Assembly: GCA_015491905.1 (NCBI GenBank)
Contig: WGGC01000103.1
Coordinates: 1-43,155, forward strand
DNA length: 43,155 nt
Origin: Bacteroidales bacterium
GTDB taxonomy: Bacteria; Bacteroidota; Bacteroidia; Bacteroidales; F082
Reading direction: 5' to 3'
The notes beneath the pieces were generated by a model. The model was given only the letters and a program-made list of their open reading frames with translations. It searched no databases and was not told the origin of the DNA. Position numbers and translations under genes: made by a program. Shown one piece after another: positions 1-43,155 of the stretch (position 1 is its first letter; each line of letters opens with the position of its first letter).

Positions 1-101
1 AACGTTTCAATAGCTTCAAAGGTAGATTCAAGCTTCTCAAATTTACCTCCGGGTTTAAAATTTGGCTTTTGTTTATCTAAAAATTTTCTTAACGCTTTCA
101 T
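1..101 (-). CDS. nqrB: NqrB, Na+-translocating NADH:quinone reductase subunit B (5' fragment)
   Basis: Only the first 33 codons are inside the window; the gene runs off the left edge. The start is the ATG read leftwards from 101 and the peptide begins MKALRKFLDKQKPNFKPGGK, the cytosolic N-terminal stretch typical of NqrB ahead of its first membrane helix. NqrB is a membrane subunit of the Na+-pumping NADH:quinone oxidoreductase that carries covalent FMN. It follows nqrA on the same strand after 116 bp, the usual nqrABCDEF order, so an operon is likely. The identification rests on a short peptide plus context. Confidence 0.82.
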   Translation of the reverse strand, partial: MKALRKFLDKQKPNFKPGGKFEKLESTFEAIET

Positions 102-217
102 AAAAATAAAAACTAATATTTAATTGTACTAACAGCATTTATAATTAAAGCTATTTACTAAAAAGGAATAATTAGCTTCAATATATTTATTGCTTATTTT
201 TTTAATCCTCCCGATTT

Positions 218-1567
218 TTAACTCATCTCTTTACGCATTAGCTCAAGTCCGTTGCGAACAATTTTTTGAATTTCAGTTTTTGATGGATCAACAACTTCAC
301 ATAGCGCAAAGTCTTCAGCATCTATTTCATATATACCAAGGTTTTCCATCAAGTCGATATCCTCTATTAAAATAGCTTTAATTAATTCCAACGGATAAAT
401 ATCAAAAGGAAAATATTTCTCAAATAAACCGGTTACAACGTATGCTCTTTCTCCTCCGTGCATATTTGTATCCAGACGGTATTTTTTTCTTGGCATGAAA
501 GCAGACGGAAAGGTTCCTGAAACACTAAACTTACCAAAACCCGGCTTTAACCATCCCAAAAATTCATAATAATCACCTTCAGGAATAACAGTAACCTGAG
601 CATCATAAAACCCTACAAAACCATCTTTTTCAATTGCATCTCCATTCAAAACACTACCACTAATATATCTTAAATTTTTTTCTGATATATTACCTTCCAA
701 CATTTCCAATACAGATGCACCAATAGGAGATTTGTAATAATGAGGACGTTTTACGTCTGAACCGGTTAAAGCTATCAATCGTGTAGTATCATGCTTTCCT
801 GTTAAAAACAGTTTTCCAACAGCAACAACATCCTGTGGATTTATATACCAAATAATATCTCCTTTATTAATAGGAGAAAGTTTAGAAATATGAACACTAA
901 CATTTCCGGAAGGATGTGGCCCCTTAAAACGATTAATCTCAACTCCTTTTGAGTTAAGAAAAACTTTGGATAATGTTTTCTTTGCATGAATATTTAAAAA
1001 CAATTTACCTGTTGTAAGTGTTTTTAAAACATCAAGCCCTGCCTGAAACTCATCCCCATGACCATGAAGTAAAAAATCATAATCAGGAGCTAAAGGATTT
1101 GTGTCAAACCCTGAAATAAAAATTGCTTTGGGTTCATCATCAGGATTTGCAACAACTGAATATGGCCGTTGACGAAGCATAGGCCATAATCCACTTTTTA
1201 ATAACTTGCTTATAGTTTCTTCTTTTGTAAGTGAAGAAATGTCAGATTTTCCAAATTCTTCAGATTCACTTTTCCCATCAGGTTCAATCACAATCTCCAA
1301 AACTTTTCTTTTCTCACCTCGTCTAACTTCAAGAACTTTTCCACTTACTGGAGAGGTGTAAAAAATATTTGTCCGGTTTTTATCAAAAAACAAAGGAGTA
1401 CCTGCCTTTACCTTATCATCATTTTTTACTAACAGTTTTGGGAAAACGCCAATAAAGTCAGTAGGTTTTATAGCAAACAAGCTTGCATTTAATTCAGAGA
1501 TTGTTTTTTCTGCCTCACCTATCAGGTTGATATCCAGACCTTTTCTAATAGAATATACAGTTGACAT
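218..1567 (-). CDS. nqrA: NqrA, Na+-translocating NADH:quinone reductase subunit A
   Basis: The 449-aa protein matches the usual NqrA length. The N-terminus (KGLDINLIGEAE) and the stretch around residues 42-85 (PKLLVKNDDKVKAGTPLF, then SPVSGKVLEVRRGEKRKV) are the biotinyl/lipoyl-like barrel typical of NqrA. The middle contains GLDVLKTLTTGKLFLNIH and later GERAYVVTGLFEKYFPFDIYP, both characteristic of the family. NqrA is the cytoplasmic-side subunit of the Na+ pump that oxidises NADH and reduces quinone. It is first in a probable nqr operon, with nqrB 116 bp downstream. The 260 bp upstream must hold its promoter, but no exact TAnnTTTG box was found on this strand. Confidence 0.95.
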   Translation of the reverse strand: MSTVYSIRKGLDINLIGEAEKTISELNASLFAIKPTDFIGVFPKLLVKNDDKVKAGTPLFFDKNRTNIFYTSPVSGKVLEVRRGEKRKVLEIVIEPDGKSESEEFGKSDISSLTKEETISKLLKSGLWPMLRQRPYSVVANPDDEPKAIFISGFDTNPLAPDYDFLLHGHGDEFQAGLDVLKTLTTGKLFLNIHAKKTLSKVFLNSKGVEINRFKGPHPSGNVSVHISKLSPINKGDIIWYINPQDVVAVGKLFLTGKHDTTRLIALTGSDVKRPHYYKSPIGASVLEMLEGNISEKNLRYISGSVLNGDAIEKDGFVGFYDAQVTVIPEGDYYEFLGWLKPGFGKFSVSGTFPSAFMPRKKYRLDTNMHGGERAYVVTGLFEKYFPFDIYPLELIKAILIEDIDLMENLGIYEIDAEDFALCEVVDPSKTEIQKIVRNGLELMRKEMS

Positions 1568-1804
1568 ATATAAATAAATTCATTATATTTTCGGAGCGCA
1601 AGTTAATTATTTAACAAGAACTTTTGCAAAAAAATATTAAAAAATTATTATTTCCTGAAGGCTCTAATTTAGATTGATTATAATCAAGTAATTATCTATT
1701 TTTTTTTAAAGATTTTTTAGTGATTGGTTTTAATATCATTATTTTTGAATTAGTAAAAGGTTATTTATGATAAAACATTTATCTTTTTACCACAAAAAAT
1801 AATG

Positions 1805-1812
1805 TATATTTG
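1805..1812 (+). promoter_or_regulatory. Bacteroidota-type -7 box (TATATTTG) for the T9SS plug gene
   Basis: TATATTTG fits the Bacteroidota TAnnTTTG -7 consensus and ends 18 nt before the GTG start at 1831, giving a short leader. No clear -33 TTG was seen at the expected distance. Confidence 0.5.
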
Positions 1813-1830
1813 TTTTATTAAAATTTATTG

Positions 1831-3132
1831 GTGATTAAAAAAATACTCTTTTATATATTCTTATTTTTAATTTCGGGAATTTGTAACGGACAATCTACAA
1901 CCAAAGAATCTCCGGGAATTTTCGACAAAAATATTGTTTCTGTGCAACTATACCCAACAGGCTACCCATTAAAAGATGCTGTTTTAAATTTAAATTCTAA
2001 CAATAGCCTAACTCTAAAATTTGATGATTTAAACAATAGCTTTTTAAACTATACCTATACAATTATTCATTGTTCTTCAAATTGGGAACCATCACCTTTG
2101 ATGAAAATGGATTATATAGATGGTTTTTTTGAAGGTACAATCTCCAATTATGAGTTTTCTTTTAATACCCGGACACAATATGTTCATTACACATTAAACT
2201 TTCCATCAGTTCAAATGAAACCTAAATTATCCGGGAATTATTTATTACAGGTATATTATTTAGATAATTCAGGGGAAAAAATAATTATATTTAATAAGCG
2301 ATTTGTAGTAATAGAGCAACTAATAACTGTAAATGCAAAGGTATTGTTAAACCCTGTAAATTTAGCATATTCAGAAAAACAACAAATTGAATTCAGCTGC
2401 ATTACAGGCAATAATTTTAATAGTGAACCTTTATTACGTTTTAGAGCCACAGTACAACAAAATAATCGATGGGATAATGCAAATTATAATATTAAACCCA
2501 CATCAGCAAACCCATCACAAATTAACTTTAATTATCCAAACGGAATTTTATTTAATGGAGGCAACGAACCTAGATTTTTCGATATGAAAAGTTTTCGCTA
2601 TCTGGCACAAAACATTAAAGAAATAACCCCCGAAAAGAATAAATATTTTGTCGTTTTACATACATCTTACCCAAGAGCAGGATTACCATATGAGACTTAT
2701 AATAACATCCATGGCAAAGAACTGATAACAGCACGGCCGGATCAAAATCCTAATACTGAAGGAGACTATGCAACAGTAAAATTTACTTTAAAAATGCCGC
2801 AAGTATCCAGTAATAAAGATATATATATTTTAGGTGAATTATCTAATTGGCAATATACAGATAAAAACAAATTACGTTATAATCAAAAAAAACAAATGTA
2901 TGAGGGCTCCTTATTTCTAAAACAAGGATATTATGAATATTGGTATTCTGTTGTTACCAAAGAAAAGAAAGCTGGAACAATTGTACCAATTGAAGGAAAT
3001 CATTGGCAAACAAATAACAATTATACCATATACATATATTACCACAACCGAATGCCTGAGTACGACAGACTGGTTGGATACAAAAAAATAAATTCTCAAA
3101 TTGATAACATTTCCCAAATAGAGACACATTAA
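1831..3132 (+). CDS. Type IX secretion system plug protein (DUF5103 family)
   Basis: The protein is about 433 aa with an N-terminal hydrophobic signal peptide (roughly residues 3-20, KKILFYIFLFLISGI). Domain features fit the DUF5103 family: an N-terminal part with SVQLYPTGYPLKDAVLNLN and YTIIHCSSNWEPSPLMKMDY, and a C-terminal carbohydrate-binding-like fold around residues 320-400 (YILGELSNWQ, LFLKQGYYEYWYSV). In the type IX secretion system this family is the Plug, which closes the lateral gate of the SprA/Sov outer-membrane translocon. Two non-ATG starts are adjacent, TTG at 1828 and GTG at 1831; GTG was chosen as the commoner initiator. A -7 box lies 18 nt upstream and no Shine-Dalgarno is evident. 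It is monocistronic as far as can be seen. Confidence 0.85.
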   Translation: MIKKILFYIFLFLISGICNGQSTTKESPGIFDKNIVSVQLYPTGYPLKDAVLNLNSNNSLTLKFDDLNNSFLNYTYTIIHCSSNWEPSPLMKMDYIDGFFEGTISNYEFSFNTRTQYVHYTLNFPSVQMKPKLSGNYLLQVYYLDNSGEKIIIFNKRFVVIEQLITVNAKVLLNPVNLAYSEKQQIEFSCITGNNFNSEPLLRFRATVQQNNRWDNANYNIKPTSANPSQINFNYPNGILFNGGNEPRFFDMKSFRYLAQNIKEITPEKNKYFVVLHTSYPRAGLPYETYNNIHGKELITARPDQNPNTEGDYATVKFTLKMPQVSSNKDIYILGELSNWQYTDKNKLRYNQKKQMYEGSLFLKQGYYEYWYSVVTKEKKAGTIVPIEGNHWQTNNNYTIYIYYHNRMPEYDRLVGYKKINSQIDNISQIETH

Positions 3133-3245
3133 ACACAAACCTCTTTACGTATTATACTATAAATCAATCTATATATATTTTGGAATGGTTTATGGTATAT
3201 AAATAAAAATGTTATTTTTTTATATTAAAACAACTATAAAGAAGA

Positions 3246-5309
3246 ATGAAAAAACAAATTTTTACAAAAAAAACAAAGCTTTTATCAGGAATACTTTTGT
3301 CAGGTTTTGCAATGATATTATTATTATCTTCATGTAATACATCAAAAACTAATAATCCAATTCCCGCAAAACAAAAGACAACAAAAGACTTAACTATTCC
3401 GAAAACTTTTAACTGGAATACTGCCAAGCAGACAACTATAACCCTACAGGCTGTAGATAACCAGAACAAAGCAATAAAAGGTGCTAAATTTTCTGTTTTT
3501 TCTGCTGACCCGGAAACAGAAAACGGAAAGCTTATTGCCAGTGGCGCAACCAACGACAATGGAGTTTATAGCATTTCACATGAAATACCTGCATATTATT
3601 CTTCACTTTTCATACGGTCAGATTATGTCGGTGTTCCTTCTCCCGGCAAGGTTTATATAACCAATAATAATATTGATTTAACGCTGGGAGGGACTTCAAA
3701 AAGCACAAAATTCAAATCCTCCTTTAAAGCGCAGAGTTCAAATCCAATTTATAAATTTATGGGAAATTATAACTCTCAAGGGGTCCCTGATTACCTAGAG
3801 CCTACCAACGATATTATTACCCGTTCATTTTTAAATGATATTAACAACACTTTGCCTGAACGTAGAAAATTACCCATTTCTCATCCTCAATATTTTGGAA
3901 ATAATGTAGATCCCAATTTACATTTAGTAGGAACTTCTGATGTATGGGTAACATTTGTATCTGAAGGTGCCGGGTATAAAAATGTTTTAGGATTTTACAC
4001 TTACCCAACTAATAACCCTCCGCAGAGTACTTCAGACATCGACTCTATAAACATTATTTTTCCAAACGTTTCTTTTCAGGGGAGCGGAGGTGGATTACAT
4101 GCCGGAAATAAAGTTTTTTTAGGGCAATTTCCTAAAAATACAAGTATTGGATTTGTATTAATTGCTGACGGATGGAAAAATCAGCAGGTTACCAACGGAA
4201 AATGGATTTTATACTCACAAAATAACCTTAATCCTGAATCAGACCCAAACTTAAAACAACATGCCGTTTTATTATCTGATAATGCCAGAGATTTATTTTT
4301 ACTCGGTTTTGAAGATATTAGAAGAGACAAGAGAAGCTGTGACCAAGACTTTAACGATGCAGTTTTTTATCTTACAGTAAATCCCATACAAAATATTGAC
4401 CAGTCGAGCTTACCGCTGGTAGATTATACAGGTAGCGACAGCGACAATGATGGAGTTCCGGATAATTTTGACGACTATCCTAACGATCCAACAATGGCTT
4501 TTAACAATTATTATTTTCAACAAGGACATTACGGCACACTTGCATTTGAAGATTTGTGGCCTTCCACCGGAGATTATGATTTTAATGATGCCGTTATAGA
4601 TTATAACTTTAATCAAATAACAAATGGCAACAATGAAGTTGTTAAAATAAAAGGAACATTTATTTTAAGGGCACAAGGTGCATATTACCACAATGGATTC
4701 GGAATAGAGTTGCCTATAAATAAAAGCCTGGTATCATCGGTTACCGGCAACATGAATGTACCGGGTAATATTGTAAATTTAGACAACAAAAACCTGGAAT
4801 CAGGCCAGACAAAGGCAGTAATAATTTTATGGGAAGATGGTTATGATGTTTTACCAGGTCCCGGCACAGGTCTTGGAGTTAACACAGATCCTTCAGCACC
4901 ATATGTTACACCAACTGAAATGCATATAGAGATTGATTTAAATCAACCGGTAAGTCTTTCTGATTTAGGAAACCCACCATATAATCCATTTATATTTATA
5001 AATAAAGATCGTACTCATGAGATTCATTTACCAAACAAACCACCAACTGAACTGGCAGACACCAGGCTATTTGGAACAGGTGATGATGATTCTCAGCCGG
5101 GAAGTTCTAGGTATTATAAAACAGCATCAAATTTACCATGGGCAATTAATATTATTGAGAAGTTTGATTATCCAAAGGAGAAAGTGGACATCACTCAAAC
5201 CTATACACATTTTGCAACATGGGCAGAAAGTGGCGGCATAGAATACCCTGACTGGTATAAAGATCTTCCAGGATATAGAGTTACTACAAATGTTTATTTA
5301 ATACCATAA
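3246..5309 (+). CDS. LruC-domain outer-surface lipoprotein
   Basis: The 687-aa protein has a lipoprotein signal peptide (hydrophobic residues about 12-28 ending LLLSSCNTSK, with the lipobox Cys near residue 30). An Ig/Prealbumin-like carboxypeptidase-regulatory fold follows near residues 60-110 (AVDNQNKAIKGAKFSVFSAD). There are two DUF4114-like halves (GFEDIRRD...DFNDAVFYL and LWPSTGDYDFNDAVIDYNF). Between them, around residue 398, is an Asp-rich DSDNDGVPDNFDDYPNDP Ca2+-binding segment of thrombospondin-3 type. The C-terminal half matches the LruC domain found in Bacteroidota surface proteins. The cellular role is unknown; surface adhesion or Ca2+-dependent binding is an inference. A strong terminator follows directly. 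Confidence 0.85.
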   Translation: MKKQIFTKKTKLLSGILLSGFAMILLLSSCNTSKTNNPIPAKQKTTKDLTIPKTFNWNTAKQTTITLQAVDNQNKAIKGAKFSVFSADPETENGKLIASGATNDNGVYSISHEIPAYYSSLFIRSDYVGVPSPGKVYITNNNIDLTLGGTSKSTKFKSSFKAQSSNPIYKFMGNYNSQGVPDYLEPTNDIITRSFLNDINNTLPERRKLPISHPQYFGNNVDPNLHLVGTSDVWVTFVSEGAGYKNVLGFYTYPTNNPPQSTSDIDSINIIFPNVSFQGSGGGLHAGNKVFLGQFPKNTSIGFVLIADGWKNQQVTNGKWILYSQNNLNPESDPNLKQHAVLLSDNARDLFLLGFEDIRRDKRSCDQDFNDAVFYLTVNPIQNIDQSSLPLVDYTGSDSDNDGVPDNFDDYPNDPTMAFNNYYFQQGHYGTLAFEDLWPSTGDYDFNDAVIDYNFNQITNGNNEVVKIKGTFILRAQGAYYHNGFGIELPINKSLVSSVTGNMNVPGNIVNLDNKNLESGQTKAVIILWEDGYDVLPGPGTGLGVNTDPSAPYVTPTEMHIEIDLNQPVSLSDLGNPPYNPFIFINKDRTHEIHLPNKPPTELADTRLFGTGDDDSQPGSSRYYKTASNLPWAINIIEKFDYPKEKVDITQTYTHFATWAESGGIEYPDWYKDLPGYRVTTNVYLIP

Positions 5310-5340
5310 AAAACGCATTAATTAAATTATAATTAGCAAA

Positions 5341-5375
5341 CAGCAACCTTTCTTTTTAGAAAGGTTGCTGTTTTT
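5341..5375 (+). terminator. Rho-independent terminator after the LruC gene
   Basis: A perfect 13-bp stem (5341-5353 CAGCAACCTTTCT pairing with 5358-5370) closes a TTTT loop and is followed by five T residues. It lies 31 nt after the LruC stop codon. Confidence 0.92.
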
Positions 5376-5477
5376 ATTATATTGATTTAAAACTTTTTAC
5401 AAATTACGATAAAGTTATAATTTGCACAATACAAAAGAATTTGCTACTTATGCAGACTCAAAATTTTAATTTTTAGT

Positions 5478-6470
5478 ATGAATGCACTAGAGGCGTTGGA
5501 TCATGTTCGTTTAAATTTTAGTCCTGCAAGTTTACACATCCTTAACTTAACATTAGCTTTTGTTATGTTTGGTGTTGCTCTTAACATAAAGGTTTCACAT
5601 TTTAAGGACATCTTTTTTAAACCTAAATCTGCACTTGTTGGAATATTTTCTCAATTCATTGCACTTCCTTTTTTAACCTTTATTTTAGTAGTACTGCTAA
5701 AAGATTACATTACCCCTACTATTGGACTTGGAATGATACTAGTAGCAGCCTGTCCCGGAGGAAACATCAGTAATTTCATATCATCATTAGCAAAAGGAAA
5801 TGCTGCACTTTCAGTAAGTTTAACAGCTTTTGCAACTTTAATGGCAGTAATTATGACACCTGTCAACTTTGCATTTTGGGGAAAACTATATACAGGAATT
5901 TTAGAAAAATCATCGGCTTCCCAACTTGTCAGGCCTATTAATATAGACTTCTGGCAAATGTTTCAAACAGTATTTATTATATTGGGTATTCCTTTGATTC
6001 TTGGCTTAATTATCAACCATTACTGGCCTTCATTAACAAAAAAAATTATAAAGCCAATTAAAAACCTCTCAATTTTAGCTTTTTTGGCTATTGTTGTATT
6101 TGCGTTTGCAAAAAACTTTCATCATTTTATGCTGTACGTTAAATTTGTTTTCTTATTAGTATTGGTACACAATGCCTTGGCATTAATTACAGGATACACA
6201 TTGGGAAGAATATTTAAATTAGGCGTAAGAGACAGAAAGACATTGGCAATAGAAACCGGCATTCAAAATTCAGGATTAGCACTTGTTTTAATATTCAATC
6301 CTAAGATTTTTCCACCTGAACTAGAATTAGGAGGAATGGCAATTATTGCAGCCTGGTGGGGAATATGGCATATCGTTTCAGGACTTACAATGGCTTTTAT
6401 TTGGTCTAACACTTCTTTTAAAATTAGTTTAAAATCAATATCGGGGATAATTAAAAATGGGAATTCATAA
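5478..6470 (+). CDS. Bile acid:sodium symporter (BASS) family transporter
   Basis: The 330-aa, strongly hydrophobic protein has about nine or ten membrane segments. Family signatures are visible: VMFGVALNIKVSHF near residues 30-43, the Pro/Gly-rich VAACPGGNISNFISSLAKGN crossover motif near residues 90-109, and ETGIQNSGLALVL near residues 260-272. BASS transporters move organic anions with Na+ across the inner membrane; the bacterial substrate cannot be told from sequence. Na+ dependence would suit a cell with an Nqr sodium pump. Its last 14 bases overlap the next gene, indicating co-transcription and translational coupling with the acyltransferase. Confidence 0.9.
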   Translation: MNALEALDHVRLNFSPASLHILNLTLAFVMFGVALNIKVSHFKDIFFKPKSALVGIFSQFIALPFLTFILVVLLKDYITPTIGLGMILVAACPGGNISNFISSLAKGNAALSVSLTAFATLMAVIMTPVNFAFWGKLYTGILEKSSASQLVRPINIDFWQMFQTVFIILGIPLILGLIINHYWPSLTKKIIKPIKNLSILAFLAIVVFAFAKNFHHFMLYVKFVFLLVLVHNALALITGYTLGRIFKLGVRDRKTLAIETGIQNSGLALVLIFNPKIFPPELELGGMAIIAAWWGIWHIVSGLTMAFIWSNTSFKISLKSISGIIKNGNS

Positions 6471-7821
6471 TATTGAAAAAAAATCTTTTGGATACTCACT
6501 TTTAAAAAGTTATGGAAAGTGGTGGCATGACAAGGTTTTTTATAATAAGGTAGTTTATAGAAACACTGAAAAGGTTCCATTAAACGATCACCTAATTTTC
6601 ACAGCCAATCATCAAAATGCCTTAATGGATGCACTAGCCATTGGTTATTCAATAAAAAAACAATTTGTATTTGTAGCTCGCTCAGATATATTTAAAAACA
6701 AAATAATTGCTCAACTATTATATTTTTTAAAAATACTCCCTGTATATAGAATAAGAGACGGCTATGATACATTAAAAAAAAATAAAGAGATATTTCAAAA
6801 AACACTAGATGTAATAAATAATAAAAATGGCTTTGTTATTATGCCTGAGGGTAACCACGCCAGTTTCAGAAGACTTCGTCCATTTAAAAAAGGATTTGCC
6901 CGGATTGCCCTTCAGGCAGAAGAGGCTGTAAATTTCAGTTTAGATGTAAAAATAATTCCTGTTGGGATAAATTATAGTAATTATGAAAAATACCGTCAGG
7001 ATTTACTTGTAAATTTTGGCTCGCCACTTTCTTTATCACCATTCTACCAGGAATACAAAAACAACCCCGCCAAAGCTTTGAATTTGGTGAAAGCAGCATT
7101 ATCCGACAGTATAAGACCACTAATGATTGACATAAAAAGTGAAAAGTTTTATGATACTTATGATTTCTCAAGGACAAACTTTGCCGAGTTGTTTTGCCAA
7201 AAAAAAGGTTGGAACTTTAACGATTTATCCAATCGGTTTTTAGCGGAAAAACAAATAATTAAGATTTTAGAAGAAATGGAAAATAATTCTCCTTCGTTAT
7301 TTTCCGAATTTAGTAAAAATGTCAATTCCGTAATACGCGAAATTAATCTTCAAAAGCTTAATTTTAGAGACGTTTACAACAAAAAACCCTCAAAAATAAA
7401 TTTTATACTTAAAAGTGCAGTTCTAATTATTTTTTCTCCTGTTTTTATTTACGGATATCTGAATCATTTTTTTCCTTACTATTTACCTGTATATGCATCA
7501 AAAAAGGTGAAAGACCCTCAATTTCGGAGTTCATTTAAATATGCTTTAAGCATGTTTTTATTTCCACTATTTTATTTTGGACAAACGCTTCTTGAAGGTT
7601 TTATTTTTTCATTTAACTGGATTACAATAGGATATATTATTACTATGCCTTTTTTCGGAGCTTTTTCATGGAAATATTCTCGAATATACCTAAAGAATTT
7701 AAAGTTATATCGCCTATTAAGATGGAAAAATTTAAAAAACAGTAATATTAAATCAGTAAATAAAAAAATATCTTATATCACAAATCAAATAGATTATAAA
7801 ATAACTAAATTTATAAAATAA
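6457..7821 (+). CDS. PlsC-type phospholipid acyltransferase with C-terminal membrane segments
   Basis: The 454-aa protein has the acyltransferase HX4D motif as NHQNALMD near residues 48-55 and the EGNHA motif (MPEGNHASFRRLRPFKKG) near residues 130-147, the acyl-acceptor pocket of PlsC/LPLAT enzymes. The C-terminal third adds several hydrophobic helices (about residues 320-415) and a Lys-rich tail. It probably acylates lysophosphatidate or glycerol-3-phosphate-like acceptors at the membrane; the exact acceptor is not determined. It begins inside the end of the BASS gene (14-bp overlap). It converges with dapF, with only 12 bp between the stop codons. Confidence 0.88.
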   Translation: MGIHNIEKKSFGYSLLKSYGKWWHDKVFYNKVVYRNTEKVPLNDHLIFTANHQNALMDALAIGYSIKKQFVFVARSDIFKNKIIAQLLYFLKILPVYRIRDGYDTLKKNKEIFQKTLDVINNKNGFVIMPEGNHASFRRLRPFKKGFARIALQAEEAVNFSLDVKIIPVGINYSNYEKYRQDLLVNFGSPLSLSPFYQEYKNNPAKALNLVKAALSDSIRPLMIDIKSEKFYDTYDFSRTNFAELFCQKKGWNFNDLSNRFLAEKQIIKILEEMENNSPSLFSEFSKNVNSVIREINLQKLNFRDVYNKKPSKINFILKSAVLIIFSPVFIYGYLNHFFPYYLPVYASKKVKDPQFRSSFKYALSMFLFPLFYFGQTLLEGFIFSFNWITIGYIITMPFFGAFSWKYSRIYLKNLKLYRLLRWKNLKNSNIKSVNKKISYITNQIDYKITKFIK

Positions 7822-7833
7822 CAAAACACTATA

Positions 7834-8619
7834 TTATAGAAATATAGTTTCTCCCGTAAATATTTTTTCTGCCGGCCCTTTTAGCCAAATATTAGAAAAA
7901 CTATCTTCTTTTTGATCAAAATCCACCTTAAAATCTCCTCCATTTGTCCTTATTATCAAATCCTTTTTACCAAATTCAATAAAGGATGCAATTGCAGCCG
8001 CAGTAACCCCGGTTCCACATGATAAAGTTTCATTTTCAACACCTCTCTCATAAGTTCTGACAAAAATTTCATTATTTCTGATTTCAACAAAATTAGCATT
8101 AGTTCCTTTTGGTCCAAATTGCTTATCAAACCTTATACTTCTACCTCTTTCAAACACATTTAACTTATCAATATCATGAACAAATTCAACGTAATGGGGT
8201 ACTCCGGTATTCAAAAAATAATAGTTTTTATGTTTTTCAATTTTATTAACATCAACCATTTTAAGTGCAATATAATACTTAATGAATGGTATTATTGGTT
8301 TTTCTATAATAGCATGATGAACTCCATCGGGCGCACTAAAACACATTTTATCTTTTGCTATTTTTTCGATAAAAGCCATGGCTGCAATGCACCTTCCACC
8401 ATTTCCACACATTTCGGCTTTATTTCCATCTGAATTAAAAAATAACATTTCGAAATCACATTTATTAGAAGGACGTAATAACATAACCCCATCAGCGCCA
8501 ATACCATAATGCCGGTCACATAATTTTTTAATATTATCAGAGTTAAGGTTTGATATTTCTACAAATTCATTAATCAAAATAAAATCATTACCGTTTGCCT
8601 GAAATTTTTGAAACTTCAT
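7834..8619 (-). CDS. dapF: Diaminopimelate epimerase
   Basis: This is a full-length 261-aa DapF. Both catalytic cysteines are in their conserved settings: Cys71 in EMCGNGGRC and Cys201 in LSCGTGVTAAA. The N-terminal FQANGNDFILI motif is also present. The enzyme interconverts LL- and meso-diaminopimelate for lysine and peptidoglycan synthesis in the cytoplasm. It stands alone on the minus strand, convergent with the acyltransferase gene. Confidence 0.97.
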   Translation of the reverse strand: MKFQKFQANGNDFILINEFVEISNLNSDNIKKLCDRHYGIGADGVMLLRPSNKCDFEMLFFNSDGNKAEMCGNGGRCIAAMAFIEKIAKDKMCFSAPDGVHHAIIEKPIIPFIKYYIALKMVDVNKIEKHKNYYFLNTGVPHYVEFVHDIDKLNVFERGRSIRFDKQFGPKGTNANFVEIRNNEIFVRTYERGVENETLSCGTGVTAAAIASFIEFGKKDLIIRTNGGDFKVDFDQKEDSFSNIWLKGPAEKIFTGETIFL

Positions 8620-8832
8620 AATAAATAAACCTATATTAATTCTTATTTTATCATAAATCTATGTATAAAAAACTCTATACATAAATATTTTTTATTTAAT
8701 AATTGTTAAAACCTAATAAAACAAAGCATTTTTGGATTAATTATTGTGTATTATATTTCACATTTAAAATATCTGATTAACAAACATTAACATTTAAATG
8801 AAACCAAATTTTGTAAAATTGCGTTATTAACT

Positions 8833-8859
8833 TTTAAAGAACAAAATTTAAAGAACAAA
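8833..8859. repeat. Short tandem direct repeat upstream of the DegP-like protease
   Basis: TTTAAAGAACAAA occurs at 8833-8845 and again at 8847-8859, a 14-bp period, about 50 bp before the protease start. The surrounding 288-bp intergenic region (8620-8907) is otherwise very AT-rich with no gene. A role as a regulator-binding repeat is possible but unproven. Confidence 0.55.
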
Positions 8860-8907
8860 TATAAACTTAAAAATAATTTAAAATAAAATTTCGGTATAAA
8901 TCAAAAT

Positions 8908-10377
8908 ATGAATACATACGTAAAAGGGCTCATAGGTGGTATAATAGGAGCATTGATAATAGTCTTTATTTTTTTTATAACAATAATAAAACCTGAAAGT
9001 AAAAAATTAAATAATCAGTATGCCATAATTAACAAGGAAAAAGCAAAAACCCCTGTTGTTAAAACAAGGTACTTGCCTCCTGCAAGTTTTAGTTTTACAA
9101 AAGCAGCTGAAAAATCAGTAAACGCTGTTGTACACATAAAAACAATTATAGGAGAAAAATCACAACAATATGACAATTATTTTGGTTCTCTTAAAGACTA
9201 TTTGTATGGTCATCCAAGAAGAAGAGGTGTTTTAATTGCCTTTGGATCTGGGGTTATAATATCTCCGGATGGATATATTGTTACAAATAATCATGTGGTA
9301 GAAGGTGCAGATAAAATAAAAGTTACTTTTAATGATAAACGAGAAATGACAGCAAAAGTTATTGGAGTTTCTCCATCAACAGACCTTGCACTAATAAAAG
9401 TTAAAGCAAAGAATCTTCCGTATTTAAAATATGGAAATTCAGATAATTTAAAATTAGGACAATGGGTTTTAGCTGTAGGAAATCCATTTAATCTTACTTC
9501 AACAGTAACAGCAGGAATAATTAGTGCAAAAGCCAGAGACATTCATATATTAGGAGGTACTTCTTCTATTGAGTCTTTCATTCAAACAGATGCAGCAGTT
9601 AATCCGGGTAATAGTGGAGGGGCGCTGGTTAACACTTCAGGTCAATTAATAGGTATTAATGCTGCTATTGCATCTAAAACAGGCGCATATGAAGGATACT
9701 CATTTGCAATTCCTGTTAATTTAGTTAAAAAAGTTGTTAATGACTTAATGAAATACGGACAAATTCAAAGAGGTTATTTAGGGATTCAAATTCGTGATAT
9801 TGACGCAGAATTTGCAAAAAGCAAAGGTCTGAAAGATTTAGAAGGTGTTTATGTTGCTAATGTTATCAACAATGGAGGAGCAAGTCAGGCAGGACTAAAA
9901 GATGGAGACATAATAACTTCAATAGAAAACAGGCCTGTAAAAAATATTTCTGAATTTATGGGAATTATTGGTCAGTACAGTCCTGGAAATATAGTTAAAG
10001 TTTCTGTTTTAAGAGGAAACCAGCACAAAACCTTTGATGTAACATTAAAAAATAAAAATGGCACATTAAGTGTGATAAAAAATCAACCGGCTTTTTTCAA
10101 TAATGAATTAGGGGCCATGCTGAAGCCTCTTTCTCAAGAAAATAAAAATCCATTAGGTTTAAAAAAGGGTTTGCAGGTAACAAAAGTTGAAAATGGAATT
10201 TTAAAAAAAGGTGGAATTGGGAAAGGTTTTATTATAACAAAAATAAATAATCAACTTGTGAGCAATAAAAGTGAACTGGAGCGGGCGCTTCATAAAAGTC
10301 ATAAAAAACAAAGTGTTGTTATTTTAAAAGGAATTTATCCTAACGGAATGATGATATCATTTGAATTTATACTATAA
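8908..10377 (+). CDS. DegP/DegQ (HtrA)-family serine protease, membrane-anchored
   Basis: The 489-aa protein begins with a single hydrophobic anchor (about residues 7-28), placing the rest in the periplasm. The trypsin-like domain has a complete triad: His129 (TNNHVVEG), Asp159 (STDLALIKV) and Ser236 (NPGNSGGAL). Two PDZ domains follow, the first at about 280-370 (RGYLGIQI) and a more divergent one at about 395-485. HtrA proteases degrade or refold misfolded envelope proteins. The gene is followed 88 bp later by rpoD on the same strand. No clear promoter consensus was found, though a 14-bp-period direct repeat lies upstream. Confidence 0.95.
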   Translation: MNTYVKGLIGGIIGALIIVFIFFITIIKPESKKLNNQYAIINKEKAKTPVVKTRYLPPASFSFTKAAEKSVNAVVHIKTIIGEKSQQYDNYFGSLKDYLYGHPRRRGVLIAFGSGVIISPDGYIVTNNHVVEGADKIKVTFNDKREMTAKVIGVSPSTDLALIKVKAKNLPYLKYGNSDNLKLGQWVLAVGNPFNLTSTVTAGIISAKARDIHILGGTSSIESFIQTDAAVNPGNSGGALVNTSGQLIGINAAIASKTGAYEGYSFAIPVNLVKKVVNDLMKYGQIQRGYLGIQIRDIDAEFAKSKGLKDLEGVYVANVINNGGASQAGLKDGDIITSIENRPVKNISEFMGIIGQYSPGNIVKVSVLRGNQHKTFDVTLKNKNGTLSVIKNQPAFFNNELGAMLKPLSQENKNPLGLKKGLQVTKVENGILKKGGIGKGFIITKINNQLVSNKSELERALHKSHKKQSVVILKGIYPNGMMISFEFIL

Positions 10378-10465
10378 TGATTTGTAATTTAGATTTTTTT
10401 TAAATAACTTGCAACTAATTTTTTATCAAAAAAAAAGAATTAAAACCATCTAAAAATAAAAAACA

Positions 10466-11329
10466 ATGAGACAACTAAAAATAACCAAATCTATTACCAA
10501 CAGAAATACAGCTTCTTTAGATAAATATTTACAAGAAATTGGTAAAGAAGACCTGTTAACAGCTGATCAGGAAGTAGAACTCGCCAGAAAAATAAAAGCC
10601 GGGGATCAAAAAGCTCTGGAAAAATTAACTAAAGCCAATTTAAGATTTGTAGTTTCTGTAGCAAAGCAATATCAAAATCAAGGATTAAGTCTTCCGGATT
10701 TGATTAATGAAGGAAATGTTGGGCTTATTAAAGCAGCCAAACGTTTTGATGAAACCAGGGGATTTAAATTTATTTCTTATGCCGTGTGGTGGATAAGACA
10801 ATCTATCCTGCAGGCGCTTGCTGAACAATCAAGAATTGTACGATTACCTTTGAATCAGGTTGGGTCGTTAAACAAAATTAAAAAAGCTTCAAATGCACTG
10901 GAGCAAAAATATGAACGGCCACCTTCACCTGTTGAAATCGCCAAAGAGATGGAGGTATCGGAAAACAAGATTGATACAGCAATGAAAATCAGTACCAGAT
11001 ATGTATCAATGGATGCGCCCATTACTTCCGATGAAGATACCACTTTAATGGATGTATTCGTTCCTACCGATACGGATAATACAGACAAAGAATTAATGCA
11101 TGAATCGCTAAGGAAAGAGATTGAAAGATCTTTATCTACTCTAAGTGAAAAAGAAAGAGATGTTATTAACTTGTATTATGGTATCGGAATGAATCATGGT
11201 CTTACACTAGAAGAAATTGGAACTAAATTTGACCTGACAAGGGAAAGAGTCAGACAAATAAAAGAAAAAGCAATACGAAGATTAAGACATACTTCTCGAA
11301 GTAAATTGCTAAAGGCTTACCTTGGATAA
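10466..11329 (+). CDS. rpoD: Primary RNA polymerase sigma factor (RpoD/SigA, short Bacteroidota form)
   Basis: The 287-aa protein has sigma70 region 1.2 ([20 protein letters not shown]) and region 2 ([20 protein letters not shown], then [16 protein letters not shown]). It also has region 3 and region 4 with the helix-turn-helix [20 protein letters not shown]. The absence of the long acidic region 1.1 and the total of 287 aa are typical of the Bacteroidota housekeeping sigma, which recognises TAnnTTTG -7 boxes. A strong terminator follows 46 bp after the stop. Confidence 0.96.
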
Positions 11330-11375
11330 TTTATCCATAAAGGAAAAAGCATCATACTTTTAACATATAAATTTT

Positions 11376-11409
11376 AAGGTGAATAAATTGGTTATTCGCC
11401 TTTTTTTTT
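11376..11409 (+). terminator. Rho-independent terminator of rpoD
   Basis: An 11-bp stem with one U-G wobble (11376-11386 AAGGTGAATAA with 11392-11402 TTATTCGCCTT) encloses a 5-nt loop and continues into an uninterrupted T run to 11409. The next gene's -7 box starts at the last T. Confidence 0.9.
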
Positions 11410-11416
11410 ACCTTTG
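11409..11416 (+). promoter_or_regulatory. -7 box (TACCTTTG) for the GAPDH gene, fused to the rpoD terminator
   Basis: TACCTTTG matches TAnnTTTG exactly. A TTG at 11388-11390, in the terminator loop, lies 18 bp upstream, which is correct -33 spacing. The GAPDH start is 45 nt downstream. Confidence 0.7.
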
Positions 11417-11461
11417 TACCACAGCTTATTTTAAATTTATTTATTTTAAAACCAATGGACA

Positions 11462-12925
11462 ATGGTACCCCCAAAAGATTTAAACGGGAACTATGAGGTT
11501 TCCTTAAAAGACTGGGCCTATCAGGAAAAACTGGCCAATGAATTTATCAGTGTAATTTACAAATTGTTTTATGACAAAAGTATAGAACTGGTCTTATTTC
11601 GCGAACAACTTATTGACAGAAGTGCCAGTGTAATTTTATACAGGCATTCTTACGCAGAAAATATCATTGATAAACCTTTAAACATCAAAGACTCTCTTGC
11701 TTTGGCGAAAGCTATTTTACATTCGAAAGTTGGGCCTTCAAGAATTGATATAGGTAAACTAAACCAGGAATGGACACAAGAGAAAAAAGATTTTATCGAT
11801 GAAGAAGATTTTATACAATATAAGTTAAAAAAGCTCACAGGAAAGAATAATCAGTCGTGTAAACCCAGGGATATAATTTTGTTTGGTTTTGGGCGGATAG
11901 GCCGGTTACTTGCCAGACAACTTATAATTCAGGGAAATGGAACACAATTAAGAGTTCGGGCTATAGTAACCCGGGGAAATGATGACCTTCATATTATAAA
12001 AAGGGCTTCATTATTTCGTCATGACTCTGTTCATGGACCTTTTCGTGGTGTTGCGATTGAAAATCTTGATGAGAAAAATATATATATTAACGGGCACAAG
12101 ATCCTAATGCTGGCGGCCTCGCAACCGGAAGATATAGATTATACTCAGTATGGCATTAAAGATGCTATTTTAATAGATAACACCGGTATTTTTCGTGACA
12201 GAGAAGGCTTAAGCAGGCACCTTGTGGCAAAGGGTGTTGATAAAGTACTACTTACAGCTCCGGGAAAAGGAGATATTCCCAATATTGTTTATGGTGTTAA
12301 TGAAAAGAAAATTAATATTCAAAAAGAAAAAATATATTCAGCGGCTTCATGTACAACAAATGCTGTAACACCAATTTTATTTTTAATAGAAAACGCATTT
12401 GGCATTGAAAAAGGACATCTGGAGACTGTTCATTCATACACTAATGACCAAAACTTACTTGATAATTACCATAAAAAATACAGAAGAGGAAGATCTGCCC
12501 CAATTAATCTGGTAATTACAGAAACAGGAGCAGCAAATGCTGTAGCAAAAGCAATTCCTTCACTGGAAGGGAAGTTGACAGGTAATGCCATTCGTGTTCC
12601 CACCCCAAATGTATCGTTAGTTATTTTATCATTAACTTTAAAAAAAGAAACATCTGTTGAAGAAGTTAATGAACTTGTTCGTAAAGCTTCTCTCGAGGGA
12701 GACCTGGTTCAACAAATAAAATATTCCACTTCCAATGATGCTGTATCTTCTGATTTCATTGGTGAAGGGGTGACATCTATTTTCGACAGTCCTGCTACTA
12801 AAATTTCAAATGACAATAAAAGTATTGTTATATATGTTTGGTATGACAATGAGTTCGGGTATGCTTTACAAGTTATTCGTGTTGCTAAAATGATAGCCGG
12901 GGTCTTAAGACCAACATATTATTAA
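11462..12925 (+). CDS. Glyceraldehyde-3-phosphate dehydrogenase with long N-terminal extension
   Basis: The 487-aa protein is about 150 aa longer than classical GAPDH. The Rossmann start GFGRIGR sits at residues 142-148 and the catalytic SCTTN motif has Cys297. An N-terminal helical domain (residues 1-135) has no recognised motif; extended GAPDHs of this size are known in Bacteroidota. The enzyme oxidises glyceraldehyde-3-phosphate with NAD(P)+ and phosphate in glycolysis or gluconeogenesis. An upstream ATG at 11455 is out of frame and stops after 13 codons, so the start at 11462 was chosen. It is transcribed from the promoter merged with the rpoD terminator. Confidence 0.95.
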   Translation: MVPPKDLNGNYEVSLKDWAYQEKLANEFISVIYKLFYDKSIELVLFREQLIDRSASVILYRHSYAENIIDKPLNIKDSLALAKAILHSKVGPSRIDIGKLNQEWTQEKKDFIDEEDFIQYKLKKLTGKNNQSCKPRDIILFGFGRIGRLLARQLIIQGNGTQLRVRAIVTRGNDDLHIIKRASLFRHDSVHGPFRGVAIENLDEKNIYINGHKILMLAASQPEDIDYTQYGIKDAILIDNTGIFRDREGLSRHLVAKGVDKVLLTAPGKGDIPNIVYGVNEKKINIQKEKIYSAASCTTNAVTPILFLIENAFGIEKGHLETVHSYTNDQNLLDNYHKKYRRGRSAPINLVITETGAANAVAKAIPSLEGKLTGNAIRVPTPNVSLVILSLTLKKETSVEEVNELVRKASLEGDLVQQIKYSTSNDAVSSDFIGEGVTSIFDSPATKISNDNKSIVIYVWYDNEFGYALQVIRVAKMIAGVLRPTYY

Positions 12926-13060
12926 TTTTTTTGTATTAGATAGAAATTTTGTCAGAAATTACTTTCTAACAAAAAAATTTAAACTTGTATTAAAAAGACT
13001 ATAAAATTTCACATTAAAGTGTCCTTTTTTTACTATAAAAATTGTTTCTTTGCACTTTAA

Positions 13061-14689
<1,629 letters not shown>

Positions 14690-14774
14690 TAATTTGAAAT
14701 TCATAAAACTTTAAACCTTGCAATAAACAATTACTTTCATCACTCAAATAAAAGATGTTATAAGTATCTTTCCT

Positions 14775-14782
14775 TACTTTTG
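14775..14782 (+). promoter_or_regulatory. -7 box (TACTTTTG) placing mutS2 on a nearly leaderless mRNA
   Basis: This is an exact TAnnTTTG match ending only 5 nt before the ATG at 14788. With transcription starting a few bases after the box, the mRNA would start at or within a couple of nucleotides of the AUG. Confidence 0.65.
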
Positions 14783-14787
14783 TATTC

Positions 14788-17214
14788 ATGATATATCCGG
14801 CAGCATTTGAAAATAAAGTAGGCTTTGATAAAATTCGAAGTTTGATTAATGAAGCTTGTATTAGTGATATGGGTAAGGAATATGCTTCACGAATAAAATT
14901 CTCATCCCGGCCAGGATTAATACAACAATGGATAGATCAAACAATTGAATTTCAAAATTTTTTAGAATCCGGGGAATCTTTTCCCATTTCTTATTATTTT
15001 GATTTACGAAATGAATTAAGCAGACTAGTAACCCAGGGTAGTTTTATAGAACAGGAAAAACTATTTGAACTCTATCTATCGTTAAATGTTATAAAAACAA
15101 TTCTGTCACTTTTCAAAAAAGAAGAAGAAACCATATATCCTGAATTAAGCAAACTGGCACATCGTCATGAATTTCCTGAGGATATTTATAATAAAATTGA
15201 AAAAATATTAGATAGAAAAGGAAAGATAAAAGACAAGGCCTCTGAAAAACTTTCAAAAATCCGCACTCAGCTAAACACTTTGCAAAAAAAAGTATTAAAT
15301 GAAACACAAAAAGTTTTTAAAGTAGCCAAAGAGTCGGGATGGACAGCAGAAAATTCTGAAATTTCAATAAGAAATGGTAGACTGGTTATCCCTATGAAAG
15401 CAGCTTATAAAAGATCTATTCAAGGATTTACTCATGATGAATCTTCGAGTGGACAAACTCTGTTTATTGAACCAATTAAATCTTTTGAAATTAACAATGA
15501 AATTCTTGAACTTGAAAATCTTGAAAGAAGAGAAATAATCAAGATTTTAACACAGTTTACAGATTATACAAGACCATACATCGAAGAATTAAAAAATTTA
15601 TATCGTTATTTAGGCATGATTGATTTTATACGTGCAAAGGCCATATTTTCCAAAAAAATTAAAGCCAAAAAGCCGGAAATTGTTAATCAGCCAATAATTA
15701 AATTAAAAGGAGCTTTTCACCCTGTTCTATACCTTAACCATCTTAAAAGAGAAAAAGAAGTTGTTCCACTGGACATGGAATTAAATATAGAAAACCGGAT
15801 TCTTATTATATCCGGACCTAATGCCGGAGGTAAATCAGTATGCTTAAAAACATCCGCCATATTACAATACATGTTTCAGTGTGGATTACCGGTTCCCGCA
15901 TCAGCAGACAGTAAATTTAGTTTTTTTGACAGAATATTTATTGATATTGGAGATGAACAATCTATTGAAAACGATTTAAGTACATACAGTTCTCATTTGA
16001 AAAATATGAAGTTCTTTATTCAACATGCCAATAGTAAAACAATATTCTTTATTGATGAATTTGGAACCGGGACTGAACCGCAACTAGGAGGAGCTATAGC
16101 AGAAGCATCGTTGGAAAAATTAGCACAAAAACAAGCCTTCGGTGTTATTACTACACATTACAGCAATTTAAAAACTGCAGCCGACAAACTTCCAGGTTTA
16201 ATTAACGGCGCTATGCTATTTGATGCTGAAGCCCTCCAGCCATTATATATACTAAAAACAGGACAGCCTGGAAGTTCTTTTACATTTGAGATAGCGAAAA
16301 AAACCGGATTCCCTAAAGATGTCTTAAACCGGGCCAAGAAAAAAATTAATACTAGTCATTTACGATTTGATAATCAATTGCAGCAACTTGAAGCTGATAA
16401 AATTGCTTTGGAGAAGGAAAGAGCTTATTTAAAAAAACAACAATTAGAAATTCAAAAAACTAAAGAAAAATACAATCAACTTAATGAAGAATTACTAACA
16501 CAAAAAAATCAAATTATTAGTGATGCCCAACAAAAAGCGATTAGTATAATAAATAAATCTAATAAAGAAATTGAAAAAACCATAAGAGAAATAAAAGAAT
16601 CAAAAGCTAAAAAGGAAATTACCCAGAATAGCAGAAAAAACTTATTAAAAGTAAAAGAAGATCTGGAAACAGGTTTAAAGAAAAAGCCGGAATACAACCA
16701 GGACATTTCAAAGATAAAGGAAAAATATAATAAACCTGAAATATTTTCATCAGAACCTGTTAAGCCAGGCGACTTTGTATTAATAAAAAGCACCAAATCC
16801 ATTGGAAAGTTACTTTCATTAAAAGGAAACATTGGGGAAGTGGAAATAAACGGAATGCGACTACAGATAAACCAAAATAATCTTGAAAAAACCCTCAGAA
16901 AGCCAAAGCCTTCAACACAAAGCAGAAACTATTCGAGCATATTGGATTCAATAAATGAAAAAGCCTCTCAATTTAATTTAAGTTTAGATGTAAGAGGTAT
17001 GCGTGCTGATGAAGCAATGGAAAAAGTAACAAGATATATCGAAGATGCTGTTGTATTGGGAGCAAAAGAAGTTAGTATTTTACATGGAAAAGGATATGGT
17101 ATTTTACGACAAATAATAAGAGACTACCTTACTACCAGACCAGAAATAAAATCATTTGGGGATGCACCAGTAGAATTAGGAGGAGCAGGTATTACCAGAA
17201 TATATTTTTATTAA
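14788..17214 (+). CDS. mutS2: Endonuclease MutS2
   Basis: The 808-aa protein is full length. The order is a MutS-type clamp region, an ABC ATPase with Walker A GPNAGGKSVCLK near residue 345 and Walker B IFFIDEFGTGTEP, and a long charged coiled coil at about residues 530-650. It ends with a C-terminal Smr nuclease domain (LDVRGMRADEAMEKVT and SILHGKGYGILRQIIRDYL). MutS2 restrains homologous recombination and also rescues collided ribosomes in some bacteria. The N-terminus (MIYPAAFENKVGFDKIR) matches the family start, supporting the ATG immediately after the promoter box. It converges with tatC, with 21 bp between stops. Confidence 0.96.
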   Translation: MIYPAAFENKVGFDKIRSLINEACISDMGKEYASRIKFSSRPGLIQQWIDQTIEFQNFLESGESFPISYYFDLRNELSRLVTQGSFIEQEKLFELYLSLNVIKTILSLFKKEEETIYPELSKLAHRHEFPEDIYNKIEKILDRKGKIKDKASEKLSKIRTQLNTLQKKVLNETQKVFKVAKESGWTAENSEISIRNGRLVIPMKAAYKRSIQGFTHDESSSGQTLFIEPIKSFEINNEILELENLERREIIKILTQFTDYTRPYIEELKNLYRYLGMIDFIRAKAIFSKKIKAKKPEIVNQPIIKLKGAFHPVLYLNHLKREKEVVPLDMELNIENRILIISGPNAGGKSVCLKTSAILQYMFQCGLPVPASADSKFSFFDRIFIDIGDEQSIENDLSTYSSHLKNMKFFIQHANSKTIFFIDEFGTGTEPQLGGAIAEASLEKLAQKQAFGVITTHYSNLKTAADKLPGLINGAMLFDAEALQPLYILKTGQPGSSFTFEIAKKTGFPKDVLNRAKKKINTSHLRFDNQLQQLEADKIALEKERAYLKKQQLEIQKTKEKYNQLNEELLTQKNQIISDAQQKAISIINKSNKEIEKTIREIKESKAKKEITQNSRKNLLKVKEDLETGLKKKPEYNQDISKIKEKYNKPEIFSSEPVKPGDFVLIKSTKSIGKLLSLKGNIGEVEINGMRLQINQNNLEKTLRKPKPSTQSRNYSSILDSINEKASQFNLSLDVRGMRADEAMEKVTRYIEDAVVLGAKEVSILHGKGYGILRQIIRDYLTTRPEIKSFGDAPVELGGAGITRIYFY

Positions 17215-17235
17215 ACCTTACAATAACAGAGTCTC

Positions 17236-18072
17236 TTATATTTCACCTCGCATAATTTTTTTATAAACACGTTTTGAAACCAATATACTAACCTCATAAA
17301 GAGCTAGTAAAGGAATAAAAACCATCATCTGACTAAATATATCAGGAGGTGTTATAATGGCCGAAACAGTAAGTAAAATCACAACCATATATTTCCGGTT
17401 TTTCTTCAAAAAATCAGGGGTGACAACACCAATTCTAGTAAGAAAATAAATTAAAATGGGTAATTCAAAAACAATTCCAACCGCAAAAGTTACCGAAACC
17501 ACCGTATTAATATATGAGTTTAAAGAAATTTGATTGGCAACATGAGAGCTTACAGAATATGTCCCTAAAAAATGAATTGTTATTGGGACTATAAAGAAAT
17601 AACTAAATAAAATACCAATTAAAAATAGTATTGTACTAATTAGCAATCCTCCACGTGAGTATTTCTTTTCATTTGGCATAAGGGCAGGCTGAACAAATCG
17701 CCAAATTTCCCATAAAACATAAGGAAAAGATAAAATAAAACCAGCAACAACTGATATATACATGTGAGTCAAAAACTGACCTGACATTTTAATATTAATA
17801 ATCTTCAGATTAAGATCGCCAATACACAAAGAAGACGATGAAATCAGGTGTCCGAATTTACAAAGCCAGTCATAGGTATAGAAATTTGACCTGCTGGGTG
17901 CAAGAATAATTGCGTCAAATATTATATGACGATTTAAAAATGCAAGAACAGCCAAAACCAGAATAGCAATTAACGATCTGATAATATGGCCTCTTAACTC
18001 CTCAAGGTGATCCCAAAATGACATCACTTTTTCTTCTGAGGTAACATTTGATTTTGTAGTATGTTTTTCCAT
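17236..18072 (-). CDS. tatC: Sec-independent protein translocase TatC
   Basis: The 278-aa protein has six membrane segments and the diagnostic N-terminal MSFWDHLEELRGHIIRSL (the FWDHLEELR signature, twin-arginine signal binding). SFPYVLWEIWRFVQPAL with its conserved Glu is also present. TatC is the receptor that exports folded, cofactor-loaded proteins with RR signals. In this window PsrA-like (25772-28030) and Rieske (40015-40407) are evident Tat substrates. It has its own -7 box, 11 nt upstream, overlapping the terminator of the preceding sulfur operon. Confidence 0.97.
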   Translation of the reverse strand: MEKHTTKSNVTSEEKVMSFWDHLEELRGHIIRSLIAILVLAVLAFLNRHIIFDAIILAPSRSNFYTYDWLCKFGHLISSSSLCIGDLNLKIINIKMSGQFLTHMYISVVAGFILSFPYVLWEIWRFVQPALMPNEKKYSRGGLLISTILFLIGILFSYFFIVPITIHFLGTYSVSSHVANQISLNSYINTVVSVTFAVGIVFELPILIYFLTRIGVVTPDFLKKNRKYMVVILLTVSAIITPPDIFSQMMVFIPLLALYEVSILVSKRVYKKIMRGEI

Positions 18073-18083
18073 TATCTAATCCC

Positions 18084-18091
18084 CAAAAGTA
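18084..18091 (-). promoter_or_regulatory. -7 box (TACTTTTG on minus strand) for tatC
   Basis: On the minus strand this reads TACTTTTG, identical to the mutS2 box. It lies 11 nt before the tatC ATG and begins at the end of the T tract of the upstream terminator. Confidence 0.55.
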
Positions 18092-18121
18092 AAAAAAAAC
18101 CTCACCTGATGGCGAGGTTTT
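18091..18121 (-). terminator. Rho-independent terminator of the sqr-dsrE operon
   Basis: Read leftwards, AAAACCTC (18121-18114) pairs with GAGGTTTT (18103-18096), with two further G-C pairs inside one mismatch. A T tract runs to 18091. It lies 22 nt after the stop of the DsrE2-like gene. Confidence 0.88.
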
Positions 18122-18142
18122 GTATTTTGATGAAAGAAAATT

Positions 18143-18646
18143 TTATGTAAATACAATTTGAGTTCCTTCACCATCGCACATAGCGTAAAGATCGCCAACA
18201 GTAATAATATCTTTTACTGTTTCATGAAAATCTTCTTTTTTTAATTTAAACATATCGGCAGCTAACTTACATGCATAAACTTCCCCTCCACCGGCTTCGA
18301 TTAATTCAAGAAATTCATCGACAGGAGGCATGTCAAGTTTTTCCATTTCTTTTTTCATCATAGTTGTAACTCCAGCTTCCACACCCGGAAGTCCACCTAA
18401 CAAAGTTGGAAATGGCAACCCTCCGGGCATCCTCATTGCAGGATTACCTACAGTAGCTGTATGCAGTTTATTCATAGTTTTTTTGGTAATTGCATCCAGT
18501 CCAAAAAAAGTGAAAAACATTTTTGTTTCAATGCCTTCCATAACAGCTCCATTAGCCATAACCAGAGCAGCATACACATCTTCCAGATTAGCCTTTGAAC
18601 AAATCAGCAATATTTTTTTCAAAGGATGTTTTTTTTCCTTTTCCAT
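18143..18646 (-). CDS. DsrE2-like sulfur-carrier protein (DsrE/DsrF peroxiredoxin-like fold)
   Basis: The 167-aa protein has the DsrE-type alpha/beta start (KKILLICSKANLEDVYAALV). The conserved cysteine is Cys126 in VYACKLAADMF, the position that carries persulfide in DsrE-family proteins. Cys16 and Cys157 are also present. A Gly/Pro-rich loop with Met residues (MRMPGGLPFPTLLGGLPG, about residues 71-88) may be membrane-facing and resembles the DsrE2 subgroup. It is the last gene of an operon with a sulfide:quinone reductase, DUF1641 and a DsrC/TusE-like protein, so it probably receives or passes sulfane sulfur. A terminator follows. Confidence 0.85.
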   Translation of the reverse strand: MEKEKKHPLKKILLICSKANLEDVYAALVMANGAVMEGIETKMFFTFFGLDAITKKTMNKLHTATVGNPAMRMPGGLPFPTLLGGLPGVEAGVTTMMKKEMEKLDMPPVDEFLELIEAGGGEVYACKLAADMFKLKKEDFHETVKDIITVGDLYAMCDGEGTQIVFT

Positions 18647-18663
18647 AGTAGTAGATTTTTAAT

Positions 18664-18975
18664 TTATATACAGGAAACCGGTTTAGGAACACCTGCAATT
18701 TTAGTTGCTTTTTTTAGAGGAGCTCCAGGGAACAATTGATAAAAAGTTTTAGCGTCAACAATTCCGGATTTACCAATTCCCCGAATTGTTAAACCTTCTC
18801 CATTCATTACTTTATTACGGATGAATTCTAATACTTCAAAATGTTTATCCGTTAGTTCAATACCTTCTTCTTTTGCAATCTCAGTGGCGACTTCTCTAGT
18901 CCATTCTGAAGGGTCAGTTAAATATCCTTCCTCATTTACATTAATATTTACGCCAGCTATTGTTTTTGTTGCCAT
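18664..18975 (-). CDS. DsrC/TusE-family sulfur carrier lacking the upstream arm cysteine
   Basis: The 103-aa protein has the DsrC fold and the C-terminal swinging arm ending KIAGVPKPVSCI. Penultimate Cys102 corresponds to CysA of DsrC. The second arm cysteine, CysB, lies 11 residues earlier in true DsrC; here that position is Thr91. By family knowledge, one-cysteine members act like TusE as persulfide relays rather than forming the DsrC trisulfide with dissimilatory sulfite reductase, and no dsrAB is in the window. It is third in the operon, 26 bp after DUF1641 and 17 bp before the DsrE2-like gene. A cytoplasmic sulfur relay role is likely. Confidence 0.9.
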   Translation of the reverse strand: MATKTIAGVNINVNEEGYLTDPSEWTREVATEIAKEEGIELTDKHFEVLEFIRNKVMNGEGLTIRGIGKSGIVDAKTFYQLFPGAPLKKATKIAGVPKPVSCI

Positions 18976-19001
18976 AATTTTATAATTTTAATATTTAATA
19001 A

Positions 19002-19685
19002 TTAATTAGTTCTATTTTTTTCTGATTCTAATGCAATATTTTTAAGGAATGTTATCATAAAGCCCAATCCTTTTCTTAATTCAGGAGCATTCATTGCACG
19101 CATAGCTTTAAGCAAAGAATACTCAGGAATATCATTAGTGTCCAAACTTTTATAAACCACTACTCCGTTATTAATTGCGTCAAGCATTTCAGGTTGTGTA
19201 AGATTTTTTACAGTTTCCAGAATTGTTACAATATTATCTGCCAGACTTCGAACATCTTCTACGCTAAAGTGCTCAACGATATTATCAAGAACCTTAACTA
19301 ATTCTTTAGTGAAACCAACATAACCTTTTACTTCAAGTTCATTAAAGATTTTAATTCCGTCAAGTCCCATTTGATGAATAATAGGCGAAATATCCTTAAT
19401 TAAATCTAACCCACTTTCCATTAGGTCAAAAAGCTCATATAAACTATCTATATTCCTGATTACTTTAAGTAAAAGCATTTTAACAGCCTCGCCATCAACC
19501 TCAACACCTGCAGAATCAAGCTCTGTAACAGTAGTTTTAAAGATATCCTTTCCTATTAAAGAAACATCTGAAACTAAATCTTCTGCTGTTTGCCTTACTT
19601 CTTTTTGTGCAACAATCTCTTCTAAAACCAGGTCTAATTTCCTGTTAATATCATCAATTTGTTGTTGTATTTTATTATTATCCAT
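19002..19685 (-). CDS. DUF1641-family protein
   Basis: The 227-aa, mostly helical, acidic protein has no cysteine and no signal peptide. It begins with a coiled-coil-like segment (IQQQIDDINRKLDLVLEEIV). Later parts (LVKVLDNIVEHFSVEDVRSL and LKAMRAMNAPELRKGLGFMI) match DUF1641, a family repeatedly found next to sulfide:quinone reductase-type flavoproteins in sulfur-oxidising prokaryotes. The biochemical function is unknown; an accessory or membrane-recruiting subunit of the flavoprotein is an inference from the pairing. It lies 27 bp downstream of that gene. Confidence 0.88.
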   Translation of the reverse strand: MDNNKIQQQIDDINRKLDLVLEEIVAQKEVRQTAEDLVSDVSLIGKDIFKTTVTELDSAGVEVDGEAVKMLLLKVIRNIDSLYELFDLMESGLDLIKDISPIIHQMGLDGIKIFNELEVKGYVGFTKELVKVLDNIVEHFSVEDVRSLADNIVTILETVKNLTQPEMLDAINNGVVVYKSLDTNDIPEYSLLKAMRAMNAPELRKGLGFMITFLKNIALESEKNRTN

Positions 19686-19712
19686 TATTCTATCTTTATT
19701 AACAACTACTGC

Positions 19713-20942
19713 TTAAAGTTTTTTACCGGCCATTTGCATTTCTGAATCAATAGGCATTTCCCTTCCTTTTAGTAAAATATGCCAGTACAGCCAGCGGAAA
19801 ATCATTTTACCATAATGATTGGTTCTTGTAACTTTAAGGAGTCCAAATGGCCCAACCCCGGGAAAAGGAAAAGAACCCGGTAATGGTTCAGTATCATAAT
19901 TAAAGTCAATTAAGGTTCCCTTACCATATCCGGTTTCAATATAACAGTTAGCATGACCATCAAAACTAGCGGTATAAGGGCGGCCTTCAATGGCACACAT
20001 AAAATTTTCTTCTAAAATCTCAGAGGCAAAATGGGCAACAGAACCTGCTTTTGAGGTAGGCAGGTTGGCAGCATCTCCAATTACAAAAATATTTTTATGA
20101 TCTTTAGCTTGAAGAGTATGCTTATCTGTTAACACATAATTCATGTCATCTCCCAAACCACTTCTTTCTATTAAAGCATCTCCCATATTAGTAGGAATAC
20201 TGACGAGACAATCAAATTTAACCTCTTTTCCGGCATAATCGATAATCTTTTTATTATCATTATCTACTTCTGCCACATTGAAGTCGGGAACAATATTTAT
20301 ATTTTTTGATTTTAATAGTTCTCCTAACATTTTAGTAGCTCTGGGTTTTGTAAAAGCGCCGGGAAGTGGAGTCACATAGGTAATTTTGACCTTATCCCTT
20401 AATCCTCTTTCCGTAAAAAAGGCATCAGCAAAAAATACAAATTCTAATGGAGCAACAGGACATTTATAAGGTAATTCAGCTATATTTACCACTAATTCTC
20501 CACCTTGCCAAGTTTTAAAAAATTTGTTTAGTGCTACAGCTCCTTCAATGGTATAAAAATCAAATATTTCTTTATGCCAAAGTTTATCTTTTAAACCTGG
20601 AGTTTCCTCAGGGGCGGTTCTTGTTCCTGTTGCAATAAATAAATAGTCATAATTAAGTACTACACCATCAGCCAATAAAACTTTATTTTCATTTGCTACT
20701 ATCTTTTCAATACTTGAATAAATAACATTTACCCCAATTGGAAAAAAATCACTTTTTGGTTTAACAACATCTTCTTTGGTGTATAATCCAAAAGGAATAA
20801 ATAAAAAACCGGGTTGATAATAATGGGTTTTAAATTGATCAACAATAGTGATATCCCATTCATCTCTTGCCAATTTTTTTCTCATTTTATTAGCCATCAT
20901 CGTTCCGGCTGTACCAGCACCCAAAATCAATAATTTTTTCAT
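19713..20942 (-). CDS. Sulfide:quinone oxidoreductase-like FAD protein
   Basis: The 409-aa flavoprotein has the FAD-binding LLILGAGTAGTMMANKM at the N-terminus and VIGDAANLPTSKAGSVAHF near residues 287-305. Candidate redox cysteines are Cys161 (LPYKCPVAPLEF) and Cys333 (HANCYIETGYGKG), placed as in SQR, with Cys245 and Cys316 also present. The C-terminal amphipathic region (FRWLYWHILLKGREM) fits membrane attachment at the quinone pool. SQRs oxidise sulfide to persulfide or polysulfide and reduce quinone. It heads an operon with DUF1641, a DsrC/TusE-like carrier and DsrE2-like, suggesting direct transfer of the sulfane product. It is divergent from a crp gene with 131 bp between the starts. 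Confidence 0.88.
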   Translation of the reverse strand: MKKLLILGAGTAGTMMANKMRKKLARDEWDITIVDQFKTHYYQPGFLFIPFGLYTKEDVVKPKSDFFPIGVNVIYSSIEKIVANENKVLLADGVVLNYDYLFIATGTRTAPEETPGLKDKLWHKEIFDFYTIEGAVALNKFFKTWQGGELVVNIAELPYKCPVAPLEFVFFADAFFTERGLRDKVKITYVTPLPGAFTKPRATKMLGELLKSKNINIVPDFNVAEVDNDNKKIIDYAGKEVKFDCLVSIPTNMGDALIERSGLGDDMNYVLTDKHTLQAKDHKNIFVIGDAANLPTSKAGSVAHFASEILEENFMCAIEGRPYTASFDGHANCYIETGYGKGTLIDFNYDTEPLPGSFPFPGVGPFGLLKVTRTNHYGKMIFRWLYWHILLKGREMPIDSEMQMAGKKL

Positions 20943-20993
20943 AAATTAAATTTTATATTTTTTATGTTAAAAACAAAATATTTTTATTATGTA

Positions 20994-21021
20994 AATTTAT
21001 ATATATTTATTTATATAAATT
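20994..21021. repeat. AT-only inverted repeat between sqr-like and crp genes
   Basis: AATTTATATA (20994-21003) and TATATAAATT (21012-21021) are perfect 10-bp inverted arms with an 8-bp spacer, midway between the divergent starts. It could be an operator, but the sequence is entirely A/T in an AT-rich region, so chance is possible. Confidence 0.35.
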
Positions 21022-21047
21022 ATTTTTTATATATGCTATAAATCATT

Positions 21048-21055
21048 TAAATTTG
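21048..21055 (+). promoter_or_regulatory. -7 box (TAAATTTG) for the first crp gene
   Basis: This is an exact TAnnTTTG match, 18 nt before the ATG at 21074. It covers the TTG at 21053 that would otherwise extend the reading frame, which argues against that codon as a start. Confidence 0.6.
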
Positions 21056-21073
21056 CATTTTAATATTTTTAGA

Positions 21074-21769
21074 ATGAGAATAAAGAAGGATATAATCAGC
21101 TGTAGAACATGTGTTTATCGACAATTACTCTTTGGAGACCTTAATGATATTGAATATGGATTGATAAATGAAGGACGTACGGAAATGCTTTTTAAGCGAG
21201 GGGAGACAATAAAACATGAAGGAGAAGCTATCCAATCATTTCTTTATTTACGCAGTGGTTTAGTAAAACTTTACAAGACAGATAAAACAGGAAAAGATCA
21301 TATTTTAAGTATAAATAAACCTGGAGATTTTGTAAGCTTGTTAAGTATTTTTTCCGGAAACACTTATCGTTACAGCATAACAGCCATTGAAGACACTTTG
21401 GTTTGTGATGTAAATTTAGAAGTATTAAAATATCTTGTAAGTACAAACGGCAACCTTAGCCTTAGATTACTTAATAGAATGAGCAAAACATCAGATGAAA
21501 TAATTGATAATCAATTTGAGTTGGCTCAAAAACAGGTTAAAGGAAGGGTTGCCCATTTATTACTATTTTTTGCAAATCAAATATACCGGAAAAACAGTTT
21601 TAATTTGCCCTTGACGCGAAGAGAGATAGGAGAATTAATTTCAATTACAACTGAAAATACAATTAGAACCTTATCTGAATTTAGAAAAGACGGTATAATA
21701 GATATGGATGGGCGAAAATTAATGATATTAGATAAGGACAGATTAGATATAATTAATAAAGGAGGATGA
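21074..21769 (+). CDS. Crp/Fnr-family transcriptional regulator (paralogue 1)
   Basis: The 231-aa protein has an N-terminal CxxC (Cys10, Cys13 in ISCRTCVYR). A cyclic-nucleotide-binding-type beta barrel follows (GETIKHEGEAIQSFLYLRSG and LSINKPGDFVSLLSIFSGN), then a dimer helix and a winged HTH (LTRREIGELISITTENTIRT). The recognition helix reads TTENTIR, not the RExxxR of E. coli CRP, so it should bind a different site from the two paralogues at 34289 and 35545. The frame can be read from TTG at 21053, but that codon is inside the promoter box, so ATG 21074 was chosen. It stands between, and probably regulates, the sqr-like and psr-rhodanese operons. Confidence 0.92.
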   Translation: MRIKKDIISCRTCVYRQLLFGDLNDIEYGLINEGRTEMLFKRGETIKHEGEAIQSFLYLRSGLVKLYKTDKTGKDHILSINKPGDFVSLLSIFSGNTYRYSITAIEDTLVCDVNLEVLKYLVSTNGNLSLRLLNRMSKTSDEIIDNQFELAQKQVKGRVAHLLLFFANQIYRKNSFNLPLTRREIGELISITTENTIRTLSEFRKDGIIDMDGRKLMILDKDRLDIINKGG

Positions 21770-21799
21770 ATTACCATCCCCCAAGATAAAATTTAATTT

Positions 21800-22450
21800 T
21801 TAGCATCCACCGGCAGCAACGGCTTCTCTTTTTCTTCTTTTAAATATCACAGGTTTAGGTTTATTATTTTGATTTAGTTCAAAAGATTTATCAGAACTTT
21901 TTGAAACTTTTGCATAATTAAATCGCTCTATGCCTTTAATATATGAGTTATCAGATCTTGTAGCTGCCAGATTATTTTTATGTTTTAAAAAGTAATTATA
22001 ACCACCTAACAAAACTCTAACATTATTAAAACCTATTTGCCTGAAAAAAAACCATGGTCCATCCGCAGAAAGTTGATTATTAGAATAAAGCACCACAGTT
22101 AATCCATTTTTTTTATAATCTTTAAGAAGACGCAAATTCTTTTTATGTGTCAAGTCGAAAGAAGGAATACTTAATGCCCCGGGAATATGGCCTCTTCCGA
22201 ACGCATATTTATTTCTTAAATCAATTAATACAACATTTTTATTTTTATGATTTAAGACATCTACAAGTTCATAGGGATAAAAGTTAATTTCTGAAGTATC
22301 TTTTAATAATTGAATACTTTGATTAACATTAAGTTTGTAATCATACCGGGACGGCTTCATGGTTAAGAAACCAATAATAACTACAATAACTAAAACAATG
22401 AGAACTCCGAGTGTTTTTTTTGGATTTAATTCGTGAACATTCATTTTCAA
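21800..22450 (-). CDS. Membrane-anchored rhodanese-fold protein with C-terminal AVAAGGC tail (copy 2)
   Basis: The 216-aa protein has one N-terminal membrane helix (about residues 14-30) and a rhodanese domain at about 55-155 (VVLIDLRNKYAFGRGHIPGALSIP). The active-site loop position where rhodanese has its catalytic Cys is Ser123 (VVLYSNNQLSADG). The only cysteine in the whole protein is the final residue, Cys216, at the end of a basic tail FKRRKREAVAAGGC. The topology predicts the domain and tail outside the cytoplasm. It is the last gene of the psr-yeeE operon, 25 bp after its paralogue. The tail may act as a mobile thiol or persulfide carrier (inference). A small imperfect hairpin lies at 21761-21782 but is a weak terminator. 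Confidence 0.88.
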   Translation of the reverse strand: MKMNVHELNPKKTLGVLIVLVIVVIIGFLTMKPSRYDYKLNVNQSIQLLKDTSEINFYPYELVDVLNHKNKNVVLIDLRNKYAFGRGHIPGALSIPSFDLTHKKNLRLLKDYKKNGLTVVLYSNNQLSADGPWFFFRQIGFNNVRVLLGGYNYFLKHKNNLAATRSDNSYIKGIERFNYAKVSKSSDKSFELNQNNKPKPVIFKRRKREAVAAGGC

Positions 22451-22475
22451 TATTTTTAAATCAGCAAATTAACTT

Positions 22476-23087
22476 TTAACAACCACCAGCCGCAACGGCA
22501 GCTCTTTTTCTTTTTTTAAATACTACTTTTTCTTTTTTCATATTACCGGTAACAACTTTTGCACCGGTAAAATAGAGACGTGCAGCCCGTCTGAAGTTAT
22601 ATTGTTCAAAGCTTATTTCCGGATCTGTTTGTTTTGGCCTTTTGGGCTGAATAATTGTTTCAATCCATTCATTCAGGCCACCTCTCATAACATAATTATT
22701 TTTCAAATCCAATCTCCTTAATAATATCCAAACACGATTGGCTAAAATTCCATCATCACCAAACAATACTACTTTAGTTCCGGGATTACCAAAATATTGT
22801 TGACCAGTAGCTGTTTCAATACTGTCAAAAGGAACATTTACAGCATTTGGCAATGAAAATTTATTATACTCTGAGGCCGGACGAACATCAATTAATAAAA
22901 GGGAAGGATCTTTTTCAATTATACGTTTTGCAACCTGATCAGTAGTTACAAATCGTGATGGTTGCAAAATATCCCACAATAATTCTGAAGCAGGCAATTC
23001 CGAAGTATATTTTCTCTCATGAATAAACACTGTACCAATTGCCAAAATAAGCATTATTGCAGTTAAAATATAATAATTTCTATTCAT
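22476..23087 (-). CDS. Membrane-anchored rhodanese-fold protein with C-terminal AVAAGGC tail (copy 1)
   Basis: The 203-aa protein has an N-terminal membrane helix (residues 5-21) and a rhodanese domain at about 45-145 (SLLLIDVRPASEYNKFSLPN and VMRGGLNEW). The catalytic loop reads VVLFGDDGILANR with no cysteine. Its sole cysteine is the last residue, Cys203, in the tail FKKRKRAAVAAGGC, nearly identical to that of the neighbouring gene although the rhodanese domains are quite different. It starts 4 bp after the upstream YeeE-like gene, so the two are translationally linked. The context (sulfur transporter, polysulfide/thiosulfate reductase) suggests sulfane handling outside the inner membrane. 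Confidence 0.88.
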   Translation of the reverse strand: MNRNYYILTAIMLILAIGTVFIHERKYTSELPASELLWDILQPSRFVTTDQVAKRIIEKDPSLLLIDVRPASEYNKFSLPNAVNVPFDSIETATGQQYFGNPGTKVVLFGDDGILANRVWILLRRLDLKNNYVMRGGLNEWIETIIQPKRPKQTDPEISFEQYNFRRAARLYFTGAKVVTGNMKKEKVVFKKRKRAAVAAGGC

Positions 23088-23091
23088 CTTT

Positions 23092-23694
23092 TTAGAATTT
23101 ATAATCTTTAATTCTTTTACGTACTTTTTTTTCTATAGATGCCGTAATCCAGAATGAAGCCAAGGCAAAGACAGTAAATATTAATGCCCACCATCCCAAT
23201 GAAATACCTGTAACATCAGCAAGAGTAACATGTCCAAGATTAGCACTTAAATAAAATTTTTCTAAAAAAGGATAACCTTCAGCAAAAAAGAAAATGCCAA
23301 TATAAAGACCGATAGCAAAAACAAGTGCATCTATTTTACCAATAGTGATTGCTGTAAAGCTAGTTCCCGGGCAAAAGCCTCCTATTATCATACCCACTCC
23401 CATAATTACCGCACCAGTAATCATAGAAGGCAAAAACGTTGGTAAAATAAAGATTTGAGAAAGATTTACCCAACCAAAATATCCCATATATAATAACCCT
23501 ACCATTGCAACAATAACAGCAGTAAAAAACACACGGATAACAACAAAATTATAACCATAGAAAACACCGGCAATGTTTCTGGAAGAAGAAAAGCCACTGG
23601 ATTCCAGTAAAAATCCGAAAGCCATTCCGATAAAAACTGCGATTAAAAGATTCCAGTTTGAAGAAATAAATCCATTAAGAACAAGAGGTCCCAT
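23092..23694 (-). CDS. YeeE/YedE-family sulfur transporter, half-size protein (C-terminal-half type)
   Basis: The 200-aa membrane protein has about five or six helices. Family motifs are GFLLESSGFSSSRNIAGVFY at about residues 27-46 and GVGMIIGGFCPGTSFTAITI at about 98-117, the latter with the conserved Cys that coordinates sulfur substrates in the thiosulfate importer YeeE. It forms a pair with the next half-size gene (23725-24258), replacing one double-length YeeE. It probably imports thiosulfate or another sulfane compound into the cytoplasm, where TusA-type carriers take over. Confidence 0.88.
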   Translation of the reverse strand: MGPLVLNGFISSNWNLLIAVFIGMAFGFLLESSGFSSSRNIAGVFYGYNFVVIRVFFTAVIVAMVGLLYMGYFGWVNLSQIFILPTFLPSMITGAVIMGVGMIIGGFCPGTSFTAITIGKIDALVFAIGLYIGIFFFAEGYPFLEKFYLSANLGHVTLADVTGISLGWWALIFTVFALASFWITASIEKKVRKRIKDYKF

Positions 23695-23724
23695 TTTTTA
23701 TATTTTTAAATTAGTTAAATTTAT

Positions 23725-24258
23725 CTAAACCCATAATTTTCTAAAAAAGTAGGCTACGGCAAAAGCAGATCCAAAAAGAACAAACATGACCACCACACCC
23801 CCATAAGAAAAAGTAGATGCACCACTTAAAGCAGCACCGCTGGTACAGCCTCTACCCAACCTGGTACCAAAGCCAAAAAGTATACCACCAATTAAAGCAT
23901 ATATCAATCGTCTTTTTGCAGTTATACTTTTACCATGTTCAATAAAAGGTTTTTTTATACGTTTAAAAAGTATTCCTGACAATAACCCGCCAAGGAAAAC
24001 ACCCAAAACCTCATAATCCAGCCAATTACTCATAGGAGAAGTATCCTTTTTTAAAAATTTTTTATAATAAGTTGAGTTTTCTGCCGCTTTTGGACTAATA
24101 ACTTTGGCGGTTTCCACAACAGTATTTCTCACAGAACCACTAATGCCCAGTTCGCGACCTGAAATAAAAATTGAGATGAGCATGACAATACCCAGCAATA
24201 CTCCTCCTAAATAAGGGTTAATATATTTCTCATTATTTTTTTTAATAGAGTTTTCCAT
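23725..24258 (-). CDS. YeeE/YedE-family sulfur transporter, half-size protein (N-terminal-half type)
   Basis: The 177-aa membrane protein has the motif FGFGTRLGRGCTSGAALSGA near residues 128-147, whose Cys is the conserved substrate-contact residue of the YeeE/YedE family. There is an N-terminal membrane segment and a periplasmic loop (SPKAAENSTYYKKFLKKDTS). It is 20 bp downstream of the NrfD-like gene and 30 bp upstream of its partner half. The two likely assemble into one pseudo-symmetric channel. Confidence 0.88.
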   Translation of the reverse strand: MENSIKKNNEKYINPYLGGVLLGIVMLISIFISGRELGISGSVRNTVVETAKVISPKAAENSTYYKKFLKKDTSPMSNWLDYEVLGVFLGGLLSGILFKRIKKPFIEHGKSITAKRRLIYALIGGILFGFGTRLGRGCTSGAALSGASTFSYGGVVVMFVLFGSAFAVAYFFRKLWV

Positions 24259-24278
24259 CTTTTTCTATTTTTAATTTA

Positions 24279-25220
24279 TCAATATAAAAATCTGGTAATT
24301 TGACCTGCATCTACCATTACGAATCTAAACATTAAACCTCCAAAAAGAATAAATAAAGCAGGTATCCATTTAGGAACATGATATCCTATAAGCTCCAATA
24401 TTTCCAGAGTAACGGGGAAGAGCAATCCCAGCAACACAACAAATATCCAAAAGTCCAAAGTAAACTGACCTCCCATAAACAAACGCAAAGCTTCTAATTT
24501 TACCTGTGTTCCTGCCCAGAAACCCATAAAAAGGTGAATAATAAAAAATAGTTCTGTCAGTATAAAGAAAATATCTATTGTACTAAGAACTTTTCTTTCA
24601 TGTTTATCATTACTTATCCACATAGCAGAAGCTAACCCTGTTGAAAAACCAGAAACCAAAAATAAAGGCCCTAAAATAGAAACATTCCATAATGGCCGTG
24701 CATTAAATGCAGAAAGCAATATACCTGTATATACTGCAAGAATTATGGAAAGAAATAACATAACCCAGGCTAATGCCAGCCTGTATTTAATTACCAGAGC
24801 TTCAAACCAGTTTAACACTTTCCATTTCCAATCCCAACCCGGAAACATTTCTTTCATGTAACTGCCAACCCAAATTAGTGAAATCGGGAATATAATTAAC
24901 AAAGTCCATGCACCCCAAGACATTGGAGAGTCAATACGAACTGTAGTAAATAACCTCCAAAAATAAAGTTTATGATGCAGGTCATATAACAATGATGACA
25001 AACCAATAATTAAAGCTAAAGGAGCAATAAGAGTTGCCCATTTTACTGTTGCCTGCATTTGTTTTTCTTTTCCTGTAATATAAAAATAAGCTGCAAAGAA
25101 AAGAACTCCACCGGCTAAGCCGCCTAAAAACAGATAAAGAGATATCTCCCAATGCCATAAATGAAGTACAGGATAAATTTCAGGGATATTTTTTCCACTA
25201 ACTATTAATTCTTCTTTCAT
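24279..25220 (-). CDS. psrC: NrfD/PsrC-type membrane quinone-interacting subunit
   Basis: The 313-aa protein has eight or nine hydrophobic segments and the NrfD family start (HLWHWEISLYLFLGGLAGGV). LYDLHHKLYFWRLFTTVRID and SPMSWGAWTLLIIFP are the region that forms the quinone pocket in PsrC. It anchors the molybdoenzyme and Fe-S subunits and exchanges electrons with menaquinone. It is third in the operon after the catalytic and Fe-S genes, 21 bp from the latter. The choice of Psr (polysulfide), Sre or Phs (thiosulfate) cannot be made from this subunit alone. Confidence 0.88.
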   Translation of the reverse strand: MKEELIVSGKNIPEIYPVLHLWHWEISLYLFLGGLAGGVLFFAAYFYITGKEKQMQATVKWATLIAPLALIIGLSSLLYDLHHKLYFWRLFTTVRIDSPMSWGAWTLLIIFPISLIWVGSYMKEMFPGWDWKWKVLNWFEALVIKYRLALAWVMLFLSIILAVYTGILLSAFNARPLWNVSILGPLFLVSGFSTGLASAMWISNDKHERKVLSTIDIFFILTELFFIIHLFMGFWAGTQVKLEALRLFMGGQFTLDFWIFVVLLGLLFPVTLEILELIGYHVPKWIPALFILFGGLMFRFVMVDAGQITRFLY

Positions 25221-25241
25221 TATAAATCATTTAAAGATTAA

Positions 25242-25775
25242 TTACCTTAAGAAATAAATTTGAGGATTTGTTCCTGCTTCCGGTGCCAGAACATACCAGC
25301 TTCTATCCTTCATTGCTTTGGAAACTTCACTATTTGGATCATCCAAATCACCAAAATGCAGACAATAAGTCGGGCAAACGTCAACACAAGCCGGATTTTC
25401 TCCTTTGTCAACTCTATGAATACAAAATGTACACTTATCAACATATCCTTCCGGATGAACGTATCGGGCATCATAAGGACAGGACTCAATACAAGCACCG
25501 CAACCAATACATTCATCATGAGTTACCAACACTATACCTCCTTCTACAATATGGCTTGCACCCGTAGGACAGCACCTTACACAAGGAGCATTTTCACAAT
25601 GATTACATCTTTCCGACTGAAATTTCATATCCAAACTTGGATATGCACCTTCAACATTCTCGACAATCCAATCCCGGCAGTAGCCATTAGGAACAAGATT
25701 TTCTGTCTGACAAGCTACTACACAATCTGCGCAGCCTACACATTTGTTTGTATCAACAGCCATTGCATATCTCAT
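25242..25775 (-). CDS. psrB: 4Fe-4S electron-transfer subunit of the molybdoenzyme (PsrB/PhsB type)
   Basis: The 177-aa protein has the sixteen cysteines expected for four [4Fe-4S] clusters. Groups start at Cys12 (CVGCADCVVAC), Cys57 (CNHCENAPCVRCCP), Cys89 (CIGCGACIESCP) and Cys115 (CTFCIHRVDKG, completed by Cys130 and Cys134). It wires the catalytic subunit to the NrfD-like membrane subunit. The start overlaps the upstream stop (ATGA). A canonical AAGGAGG Shine-Dalgarno lies 7 nt before the ATG, inside the end of the catalytic gene; this is stronger than most ribosome sites in the window. Confidence 0.93.
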   Translation of the reverse strand: MRYAMAVDTNKCVGCADCVVACQTENLVPNGYCRDWIVENVEGAYPSLDMKFQSERCNHCENAPCVRCCPTGASHIVEGGIVLVTHDECIGCGACIESCPYDARYVHPEGYVDKCTFCIHRVDKGENPACVDVCPTYCLHFGDLDDPNSEVSKAMKDRSWYVLAPEAGTNPQIYFLR

Positions 25776-28030
25776 CCTTTATCCTCCTTTTTATTTTTAT
25801 ATGGATCTTCCTTTAAAAATGTTACAAAATTTACTCTCATTCCTGTACCACCCATAATAGGGTCCATAGCATAATGGGTAATCATTTTTTCGTCACTTGC
25901 CCCCCGGCCATAAGCTCTGGTAAGTTTTTTATCAGAATGCCCGAAGCCATGAACCATATATACAGAATCCCAGCGAATTCTTTCGGTTACTCTTACTTCT
26001 ACCGAAAAATCTGTCAAGGCTCCATCTTGGTTTTTTAACCATACTTTTTCACCGTTTTTTAAACTCCACAAATTGGCAACAGAAGGATGAACCCAAACAG
26101 TATTTTGTTTCATTAAATCCCACAAATTATGGTTGTTTTGTGTCCTTGAAAAAGTGTGCATTGGCGCACGGCCATATATTAACCGATAAAAATTTTGAGG
26201 TGGTTCAGGATGTGGTTTATATACAGGGAACGGATTAAAACCAGCACTTTCAAACTCCGTAGAATACAACTCTACTTTACCTGTATTGGTATTAAATTCA
26301 AAATTTTCATAATCATCTAAATATAGTGGCCCTGATGTTCGTGGAAATGTTTTTACGCCAATTTTTTTCATTTCTTCCAAAGAGGTTCCTACTTGTTTAA
26401 ACTGCCAGTCCAACACTTCAGAATAATCATCGTAATTAAAATAATCGTGAAGACCAAGCCTTTCACCTATTTGTTTTACAATCCACCATGCCGGTTTTGA
26501 TTCATATTTTGGTTTAACAGCAGGCATTCGCAAGGCAATAGAGGGATATCTATTTTGAGCAGCTCTGATAAAATCATATCTTTCAAGGTATGTAGCTTCA
26601 GGCAATACAACATCAGCATAACCGGTAACTTCCATAGGCATTGTATCAATTACCGCAAAAAATTCAATTGATTGAACAGCTTCTTTGAATAAAGGTTTAT
26701 CCGGCATTGAAAGAGGTAAATTTGTTCCTGCTGACAACCATGCCTTAACTTTATGTTTATAATTATATTTCGGAACTGATGCCCTGATAATCTCTGTGGT
26801 AATTCCCATTGTAGCCAAAGGGAAGCGACCTTCATTCAAATCTTTCCAATTCCATTTTGTTTCAGGATATGGCGGTTGTGGAAATTTTGGAATCTCCATA
26901 GCCTCCGGAATATAAAGGCTTCCGCGATAACCCCATGCCCCTAGAAGTCCTGTTAAAATTCCCATTGCTCTTTCCCGTTGTGTATCATCTCCATACCATA
27001 CAACATGGCGACCGGGGTGAATTACAACAGCAGGTGCATGTCCAGCCATTTCCCTTGCCGTACGACGAATCAGGTCGGGTTCTATAGTAGTTATACCATA
27101 GGCCCATTCCGGTGTCATATCTTTTACATGTTCTTTTAGCTGATCGAATCCAAAGGTGTATTTCTTTACAAAGTCTTTATTATAGATATCCTCATAAATC
27201 AAAACATGAATCCAGGCCATTAACAAGGCTATATCAGTAGAAGGTTTAATAGGCAACCAATATTTAGATTTTGCTGCAGGTGTGCTAAACCTCGGGTCAA
27301 CAGTAATAATTGTTGCTTTTTGATCTATGGCCATAGACATTTCTTGAACCTGAGTATTGTGCATATTTTCTCCAATATGCGATCCAATTAAAACCAAACA
27401 ACGTGTATCTCTGATATCAGTACATTCGGGAGACCCAATATAGGAACCATAGGTTGCATAATAAGCTGCCGATCGAGGACCACGACACTGAGCGTATGCA
27501 GGTTCGGCATCTGTTTCGCTACCATAGGCTTTCATTAAATGGGCCAAATGACCTCCGGGAGTACCATGATGAAAGAAACCAAAAGCCTCCGGGCCATACT
27601 TTTCTTTTATTTCTTTCATTTTATTGGCAATCTTATCCAGGGCTTCATCCCAAGATGCACGACGGAAATATTGGGAACCATCTTTTCTGGTTTCTCTTAT
27701 CAAAGGAGTTTTAAGTCTGTCCTCGTCATAATACATACCAATCCCACCTGTCCCTCTTGGACATAAACGACCATTGCTGTTAGGATCGTTAGGGTTTCCA
27801 ACAATTTTTCTAATCTTACCTTTTTTATCCACATAAGTATAACCGGCACATTTCCAAAAACAAACTTCACAATATGTAGGATAAGGAGTTAAATCTTCAT
27901 TACTTACCGGATCTCCTGAAAATTTTTCCGGAAACCATTTAAAACCTTTTCCTTTAAGTGCTTGCAACCCTATAGCTGCAGCACCTACACCAGCCGTTGA
28001 TATTTTTATAAATTCACGTCTTGTTTTCAT
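25772..28030 (-). CDS. psrA: Tat-exported molybdopterin oxidoreductase, polysulfide/thiosulfate/sulfur reductase type
   Basis: The 752-aa catalytic subunit begins with a Tat signal (TRREFIKISTAGVGAAAIGL), placing it outside the inner membrane. The [4Fe-4S] ligands are Cys54, Cys57, Cys61 and Cys90 (TYCEVCFWKC and RLCPRG). Cys182 in AYAQCRGPRS is the probable Mo ligand. Molybdopterin-binding stretches include VVIHPGRHVVWYGDD and VVLPEATYLERYD. Family members reduce polysulfide, sulfur, thiosulfate or tetrathionate, or run in reverse. Adjacent YeeE and rhodanese genes favour a sulfur substrate. It heads a seven-gene operon with a CRP-like palindrome upstream. Confidence 0.9.
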   Translation of the reverse strand: MKTRREFIKISTAGVGAAAIGLQALKGKGFKWFPEKFSGDPVSNEDLTPYPTYCEVCFWKCAGYTYVDKKGKIRKIVGNPNDPNSNGRLCPRGTGGIGMYYDEDRLKTPLIRETRKDGSQYFRRASWDEALDKIANKMKEIKEKYGPEAFGFFHHGTPGGHLAHLMKAYGSETDAEPAYAQCRGPRSAAYYATYGSYIGSPECTDIRDTRCLVLIGSHIGENMHNTQVQEMSMAIDQKATIITVDPRFSTPAAKSKYWLPIKPSTDIALLMAWIHVLIYEDIYNKDFVKKYTFGFDQLKEHVKDMTPEWAYGITTIEPDLIRRTAREMAGHAPAVVIHPGRHVVWYGDDTQRERAMGILTGLLGAWGYRGSLYIPEAMEIPKFPQPPYPETKWNWKDLNEGRFPLATMGITTEIIRASVPKYNYKHKVKAWLSAGTNLPLSMPDKPLFKEAVQSIEFFAVIDTMPMEVTGYADVVLPEATYLERYDFIRAAQNRYPSIALRMPAVKPKYESKPAWWIVKQIGERLGLHDYFNYDDYSEVLDWQFKQVGTSLEEMKKIGVKTFPRTSGPLYLDDYENFEFNTNTGKVELYSTEFESAGFNPFPVYKPHPEPPQNFYRLIYGRAPMHTFSRTQNNHNLWDLMKQNTVWVHPSVANLWSLKNGEKVWLKNQDGALTDFSVEVRVTERIRWDSVYMVHGFGHSDKKLTRAYGRGASDEKMITHYAMDPIMGGTGMRVNFVTFLKEDPYKNKKEDKG

Positions 28031-28090
28031 CCGGAGCGTTTTTTATATCAATTATATTTTAAAATATGTATATCCTTACATATAGATAGA

Positions 28091-28098
28091 CAAATATA
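28091..28098 (-). promoter_or_regulatory. -7 box (TATATTTG on minus strand) for the psr operon
   Basis: The minus strand reads TATATTTG, an exact TAnnTTTG match, giving a leader of about 55 nt before the psrA start. No good -33 TTG lies at the usual spacing, which would suit an activator-dependent promoter. Confidence 0.5.
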
Positions 28099-28172
28099 TA
28101 ATGATTTATATTAGATTTTTTAGATCCCTTTTATTTAAATAGCTTAAAAATAAGACTCCTATCAATTAACAA

Positions 28173-28188
28173 TGTGATATTTAGCACA
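28173..28188. promoter_or_regulatory. CRP-like operator upstream of the psr operon
   Basis: TGTGATATTTAGCACA is TGTGA-N6-GCACA, one base off the TGTGA-N6-TCACA palindrome found perfectly at 34241-34256. Its centre is about 95 bp upstream of the proposed psr start, a place where Crp-family proteins usually activate. Confidence 0.6.
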
Positions 28189-28292
28189 AATATCAATGAA
28201 AATGATTAAAATTATATCCTACTATTAAATACTGATTTTAAACAACTTACAACCCTATTTAAAAACAAAATAAATTTGAAATAATGATATTT

Positions 28293-28323
28293 AAAAACCC
28301 GGAACTGTAATAATTCCGGGTTT
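28293..28323 (-). terminator. Rho-independent terminator of the dsrE-tusA-qmoC operon
   Basis: A perfect 10-bp GC-rich stem (28314-28323 with 28295-28304) encloses a 9-nt loop and is followed on the minus strand by a T run to 28293. It lies 22 nt after the qmoC stop. Confidence 0.9.
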
Positions 28324-28345
28324 CAGAGAAAAATTATAATCATTT

Positions 28346-29398
28346 TTAAACAGCCGCTTCATTAATTTTATGGTAATACATGGCAAATGACCGGTATAAA
28401 AAGTGTGTCCATTTTCCAAACGGAACAATAATTAAAGCCCATTGTACTAATACTATTAACTGAATAATATACATCCAAACATTATCATCAAGCCAGTTTA
28501 GATCTATAAATAACCGTACCATAAAAGCTGTTAACCCCATCATAAACAACCATACAACAAAAAGCCAATCGCTTGGTTGAGAATGTTTACTTATTTCTTT
28601 ATCTTTTATAATCCGGTGTCTTACAAAATCAAAAGTCACAATAAATATTAATGCACTTTCCACGTAGCCAAGAACTATAATAAACATTGAGTTAGTAGAA
28701 AACCAATCTAAAAATACTGTCGTAAACAGTAAACTTAGATAAGATAGTACCAAAATAAAATGCTCCAGCCAACGGAATTGGTTGTCATCACAACCCAAGG
28801 CACGTTTTTGTGTAAACATATGTACAACCAATTCTCCCAGCGCTTTGAAATAAGCCGCCAAAGGAACATGTTTACCTGATTTTACTACCGTTAGCCACCA
28901 CATATGAATAATATTAGGCAGTAAAATAAATGTAAAGACAAAACTAATGGCAAAAACTTCAAAAAGATGACCATAATGCATAATGGTTTCAATATGGAAA
29001 TGTTCATACGCACCAAACCAAACAACTACAGCAGCCAAAAAAACAAAGGCAGCAATAGAGGCAGCCAGCGATTTATACAAGAGCCCGGACAATCCGGTCC
29101 AATCATATTTAGCTGTTAACCAGCGGCGAAGCGACATCATCAATTCTCCGGGATTGGCTTCACGTGGACAAGTACTGCTACATTCTCCACAATAATAACA
29201 CAACCATGGGTCCAAGGATGTCTGGATTTCACTTTCCAAACCCAACACACTATAGCGAACCATTTTCCGGGGAAAGGAGTTCTCTTCATCTGACAGAGTG
29301 CAAACTGCCGTACAGTTGCCGCAATTGTAGCAAGCGTTGGCATCAAAGGCACCGTATTTTTTCAATTCATCAGTAAACTCAGGATTAATTCTTGCCAT
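28346..29398 (-). CDS. qmoC: QmoC-like membrane subunit (HdrC ferredoxin domain fused to HdrE-type cytochrome b)
   Basis: The 350-aa protein has an N-terminal HdrC-like domain with two [4Fe-4S] motifs: Cys23-26-29-33 in CYNCGNCTAVC, and a second set near residues 67-77 (CYYCGECSSTCP). A membrane part of about six helices (residues 110-340) follows, with His residues suitable for haem b. This two-domain fusion is the hallmark of QmoC, the quinone-reactive subunit of the Qmo complex. Here it closes an operon with two HdrA-like flavoproteins and an MvhD-like protein, but no aprAB is nearby. It overlaps the upstream winged-helix gene by 14 bp. Confidence 0.9.
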   Translation of the reverse strand: MARINPEFTDELKKYGAFDANACYNCGNCTAVCTLSDEENSFPRKMVRYSVLGLESEIQTSLDPWLCYYCGECSSTCPREANPGELMMSLRRWLTAKYDWTGLSGLLYKSLAASIAAFVFLAAVVVWFGAYEHFHIETIMHYGHLFEVFAISFVFTFILLPNIIHMWWLTVVKSGKHVPLAAYFKALGELVVHMFTQKRALGCDDNQFRWLEHFILVLSYLSLLFTTVFLDWFSTNSMFIIVLGYVESALIFIVTFDFVRHRIIKDKEISKHSQPSDWLFVVWLFMMGLTAFMVRLFIDLNWLDDNVWMYIIQLIVLVQWALIIVPFGKWTHFLYRSFAMYYHKINEAAV

Positions 29399-29684
29399 TG
29401 CTCTTTATTTTATAATAAAAAAACTCATCCATATCGTCTATTTCACCGGTTTCAACAAATCCATACTTCAACAAACTCATCAGCTGGAACAGCACTTCAT
29501 CTTTTGGTAGATTTAGTACCTCTGCCAGTTGTGGTACTGTTTTATCACCTTCCTTCAGGGCATTCAGTATATTTTTCTTTATTTTCGTGAAATATTTTAA
29601 CTGTTCAGTAACTTGTTTAGGAACCGGGCGTTTTTCCTTTAAATATTTTGCCGTTTTACCTTTTTCTATTTCCATGATTTTCAT
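29385..29684 (-). CDS. Small winged-helix (ArsR-like) protein inside the Hdr/Qmo operon
   Basis: The 99-aa protein has a helix-turn-helix of winged type (KKNILNALKEGDKTVPQLAE, then LNLPKDEVLFQLMSLLKYGF) ending in FVETGEIDDMDEFFYYKIKS. The ATG at 29684, one base after the TAA of the upstream gene, was chosen over ATGs at 29711 and 29693, which lie inside that gene, and over 29675. It has no cysteine, so a thiol sensor role is unlikely. Either it regulates the operon or it is a structural adaptor of the complex; its place between the HdrA-like and QmoC genes is unusual for a repressor. Confidence 0.75.
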   Translation of the reverse strand: MKIMEIEKGKTAKYLKEKRPVPKQVTEQLKYFTKIKKNILNALKEGDKTVPQLAEVLNLPKDEVLFQLMSLLKYGFVETGEIDDMDEFFYYKIKSNGKN

Positions 29685-29685
29685 T

Positions 29686-31620
29686 TTAAACATTAGAAAG
29701 TAAGGCGTCAATCATATTCTCCATATCTTTATCGGCCAGACCTATTAAATCAAGCGCATTAGAAGGACATACAGGCAAACACATGCCGCAGCCTTTACAT
29801 ACAGCTGAATTGACTCTTGCAATGGTTCTTCCATCCAATTCTATTTTATCTATAGCACTGTATGAACATGCATCATCGCATTTTCCACACCATTTACATT
29901 TCTGTTCATCTACTCTTGCAACCGTTGGTTCCAGTGCTAACTCCCCTGAATCAATCAATGAGAATGATTTGGTGGCCGCAGACAAGGCAGAATTCATTGA
30001 TTCCATAATATTTTTAGGGCCCTGACTGGCACCGGCAATTGTCACCCCGTCAATCACAGTCTCAACAGGTCGCAATTTCATATGAATTTCATTAAAGAAT
30101 TTGTCCCGGCCCTTTGGTATTTTCAACAAATTTCCAATGGAGTTTTCCTTACGAGGAACCATCCCAGTAACAAGAACAACCAAATCCGCCACTACTTCCA
30201 ACTCTCTGTCGGAAGTCAGTACATCTTTGATTTTTACGATGGTTTTGTCTCCCTGTTTTTCAACTGCAGGCGGATCATGTTCAAACGACTGCAGGTAAAT
30301 ATCGCCCAGGCGTGAAGATTCGTCGTACCAGATTTCGGCTTTGCCATACGTGCGGATGCCCCGGTTAAAATGAAAGTTGTGAATGCCTTTGTACTTTTTC
30401 TTTACTGTAATAGCGGTATGAATGTTTGCCGTACAGCAATACCGTGAGCAATATTTGTTGTCACCATCTACCTGCCGGCTTCCCACGCAATAGATGTAGG
30501 CAATATTTTTTACTTCTTTTCCGTTGTACATCAACTTGTCGTCGCAATAATGAACAATCCGCTTGAATTGTGGGAAGGTTACCACATTGTCGATTTCGCC
30601 ATAGCCGAATTCTCCCTTTTTCGGTTCGTAAGGGTCGAAACCGGTAGCCAGCAGGATAGAACCTACCTTGAGGTTAAGGTACTCGATTTTTTGAAAGAAG
30701 TCAACGGCGCTGCAAACTTTTTCACAGGCGCCACAGCGGGTGCAGTTTTTGACGTCAATGGCGGGTAGTTGCGGGTATTCACTGGGATAATTATGGTAAA
30801 TAGCTTTCCGCTTTGTTATGTTGAAATTGAATTCATCGGGTACTTCCACCGGGCAAACATCAATGGCTTTTTGTAGCTCACCGGGGTTACACTGCAGATT
30901 AAAATGACGAGGAGTAACCTTCACTTTGAGATTAAAATTACCAACACTTCCGCTATTTTCCACCACCTCGGCTCCGGTAAAAAGTGTTACATGTTTGTGT
31001 TTCATTACTTCATCGTACAAACGGGTAATCAGCTCTTTTCCAGTTTCCTCTGTAATACAAAGGTCGTCCCACTGTGCCACACGGCCTCCGACAAAAAACT
31101 CACGTTCAATAAGATAAACCTCCGAACCAGCTTCTGCCAGTTCGATAGCAGCCCGCATACCTGCCACTCCGGCACCTATAACAGCAACCGCTTTGATAGC
31201 TTTTACCCTCACAGGATCAAGTGATTCAGCATTTCTTACTTTTGCAATTGCTGCTTTTACAATTTTTATGGCTTTTTCAGTAGCCCCGGGTTTATTATCA
31301 GAATGAGCCCACGAAACTTGCTCACGAATATTGGCATGGACGTAATTGTATTTATTCATACCAGCACGCTCGGCTACCGCCCTGAAAGTTAGTAAATGTA
31401 ATTTAGGAGAACAGGAAGCAACCACCACCCCATCCAAATTTTGATCTTTAATATCTTCTACCATTTCTTTCTGATTGGAATCGGCACAGGCAAACATGGT
31501 TGTTTTTGCCAAAAAAACGCTTTCATCTTTTTCTACTGCCTTACGAACTTTTTCCACATCAACATAATCGGAGATATTTCCTCCGCAATGGCAAATATAT
31601 ACTCCTACTTTCTTTTTCAT
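29686..31620 (-). CDS. HdrA-like iron-sulfur flavoprotein, long form (QmoB-like without MvhD domain)
   Basis: The 644-aa protein has the HdrA N-terminal domain (VGVYICHCGGNISDYVDVEK) and an FAD fold at about residues 145-190 (VAVIGAGVAGMRAAIELAEA). An internal [4Fe-4S] motif is CTRCGACEKVC. A C-terminal 2x[4Fe-4S] ferredoxin domain (CKWCGKCDDAC, CKGCGMCLPVCP) ends the protein. Known QmoB is an HdrA-MvhD fusion; here MvhD is a separate gene two positions upstream in the operon. The protein probably moves electrons between the sulfur carrier and the QmoC quinone subunit. A strong Shine-Dalgarno (GAGGAGGG) lies 7 nt before the start. The upstream gene overlaps by 4 bp. Its GC content is visibly higher than the window's average. 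Confidence 0.88.
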   Translation of the reverse strand: MKKKVGVYICHCGGNISDYVDVEKVRKAVEKDESVFLAKTTMFACADSNQKEMVEDIKDQNLDGVVVASCSPKLHLLTFRAVAERAGMNKYNYVHANIREQVSWAHSDNKPGATEKAIKIVKAAIAKVRNAESLDPVRVKAIKAVAVIGAGVAGMRAAIELAEAGSEVYLIEREFFVGGRVAQWDDLCITEETGKELITRLYDEVMKHKHVTLFTGAEVVENSGSVGNFNLKVKVTPRHFNLQCNPGELQKAIDVCPVEVPDEFNFNITKRKAIYHNYPSEYPQLPAIDVKNCTRCGACEKVCSAVDFFQKIEYLNLKVGSILLATGFDPYEPKKGEFGYGEIDNVVTFPQFKRIVHYCDDKLMYNGKEVKNIAYIYCVGSRQVDGDNKYCSRYCCTANIHTAITVKKKYKGIHNFHFNRGIRTYGKAEIWYDESSRLGDIYLQSFEHDPPAVEKQGDKTIVKIKDVLTSDRELEVVADLVVLVTGMVPRKENSIGNLLKIPKGRDKFFNEIHMKLRPVETVIDGVTIAGASQGPKNIMESMNSALSAATKSFSLIDSGELALEPTVARVDEQKCKWCGKCDDACSYSAIDKIELDGRTIARVNSAVCKGCGMCLPVCPSNALDLIGLADKDMENMIDALLSNV

Positions 31621-32921
31621 TGGTTTGCCCTCCTCAAATAACTGGTTGTTTCTGCTGATGCAGCACCTCCCGACAAAATGGAATCGGGGATATCCATTGG
31701 CCCGGAAGCCGTTCCCGCCACAAATACGCCTTCAATACTGGTTTTTGCCGGACTAGCCAAAATATCAGATTGGTTAACAAAATGGAATGGGTCAAGCTGC
31801 AGTTTTTGATTATCAAAGACCTCATCAATCCCTTGATTTGGAAGAACGCCTACAGAAAGCACTACCATATCGTGCTCAGCTTCTTTCACTACTCCCTCTT
31901 CTATATCTTCATAACGCAGAATAAGATTCCCATTTTCTTTTTCAGAAATTTTCCCTACTTTTCCTTTTACGAATTCAACTCCCATATCCTGAGCCTGAGC
32001 ATAAAACTCATTAAATCCTTTTCCAAATGCCCTGATGTGCAAATAATAAATCGTAATATCTGCCATGGGCAATGCTCCCATCAGCAATTGTGCCTGCTTA
32101 ATGGAATACATACAACAGATCTGTGAACAGATCGGGTTTCCCACCGATTTATCACGAGAGCCTGTGCAAAGAACGTAAGCAATATTGTCGGGCATCTTGC
32201 CATCACCTGGCCGCAAAATAGTATTAAACGGCCTGGTAGGTGCCAGTTCGCGTTCCATTTGCATGGAGGTGATTACATTTTTACACTTGTCAAATCCGTA
32301 ACGCGGTATTTTCAACGGATCAAATAATTTAAATCCGGTAGCTACAACTACTGATTTCACCTTCACCAAATACTCTTCATCAGTTTGTGTGAAATCTATG
32401 CATTTGGTGGGACATGCCCGTTCGCAGGCTCCACAAAGGGTACAGTTGTCAATATCAATAGCGGCAGCTCTGGGACTTGCAATACTAAAGGGGATGTAAG
32501 CAGCTTTGCGACCAACCAAACCGTATTGGTATTCGTCGGTAACATTCACCGGACAAGCCTGCTCGCACAGTTGACAACCAGTGCAGTCGGCCACATTCAC
32601 ATAGCGTGGCTTTTGCAATACAATCGCTTCAAATTGGTGTTCGTCTTTTTTAGTAATTTCCGTAACCTCGGCACTGGTAAAAATCGTAATATTAGGATGT
32701 CTTGCAATTTCCGAAACTTTAGGAGTTGTAATACAGGCGGCACAATCGAGAGTGGGGAAAACTTTACTTAGCAAAATCATTTTCCCCCCTATGGAAAGCT
32801 CTTTTTCCACCAATAGCACTTTATAACCCAGGTTAGCCAGATTAATAGCTGACTCTCCTCCTGCTATACCACCACCGATAACCAACACATCATATTTCAA
32901 TATCTTTTTTGGTTCCTGCAT
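31617..32921 (-). CDS. HdrA-like iron-sulfur flavoprotein, short form (QmoA-like)
   Basis: The 434-aa protein has FAD-binding DVLVIGGGIAGGESAINLAN at residues 10-29 and the HdrA-type LDCAACITTPKVSE near 58-71. Two ferredoxin motifs are CTGCQLCEQACPVN (about 113-126) and CTLCGACERACPTKC (about 158-172). GTASGPMDIPDSILSGGAAS near the C-terminus is the FAD-pyrophosphate contact typical of this family. It lies between the MvhD-like gene (2-bp gap) and the long HdrA-like gene (4-bp overlap). It is assigned as the QmoA-type flavoprotein of a membrane Hdr/Qmo complex. A part in DsrE/TusA-fed sulfur oxidation or reduction is inferred from operon structure. Confidence 0.87.
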   Translation of the reverse strand: MQEPKKILKYDVLVIGGGIAGGESAINLANLGYKVLLVEKELSIGGKMILLSKVFPTLDCAACITTPKVSEIARHPNITIFTSAEVTEITKKDEHQFEAIVLQKPRYVNVADCTGCQLCEQACPVNVTDEYQYGLVGRKAAYIPFSIASPRAAAIDIDNCTLCGACERACPTKCIDFTQTDEEYLVKVKSVVVATGFKLFDPLKIPRYGFDKCKNVITSMQMERELAPTRPFNTILRPGDGKMPDNIAYVLCTGSRDKSVGNPICSQICCMYSIKQAQLLMGALPMADITIYYLHIRAFGKGFNEFYAQAQDMGVEFVKGKVGKISEKENGNLILRYEDIEEGVVKEAEHDMVVLSVGVLPNQGIDEVFDNQKLQLDPFHFVNQSDILASPAKTSIEGVFVAGTASGPMDIPDSILSGGAASAETTSYLRRANQ

Positions 32922-32923
32922 GA

Positions 32924-33334
32924 TTATTCTTTTGATGCTTTACTTAAATATTCCGTAAAACTTTTTACATGTTTTACAAAGGGCTCACTACAAACAGAGC
33001 AAATAGCAGCCATTTTCAAACGGGCGGGGTCCATTCCATTATCTTTTAATATTTGCTGTGTTGCACTAACAATTTCTCCGGTTTTTTCGGTACATGTTTC
33101 TCCATAAGGACAATCGGTACCATCAGCGGCTATAAATACGCCGTCGAAACCCTGTTCAAGTGCATGTATAATCCAACGGGGCTTTATTGCACTTGAACAA
33201 GGAACCGGAATGGTGTAAACAGTGGACGGATAATGTAATTTTAACAAGCCCGCCATATCAATAGCCGGATCAGATATTTTCTCAGTTGAGAAAACCAATA
33301 TCTTAGGACTACTATTTACTTTTCCACTTTCCAT
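32924..33334 (-). CDS. MvhD/FlpD-like [2Fe-2S] subunit
   Basis: The 136-aa protein matches the MvhD family (hydrogenase delta subunit). It has Cys46 in PVPCSSAIKP, Cys75 and Cys81 in DCPYGETC, and Cys112 and Cys115 in AAICSVCSEPF, which together can bind a [2Fe-2S] cluster. In methanogens MvhD links hydrogenase to HdrA; in QmoB it is fused to HdrA. Here it stands alone between tusA (2-bp gap) and the QmoA-like gene (2-bp gap). There is no hydrogenase gene in the window, so it probably serves the Hdr/Qmo-like complex. Confidence 0.88.
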   Translation of the reverse strand: MESGKVNSSPKILVFSTEKISDPAIDMAGLLKLHYPSTVYTIPVPCSSAIKPRWIIHALEQGFDGVFIAADGTDCPYGETCTEKTGEIVSATQQILKDNGMDPARLKMAAICSVCSEPFVKHVKSFTEYLSKASKE

Positions 33335-33336
33335 TT

Positions 33337-33585
33337 TTATTTTCTTAAGAAAATTTTGAAATATCCCGATTCTTCAAGCGTTCCGAGATAATCAAAGCCT
33401 TTTTTGTTACACCATTTCGGTATATCACGGCGCGTGCCTTCATCCGCCGAAAGCACTTCCATAATTTGTCCTTTTTCAATTTGGCCAATGGCCTTTTTTG
33501 CTGCTAATAAAGGACCCGGGCATGAAGTTCCCCTTGCATCCACAGATTTATCAACTTTAAGTGATTTCAATTCTTCTTCGTTCAT
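33337..33585 (-). CDS. tusA: TusA-family sulfurtransferase
   Basis: The 82-aa protein has the family signature DARGTSCPGPLLAAKKAI, with the persulfide-carrying Cys22 in CPGP. The frame can be extended to an ATG at 33663, but the extra 26 residues do not belong to TusA and family alignment supports ATG 33585. TusA carries sulfane sulfur in the cytoplasm. Placed between a DsrE gene and an MvhD/Hdr gene set, it probably passes sulfur from DsrE to the Hdr/Qmo-like complex, as in other DsrE-TusA-Hdr systems. About 130 bp separate it from dsrE. Confidence 0.93.
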   Translation of the reverse strand: MNEEELKSLKVDKSVDARGTSCPGPLLAAKKAIGQIEKGQIMEVLSADEGTRRDIPKWCNKKGFDYLGTLEESGYFKIFLRK

Positions 33586-33714
33586 AAGATTAAATATTAA
33601 ATTTGTTAATATAATTGGTTCTTTAAATAAATTACAGAGTACTGCTTTTACCGGCATCTGCAAAAAATGTGGCTATGCCAAAATACCCTAGACATGAATT
33701 TTTTTAAAAGTGAA

Positions 33715-34134
33715 TTAAATGAAAAGATTAATATCTGCTTCTTCAGCAGAAGAAATGTATTCACCAATACCACAGATATCATCAGCCAGATCAATAAAAT
33801 CATCCAGTTTCTCACCGTGCCATACTTTACCAGCAAAACCACAAATATGGATTTTTACATTGGTCATCTCCTTTGCGGTTTTAAAAGCTTCTGTCCAATG
33901 AGGAGCGTTCAGTCGTTTGAGTGAAGCAAGAAATTCATCCTTTTTGTCGATAATTTCAGCAAAATACTCATCAGCCATTGCATTTTCTTTCTTGAATGCA
34001 TGGGCAGCCTGAAGTAATACAAAGATGTCAACATCCATGTCTTCGGCAGCAGCGCCACCTAAAATAACACCGGCAGCTGTTAATTTGTCAACACTCCCAG
34101 TGTAAAGTGCTAAAGTTAATTTTTTGTTTGCCAT
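33715..34134 (-). CDS. DsrE-family (DsrE3A-like) sulfur carrier
   Basis: The 139-aa protein has the DsrE fold start (KKLTLALYTGSVDKLTAAGV) and a conserved Cys98 in VKIHICGFAGK, with a second Cys121 in DDICGIGEY. DsrE proteins paired with TusA are sulfurtransferases of thiosulfate or sulfide oxidation routes. It is the first gene of the operon ending in qmoC, with its own promoter, a canonical Shine-Dalgarno and a CRP-like palindrome upstream. It is a different subfamily from the 167-aa DsrE at 18143-18646. Confidence 0.87.
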   Translation of the reverse strand: MANKKLTLALYTGSVDKLTAAGVILGGAAAEDMDVDIFVLLQAAHAFKKENAMADEYFAEIIDKKDEFLASLKRLNAPHWTEAFKTAKEMTNVKIHICGFAGKVWHGEKLDDFIDLADDICGIGEYISSAEEADINLFI

Positions 34135-34139
34135 TTTTC

Positions 34140-34146
34140 CCTCCTT
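34140..34146 (-). promoter_or_regulatory. Canonical Shine-Dalgarno (AAGGAGG) of the dsrE gene
   Basis: AAGGAGG lies 5 nt before the ATG at 34134. Bacteroidota genes rarely use strong Shine-Dalgarno sites, and similar ones occur here only before psrB and the long HdrA-like gene, all sulfur-island genes. Confidence 0.7.
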
Positions 34147-34178
34147 ATAATTTAATTATTGTTATTTTTTTAACAATA

Positions 34179-34186
34179 CAAATTTA
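34179..34186 (-). promoter_or_regulatory. -7 box (TAAATTTG on minus strand) for the dsrE-tusA-qmoC operon
   Basis: This is an exact TAnnTTTG match on the minus strand, with a TTG at 34207-34209 spaced 20 bp away as a -33 element. The leader would be about 40 nt. Confidence 0.65.
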
Positions 34187-34240
34187 TACTACTTAAATAC
34201 TGATATCAAGAAAAATGGGGTGAGTTTCATTTCAACTGTT

Positions 34241-34256
34241 TGTGATATGTATCACA
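34241..34256. promoter_or_regulatory. Perfect CRP-type operator between divergent crp and dsrE genes
   Basis: TGTGATATGTATCACA contains perfect 7-bp half sites (TGTGATA/TATCACA), the classical TGTGA-N6-TCACA. Its centre is about 74 bp upstream of the dsrE operon start. On the other side it overlaps the -33 zone of the crp gene. This suggests activation of the sulfur operon and autorepression of crp by the adjacent regulator, whose recognition helix is CRP-like. Confidence 0.8.
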
Positions 34257-34264
34257 ATTATATT

Positions 34265-34272
34265 TATTTTTG
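34265..34272 (+). promoter_or_regulatory. -7 box (TATTTTTG) for the second crp gene
   Basis: This is an exact TAnnTTTG match, 16 nt before the ATG at 34289. A TTTG at 34239-34242 sits 22 bp upstream as a -33 element and overlaps the CRP palindrome. Confidence 0.6.
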
Positions 34273-34288
34273 GGAGAAATACTAAAAA

Positions 34289-34969
34289 ATGAAGTCAACG
34301 AGTTGTTCCAGTTGCCTTTTAAAATCAAAGGCAGTAATAAATTTAGGAGATAATGAACTTGATATTTTAGATAAAAGTTGTGTTCAAGCCACGTTTGACA
34401 GGGGAGAAACAATTTTTAAACAAGGTGCTTTATCTTCAAACATAATTTATTTACAAACAGGATTAATAAAACTAATGATAAAGGGGCCAAACAGGGTTCA
34501 AATTTTAAGATTAAAAAAAGCTCCATGTTATCTTGGTTTACCAACAACTATGGGAGATAAAATAAATAATTATTCAGCATCGGCATTGGAAAAATCGACA
34601 GCTTGTTTTATTGATATGAATACATTTAAAGAACTCCTGAGAATAAATCCGGCTTTTTCATATGAAATAATAATAGAATTATGTAAAAACGAATTAGAAC
34701 AGTTTAAAAGGTGTGTTACCTTAGTACAAAATCAGATTTTCGGACGGTTAGCTTCTAATCTTATTTCCTTCGCTGATGATATTTATTCATCTCATGAATA
34801 TGAACTTCCTTTGAACCGGAATGAATTAGCCGATTTAGTTTGTACATCGCGTGAAACAATTAGCAGAATACTTTCAGATTTGACAAAAGAAAGAATAATA
34901 GAGGCAAATGGTAAACATATTAAAATCATTAATTATAATATGCTTAAAGAAATAAGTAGAAAAGGCTAA
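34289..34969 (+). CDS. Crp/Fnr-family transcriptional regulator (paralogue 2)
   Basis: The 226-aa protein has N-terminal CxxC (Cys6, Cys9 in STSCSSCLLK) and a cNMP-binding-type barrel (GETIFKQGALSSNIIYLQTG). Its HTH is NRNELADLVCTSRETISRIL. The recognition helix RETISR matches the RExxxR of E. coli CRP that reads TGTGA, and a perfect TGTGA-N6-TCACA site lies in its own promoter. It is divergent from the dsrE-tusA-qmoC operon and is its probable regulator. The ligand is unknown; the CxxC pair could sense redox state, sulfide-derived persulfide or an Fe-S cluster. Confidence 0.92.
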   Translation: MKSTSCSSCLLKSKAVINLGDNELDILDKSCVQATFDRGETIFKQGALSSNIIYLQTGLIKLMIKGPNRVQILRLKKAPCYLGLPTTMGDKINNYSASALEKSTACFIDMNTFKELLRINPAFSYEIIIELCKNELEQFKRCVTLVQNQIFGRLASNLISFADDIYSSHEYELPLNRNELADLVCTSRETISRILSDLTKERIIEANGKHIKIINYNMLKEISRKG

Positions 34970-35079
34970 TCTACTAAGTAATCATACCAATTAATTTATA
35001 CATTTCAACCCCATGACAATAAATCATTGACAACTGAAAGGTTATTAATCAGCAACATTAGGAATTTTAACTTTTTAAA

Positions 35080-35343
35080 TTAAACGGATAAATGTAAATC
35101 TGTATGATTTTTTTTATTGTTTAATTTTTTATCACTTTTAAAGCATGTAAAATAAGAACAAACCCCAAAAGATAAGCCGCCTAAAATAACAAGCACTAAA
35201 GTAGCTGAATCAAAGATGTCTTCAGATGTTATTCCCATATAACTGCCTATAAACCCTCCTATTATTATTAGGAAATGTACTACAAATCCAATAACAATAA
35301 GTAGTAAAACTTCTTTAAAAATAATTCTATCTTTTGCATTCAT
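35080..35343 (-). CDS. Small two-helix membrane protein of unknown function
   Basis: The 87-aa protein has two hydrophobic segments, about residues 9-33 (VLLLIVIGFVVHFLIIIGGF) and 44-67 (ATLVLVILGGLSFGVCSYFT), then a polar Lys/Asn-rich tail. It is not recognised as a known family. It lies alone between two crp genes on the opposite strand. The hydrophobicity pattern and a clear ATG make it likely to be real, but no function can be assigned. Confidence 0.6.
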   Translation of the reverse strand: MNAKDRIIFKEVLLLIVIGFVVHFLIIIGGFIGSYMGITSEDIFDSATLVLVILGGLSFGVCSYFTCFKSDKKLNNKKNHTDLHLSV

Positions 35344-35489
35344 GACTTTTAATTTTTTAAGTAAATTTACAAAAACAATAAAATAAAATTAAATTTATTA
35401 ACGTGATTATTAATTACTTAGCATGTTAAAAAAGATTGTAAAACAACATATTAATGTAACCTAAATATATAACTTATATTTTCCTTAAA

Positions 35490-35505
35490 ATTGATATATA
35501 TCACA
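35490..35505. promoter_or_regulatory. CRP-like operator upstream of the third crp gene
   Basis: ATTGATATATATCACA shares the right half TATCACA and the GATA core of the palindrome at 34241, with a degenerate left half. It is centred about 47 bp before the proposed transcription start. Confidence 0.5.
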
Positions 35506-35531
35506 TTTAAGAATAAATAGTATATTATTAT

Positions 35532-35539
35532 TAACTTTG
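35532..35539 (+). promoter_or_regulatory. -7 box (TAACTTTG) giving a nearly leaderless third crp mRNA
   Basis: This is an exact TAnnTTTG match ending 5 nt before the ATG at 35545, the same geometry as at mutS2. Confidence 0.6.
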
Positions 35540-35544
35540 TTCAC

Positions 35545-36225
35545 ATGCAAAATTGTAAAACATGTATTATTAGGTCGAAGGCAGCAAACACACTAAATCC
35601 GCATGAATTAAACATTTTAATGGAAAGCTGTGCTGAAACAAACTTTAATCCCAGAGAAAGCATTATTAAAGAAGGAACTCTTTCCTCACATATTGCTTAT
35701 TTAAAATCCGGATTAGCAATGGTCAGTAAAAAGGGAGTAAAAGGTATTGACCAGATTTTAAAAATAGTTAAACCCGGTAATTACATTGGTTTACAAACAG
35801 TGTTGTTTGAGAAAATAAATCAATTTTCAGTAACAGCTTTGGATAAATGTGTTGTTTGTTTTATTGATAATAATTCGTTCAAAGAATTAATTCACCGTAA
35901 TACTGATTTCACAAATGAATTGTTGTCTTTTTTATGTAAAGAAGAATTAACTTATTTTGATCGTTTTGTTAATATGCATCAAAAACAAATAAATGGCAGG
36001 ATGGCTGATATTATTTTATTTTTTTCTGAAGAAATATACTCATCTAAATTAAAATTCACCATTCCACTTAACCGAAGCGATATGGCAGCATTGATTTGTA
36101 CTACAAGAGAAAGTATAACACGTTCTATTAAAGAGATTTCAGAAGGTGGAATAATACGTGTTAGCGGAAAAGAATTTGAAATTTTGGATTTGACCAGGTT
36201 AAAAGGAATAAGTCAAAATGGGTAA
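35545..36225 (+). CDS. Crp/Fnr-family transcriptional regulator (paralogue 3)
   Basis: The 226-aa protein has N-terminal CxxC (Cys4, Cys7 in MQNCKTCIIRSK), an effector barrel (RESIIKEGTLSSHIAYLKSG) and an HTH (NRSDMAALICTTRESITRSI). The recognition helix RESITR keeps the CRP RExxxR pattern, so it should share operator preference with paralogue 2, to which it is clearly similar throughout. It may control the downstream octaheme/cytochrome genes or act with paralogue 2; no CRP-like site was seen at the otr promoter. A degenerate CRP-like site is in its own promoter. Confidence 0.92.
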   Translation: MQNCKTCIIRSKAANTLNPHELNILMESCAETNFNPRESIIKEGTLSSHIAYLKSGLAMVSKKGVKGIDQILKIVKPGNYIGLQTVLFEKINQFSVTALDKCVVCFIDNNSFKELIHRNTDFTNELLSFLCKEELTYFDRFVNMHQKQINGRMADIILFFSEEIYSSKLKFTIPLNRSDMAALICTTRESITRSIKEISEGGIIRVSGKEFEILDLTRLKGISQNG

Positions 36226-36331
36226 CGTTCAAATTTTCAATTGAAAAGTATTTTTTACTCTATTATTTCAAAGCATCCTTATAAAAAAATACGATATCAA
36301 TTAATTACCGTAATTACAAAAAAAGTAAAAT

Positions 36332-36365
36332 AAAAAAGACCGTCTCCTTTATTAGAAACAGTCTT
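36332..36365 (-). terminator. Rho-independent terminator of the otr-cytochrome b/PAS unit
   Basis: Read leftwards, 36365-36355 pairs with 36346-36336 over 11 bp with two G-U wobbles and an 8-nt loop, followed by a run of T to 36332. It lies 23 nt after the cytochrome b/PAS stop. Confidence 0.8.
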
Positions 36366-36388
36366 CTCTATATTAAGAGATGTAAATC

Positions 36389-37918
36389 CTATACTTGACT
36401 CTTCTTAATTTCTTCTTCCGCAATTTTTGTATCTGTTTTATCAACAATAAAACCCTCAAAACCAACAATTTTATTATTCTCATACACAGGGGTCATAGTA
36501 ATTGTATGATAACCTACAGAACCATCTTTACAATAACGTCGAGTAATACCAAATGGAATTGTTTCTCCGTTAAGAACTTTTTTAACAGATTTTTCCAGTT
36601 TAATAAAATCATCTTTAGTGCGGCTTAGCGAATAATGTTTCCCTATAATTTCATCTTTCGAATCATATTTATATAATTTTAACCAGGCATCATTAACCTC
36701 CTGATAAAATCCATCTTTATCAATTCTAAAATAACCAATATCATCTGATGAAGAAACAAATTTATAAAAGTCATTATTTTTTTGATGTGATGAAATCTTT
36801 TTTTCCAATGCTTTTTCTGCTTCTACCTGAGGTGTAATGTCAATGATAAAACCTTCTAAACCGGCAATATTACCATCTTTATCCTTGTATGGAGTAGCAG
36901 AAACAGTATGATAACCAATTGTACCATCTTTACAAACACGTTCAACTCTTTCTCCGGTTATCATTTCACCGGAAAGCACCTTATTTACAAGCTTCATTAT
37001 TTGCTTCTTACCTTCAGGTGTTCTGTCATAAGTCACATGAGAACCAATAACTTTATCCCTATTAGTACATTTGTATAATTTTAACCAGGCATCATTCACT
37101 TCCTCATAATAACCATCTTTGTTTATCCTGAAGTATCCAACATTTGAATTAATTAACCTTTCTCTTAATTTTGCAGATTCAGTATCAATTCCTAAGTTGC
37201 CAACAACTTCTTCAAAAGCTTTTTCAAAAACATGGTCTTTCTCAATACTGCCTTTTCCACTAATCCCTTTTCTGCTTTCAACCAAAGCCACCTTCATATT
37301 TTCCTGTAATGCAATTTCTGCATCTTCATCAGACATTTCTTCCCATCCTGTAAGCATTGCTTTAATAGCAGATAATGGATGTAGGCCTGTTGTTGTAAGG
37401 TAAATATGACCAATAATAAACGCCAAAAGTAAAAAAGCTCCGGCTACATGAAAATATGCTATTATATCCAGATTATGGAAATAACCATGGTTAATTAAAT
37501 AATCAAAATATAAATAAAATAATCCACTTAACACTACCACTGGTAAAATTAAAACTCTAAGGCCTAGATAAGTTAAGCGTTGTAATGGGTTAAATTTATT
37601 ATATACTGTTTTTCGTGTTGGATGAGGAGCATGTCGAAAAATACCAGTAATATAATATTCAATCTGAGCTTTTAATAATTTTTTGGAAGGAATATATTGT
37701 TTCCACTCTCCTGAAGTAAAATTCCAAAACTGAGTAAAAACAATTAAAATAATAAAAGCCCAGGCTAAATTCCGATGGAATAATACGGCATTTTGATATC
37801 CAAACAGATGATAAGTTCCATGAACTTCAAAACCTGTCAGAGCAAGTAATAAAATTAAAGCAGCTTGTGTCCAGTGCCAAAAACGTTCATATTTTTTATA
37901 AATCAGTACTCTTTTCAT
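36389..37918 (-). CDS. Di-haem cytochrome b fused to two PAS domains
   Basis: In this 509-aa protein, residues 1-190 form a four-helix cytochrome b of the FdnI/HyaC/PhsC type, starting RFWHWTQAALILLLALTGFE. Candidate haem ligands are His15, His48, His157 and His171. Residues 250-365 and 385-500 are two closely similar PAS domains (GYFRINKDGYYEEVNDAW and GYFRIDKDGFYQEVNDAW), each ending with a PAC segment (IAGLEGFIIDIT, IVGFEGFIVDKT). No kinase, cyclase or DNA-binding output follows. It is 73 bp downstream of the octaheme cytochrome gene and likely co-transcribed. It may be a quinol oxidase subunit whose activity is gated by a ligand or redox state (inference). Confidence 0.85.
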   Translation of the reverse strand: MKRVLIYKKYERFWHWTQAALILLLALTGFEVHGTYHLFGYQNAVLFHRNLAWAFIILIVFTQFWNFTSGEWKQYIPSKKLLKAQIEYYITGIFRHAPHPTRKTVYNKFNPLQRLTYLGLRVLILPVVVLSGLFYLYFDYLINHGYFHNLDIIAYFHVAGAFLLLAFIIGHIYLTTTGLHPLSAIKAMLTGWEEMSDEDAEIALQENMKVALVESRKGISGKGSIEKDHVFEKAFEEVVGNLGIDTESAKLRERLINSNVGYFRINKDGYYEEVNDAWLKLYKCTNRDKVIGSHVTYDRTPEGKKQIMKLVNKVLSGEMITGERVERVCKDGTIGYHTVSATPYKDKDGNIAGLEGFIIDITPQVEAEKALEKKISSHQKNNDFYKFVSSSDDIGYFRIDKDGFYQEVNDAWLKLYKYDSKDEIIGKHYSLSRTKDDFIKLEKSVKKVLNGETIPFGITRRYCKDGSVGYHTITMTPVYENNKIVGFEGFIVDKTDTKIAEEEIKKSQV

Positions 37919-37991
37919 ATTTTTATAATTTAATCATGGATATTCCCCATTTTTTTCAAAAAACCAAATTTGAAACCCAAAAGTCTATATC

Positions 37992-39659
37992 CTATTTTTT
38001 ATGTTTATTGCTAATAACTCTCAAAAAGCCATGGACACTTACCCCCATCAATACCAGAATTATAAATATTAAGCCCAGATTATCCAATAATGAGCTATGA
38101 TCTCGTCCCGGCATATAAAAACCTGTAAGATTTTTAAGTTTACTATCCTTTTGATTATGACATGCAGCACATTGTAGTGATTGACTTGCCGGAGCAACCT
38201 CATGATTCAGTAACCACATACTTTCTGTTTCTATAAATCCTACATGCCCGCTAAAGGGAAGTCCAACAGATTCCATACCTGCTTTTGCAGAAGCTTTCCA
38301 ATTATAATCTACCCAAAGAGCATTGCTACCTTTTATTTTTCCTGCTAATTTTGGCTGTATCAGTAGCATATTTACCGGATCATAAGGCTGTTTTCCTCTC
38401 ATTATTTTTACAGGCCATATTTTAGACGGGGTTTTAGGATCTCTAGGTAAAACATTATCTTTATATGAACCAAATAACGGATTTAAAATTAATGGTTTAG
38501 TGGTATCTGTAATTTTATCTCCAAGCAAATGGTGATTTGCCGTGCCATTAAACCAAACATACTCTGGCAATACATCTTTTTTAAATACTGCTGTACCATG
38601 CCTAGAATCATACTGAATTTCTACATCTTTATAAACTTTGCCATTGTAGGTATATGTATGCCCCGGCAAATCTTTATCAAAAATAGGTTTGCCTTTTTTA
38701 TCCATTTTTACAGCCGTCGACCAATCCCAAATAATTTTTGTTGGAGCTCCTTTTGCATATACAGGAATATGGCATGTCTGGCAAGCAATGGTTTTAAAAT
38801 GGTCATTTAACAGTTTACTTTCATGCGGTTTATCTGTGTGACATTCAACGCAAGTTGCCCTGTTTGAATTGGAAGACGCTACTGTATATAAATGTCCTGT
38901 AATATTATGATTTTCGGTTTTATGACAGTCTTGACAATTTAAATTAGGAGCATCTTTACCAACAGAAGCCATATGGACATCCAGATTACGCGTACAATGA
39001 AGCTGTGCCATTTCTAAATCTCCATGCTTTACATTATTACCGCCTCCTCCAACAAAATGGCAAGAACCACAATTATTCTTTTGTGGATAACCGACATTTT
39101 GAGCTACATAATTAAGGTTTGTACCAACAGCAGGGTAACCGGCACCAGGTAGGTTAGGACCTTTACATGGATTTGATTTATGATAGGTACCGGTATTATC
39201 ATGACAAACTAAACAATCAATATTATTTTGATCGTTTTTAAAGGCAAAATGTCCGGGAATACTTTTTCCATATCCTGAATGACACATATTACATAACTCC
39301 TCATTAGAATTAACACCTATACAGAAATCATTTAAAATATTAATTTTCCCGATATCAAAAACACCTCTATCCGGAATAGTGTCTTTTTGTTTCCATTGCC
39401 AATGGGGAGTTTTCATAAACTCTTTTCCCGTTTTATTATGACAACTTAAACAAGCTTCTGTTGCCTCCTGTGGAGTCTTGAACTTTTTTTGCAAAATGGC
39501 AAATTTTGAATGGTCAACAGGAACCTTTTTATGTTCTACGTGAATGTCTTTATCAGGAAAATATTTACTATCTCGATCTCCGTTATAAGTAAATACAATC
39601 CAAAAAATAATAACCCAAGGAACAATAATAATTAAGATAATTTCGAAAAGCTTTTTCAT
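37992..39659 (-). CDS. Octaheme c-type cytochrome (Otr / tetrathionate reductase family)
   Basis: The 555-aa protein has an N-terminal membrane helix (residues 4-24), eight CxxCH haem sites (CLSCH, CNMCH, CLVCH, CGSCH, CQDCH, CVECH, CQTCH, CAACH) and a second membrane helix near the C-terminus (LGLIFIILVLMGVSVHGFL). Spacing and surrounding motifs match the Otr family, whose Shewanella member reduces tetrathionate, nitrite and hydroxylamine in vitro. The protein should be tethered to the membrane with the haems outside. With the following cytochrome b/PAS gene it could form a quinol-dependent reductase; the natural substrate is not known. Confidence 0.9.
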   Translation of the reverse strand: MKKLFEIILIIIVPWVIIFWIVFTYNGDRDSKYFPDKDIHVEHKKVPVDHSKFAILQKKFKTPQEATEACLSCHNKTGKEFMKTPHWQWKQKDTIPDRGVFDIGKINILNDFCIGVNSNEELCNMCHSGYGKSIPGHFAFKNDQNNIDCLVCHDNTGTYHKSNPCKGPNLPGAGYPAVGTNLNYVAQNVGYPQKNNCGSCHFVGGGGNNVKHGDLEMAQLHCTRNLDVHMASVGKDAPNLNCQDCHKTENHNITGHLYTVASSNSNRATCVECHTDKPHESKLLNDHFKTIACQTCHIPVYAKGAPTKIIWDWSTAVKMDKKGKPIFDKDLPGHTYTYNGKVYKDVEIQYDSRHGTAVFKKDVLPEYVWFNGTANHHLLGDKITDTTKPLILNPLFGSYKDNVLPRDPKTPSKIWPVKIMRGKQPYDPVNMLLIQPKLAGKIKGSNALWVDYNWKASAKAGMESVGLPFSGHVGFIETESMWLLNHEVAPASQSLQCAACHNQKDSKLKNLTGFYMPGRDHSSLLDNLGLIFIILVLMGVSVHGFLRVISNKHKK

Positions 39660-39682
39660 CGGCTTCTTGTTTTTTTATTAAA

Positions 39683-39690
39683 CAAATATA
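39683..39690 (-). promoter_or_regulatory. -7 box (TATATTTG on minus strand) for otr
   Basis: This is an exact TAnnTTTG match on the minus strand, 23 nt before the otr ATG. No clear -33 element was seen. Confidence 0.5.
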
Positions 39691-39759
39691 TATGGACTTT
39701 AATTAAAATAAACGATAACAGTTATTTGTATTATATATAAATAAGTAATATGTGTTCTT

Positions 39760-39779
39760 TTATTACGCATGCGTAATAA
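39760..39779. promoter_or_regulatory. Perfect 20-bp palindrome, probable operator
   Basis: TTATTACGCATGCGTAATAA is a perfect, loopless 20-bp palindrome with a GC-containing core (ACGCATGCGT) in AT-rich DNA. It lies about 90 bp upstream of the otr start and in front of the rieske unit. The lack of a loop argues for a protein-binding site rather than a hairpin terminator. Confidence 0.7.
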
Positions 39780-40014
39780 TTTATCCCTCTTAGCTTTACG
39801 AATTTTCGCAATGTTAACAAATGTTAATAGCAAAATATTTAGATGTTTTATAATATATCTAATTTGTTTCCATTCCAAATATATTTTCTACTTAAAATAT
39901 GTTTTTTTCATTTCTGCTATTTTGTATTTTAGCCATATACTTTTTTATAAAAGATAGAATAGTCATAGATTAACAATAACATATATAGAGAAGGATTTAA
40001 AAAAATAACTGTTT

Positions 40015-40407
40015 ATGAAAAATATATCTCGTCGCAGCTTCATAAAATGGGTAACACTCTCTACCGGGGTATTTTTTACAGTTATTTGGGATAAGATGGT
40101 ATCAAGACAGGGAATGATTAAAATTCATAAAAAAATTATTCTGCCATATAATAGCAATAAAAAGGTGACTTTTTATCATAATTTTATAGTTGTTAACCAA
40201 AAAAACAGACCTGAGGCTCTTTCTTCTCACTGTACACATTTAGGATGTATTATTAACCGGGAAGAAAACGGGGTTTTGGTTTGTCCTTGCCATGGCTCTG
40301 AATTCAGCCTTACAGGAAAAGTAGTTCGTGGTCCGGCAGATAAGCCCCTACCCCATTATCCAGCATCCATAACTCCAAACAAAAAAGAAATACTTATTGA
40401 ATCATAA
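40015..40407 (+). CDS. Rieske [2Fe-2S] protein with Tat signal anchor
   Basis: The 130-aa protein begins with a twin-arginine signal (NISRRSFIKWVTLSTGVFF) serving also as membrane anchor. The Rieske cluster motifs are complete: box 1 CTHLGC (Cys73, His75) and box 2 CPCHG (Cys90, His93), with Cys78 and Cys92 as the disulfide pair. It is short for a bc-complex Rieske. It lies 3 bp upstream of the cytochrome b-multihaem fusion, so the two form one quinol:cytochrome c-type unit. Quinol oxidation at the outer side of the inner membrane is expected. Confidence 0.94.
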   Translation: MKNISRRSFIKWVTLSTGVFFTVIWDKMVSRQGMIKIHKKIILPYNSNKKVTFYHNFIVVNQKNRPEALSSHCTHLGCIINREENGVLVCPCHGSEFSLTGKVVRGPADKPLPHYPASITPNKKEILIES

Positions 40408-40410
40408 ATT

Positions 40411-43140
40411 GTGGAATTATTCAAAAAAATATTTGCTAAAAAAACTACTTTCGGCACTTTAAGTCTGGCATTATTCAGCTATGTATTAATATCAGGAATT
40501 TTGCTTGCGATACCATACAACGTTGACCACCCATACAAAAGCATAAGTAATATTCTGATAATGAACCCTTGGGCATCATTCATAAGAAATCTCCATTATT
40601 GGAGTGCTCAACTTTTTTTGGTGTTTACTTTTATTCATTTATACGACCATTTTCATCAAAAAATAAAAATAGGATTTAAAAAAGCTCTTGCATTTCAACT
40701 TTCATTAGGGGTATTAATAATACTTCTTGCCATGCTTACCGGATTCCTGCTTAAAGGAGACCCGGATAGTCAGCAAGCCCGGTTAATATTACACTCTCTT
40801 TTACAACGGATTCCTATAGCAGGAAACATATTGGCATATTCTCTTTTGGGAAATTCAAGCTCTTACCAACTAATTTACGTACACCATATAGCTACTTTTA
40901 CAATTTTTATCACTATTATCATTATAGAACACGCCAAAAGGTTTTGGCCAACAAAAGAAGATTTTGCATTTATTTTTATTGTTCTTTTATTTCTAAGCTT
41001 TTTATGGACAGCTCCTTTACATGACAACTTAAATCCAACAGTAAAAGGCCCCTGGTATTTTGTAGGATTACAAGAAATTCTCCACTGGTTATCTCATCCG
41101 GAATGGATATTACTTCTTATATTAATTTTGCTTGTACTTGTATACCTGGTAAACGAAGGAAAAGGTATTATTGTTTTTATAAGTAAAAGAACCTTACTTC
41201 TTTTTATAATATTTTATTTTATCCTAACAATTATAGGCTTATTTTTTCGGGGAGAAAGCTGGCGATGGACAAACCCATGGCAACAAAATTACCGGTACTC
41301 TGTATTGGAAAATTTTAAAACAGAGCGGGTTAATTTTCACCCTTCATTTACCGAAAAGGCAATGAAAATGGCCCCGGCAATTATGGGGCGAAAAGAGAGT
41401 TGTATTGTATGCCATAATAACACTCATGGCTTTACAAACTCACATAACCCACAAGCAATTGGCTGCTTTTCTTGCCATGGAGGAAACCCATTTGCCACAT
41501 CTAAAAATCAGGCACACAAAGGAATGTTGCTTATTCCCGGAAATCTGTCTACGTCAATGCAAAGCTGCGGTACTGCAAAATGCCATCCTCAAATTGTTCA
41601 AAGGGTTCCTACTTCTATTATGTCGACCTTAAGCGGAATGATTAGTGTAGACAGATATGTTTTCGGCGAACAAAAAAGCCCTAACATACTTACTTCTGTT
41701 CACCACCTTGGTAATTCTGCCGCAGATATACATTTAAAAAACCTTTGCATCAGATGCCATTTAGGAAATCCAAAAAAAGAAACAGGTCCAATATCCGAAT
41801 CCAGTCGCGGAGGAGGTTGTCTGGCCTGTCATTTAAATTATGGTGAAAAATCCTTATCAGCATGGGAAGAACACAAGAAAAACCCTACTGACACAGCTTT
41901 TTTACATCATCATGCACAAATTAGTCTGAACATTTCCGATAACCATTGTTTTGGTTGTCACAGCAGATCGGGGAGGATATCAACCAGTTATGAAGGTTGG
42001 AGTGAAACTACATTAACGCCTAAACAAATGCCTGATAATAAATATTACCGGCTCGTAGAAAAATATAGAGTTTTCAAAAAAGAGCCGGCTGATATTCATC
42101 ACACTTTGGGAATGGAGTGTATCGACTGCCATAATTCTTATGAAATAATGGGAAATGGAAAGCATTATGCACACGAGGAGGATCAGGAGATTGTTCAATG
42201 TATTGATTGTCATTTTAAAGAAAAACCAAAATTAACAAATGCAACAAATATTTCCGAAGAAGCTGCTATCATCACTTCTTTACGTTACGGATCGGTGACA
42301 GGAGTACAATTTCTTACCACTCACAAAAGAAACAGAGCTCTTGTTAATACCAGATATAAAAATGATTCTGCATTTTTATTAACAAAAAGTACAAATAAAA
42401 CTTTTACTCTAAAAAAAGTTGGCTCAACCTGTAACCGGAATAGTGCACACCAGGATTTAGCATGTTCTTCTTGTCATAGTGCCTGGGCCCCTACTTGTCT
42501 TGGTTGTCATACAAGCTATGATCCAAATGAAACAGGTTATAACGGCATAACTGACAAAACACAAAAAGGTTCGTGGGTAGAATATACCGGAAGTTTTTTG
42601 GCAAAACCTCCTACACTTGGAATGCGCATTGAAAAAGGTAAAAAAGAAGTTATCCCGGTTATTCCGGGGATGATTTTATCTATCGACCTGTCAAGTTTTT
42701 CAAAAAAACTACATGATTCTTTATTGTTCAGGAGGCTTTTTGCACCAATAGCCCCACATACAACCTCAATAAAAGGTCGAAGCTGTAAATCATGCCACAA
42801 TAACCCGCTGGCATTGGGATATGGCTCAGGAAAATTAAAATATGTAATTAAAAACAATAAAGGGCATTGGAAATTTTATCCTGAATACGAAAATAATCCT
42901 CATGACGGTTTACCTGAGGATGCATGGATTGGCTTTTTAAGAAACAGAACAGGAATAGTGTCAACACGTACAAATGTAATACCTTTTAACATTGTTGAAC
43001 AACAAAAGATATTAACTGTTGGAGCATGTTTAACCTGTCATAAGGAAACATCAAAAGTAATGCAACGAAGTTTAAATAATTTTAGTTTAGCATTAAGAAA
43101 CAGAACTTCCAAATGTATTCTCCCCGACTGGAACAAATAA
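40411..43140 (+). CDS. Cytochrome b6-type membrane domain fused to a dodecahaem c-type cytochrome
   Basis: In this 909-aa protein, residues 1-190 form a cytochrome b domain with the two haem b pairs His62-x13-His76 and His159-x14-His174; the x14 spacing is the b6 type, not the bc1 type. Residues 205-280 look like a subunit IV-type part with GPWYFVGLQEILHWL in place of the PEWY quinol motif. From Cys330 to the end there are eleven CxxCH sites and one CxxxxCH (CGTAKCH), so twelve c haems. The start is a GTG, 3 bp after the rieske stop. Together they would carry quinol electrons through b haems and Rieske to a large external haem chain. It ends 15 bp before the window edge. Confidence 0.9.
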   Translation: MELFKKIFAKKTTFGTLSLALFSYVLISGILLAIPYNVDHPYKSISNILIMNPWASFIRNLHYWSAQLFLVFTFIHLYDHFHQKIKIGFKKALAFQLSLGVLIILLAMLTGFLLKGDPDSQQARLILHSLLQRIPIAGNILAYSLLGNSSSYQLIYVHHIATFTIFITIIIIEHAKRFWPTKEDFAFIFIVLLFLSFLWTAPLHDNLNPTVKGPWYFVGLQEILHWLSHPEWILLLILILLVLVYLVNEGKGIIVFISKRTLLLFIIFYFILTIIGLFFRGESWRWTNPWQQNYRYSVLENFKTERVNFHPSFTEKAMKMAPAIMGRKESCIVCHNNTHGFTNSHNPQAIGCFSCHGGNPFATSKNQAHKGMLLIPGNLSTSMQSCGTAKCHPQIVQRVPTSIMSTLSGMISVDRYVFGEQKSPNILTSVHHLGNSAADIHLKNLCIRCHLGNPKKETGPISESSRGGGCLACHLNYGEKSLSAWEEHKKNPTDTAFLHHHAQISLNISDNHCFGCHSRSGRISTSYEGWSETTLTPKQMPDNKYYRLVEKYRVFKKEPADIHHTLGMECIDCHNSYEIMGNGKHYAHEEDQEIVQCIDCHFKEKPKLTNATNISEEAAIITSLRYGSVTGVQFLTTHKRNRALVNTRYKNDSAFLLTKSTNKTFTLKKVGSTCNRNSAHQDLACSSCHSAWAPTCLGCHTSYDPNETGYNGITDKTQKGSWVEYTGSFLAKPPTLGMRIEKGKKEVIPVIPGMILSIDLSSFSKKLHDSLLFRRLFAPIAPHTTSIKGRSCKSCHNNPLALGYGSGKLKYVIKNNKGHWKFYPEYENNPHDGLPEDAWIGFLRNRTGIVSTRTNVIPFNIVEQQKILTVGACLTCHKETSKVMQRSLNNFSLALRNRTSKCILPDWNK

Positions 43141-43155
43141 AAAAACTGCAGAATC

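Follow-up and report, generated by a model that had tools for sequence, protein, structure and literature searches.

Rhodanese-fold proteins with a conserved terminal Gly-Cys tail and their probable partnership with split YeeE transporters

The tailed rhodanese, a protein of rhodanese fold whose C-terminal tail ends in a cysteine, is a real and widespread feature. In the window, that is, the whole stretch of 43,155 nucleotides analysed (contig WGGC01000103.1 of a Bacteroidales bacterium), two such proteins, designated R1 and R2, are encoded beside a split YeeE transporter, and the reactive cysteine of the rhodanese appears to have been relocated out of the pocket to the end of a long, floppy tail. 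Comparison of sequences and analogy with known carriers make it reasonably probable that R1 and R2 are extracytoplasmic swinging thiol/persulfide carriers that load YeeE in the inward direction, with an arm like that of SoxY on an unrelated fold. The basis of this reading is formed by the fold, the loss of the loop cysteine, the conservation of the tail, the concerted change of tails within an operon, the operon linkage, the natural fusion to the transporter and the predicted disorder of the tail.

Twin rhodanese-fold proteins and their operon

R2 (21800..22450, minus strand) and R1 (22476..23087, minus strand) are signal-anchored rhodanese-fold proteins without a loop cysteine and with a GGC tail, which is FKRRKREAVAAGGC in R2 (21803..21844, minus strand) and FKKRKRAAVAAGGC in R1 (22479..22520, minus strand). 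The listed start of R2 is a TTG codon (216 aa), and initiation at the ATG that lies in frame at 22444 would yield 214 aa. Rhodanese (PF00581) is the sole Pfam match of R1 and R2, at 58.7 and 57.9 bits for the twin proteins (cut-off 22.2), and the active-site loop, the usual site of the rhodanese cysteine, reads LYSNNQ in R2 and LFGDDG in R1. Each protein contains exactly one cysteine, which is its C-terminal residue. The open reading frames, the Pfam matches and the sequences confirm the original prediction of twin anchored rhodanese-fold proteins that lack the loop cysteine and carry a single terminal one. In the window's genome, a 3.0-Mb draft whose nearest named relatives are mostly Bacteroidales or Bacteroidetes MAGs, the DNA pattern for AAGGC followed by a stop occurs twice, at R1 and at R2, and the reversed control gives no occurrence; five other rhodanese ORFs of this genome keep a loop-like cysteine and have no tail. 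A chance or background origin of the tail is rejected by this pattern count and by the survey of 971 ORFs described below. An Rfam search of the window gave no match, and no relatives were found in the viral contigs scanned.

The genes on the minus strand from 28030 to 21800 are ordered PsrA-PsrB-NrfD-YeeE1-YeeE2-R1-R2. The first encodes a PsrA/PhsA-like molybdopterin oxidoreductase (25772..28030, minus strand), for which the best NCBIfam model is thiosulfate reductase PhsA, below the cut-off, and it is followed by a PsrB/PhsB-like iron-sulfur subunit (25242..25775, minus strand; Pfam and NCBIfam) and an NrfD/PsrC-like membrane subunit (24279..25220, minus strand; Pfam). Both YeeE1 (23725..24258, minus strand), which carries the GRGCTSG cysteine, and YeeE2 (23092..23694, minus strand) match Sulf_transp (PF04143), the former over the C-terminal and the latter over the N-terminal half of the model, and each has the conserved cysteine of its half. 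A gene read from its sequence as a Crp-like regulator (21053-21769, opposite strand) lies directly beside the operon. Beyond it, in this order, are a type III sulfide:quinone reductase (SQR; 19713..20942, minus strand), which adjoins the R1/R2 operon in several loci, then DUF1641, DsrC/TusE-like and DsrE2 proteins (18143..19685, minus strand), also neighbours in several loci, and a TatC-like protein. The DUF1641, DsrC/TusE-like and DsrE2 proteins possibly constitute a cytoplasmic sulfur relay. Upstream of the operon are Hdr-like proteins, a DsrE-like protein and TusA (33337..33663, minus strand), a candidate cytoplasmic acceptor. SoxY was not found in the window's genome, and a parallel SoxYZ system is rejected because SoxY was found in just 1 of 60 relatives.

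The AlphaFold model of R1 (pLDDT 81.7) comprises a membrane helix at residues 3-20, the rhodanese core and a helix at residues 157-174, followed by residues 177-203 with pLDDT below 50; the model of R2 has a low-confidence C-terminal stretch, in blocks of 55-65 from about residue 181. We estimate that the 27 residues of the R1 tail could span several nanometres. The top PDB matches of the R1 model in Foldseek are of rhodanese type, and the R1 profile matched 13 distinct PDB sequences at 0.001, mostly rhodaneses, thiosulfate sulfurtransferases and structural-genomics proteins; it matches chain 1qxn (named sulfide dehydrogenase) at 6.3e-4 and also 2jtq.

Conservation and concerted evolution of the tail

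R1 has matches at 1e-5 in 40 of 60 related genomes. The named locus set retained 80 loci of 118 relatives, of which 65 (L064-L128) were analysed together with the window, L129-L143 being left out as weak generic rhodanese matches; the set includes the near-duplicates L078 and L081, and L127 and L128 come from one shared MAG. The tail is present in 65 of 66 R1 (53 ending in GGC and 12 in GGC plus one residue), the remaining one (L127) being truncated at the edge of its contig, and in 59 of 64 R2 (51 and 8, respectively). A third, larger protein (R3), partly picked by its GGC ending, is tailed in 12 loci. The five R2 proteins without a tail are those of L116, L118, L125, L126 and L087, the last perhaps truncated, and untailed second proteins outside the count of 64 occur in Fulvivirga (L207) and L056; those inspected have no loop cysteine either. 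Because tailless R2 or second proteins exist there, the R2 tail is dispensable in those loci.

An N-terminal membrane helix is predicted for 65 of 66 R1 and 62 of 64 R2, and a lipobox is found by a strict pattern in 3 of 64 R2 and 6 of 12 R3 proteins, which implies export. From these sequence features we strongly infer that the tail of R1 and R2 lies on the extracytoplasmic side.

The original prediction described the terminal residue as the only cysteine, which holds for R1 and R2 of the window and not for the family, about half of which have cysteines in the body (none in 33 of 66 R1 and 32 of 64 R2). Of 105 R1-type proteins, 99 have no loop cysteine and the remaining 6, all of them tailed, have one; some R2 proteins (L097 and L113) have cysteines near the loop, and R3 proteins have other cysteines near or in it. 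Among these 105, in which R1 of L144-L183 was taken only if ending in GC or GC plus one residue, the C-terminus is GGC in 71, EGC in 12, MGC in 4, DGC in 1 and GGC followed by one of S, G, E, D or T in 15, and the 2 without a tail are L127, which is cut, and a mis-assigned YeeE2 ORF of L158. What is constant is therefore GC, in most cases as GGC and usually preceded by a Lys/Arg patch, and the heptapeptide AVAAGGC that had been proposed as the shared tail is to be replaced by this shorter motif, after whose cysteine one residue may follow. The three alignments were built from proteins selected as full-length or tailed, each begun at a Met of our choice; the invariance of the GGC and M1 columns is not counted as evidence, because it arises partly by construction. 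The residues preceding GGC may be basic, acidic or glycine-rich, a variability that would be unexpected at a docking site that is fixed, except where the partner varies along with it.

Comparison of the tails indicates that those of the non-orthologous twins in one operon evolve in concert. In 44 R1/R2 pairs (59 pairs clustered at 80%), scored over the six residues before GGC and the one after, the tails of a pair agree at 5.27 of 7 positions versus 2.28 in shuffled pairs (0 of 10,000 shuffles reach the own value), and agreement with the ortholog of the nearest genome, 3.95 for R1 and 4.18 for R2, is also below that of own pairs (Wilcoxon p 1.2e-4). Within a genome, the R1 and R2 domains are 25% identical, as against 63% (R1) and 55% (R2) to the nearest orthologs. 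Examples are KEEEEGGC and QAAAGGCE, each present three times, in L097 and L114 respectively, and KPVSGGCG, present twice in L120; in 6 of the 44 pairs, no more than 3 of the 7 positions agree. Where the residue is the same, the codons are identical in 51% of cases inside a genome as against 45% across genomes, a within-genome value reached by 62 of 2000 shuffles; this slight excess places the likeness mainly at the protein level. Gene conversion is accordingly an unlikely main cause of the twin tails, and some conversion between them may have contributed to the codon excess. The concerted tails, together with the high proportion of tailed R1 and R2, strongly support the earlier proposal that selection acts on the tail, which is conserved outside this genome, the contrary outcome being excluded.

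The likeness of twin and triplet tails within an operon, and the Crp-like regulator gene that directly adjoins it, could also be explained if the tail were an assembly or redox switch, in which a disulfide between twin tails or with YeeE holds or gates the complex, or a sulfane-sulfur sensor like SoxT1B, for which signalling is known from the part of the source consulted (PMC11582611). This explanation is rather improbable because, in the stretches read, a single tailed protein occurs in L209-L227 (19 loci), L052, L053 and most fusions, and a partner tail is therefore not required. The same loci bear on the proposal that the thiol at the tail end holds a soft metal or a selenium species for use by the transporter or the molybdoenzyme. 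The YeeE/YedE family includes putative selenium transporters (weak NCBIfam matches) and two thiol tails could form a two-ligand site; set against this are the single thiol of each tail, the frequent presence of one tailed protein per operon, the tail alignment, in which there is no conserved His or second Cys, and the neighbouring genes, which are sulfur genes, so that metal or selenium binding is very unlikely.

A survey of 971 other ORFs, all 200 aa or longer (from the window, L064-L128 and L144-L203), gave 36 with the ending GC or GC plus one residue, GGC being the ending in 24 of these, and 35 of the 36 are rhodaneses or YeeE-rhodanese fusions, the 36th being an unscanned ORF of 385 aa in L120. 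Outside this set, L046 encodes a GGC-tailed protein beside YeeE2 that has no Pfam match. In both genomes from which two tailed operons were read, the tails differ between the operons: -KRVVGGC on the fusion of an octaheme-cytochrome (OTR) operon and -KKKKREGC on the R1 of a Psr operon in G121, and -KRVLGGC and -KKKKKEGC in G073. These differences favour an operon-specific partner over a cell-wide processing enzyme, and a genome-wide enzyme of this kind is considered less likely. A short conserved C-terminal motif behind a basic patch recalls C-terminal sorting signals, and the tail might for this reason be a sorting, lipidation or processing signal for a dedicated enzyme. The likelihood of this is slight, given the operon-specific tails, the restriction of the ending to rhodanese-type proteins in the 971-ORF set (L046 being an exception elsewhere), the tolerance of an extra residue after the cysteine in 12 of 65 tailed R1 and 8 of 59 tailed R2, the lack of a hydrophobic segment adjoining the tail, and the lack of a match of R1 or R2 to any NCBIfam C-terminal signal model.

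Linkage to split YeeE and distribution of the tail

In relatives, the cysteine motif of YeeE2 is present in 100 of 103, and that of YeeE1, as first written, in 66 of 102, the eight misses displayed reading ARGCTSG. PF04143 is matched in 132 of 247 genomes across the phylum, and 60 of the loci were read, comprising the 40 strongest of the split type, 19 that belong to a weaker type and, from the window's own genome, its full-length YeeE. In 38 of the 40 split-YeeE loci of the window's type, a protein ending in GC or GC plus one residue adjoins YeeE2 or is fused with it (37 by script, of which 20 are separate and 17 fused, and L158 by inspection), compared with none of the 20 other loci, even though a rhodanese-domain protein follows YeeE in 5 of these. 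The fusions of other genomes join YeeE2 to an R1-like domain with its tail, so that Sulf_transp, rhodanese and tail are in one ORF; Pfam matches both domains in a single ORF in L147 and L170, and the other fusions were recognised by profile. The two untailed split-YeeE loci, L144 and L179, have no Psr or OTR genes, and their genomes encode a tailed OTR-type fusion elsewhere (L236 and L239). Loci L232-L240 were read later for comparison of operons within genomes; further YeeE loci in the tailed genomes, L233, L234, L237 and L238, have no tail, and the rhodanese of L240 is untailed. The proposed link to YeeE is thus strongly supported, up to natural fusions, and the partner of the tail is, from this linkage, probably the YeeE transporter.

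The 38 tailed loci are accompanied by an octaheme cytochrome in 17 cases, of which 16 are fused, by PsrA in 16 and by neither in 5. It could be that the tail serves PsrA or the octaheme cytochrome instead of YeeE. In this rival explanation, the tail would serve a periplasmic oxidoreductase (PsrA-like or octaheme cytochrome) in the manner of Sud, and YeeE would be a mere neighbour. R1 follows PsrABC-YeeE in most loci of one neighbourhood comparison, a tail of like kind is found in the OTR operons, and 1qxn, which we take to be the Sud protein, feeding Psr, is matched by the R1 profile at the value given above; Sud serves polysulfide reductase in Wolinella. However, YeeE is the constant partner in both operon types, the fusions seen are all to YeeE2, and five tailed loci, at least one of which (L159) is on a short contig, have neither PsrA nor OTR in the stretch read. 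Service to an oxidoreductase is therefore unlikely, and YeeE is preferred as the partner.

Rhodaneses of the active type are found beside tailed R1 in some operons. An untailed rhodanese with an intact loop (YCHIGQQA) precedes YeeE1 in L160, L162 and L166, in which a tailed R1 without the loop cysteine comes after YeeE2, and in L145 two untailed tandem-type rhodaneses with loop cysteines follow tailed R1 and R2 that have no other cysteine. Homologues that keep the loop cysteine and lack the tail, which the original prediction had regarded as contrary evidence if found in the same context, are absent among the R1 orthologs and among the tailless R2 inspected, and present as these other rhodaneses. 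The R3 proteins, which are tailed tandem rhodaneses, have the loop motif by pattern in 11 of 12, and in some loci the third protein combines both loops with the tail. An intact-loop rhodanese next to a tailed R1 without a loop cysteine looks like a division of labour, and a candidate loader of the arm is thus present in such operons.

Tailed R1 is common in Bacteroidota that have split YeeE of the window's type. Named strains that carry it include Maribacter arenosus CAU 1321 (L093), in which R2 is tailed as well, and Fulvivirga sp. M361 (L123). In the phylum of G309, a Candidatus Neomarinimicrobiota MAG, 25 of 100 genomes match at 1e-15 and 24 of 100 sampled genomes have R1 relatives below 1e-45, G309 included in both. 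Among the loci listed for that phylum, 20 of 20 end in GGC, mostly as -KKAPAGGC, and a second tailed protein is present in the locus of G309 alone; G309 may carry Bacteroidota-like contamination, but genomes other than G309 supply 19 of these 20 loci. The phylum of G306 (Gammaproteobacteria MAG, L141) yielded 1 match in 200 genomes at E 1e-10, which is G306 itself and untailed. In the phylum of G310 (Phycisphaeraceae MAG, L125), 3 of 99 genomes match at 1e-15, namely G310, which is tailed, on a 9-kb contig and possibly misbinned, G616 (L230), whose protein ends in EEEEGC, and G699 (L229). The psrABC cluster of Neomarinimicrobiota is discussed in connection with ocean sulfur cycling in the part of the source consulted (PMC5688066), in whose main text the word rhodanese is absent. 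The distribution of the tail thus reaches a group tied to ocean sulfur cycling through psrABC.

A putative carrier arm and its relation to known systems

If R1 and R2 are carriers, a reactive thiol would be held at the tip of a disordered tail of about 25-30 residues, in a Gly-Gly-Cys sequence behind a basic patch, beside the YeeE2 half of the split transporter or, elsewhere, fused to it. The tail cysteine would take up sulfane sulfur as a Cys-persulfide, the source of which might be the polysulfide/thiosulfate chemistry of the Psr-like enzyme, SQR or the active rhodanese of the operon. The loaded tail would then present the sulfur to the cysteine of the YeeE1/YeeE2 channel that faces outward, the rhodanese core now serving as a docking or substrate-shaping body, and TusA, DsrE- and DsrC-type carriers and Hdr-like proteins would take over in the cytoplasm. 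The tail would in this way be an added thiol on the outer side, the mirror of the inner-side cysteine of YeeD. The persulfide on the tail, YeeE as the docking partner and the inward direction are what we infer from the observations; export of sulfur, or its delivery to PsrA, as the alternative direction would fit much of the same evidence, and a lone terminal cysteine fits other roles as well. It is conceivable, although we hold it tentatively, that a YeeE channel with its own extracytoplasmic arm, anchored or fused, whose sulfur-laden terminal cysteine enters the mouth of the channel, passes sulfur across the membrane as a bound atom from thiol to thiol, that is, by group translocation, and not as a free ion. 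In the portions seen of a study of SoxT, sulfur transfer from the SoxY cysteine along the SoxT cysteines is regarded as conceivable, and the authors question whether sulfur passes directly from one YeeE cysteine to another over distances of about 7 A (PMC11582611). The same portions describe how sulfur is imported into the cytoplasm as poorly understood and the step inward from SoxYZ as unknown (PMC11582611). Many bacteria share the tail design, which may reveal the way in which sulfur enters the cell by hand-over.

The two carriers to which the tail was originally likened were DsrC and the ubiquitin-like carriers. In both, a C-terminal residue carries sulfur, and the ubiquitin-like carriers, which have a terminal GG, do so through the carboxylate. 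R1 and R2 differ from both in fold and, most likely, in compartment; set beside the beta-grasp ubiquitin-like carriers, they have a rhodanese fold and a cysteine after the GG. The closest analogue is the GGCGG arm of SoxY. The cysteine of this motif binds sulfur substrates (PMC6067878) and is located on a swinging arm (PMC5336275), as described in the parts of these sources available to us, and SoxY is discussed together with YeeE-type SoxT transporters (PMC11582611). R1 and R2 share with SoxY a C-terminal cysteine, in their case a putative carrier, that adjoins glycines and sits on a flexible arm. Unlike SoxY, they have no SoxY domain (PF13501 in Pfam) and possess a rhodanese fold instead; their tails end in GGC, x-G-C or GGC plus one residue, without a trailing GG; and they are membrane-anchored or, in other genomes, fused to the transporter.

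Sud of Wolinella succinogenes and PspE resemble R1 and R2 in combining a rhodanese fold with a Psr-type enzyme, and both 1qxn and 2jtq are matched by profile. The cysteine used by Sud and PspE is that of the loop, whereas R1 and R2 have lost the loop cysteine and conserve a terminal one. With YeeE/YeeD (TsuA/TsuB) and the split YedE1E2 (PmpAB), the system of the window shares the transporter family and a partner protein that adds an extra cysteine, and with PmpAB also the division into two halves. In the sections of the literature covered, the YeeD cysteine is termed the 'fourth cysteine' and is on the cytoplasmic side (PMC11073785), zero-valent sulfur is taken up by split YedE1E2 (PMC10812762), and the split YeeE arrangement is described for PmpAB (PMC11582611). 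Unlike YeeD, which is cytoplasmic and TusA-like, R1 and R2 are anchored rhodanese-fold proteins with no TusA match and are most likely on the other side of the membrane. The portions covered of these descriptions of YeeE/YeeD and YedE1E2 contain no tailed rhodanese or YeeE-rhodanese fusion. Neither a GGC-tailed rhodanese nor such a fusion was found in titles and abstract openings of open-licence PMC papers, a weak result, as most subscription papers are outside that scope. The YTD cluster of sulfur disproportionators consists, in the part of the source consulted, of YeeE, TusA, a DsrE-like protein and two hypothetical proteins (PMC13047784), and the window likewise holds YeeE, TusA and DsrE-type genes; unlike in the YTD cluster, its YeeE is split, is accompanied by PsrABC and R1/R2, and lies about 9 kb from tusA. 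By the criteria tested, R1 and R2 are neither SoxY nor active rhodaneses, and by analogy they probably work like a SoxY arm that is tied to YeeE.

Rhodaneses and fusions beside the split YeeE transporter

In three operons (L160, L162 and L166), a rhodanese that keeps the active-site loop cysteine and has no tail is located immediately before YeeE1, the C-terminal half of the split YeeE transporter (L160:6877-7797, L162:8124-9032 and L166:8341-9285). By pattern search, R1, the membrane-anchored rhodanese-fold protein that lacks the loop cysteine, carries the C-terminal tail in these operons and has no further cysteine. YeeE2, the N-terminal half of the transporter, is naturally fused to an R1-like rhodanese domain with a GGC or EGC tail in L147, L150, L165, L170, L177, L182 and other loci. 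The operons of these fusions mostly include an octaheme cytochrome, and among the split-YeeE loci the fused form is present in 16 of the 17 that encode this cytochrome.

Other tailed proteins and a repeat at the end of R2

Small lipoprotein-like rhodaneses with an intact loop cysteine and a VGGC tail adjoin cytochrome b/octaheme cytochrome genes at L079:692-1231 and L117:7491-8039 (both by Pfam) and at L088:616-1203. A 209-aa protein with a GGC tail, for which a Pfam scan gave no match, adjoins YeeE2 at L046:7905-8534.

In L060, from a relative's genome assembled as one contig, a 300-nt sequence occurs in three exact copies spaced 2391 nt apart (9820-10119, 12211-12510 and 14602-14901). The start of the repeat falls inside the 3′ end of R2, the rhodanese-fold neighbor of R1, and each of the two downstream copies regenerates a 97-residue ORF bearing the end of R2 and its tail.

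Sulfur and cytochrome genes of the window

The DsrC/TusE-like protein (window 18664-18975) has the penultimate cysteine only (VSCI), the second arm cysteine being absent. The match of the SQR (19713-20942) to the NCBIfam model "type III sulfide quinone reductase, selenoprotein subtype" clears the cut-off by a wide margin. Two PAS domains are fused to a cytochrome b561-type protein at 36389-37918. A cytochrome b-like protein of 909 aa that carries a multi-haem extension (40411-43140) adjoins a Rieske-like protein, and several loci have relatives of this pair close to the R1 operon.
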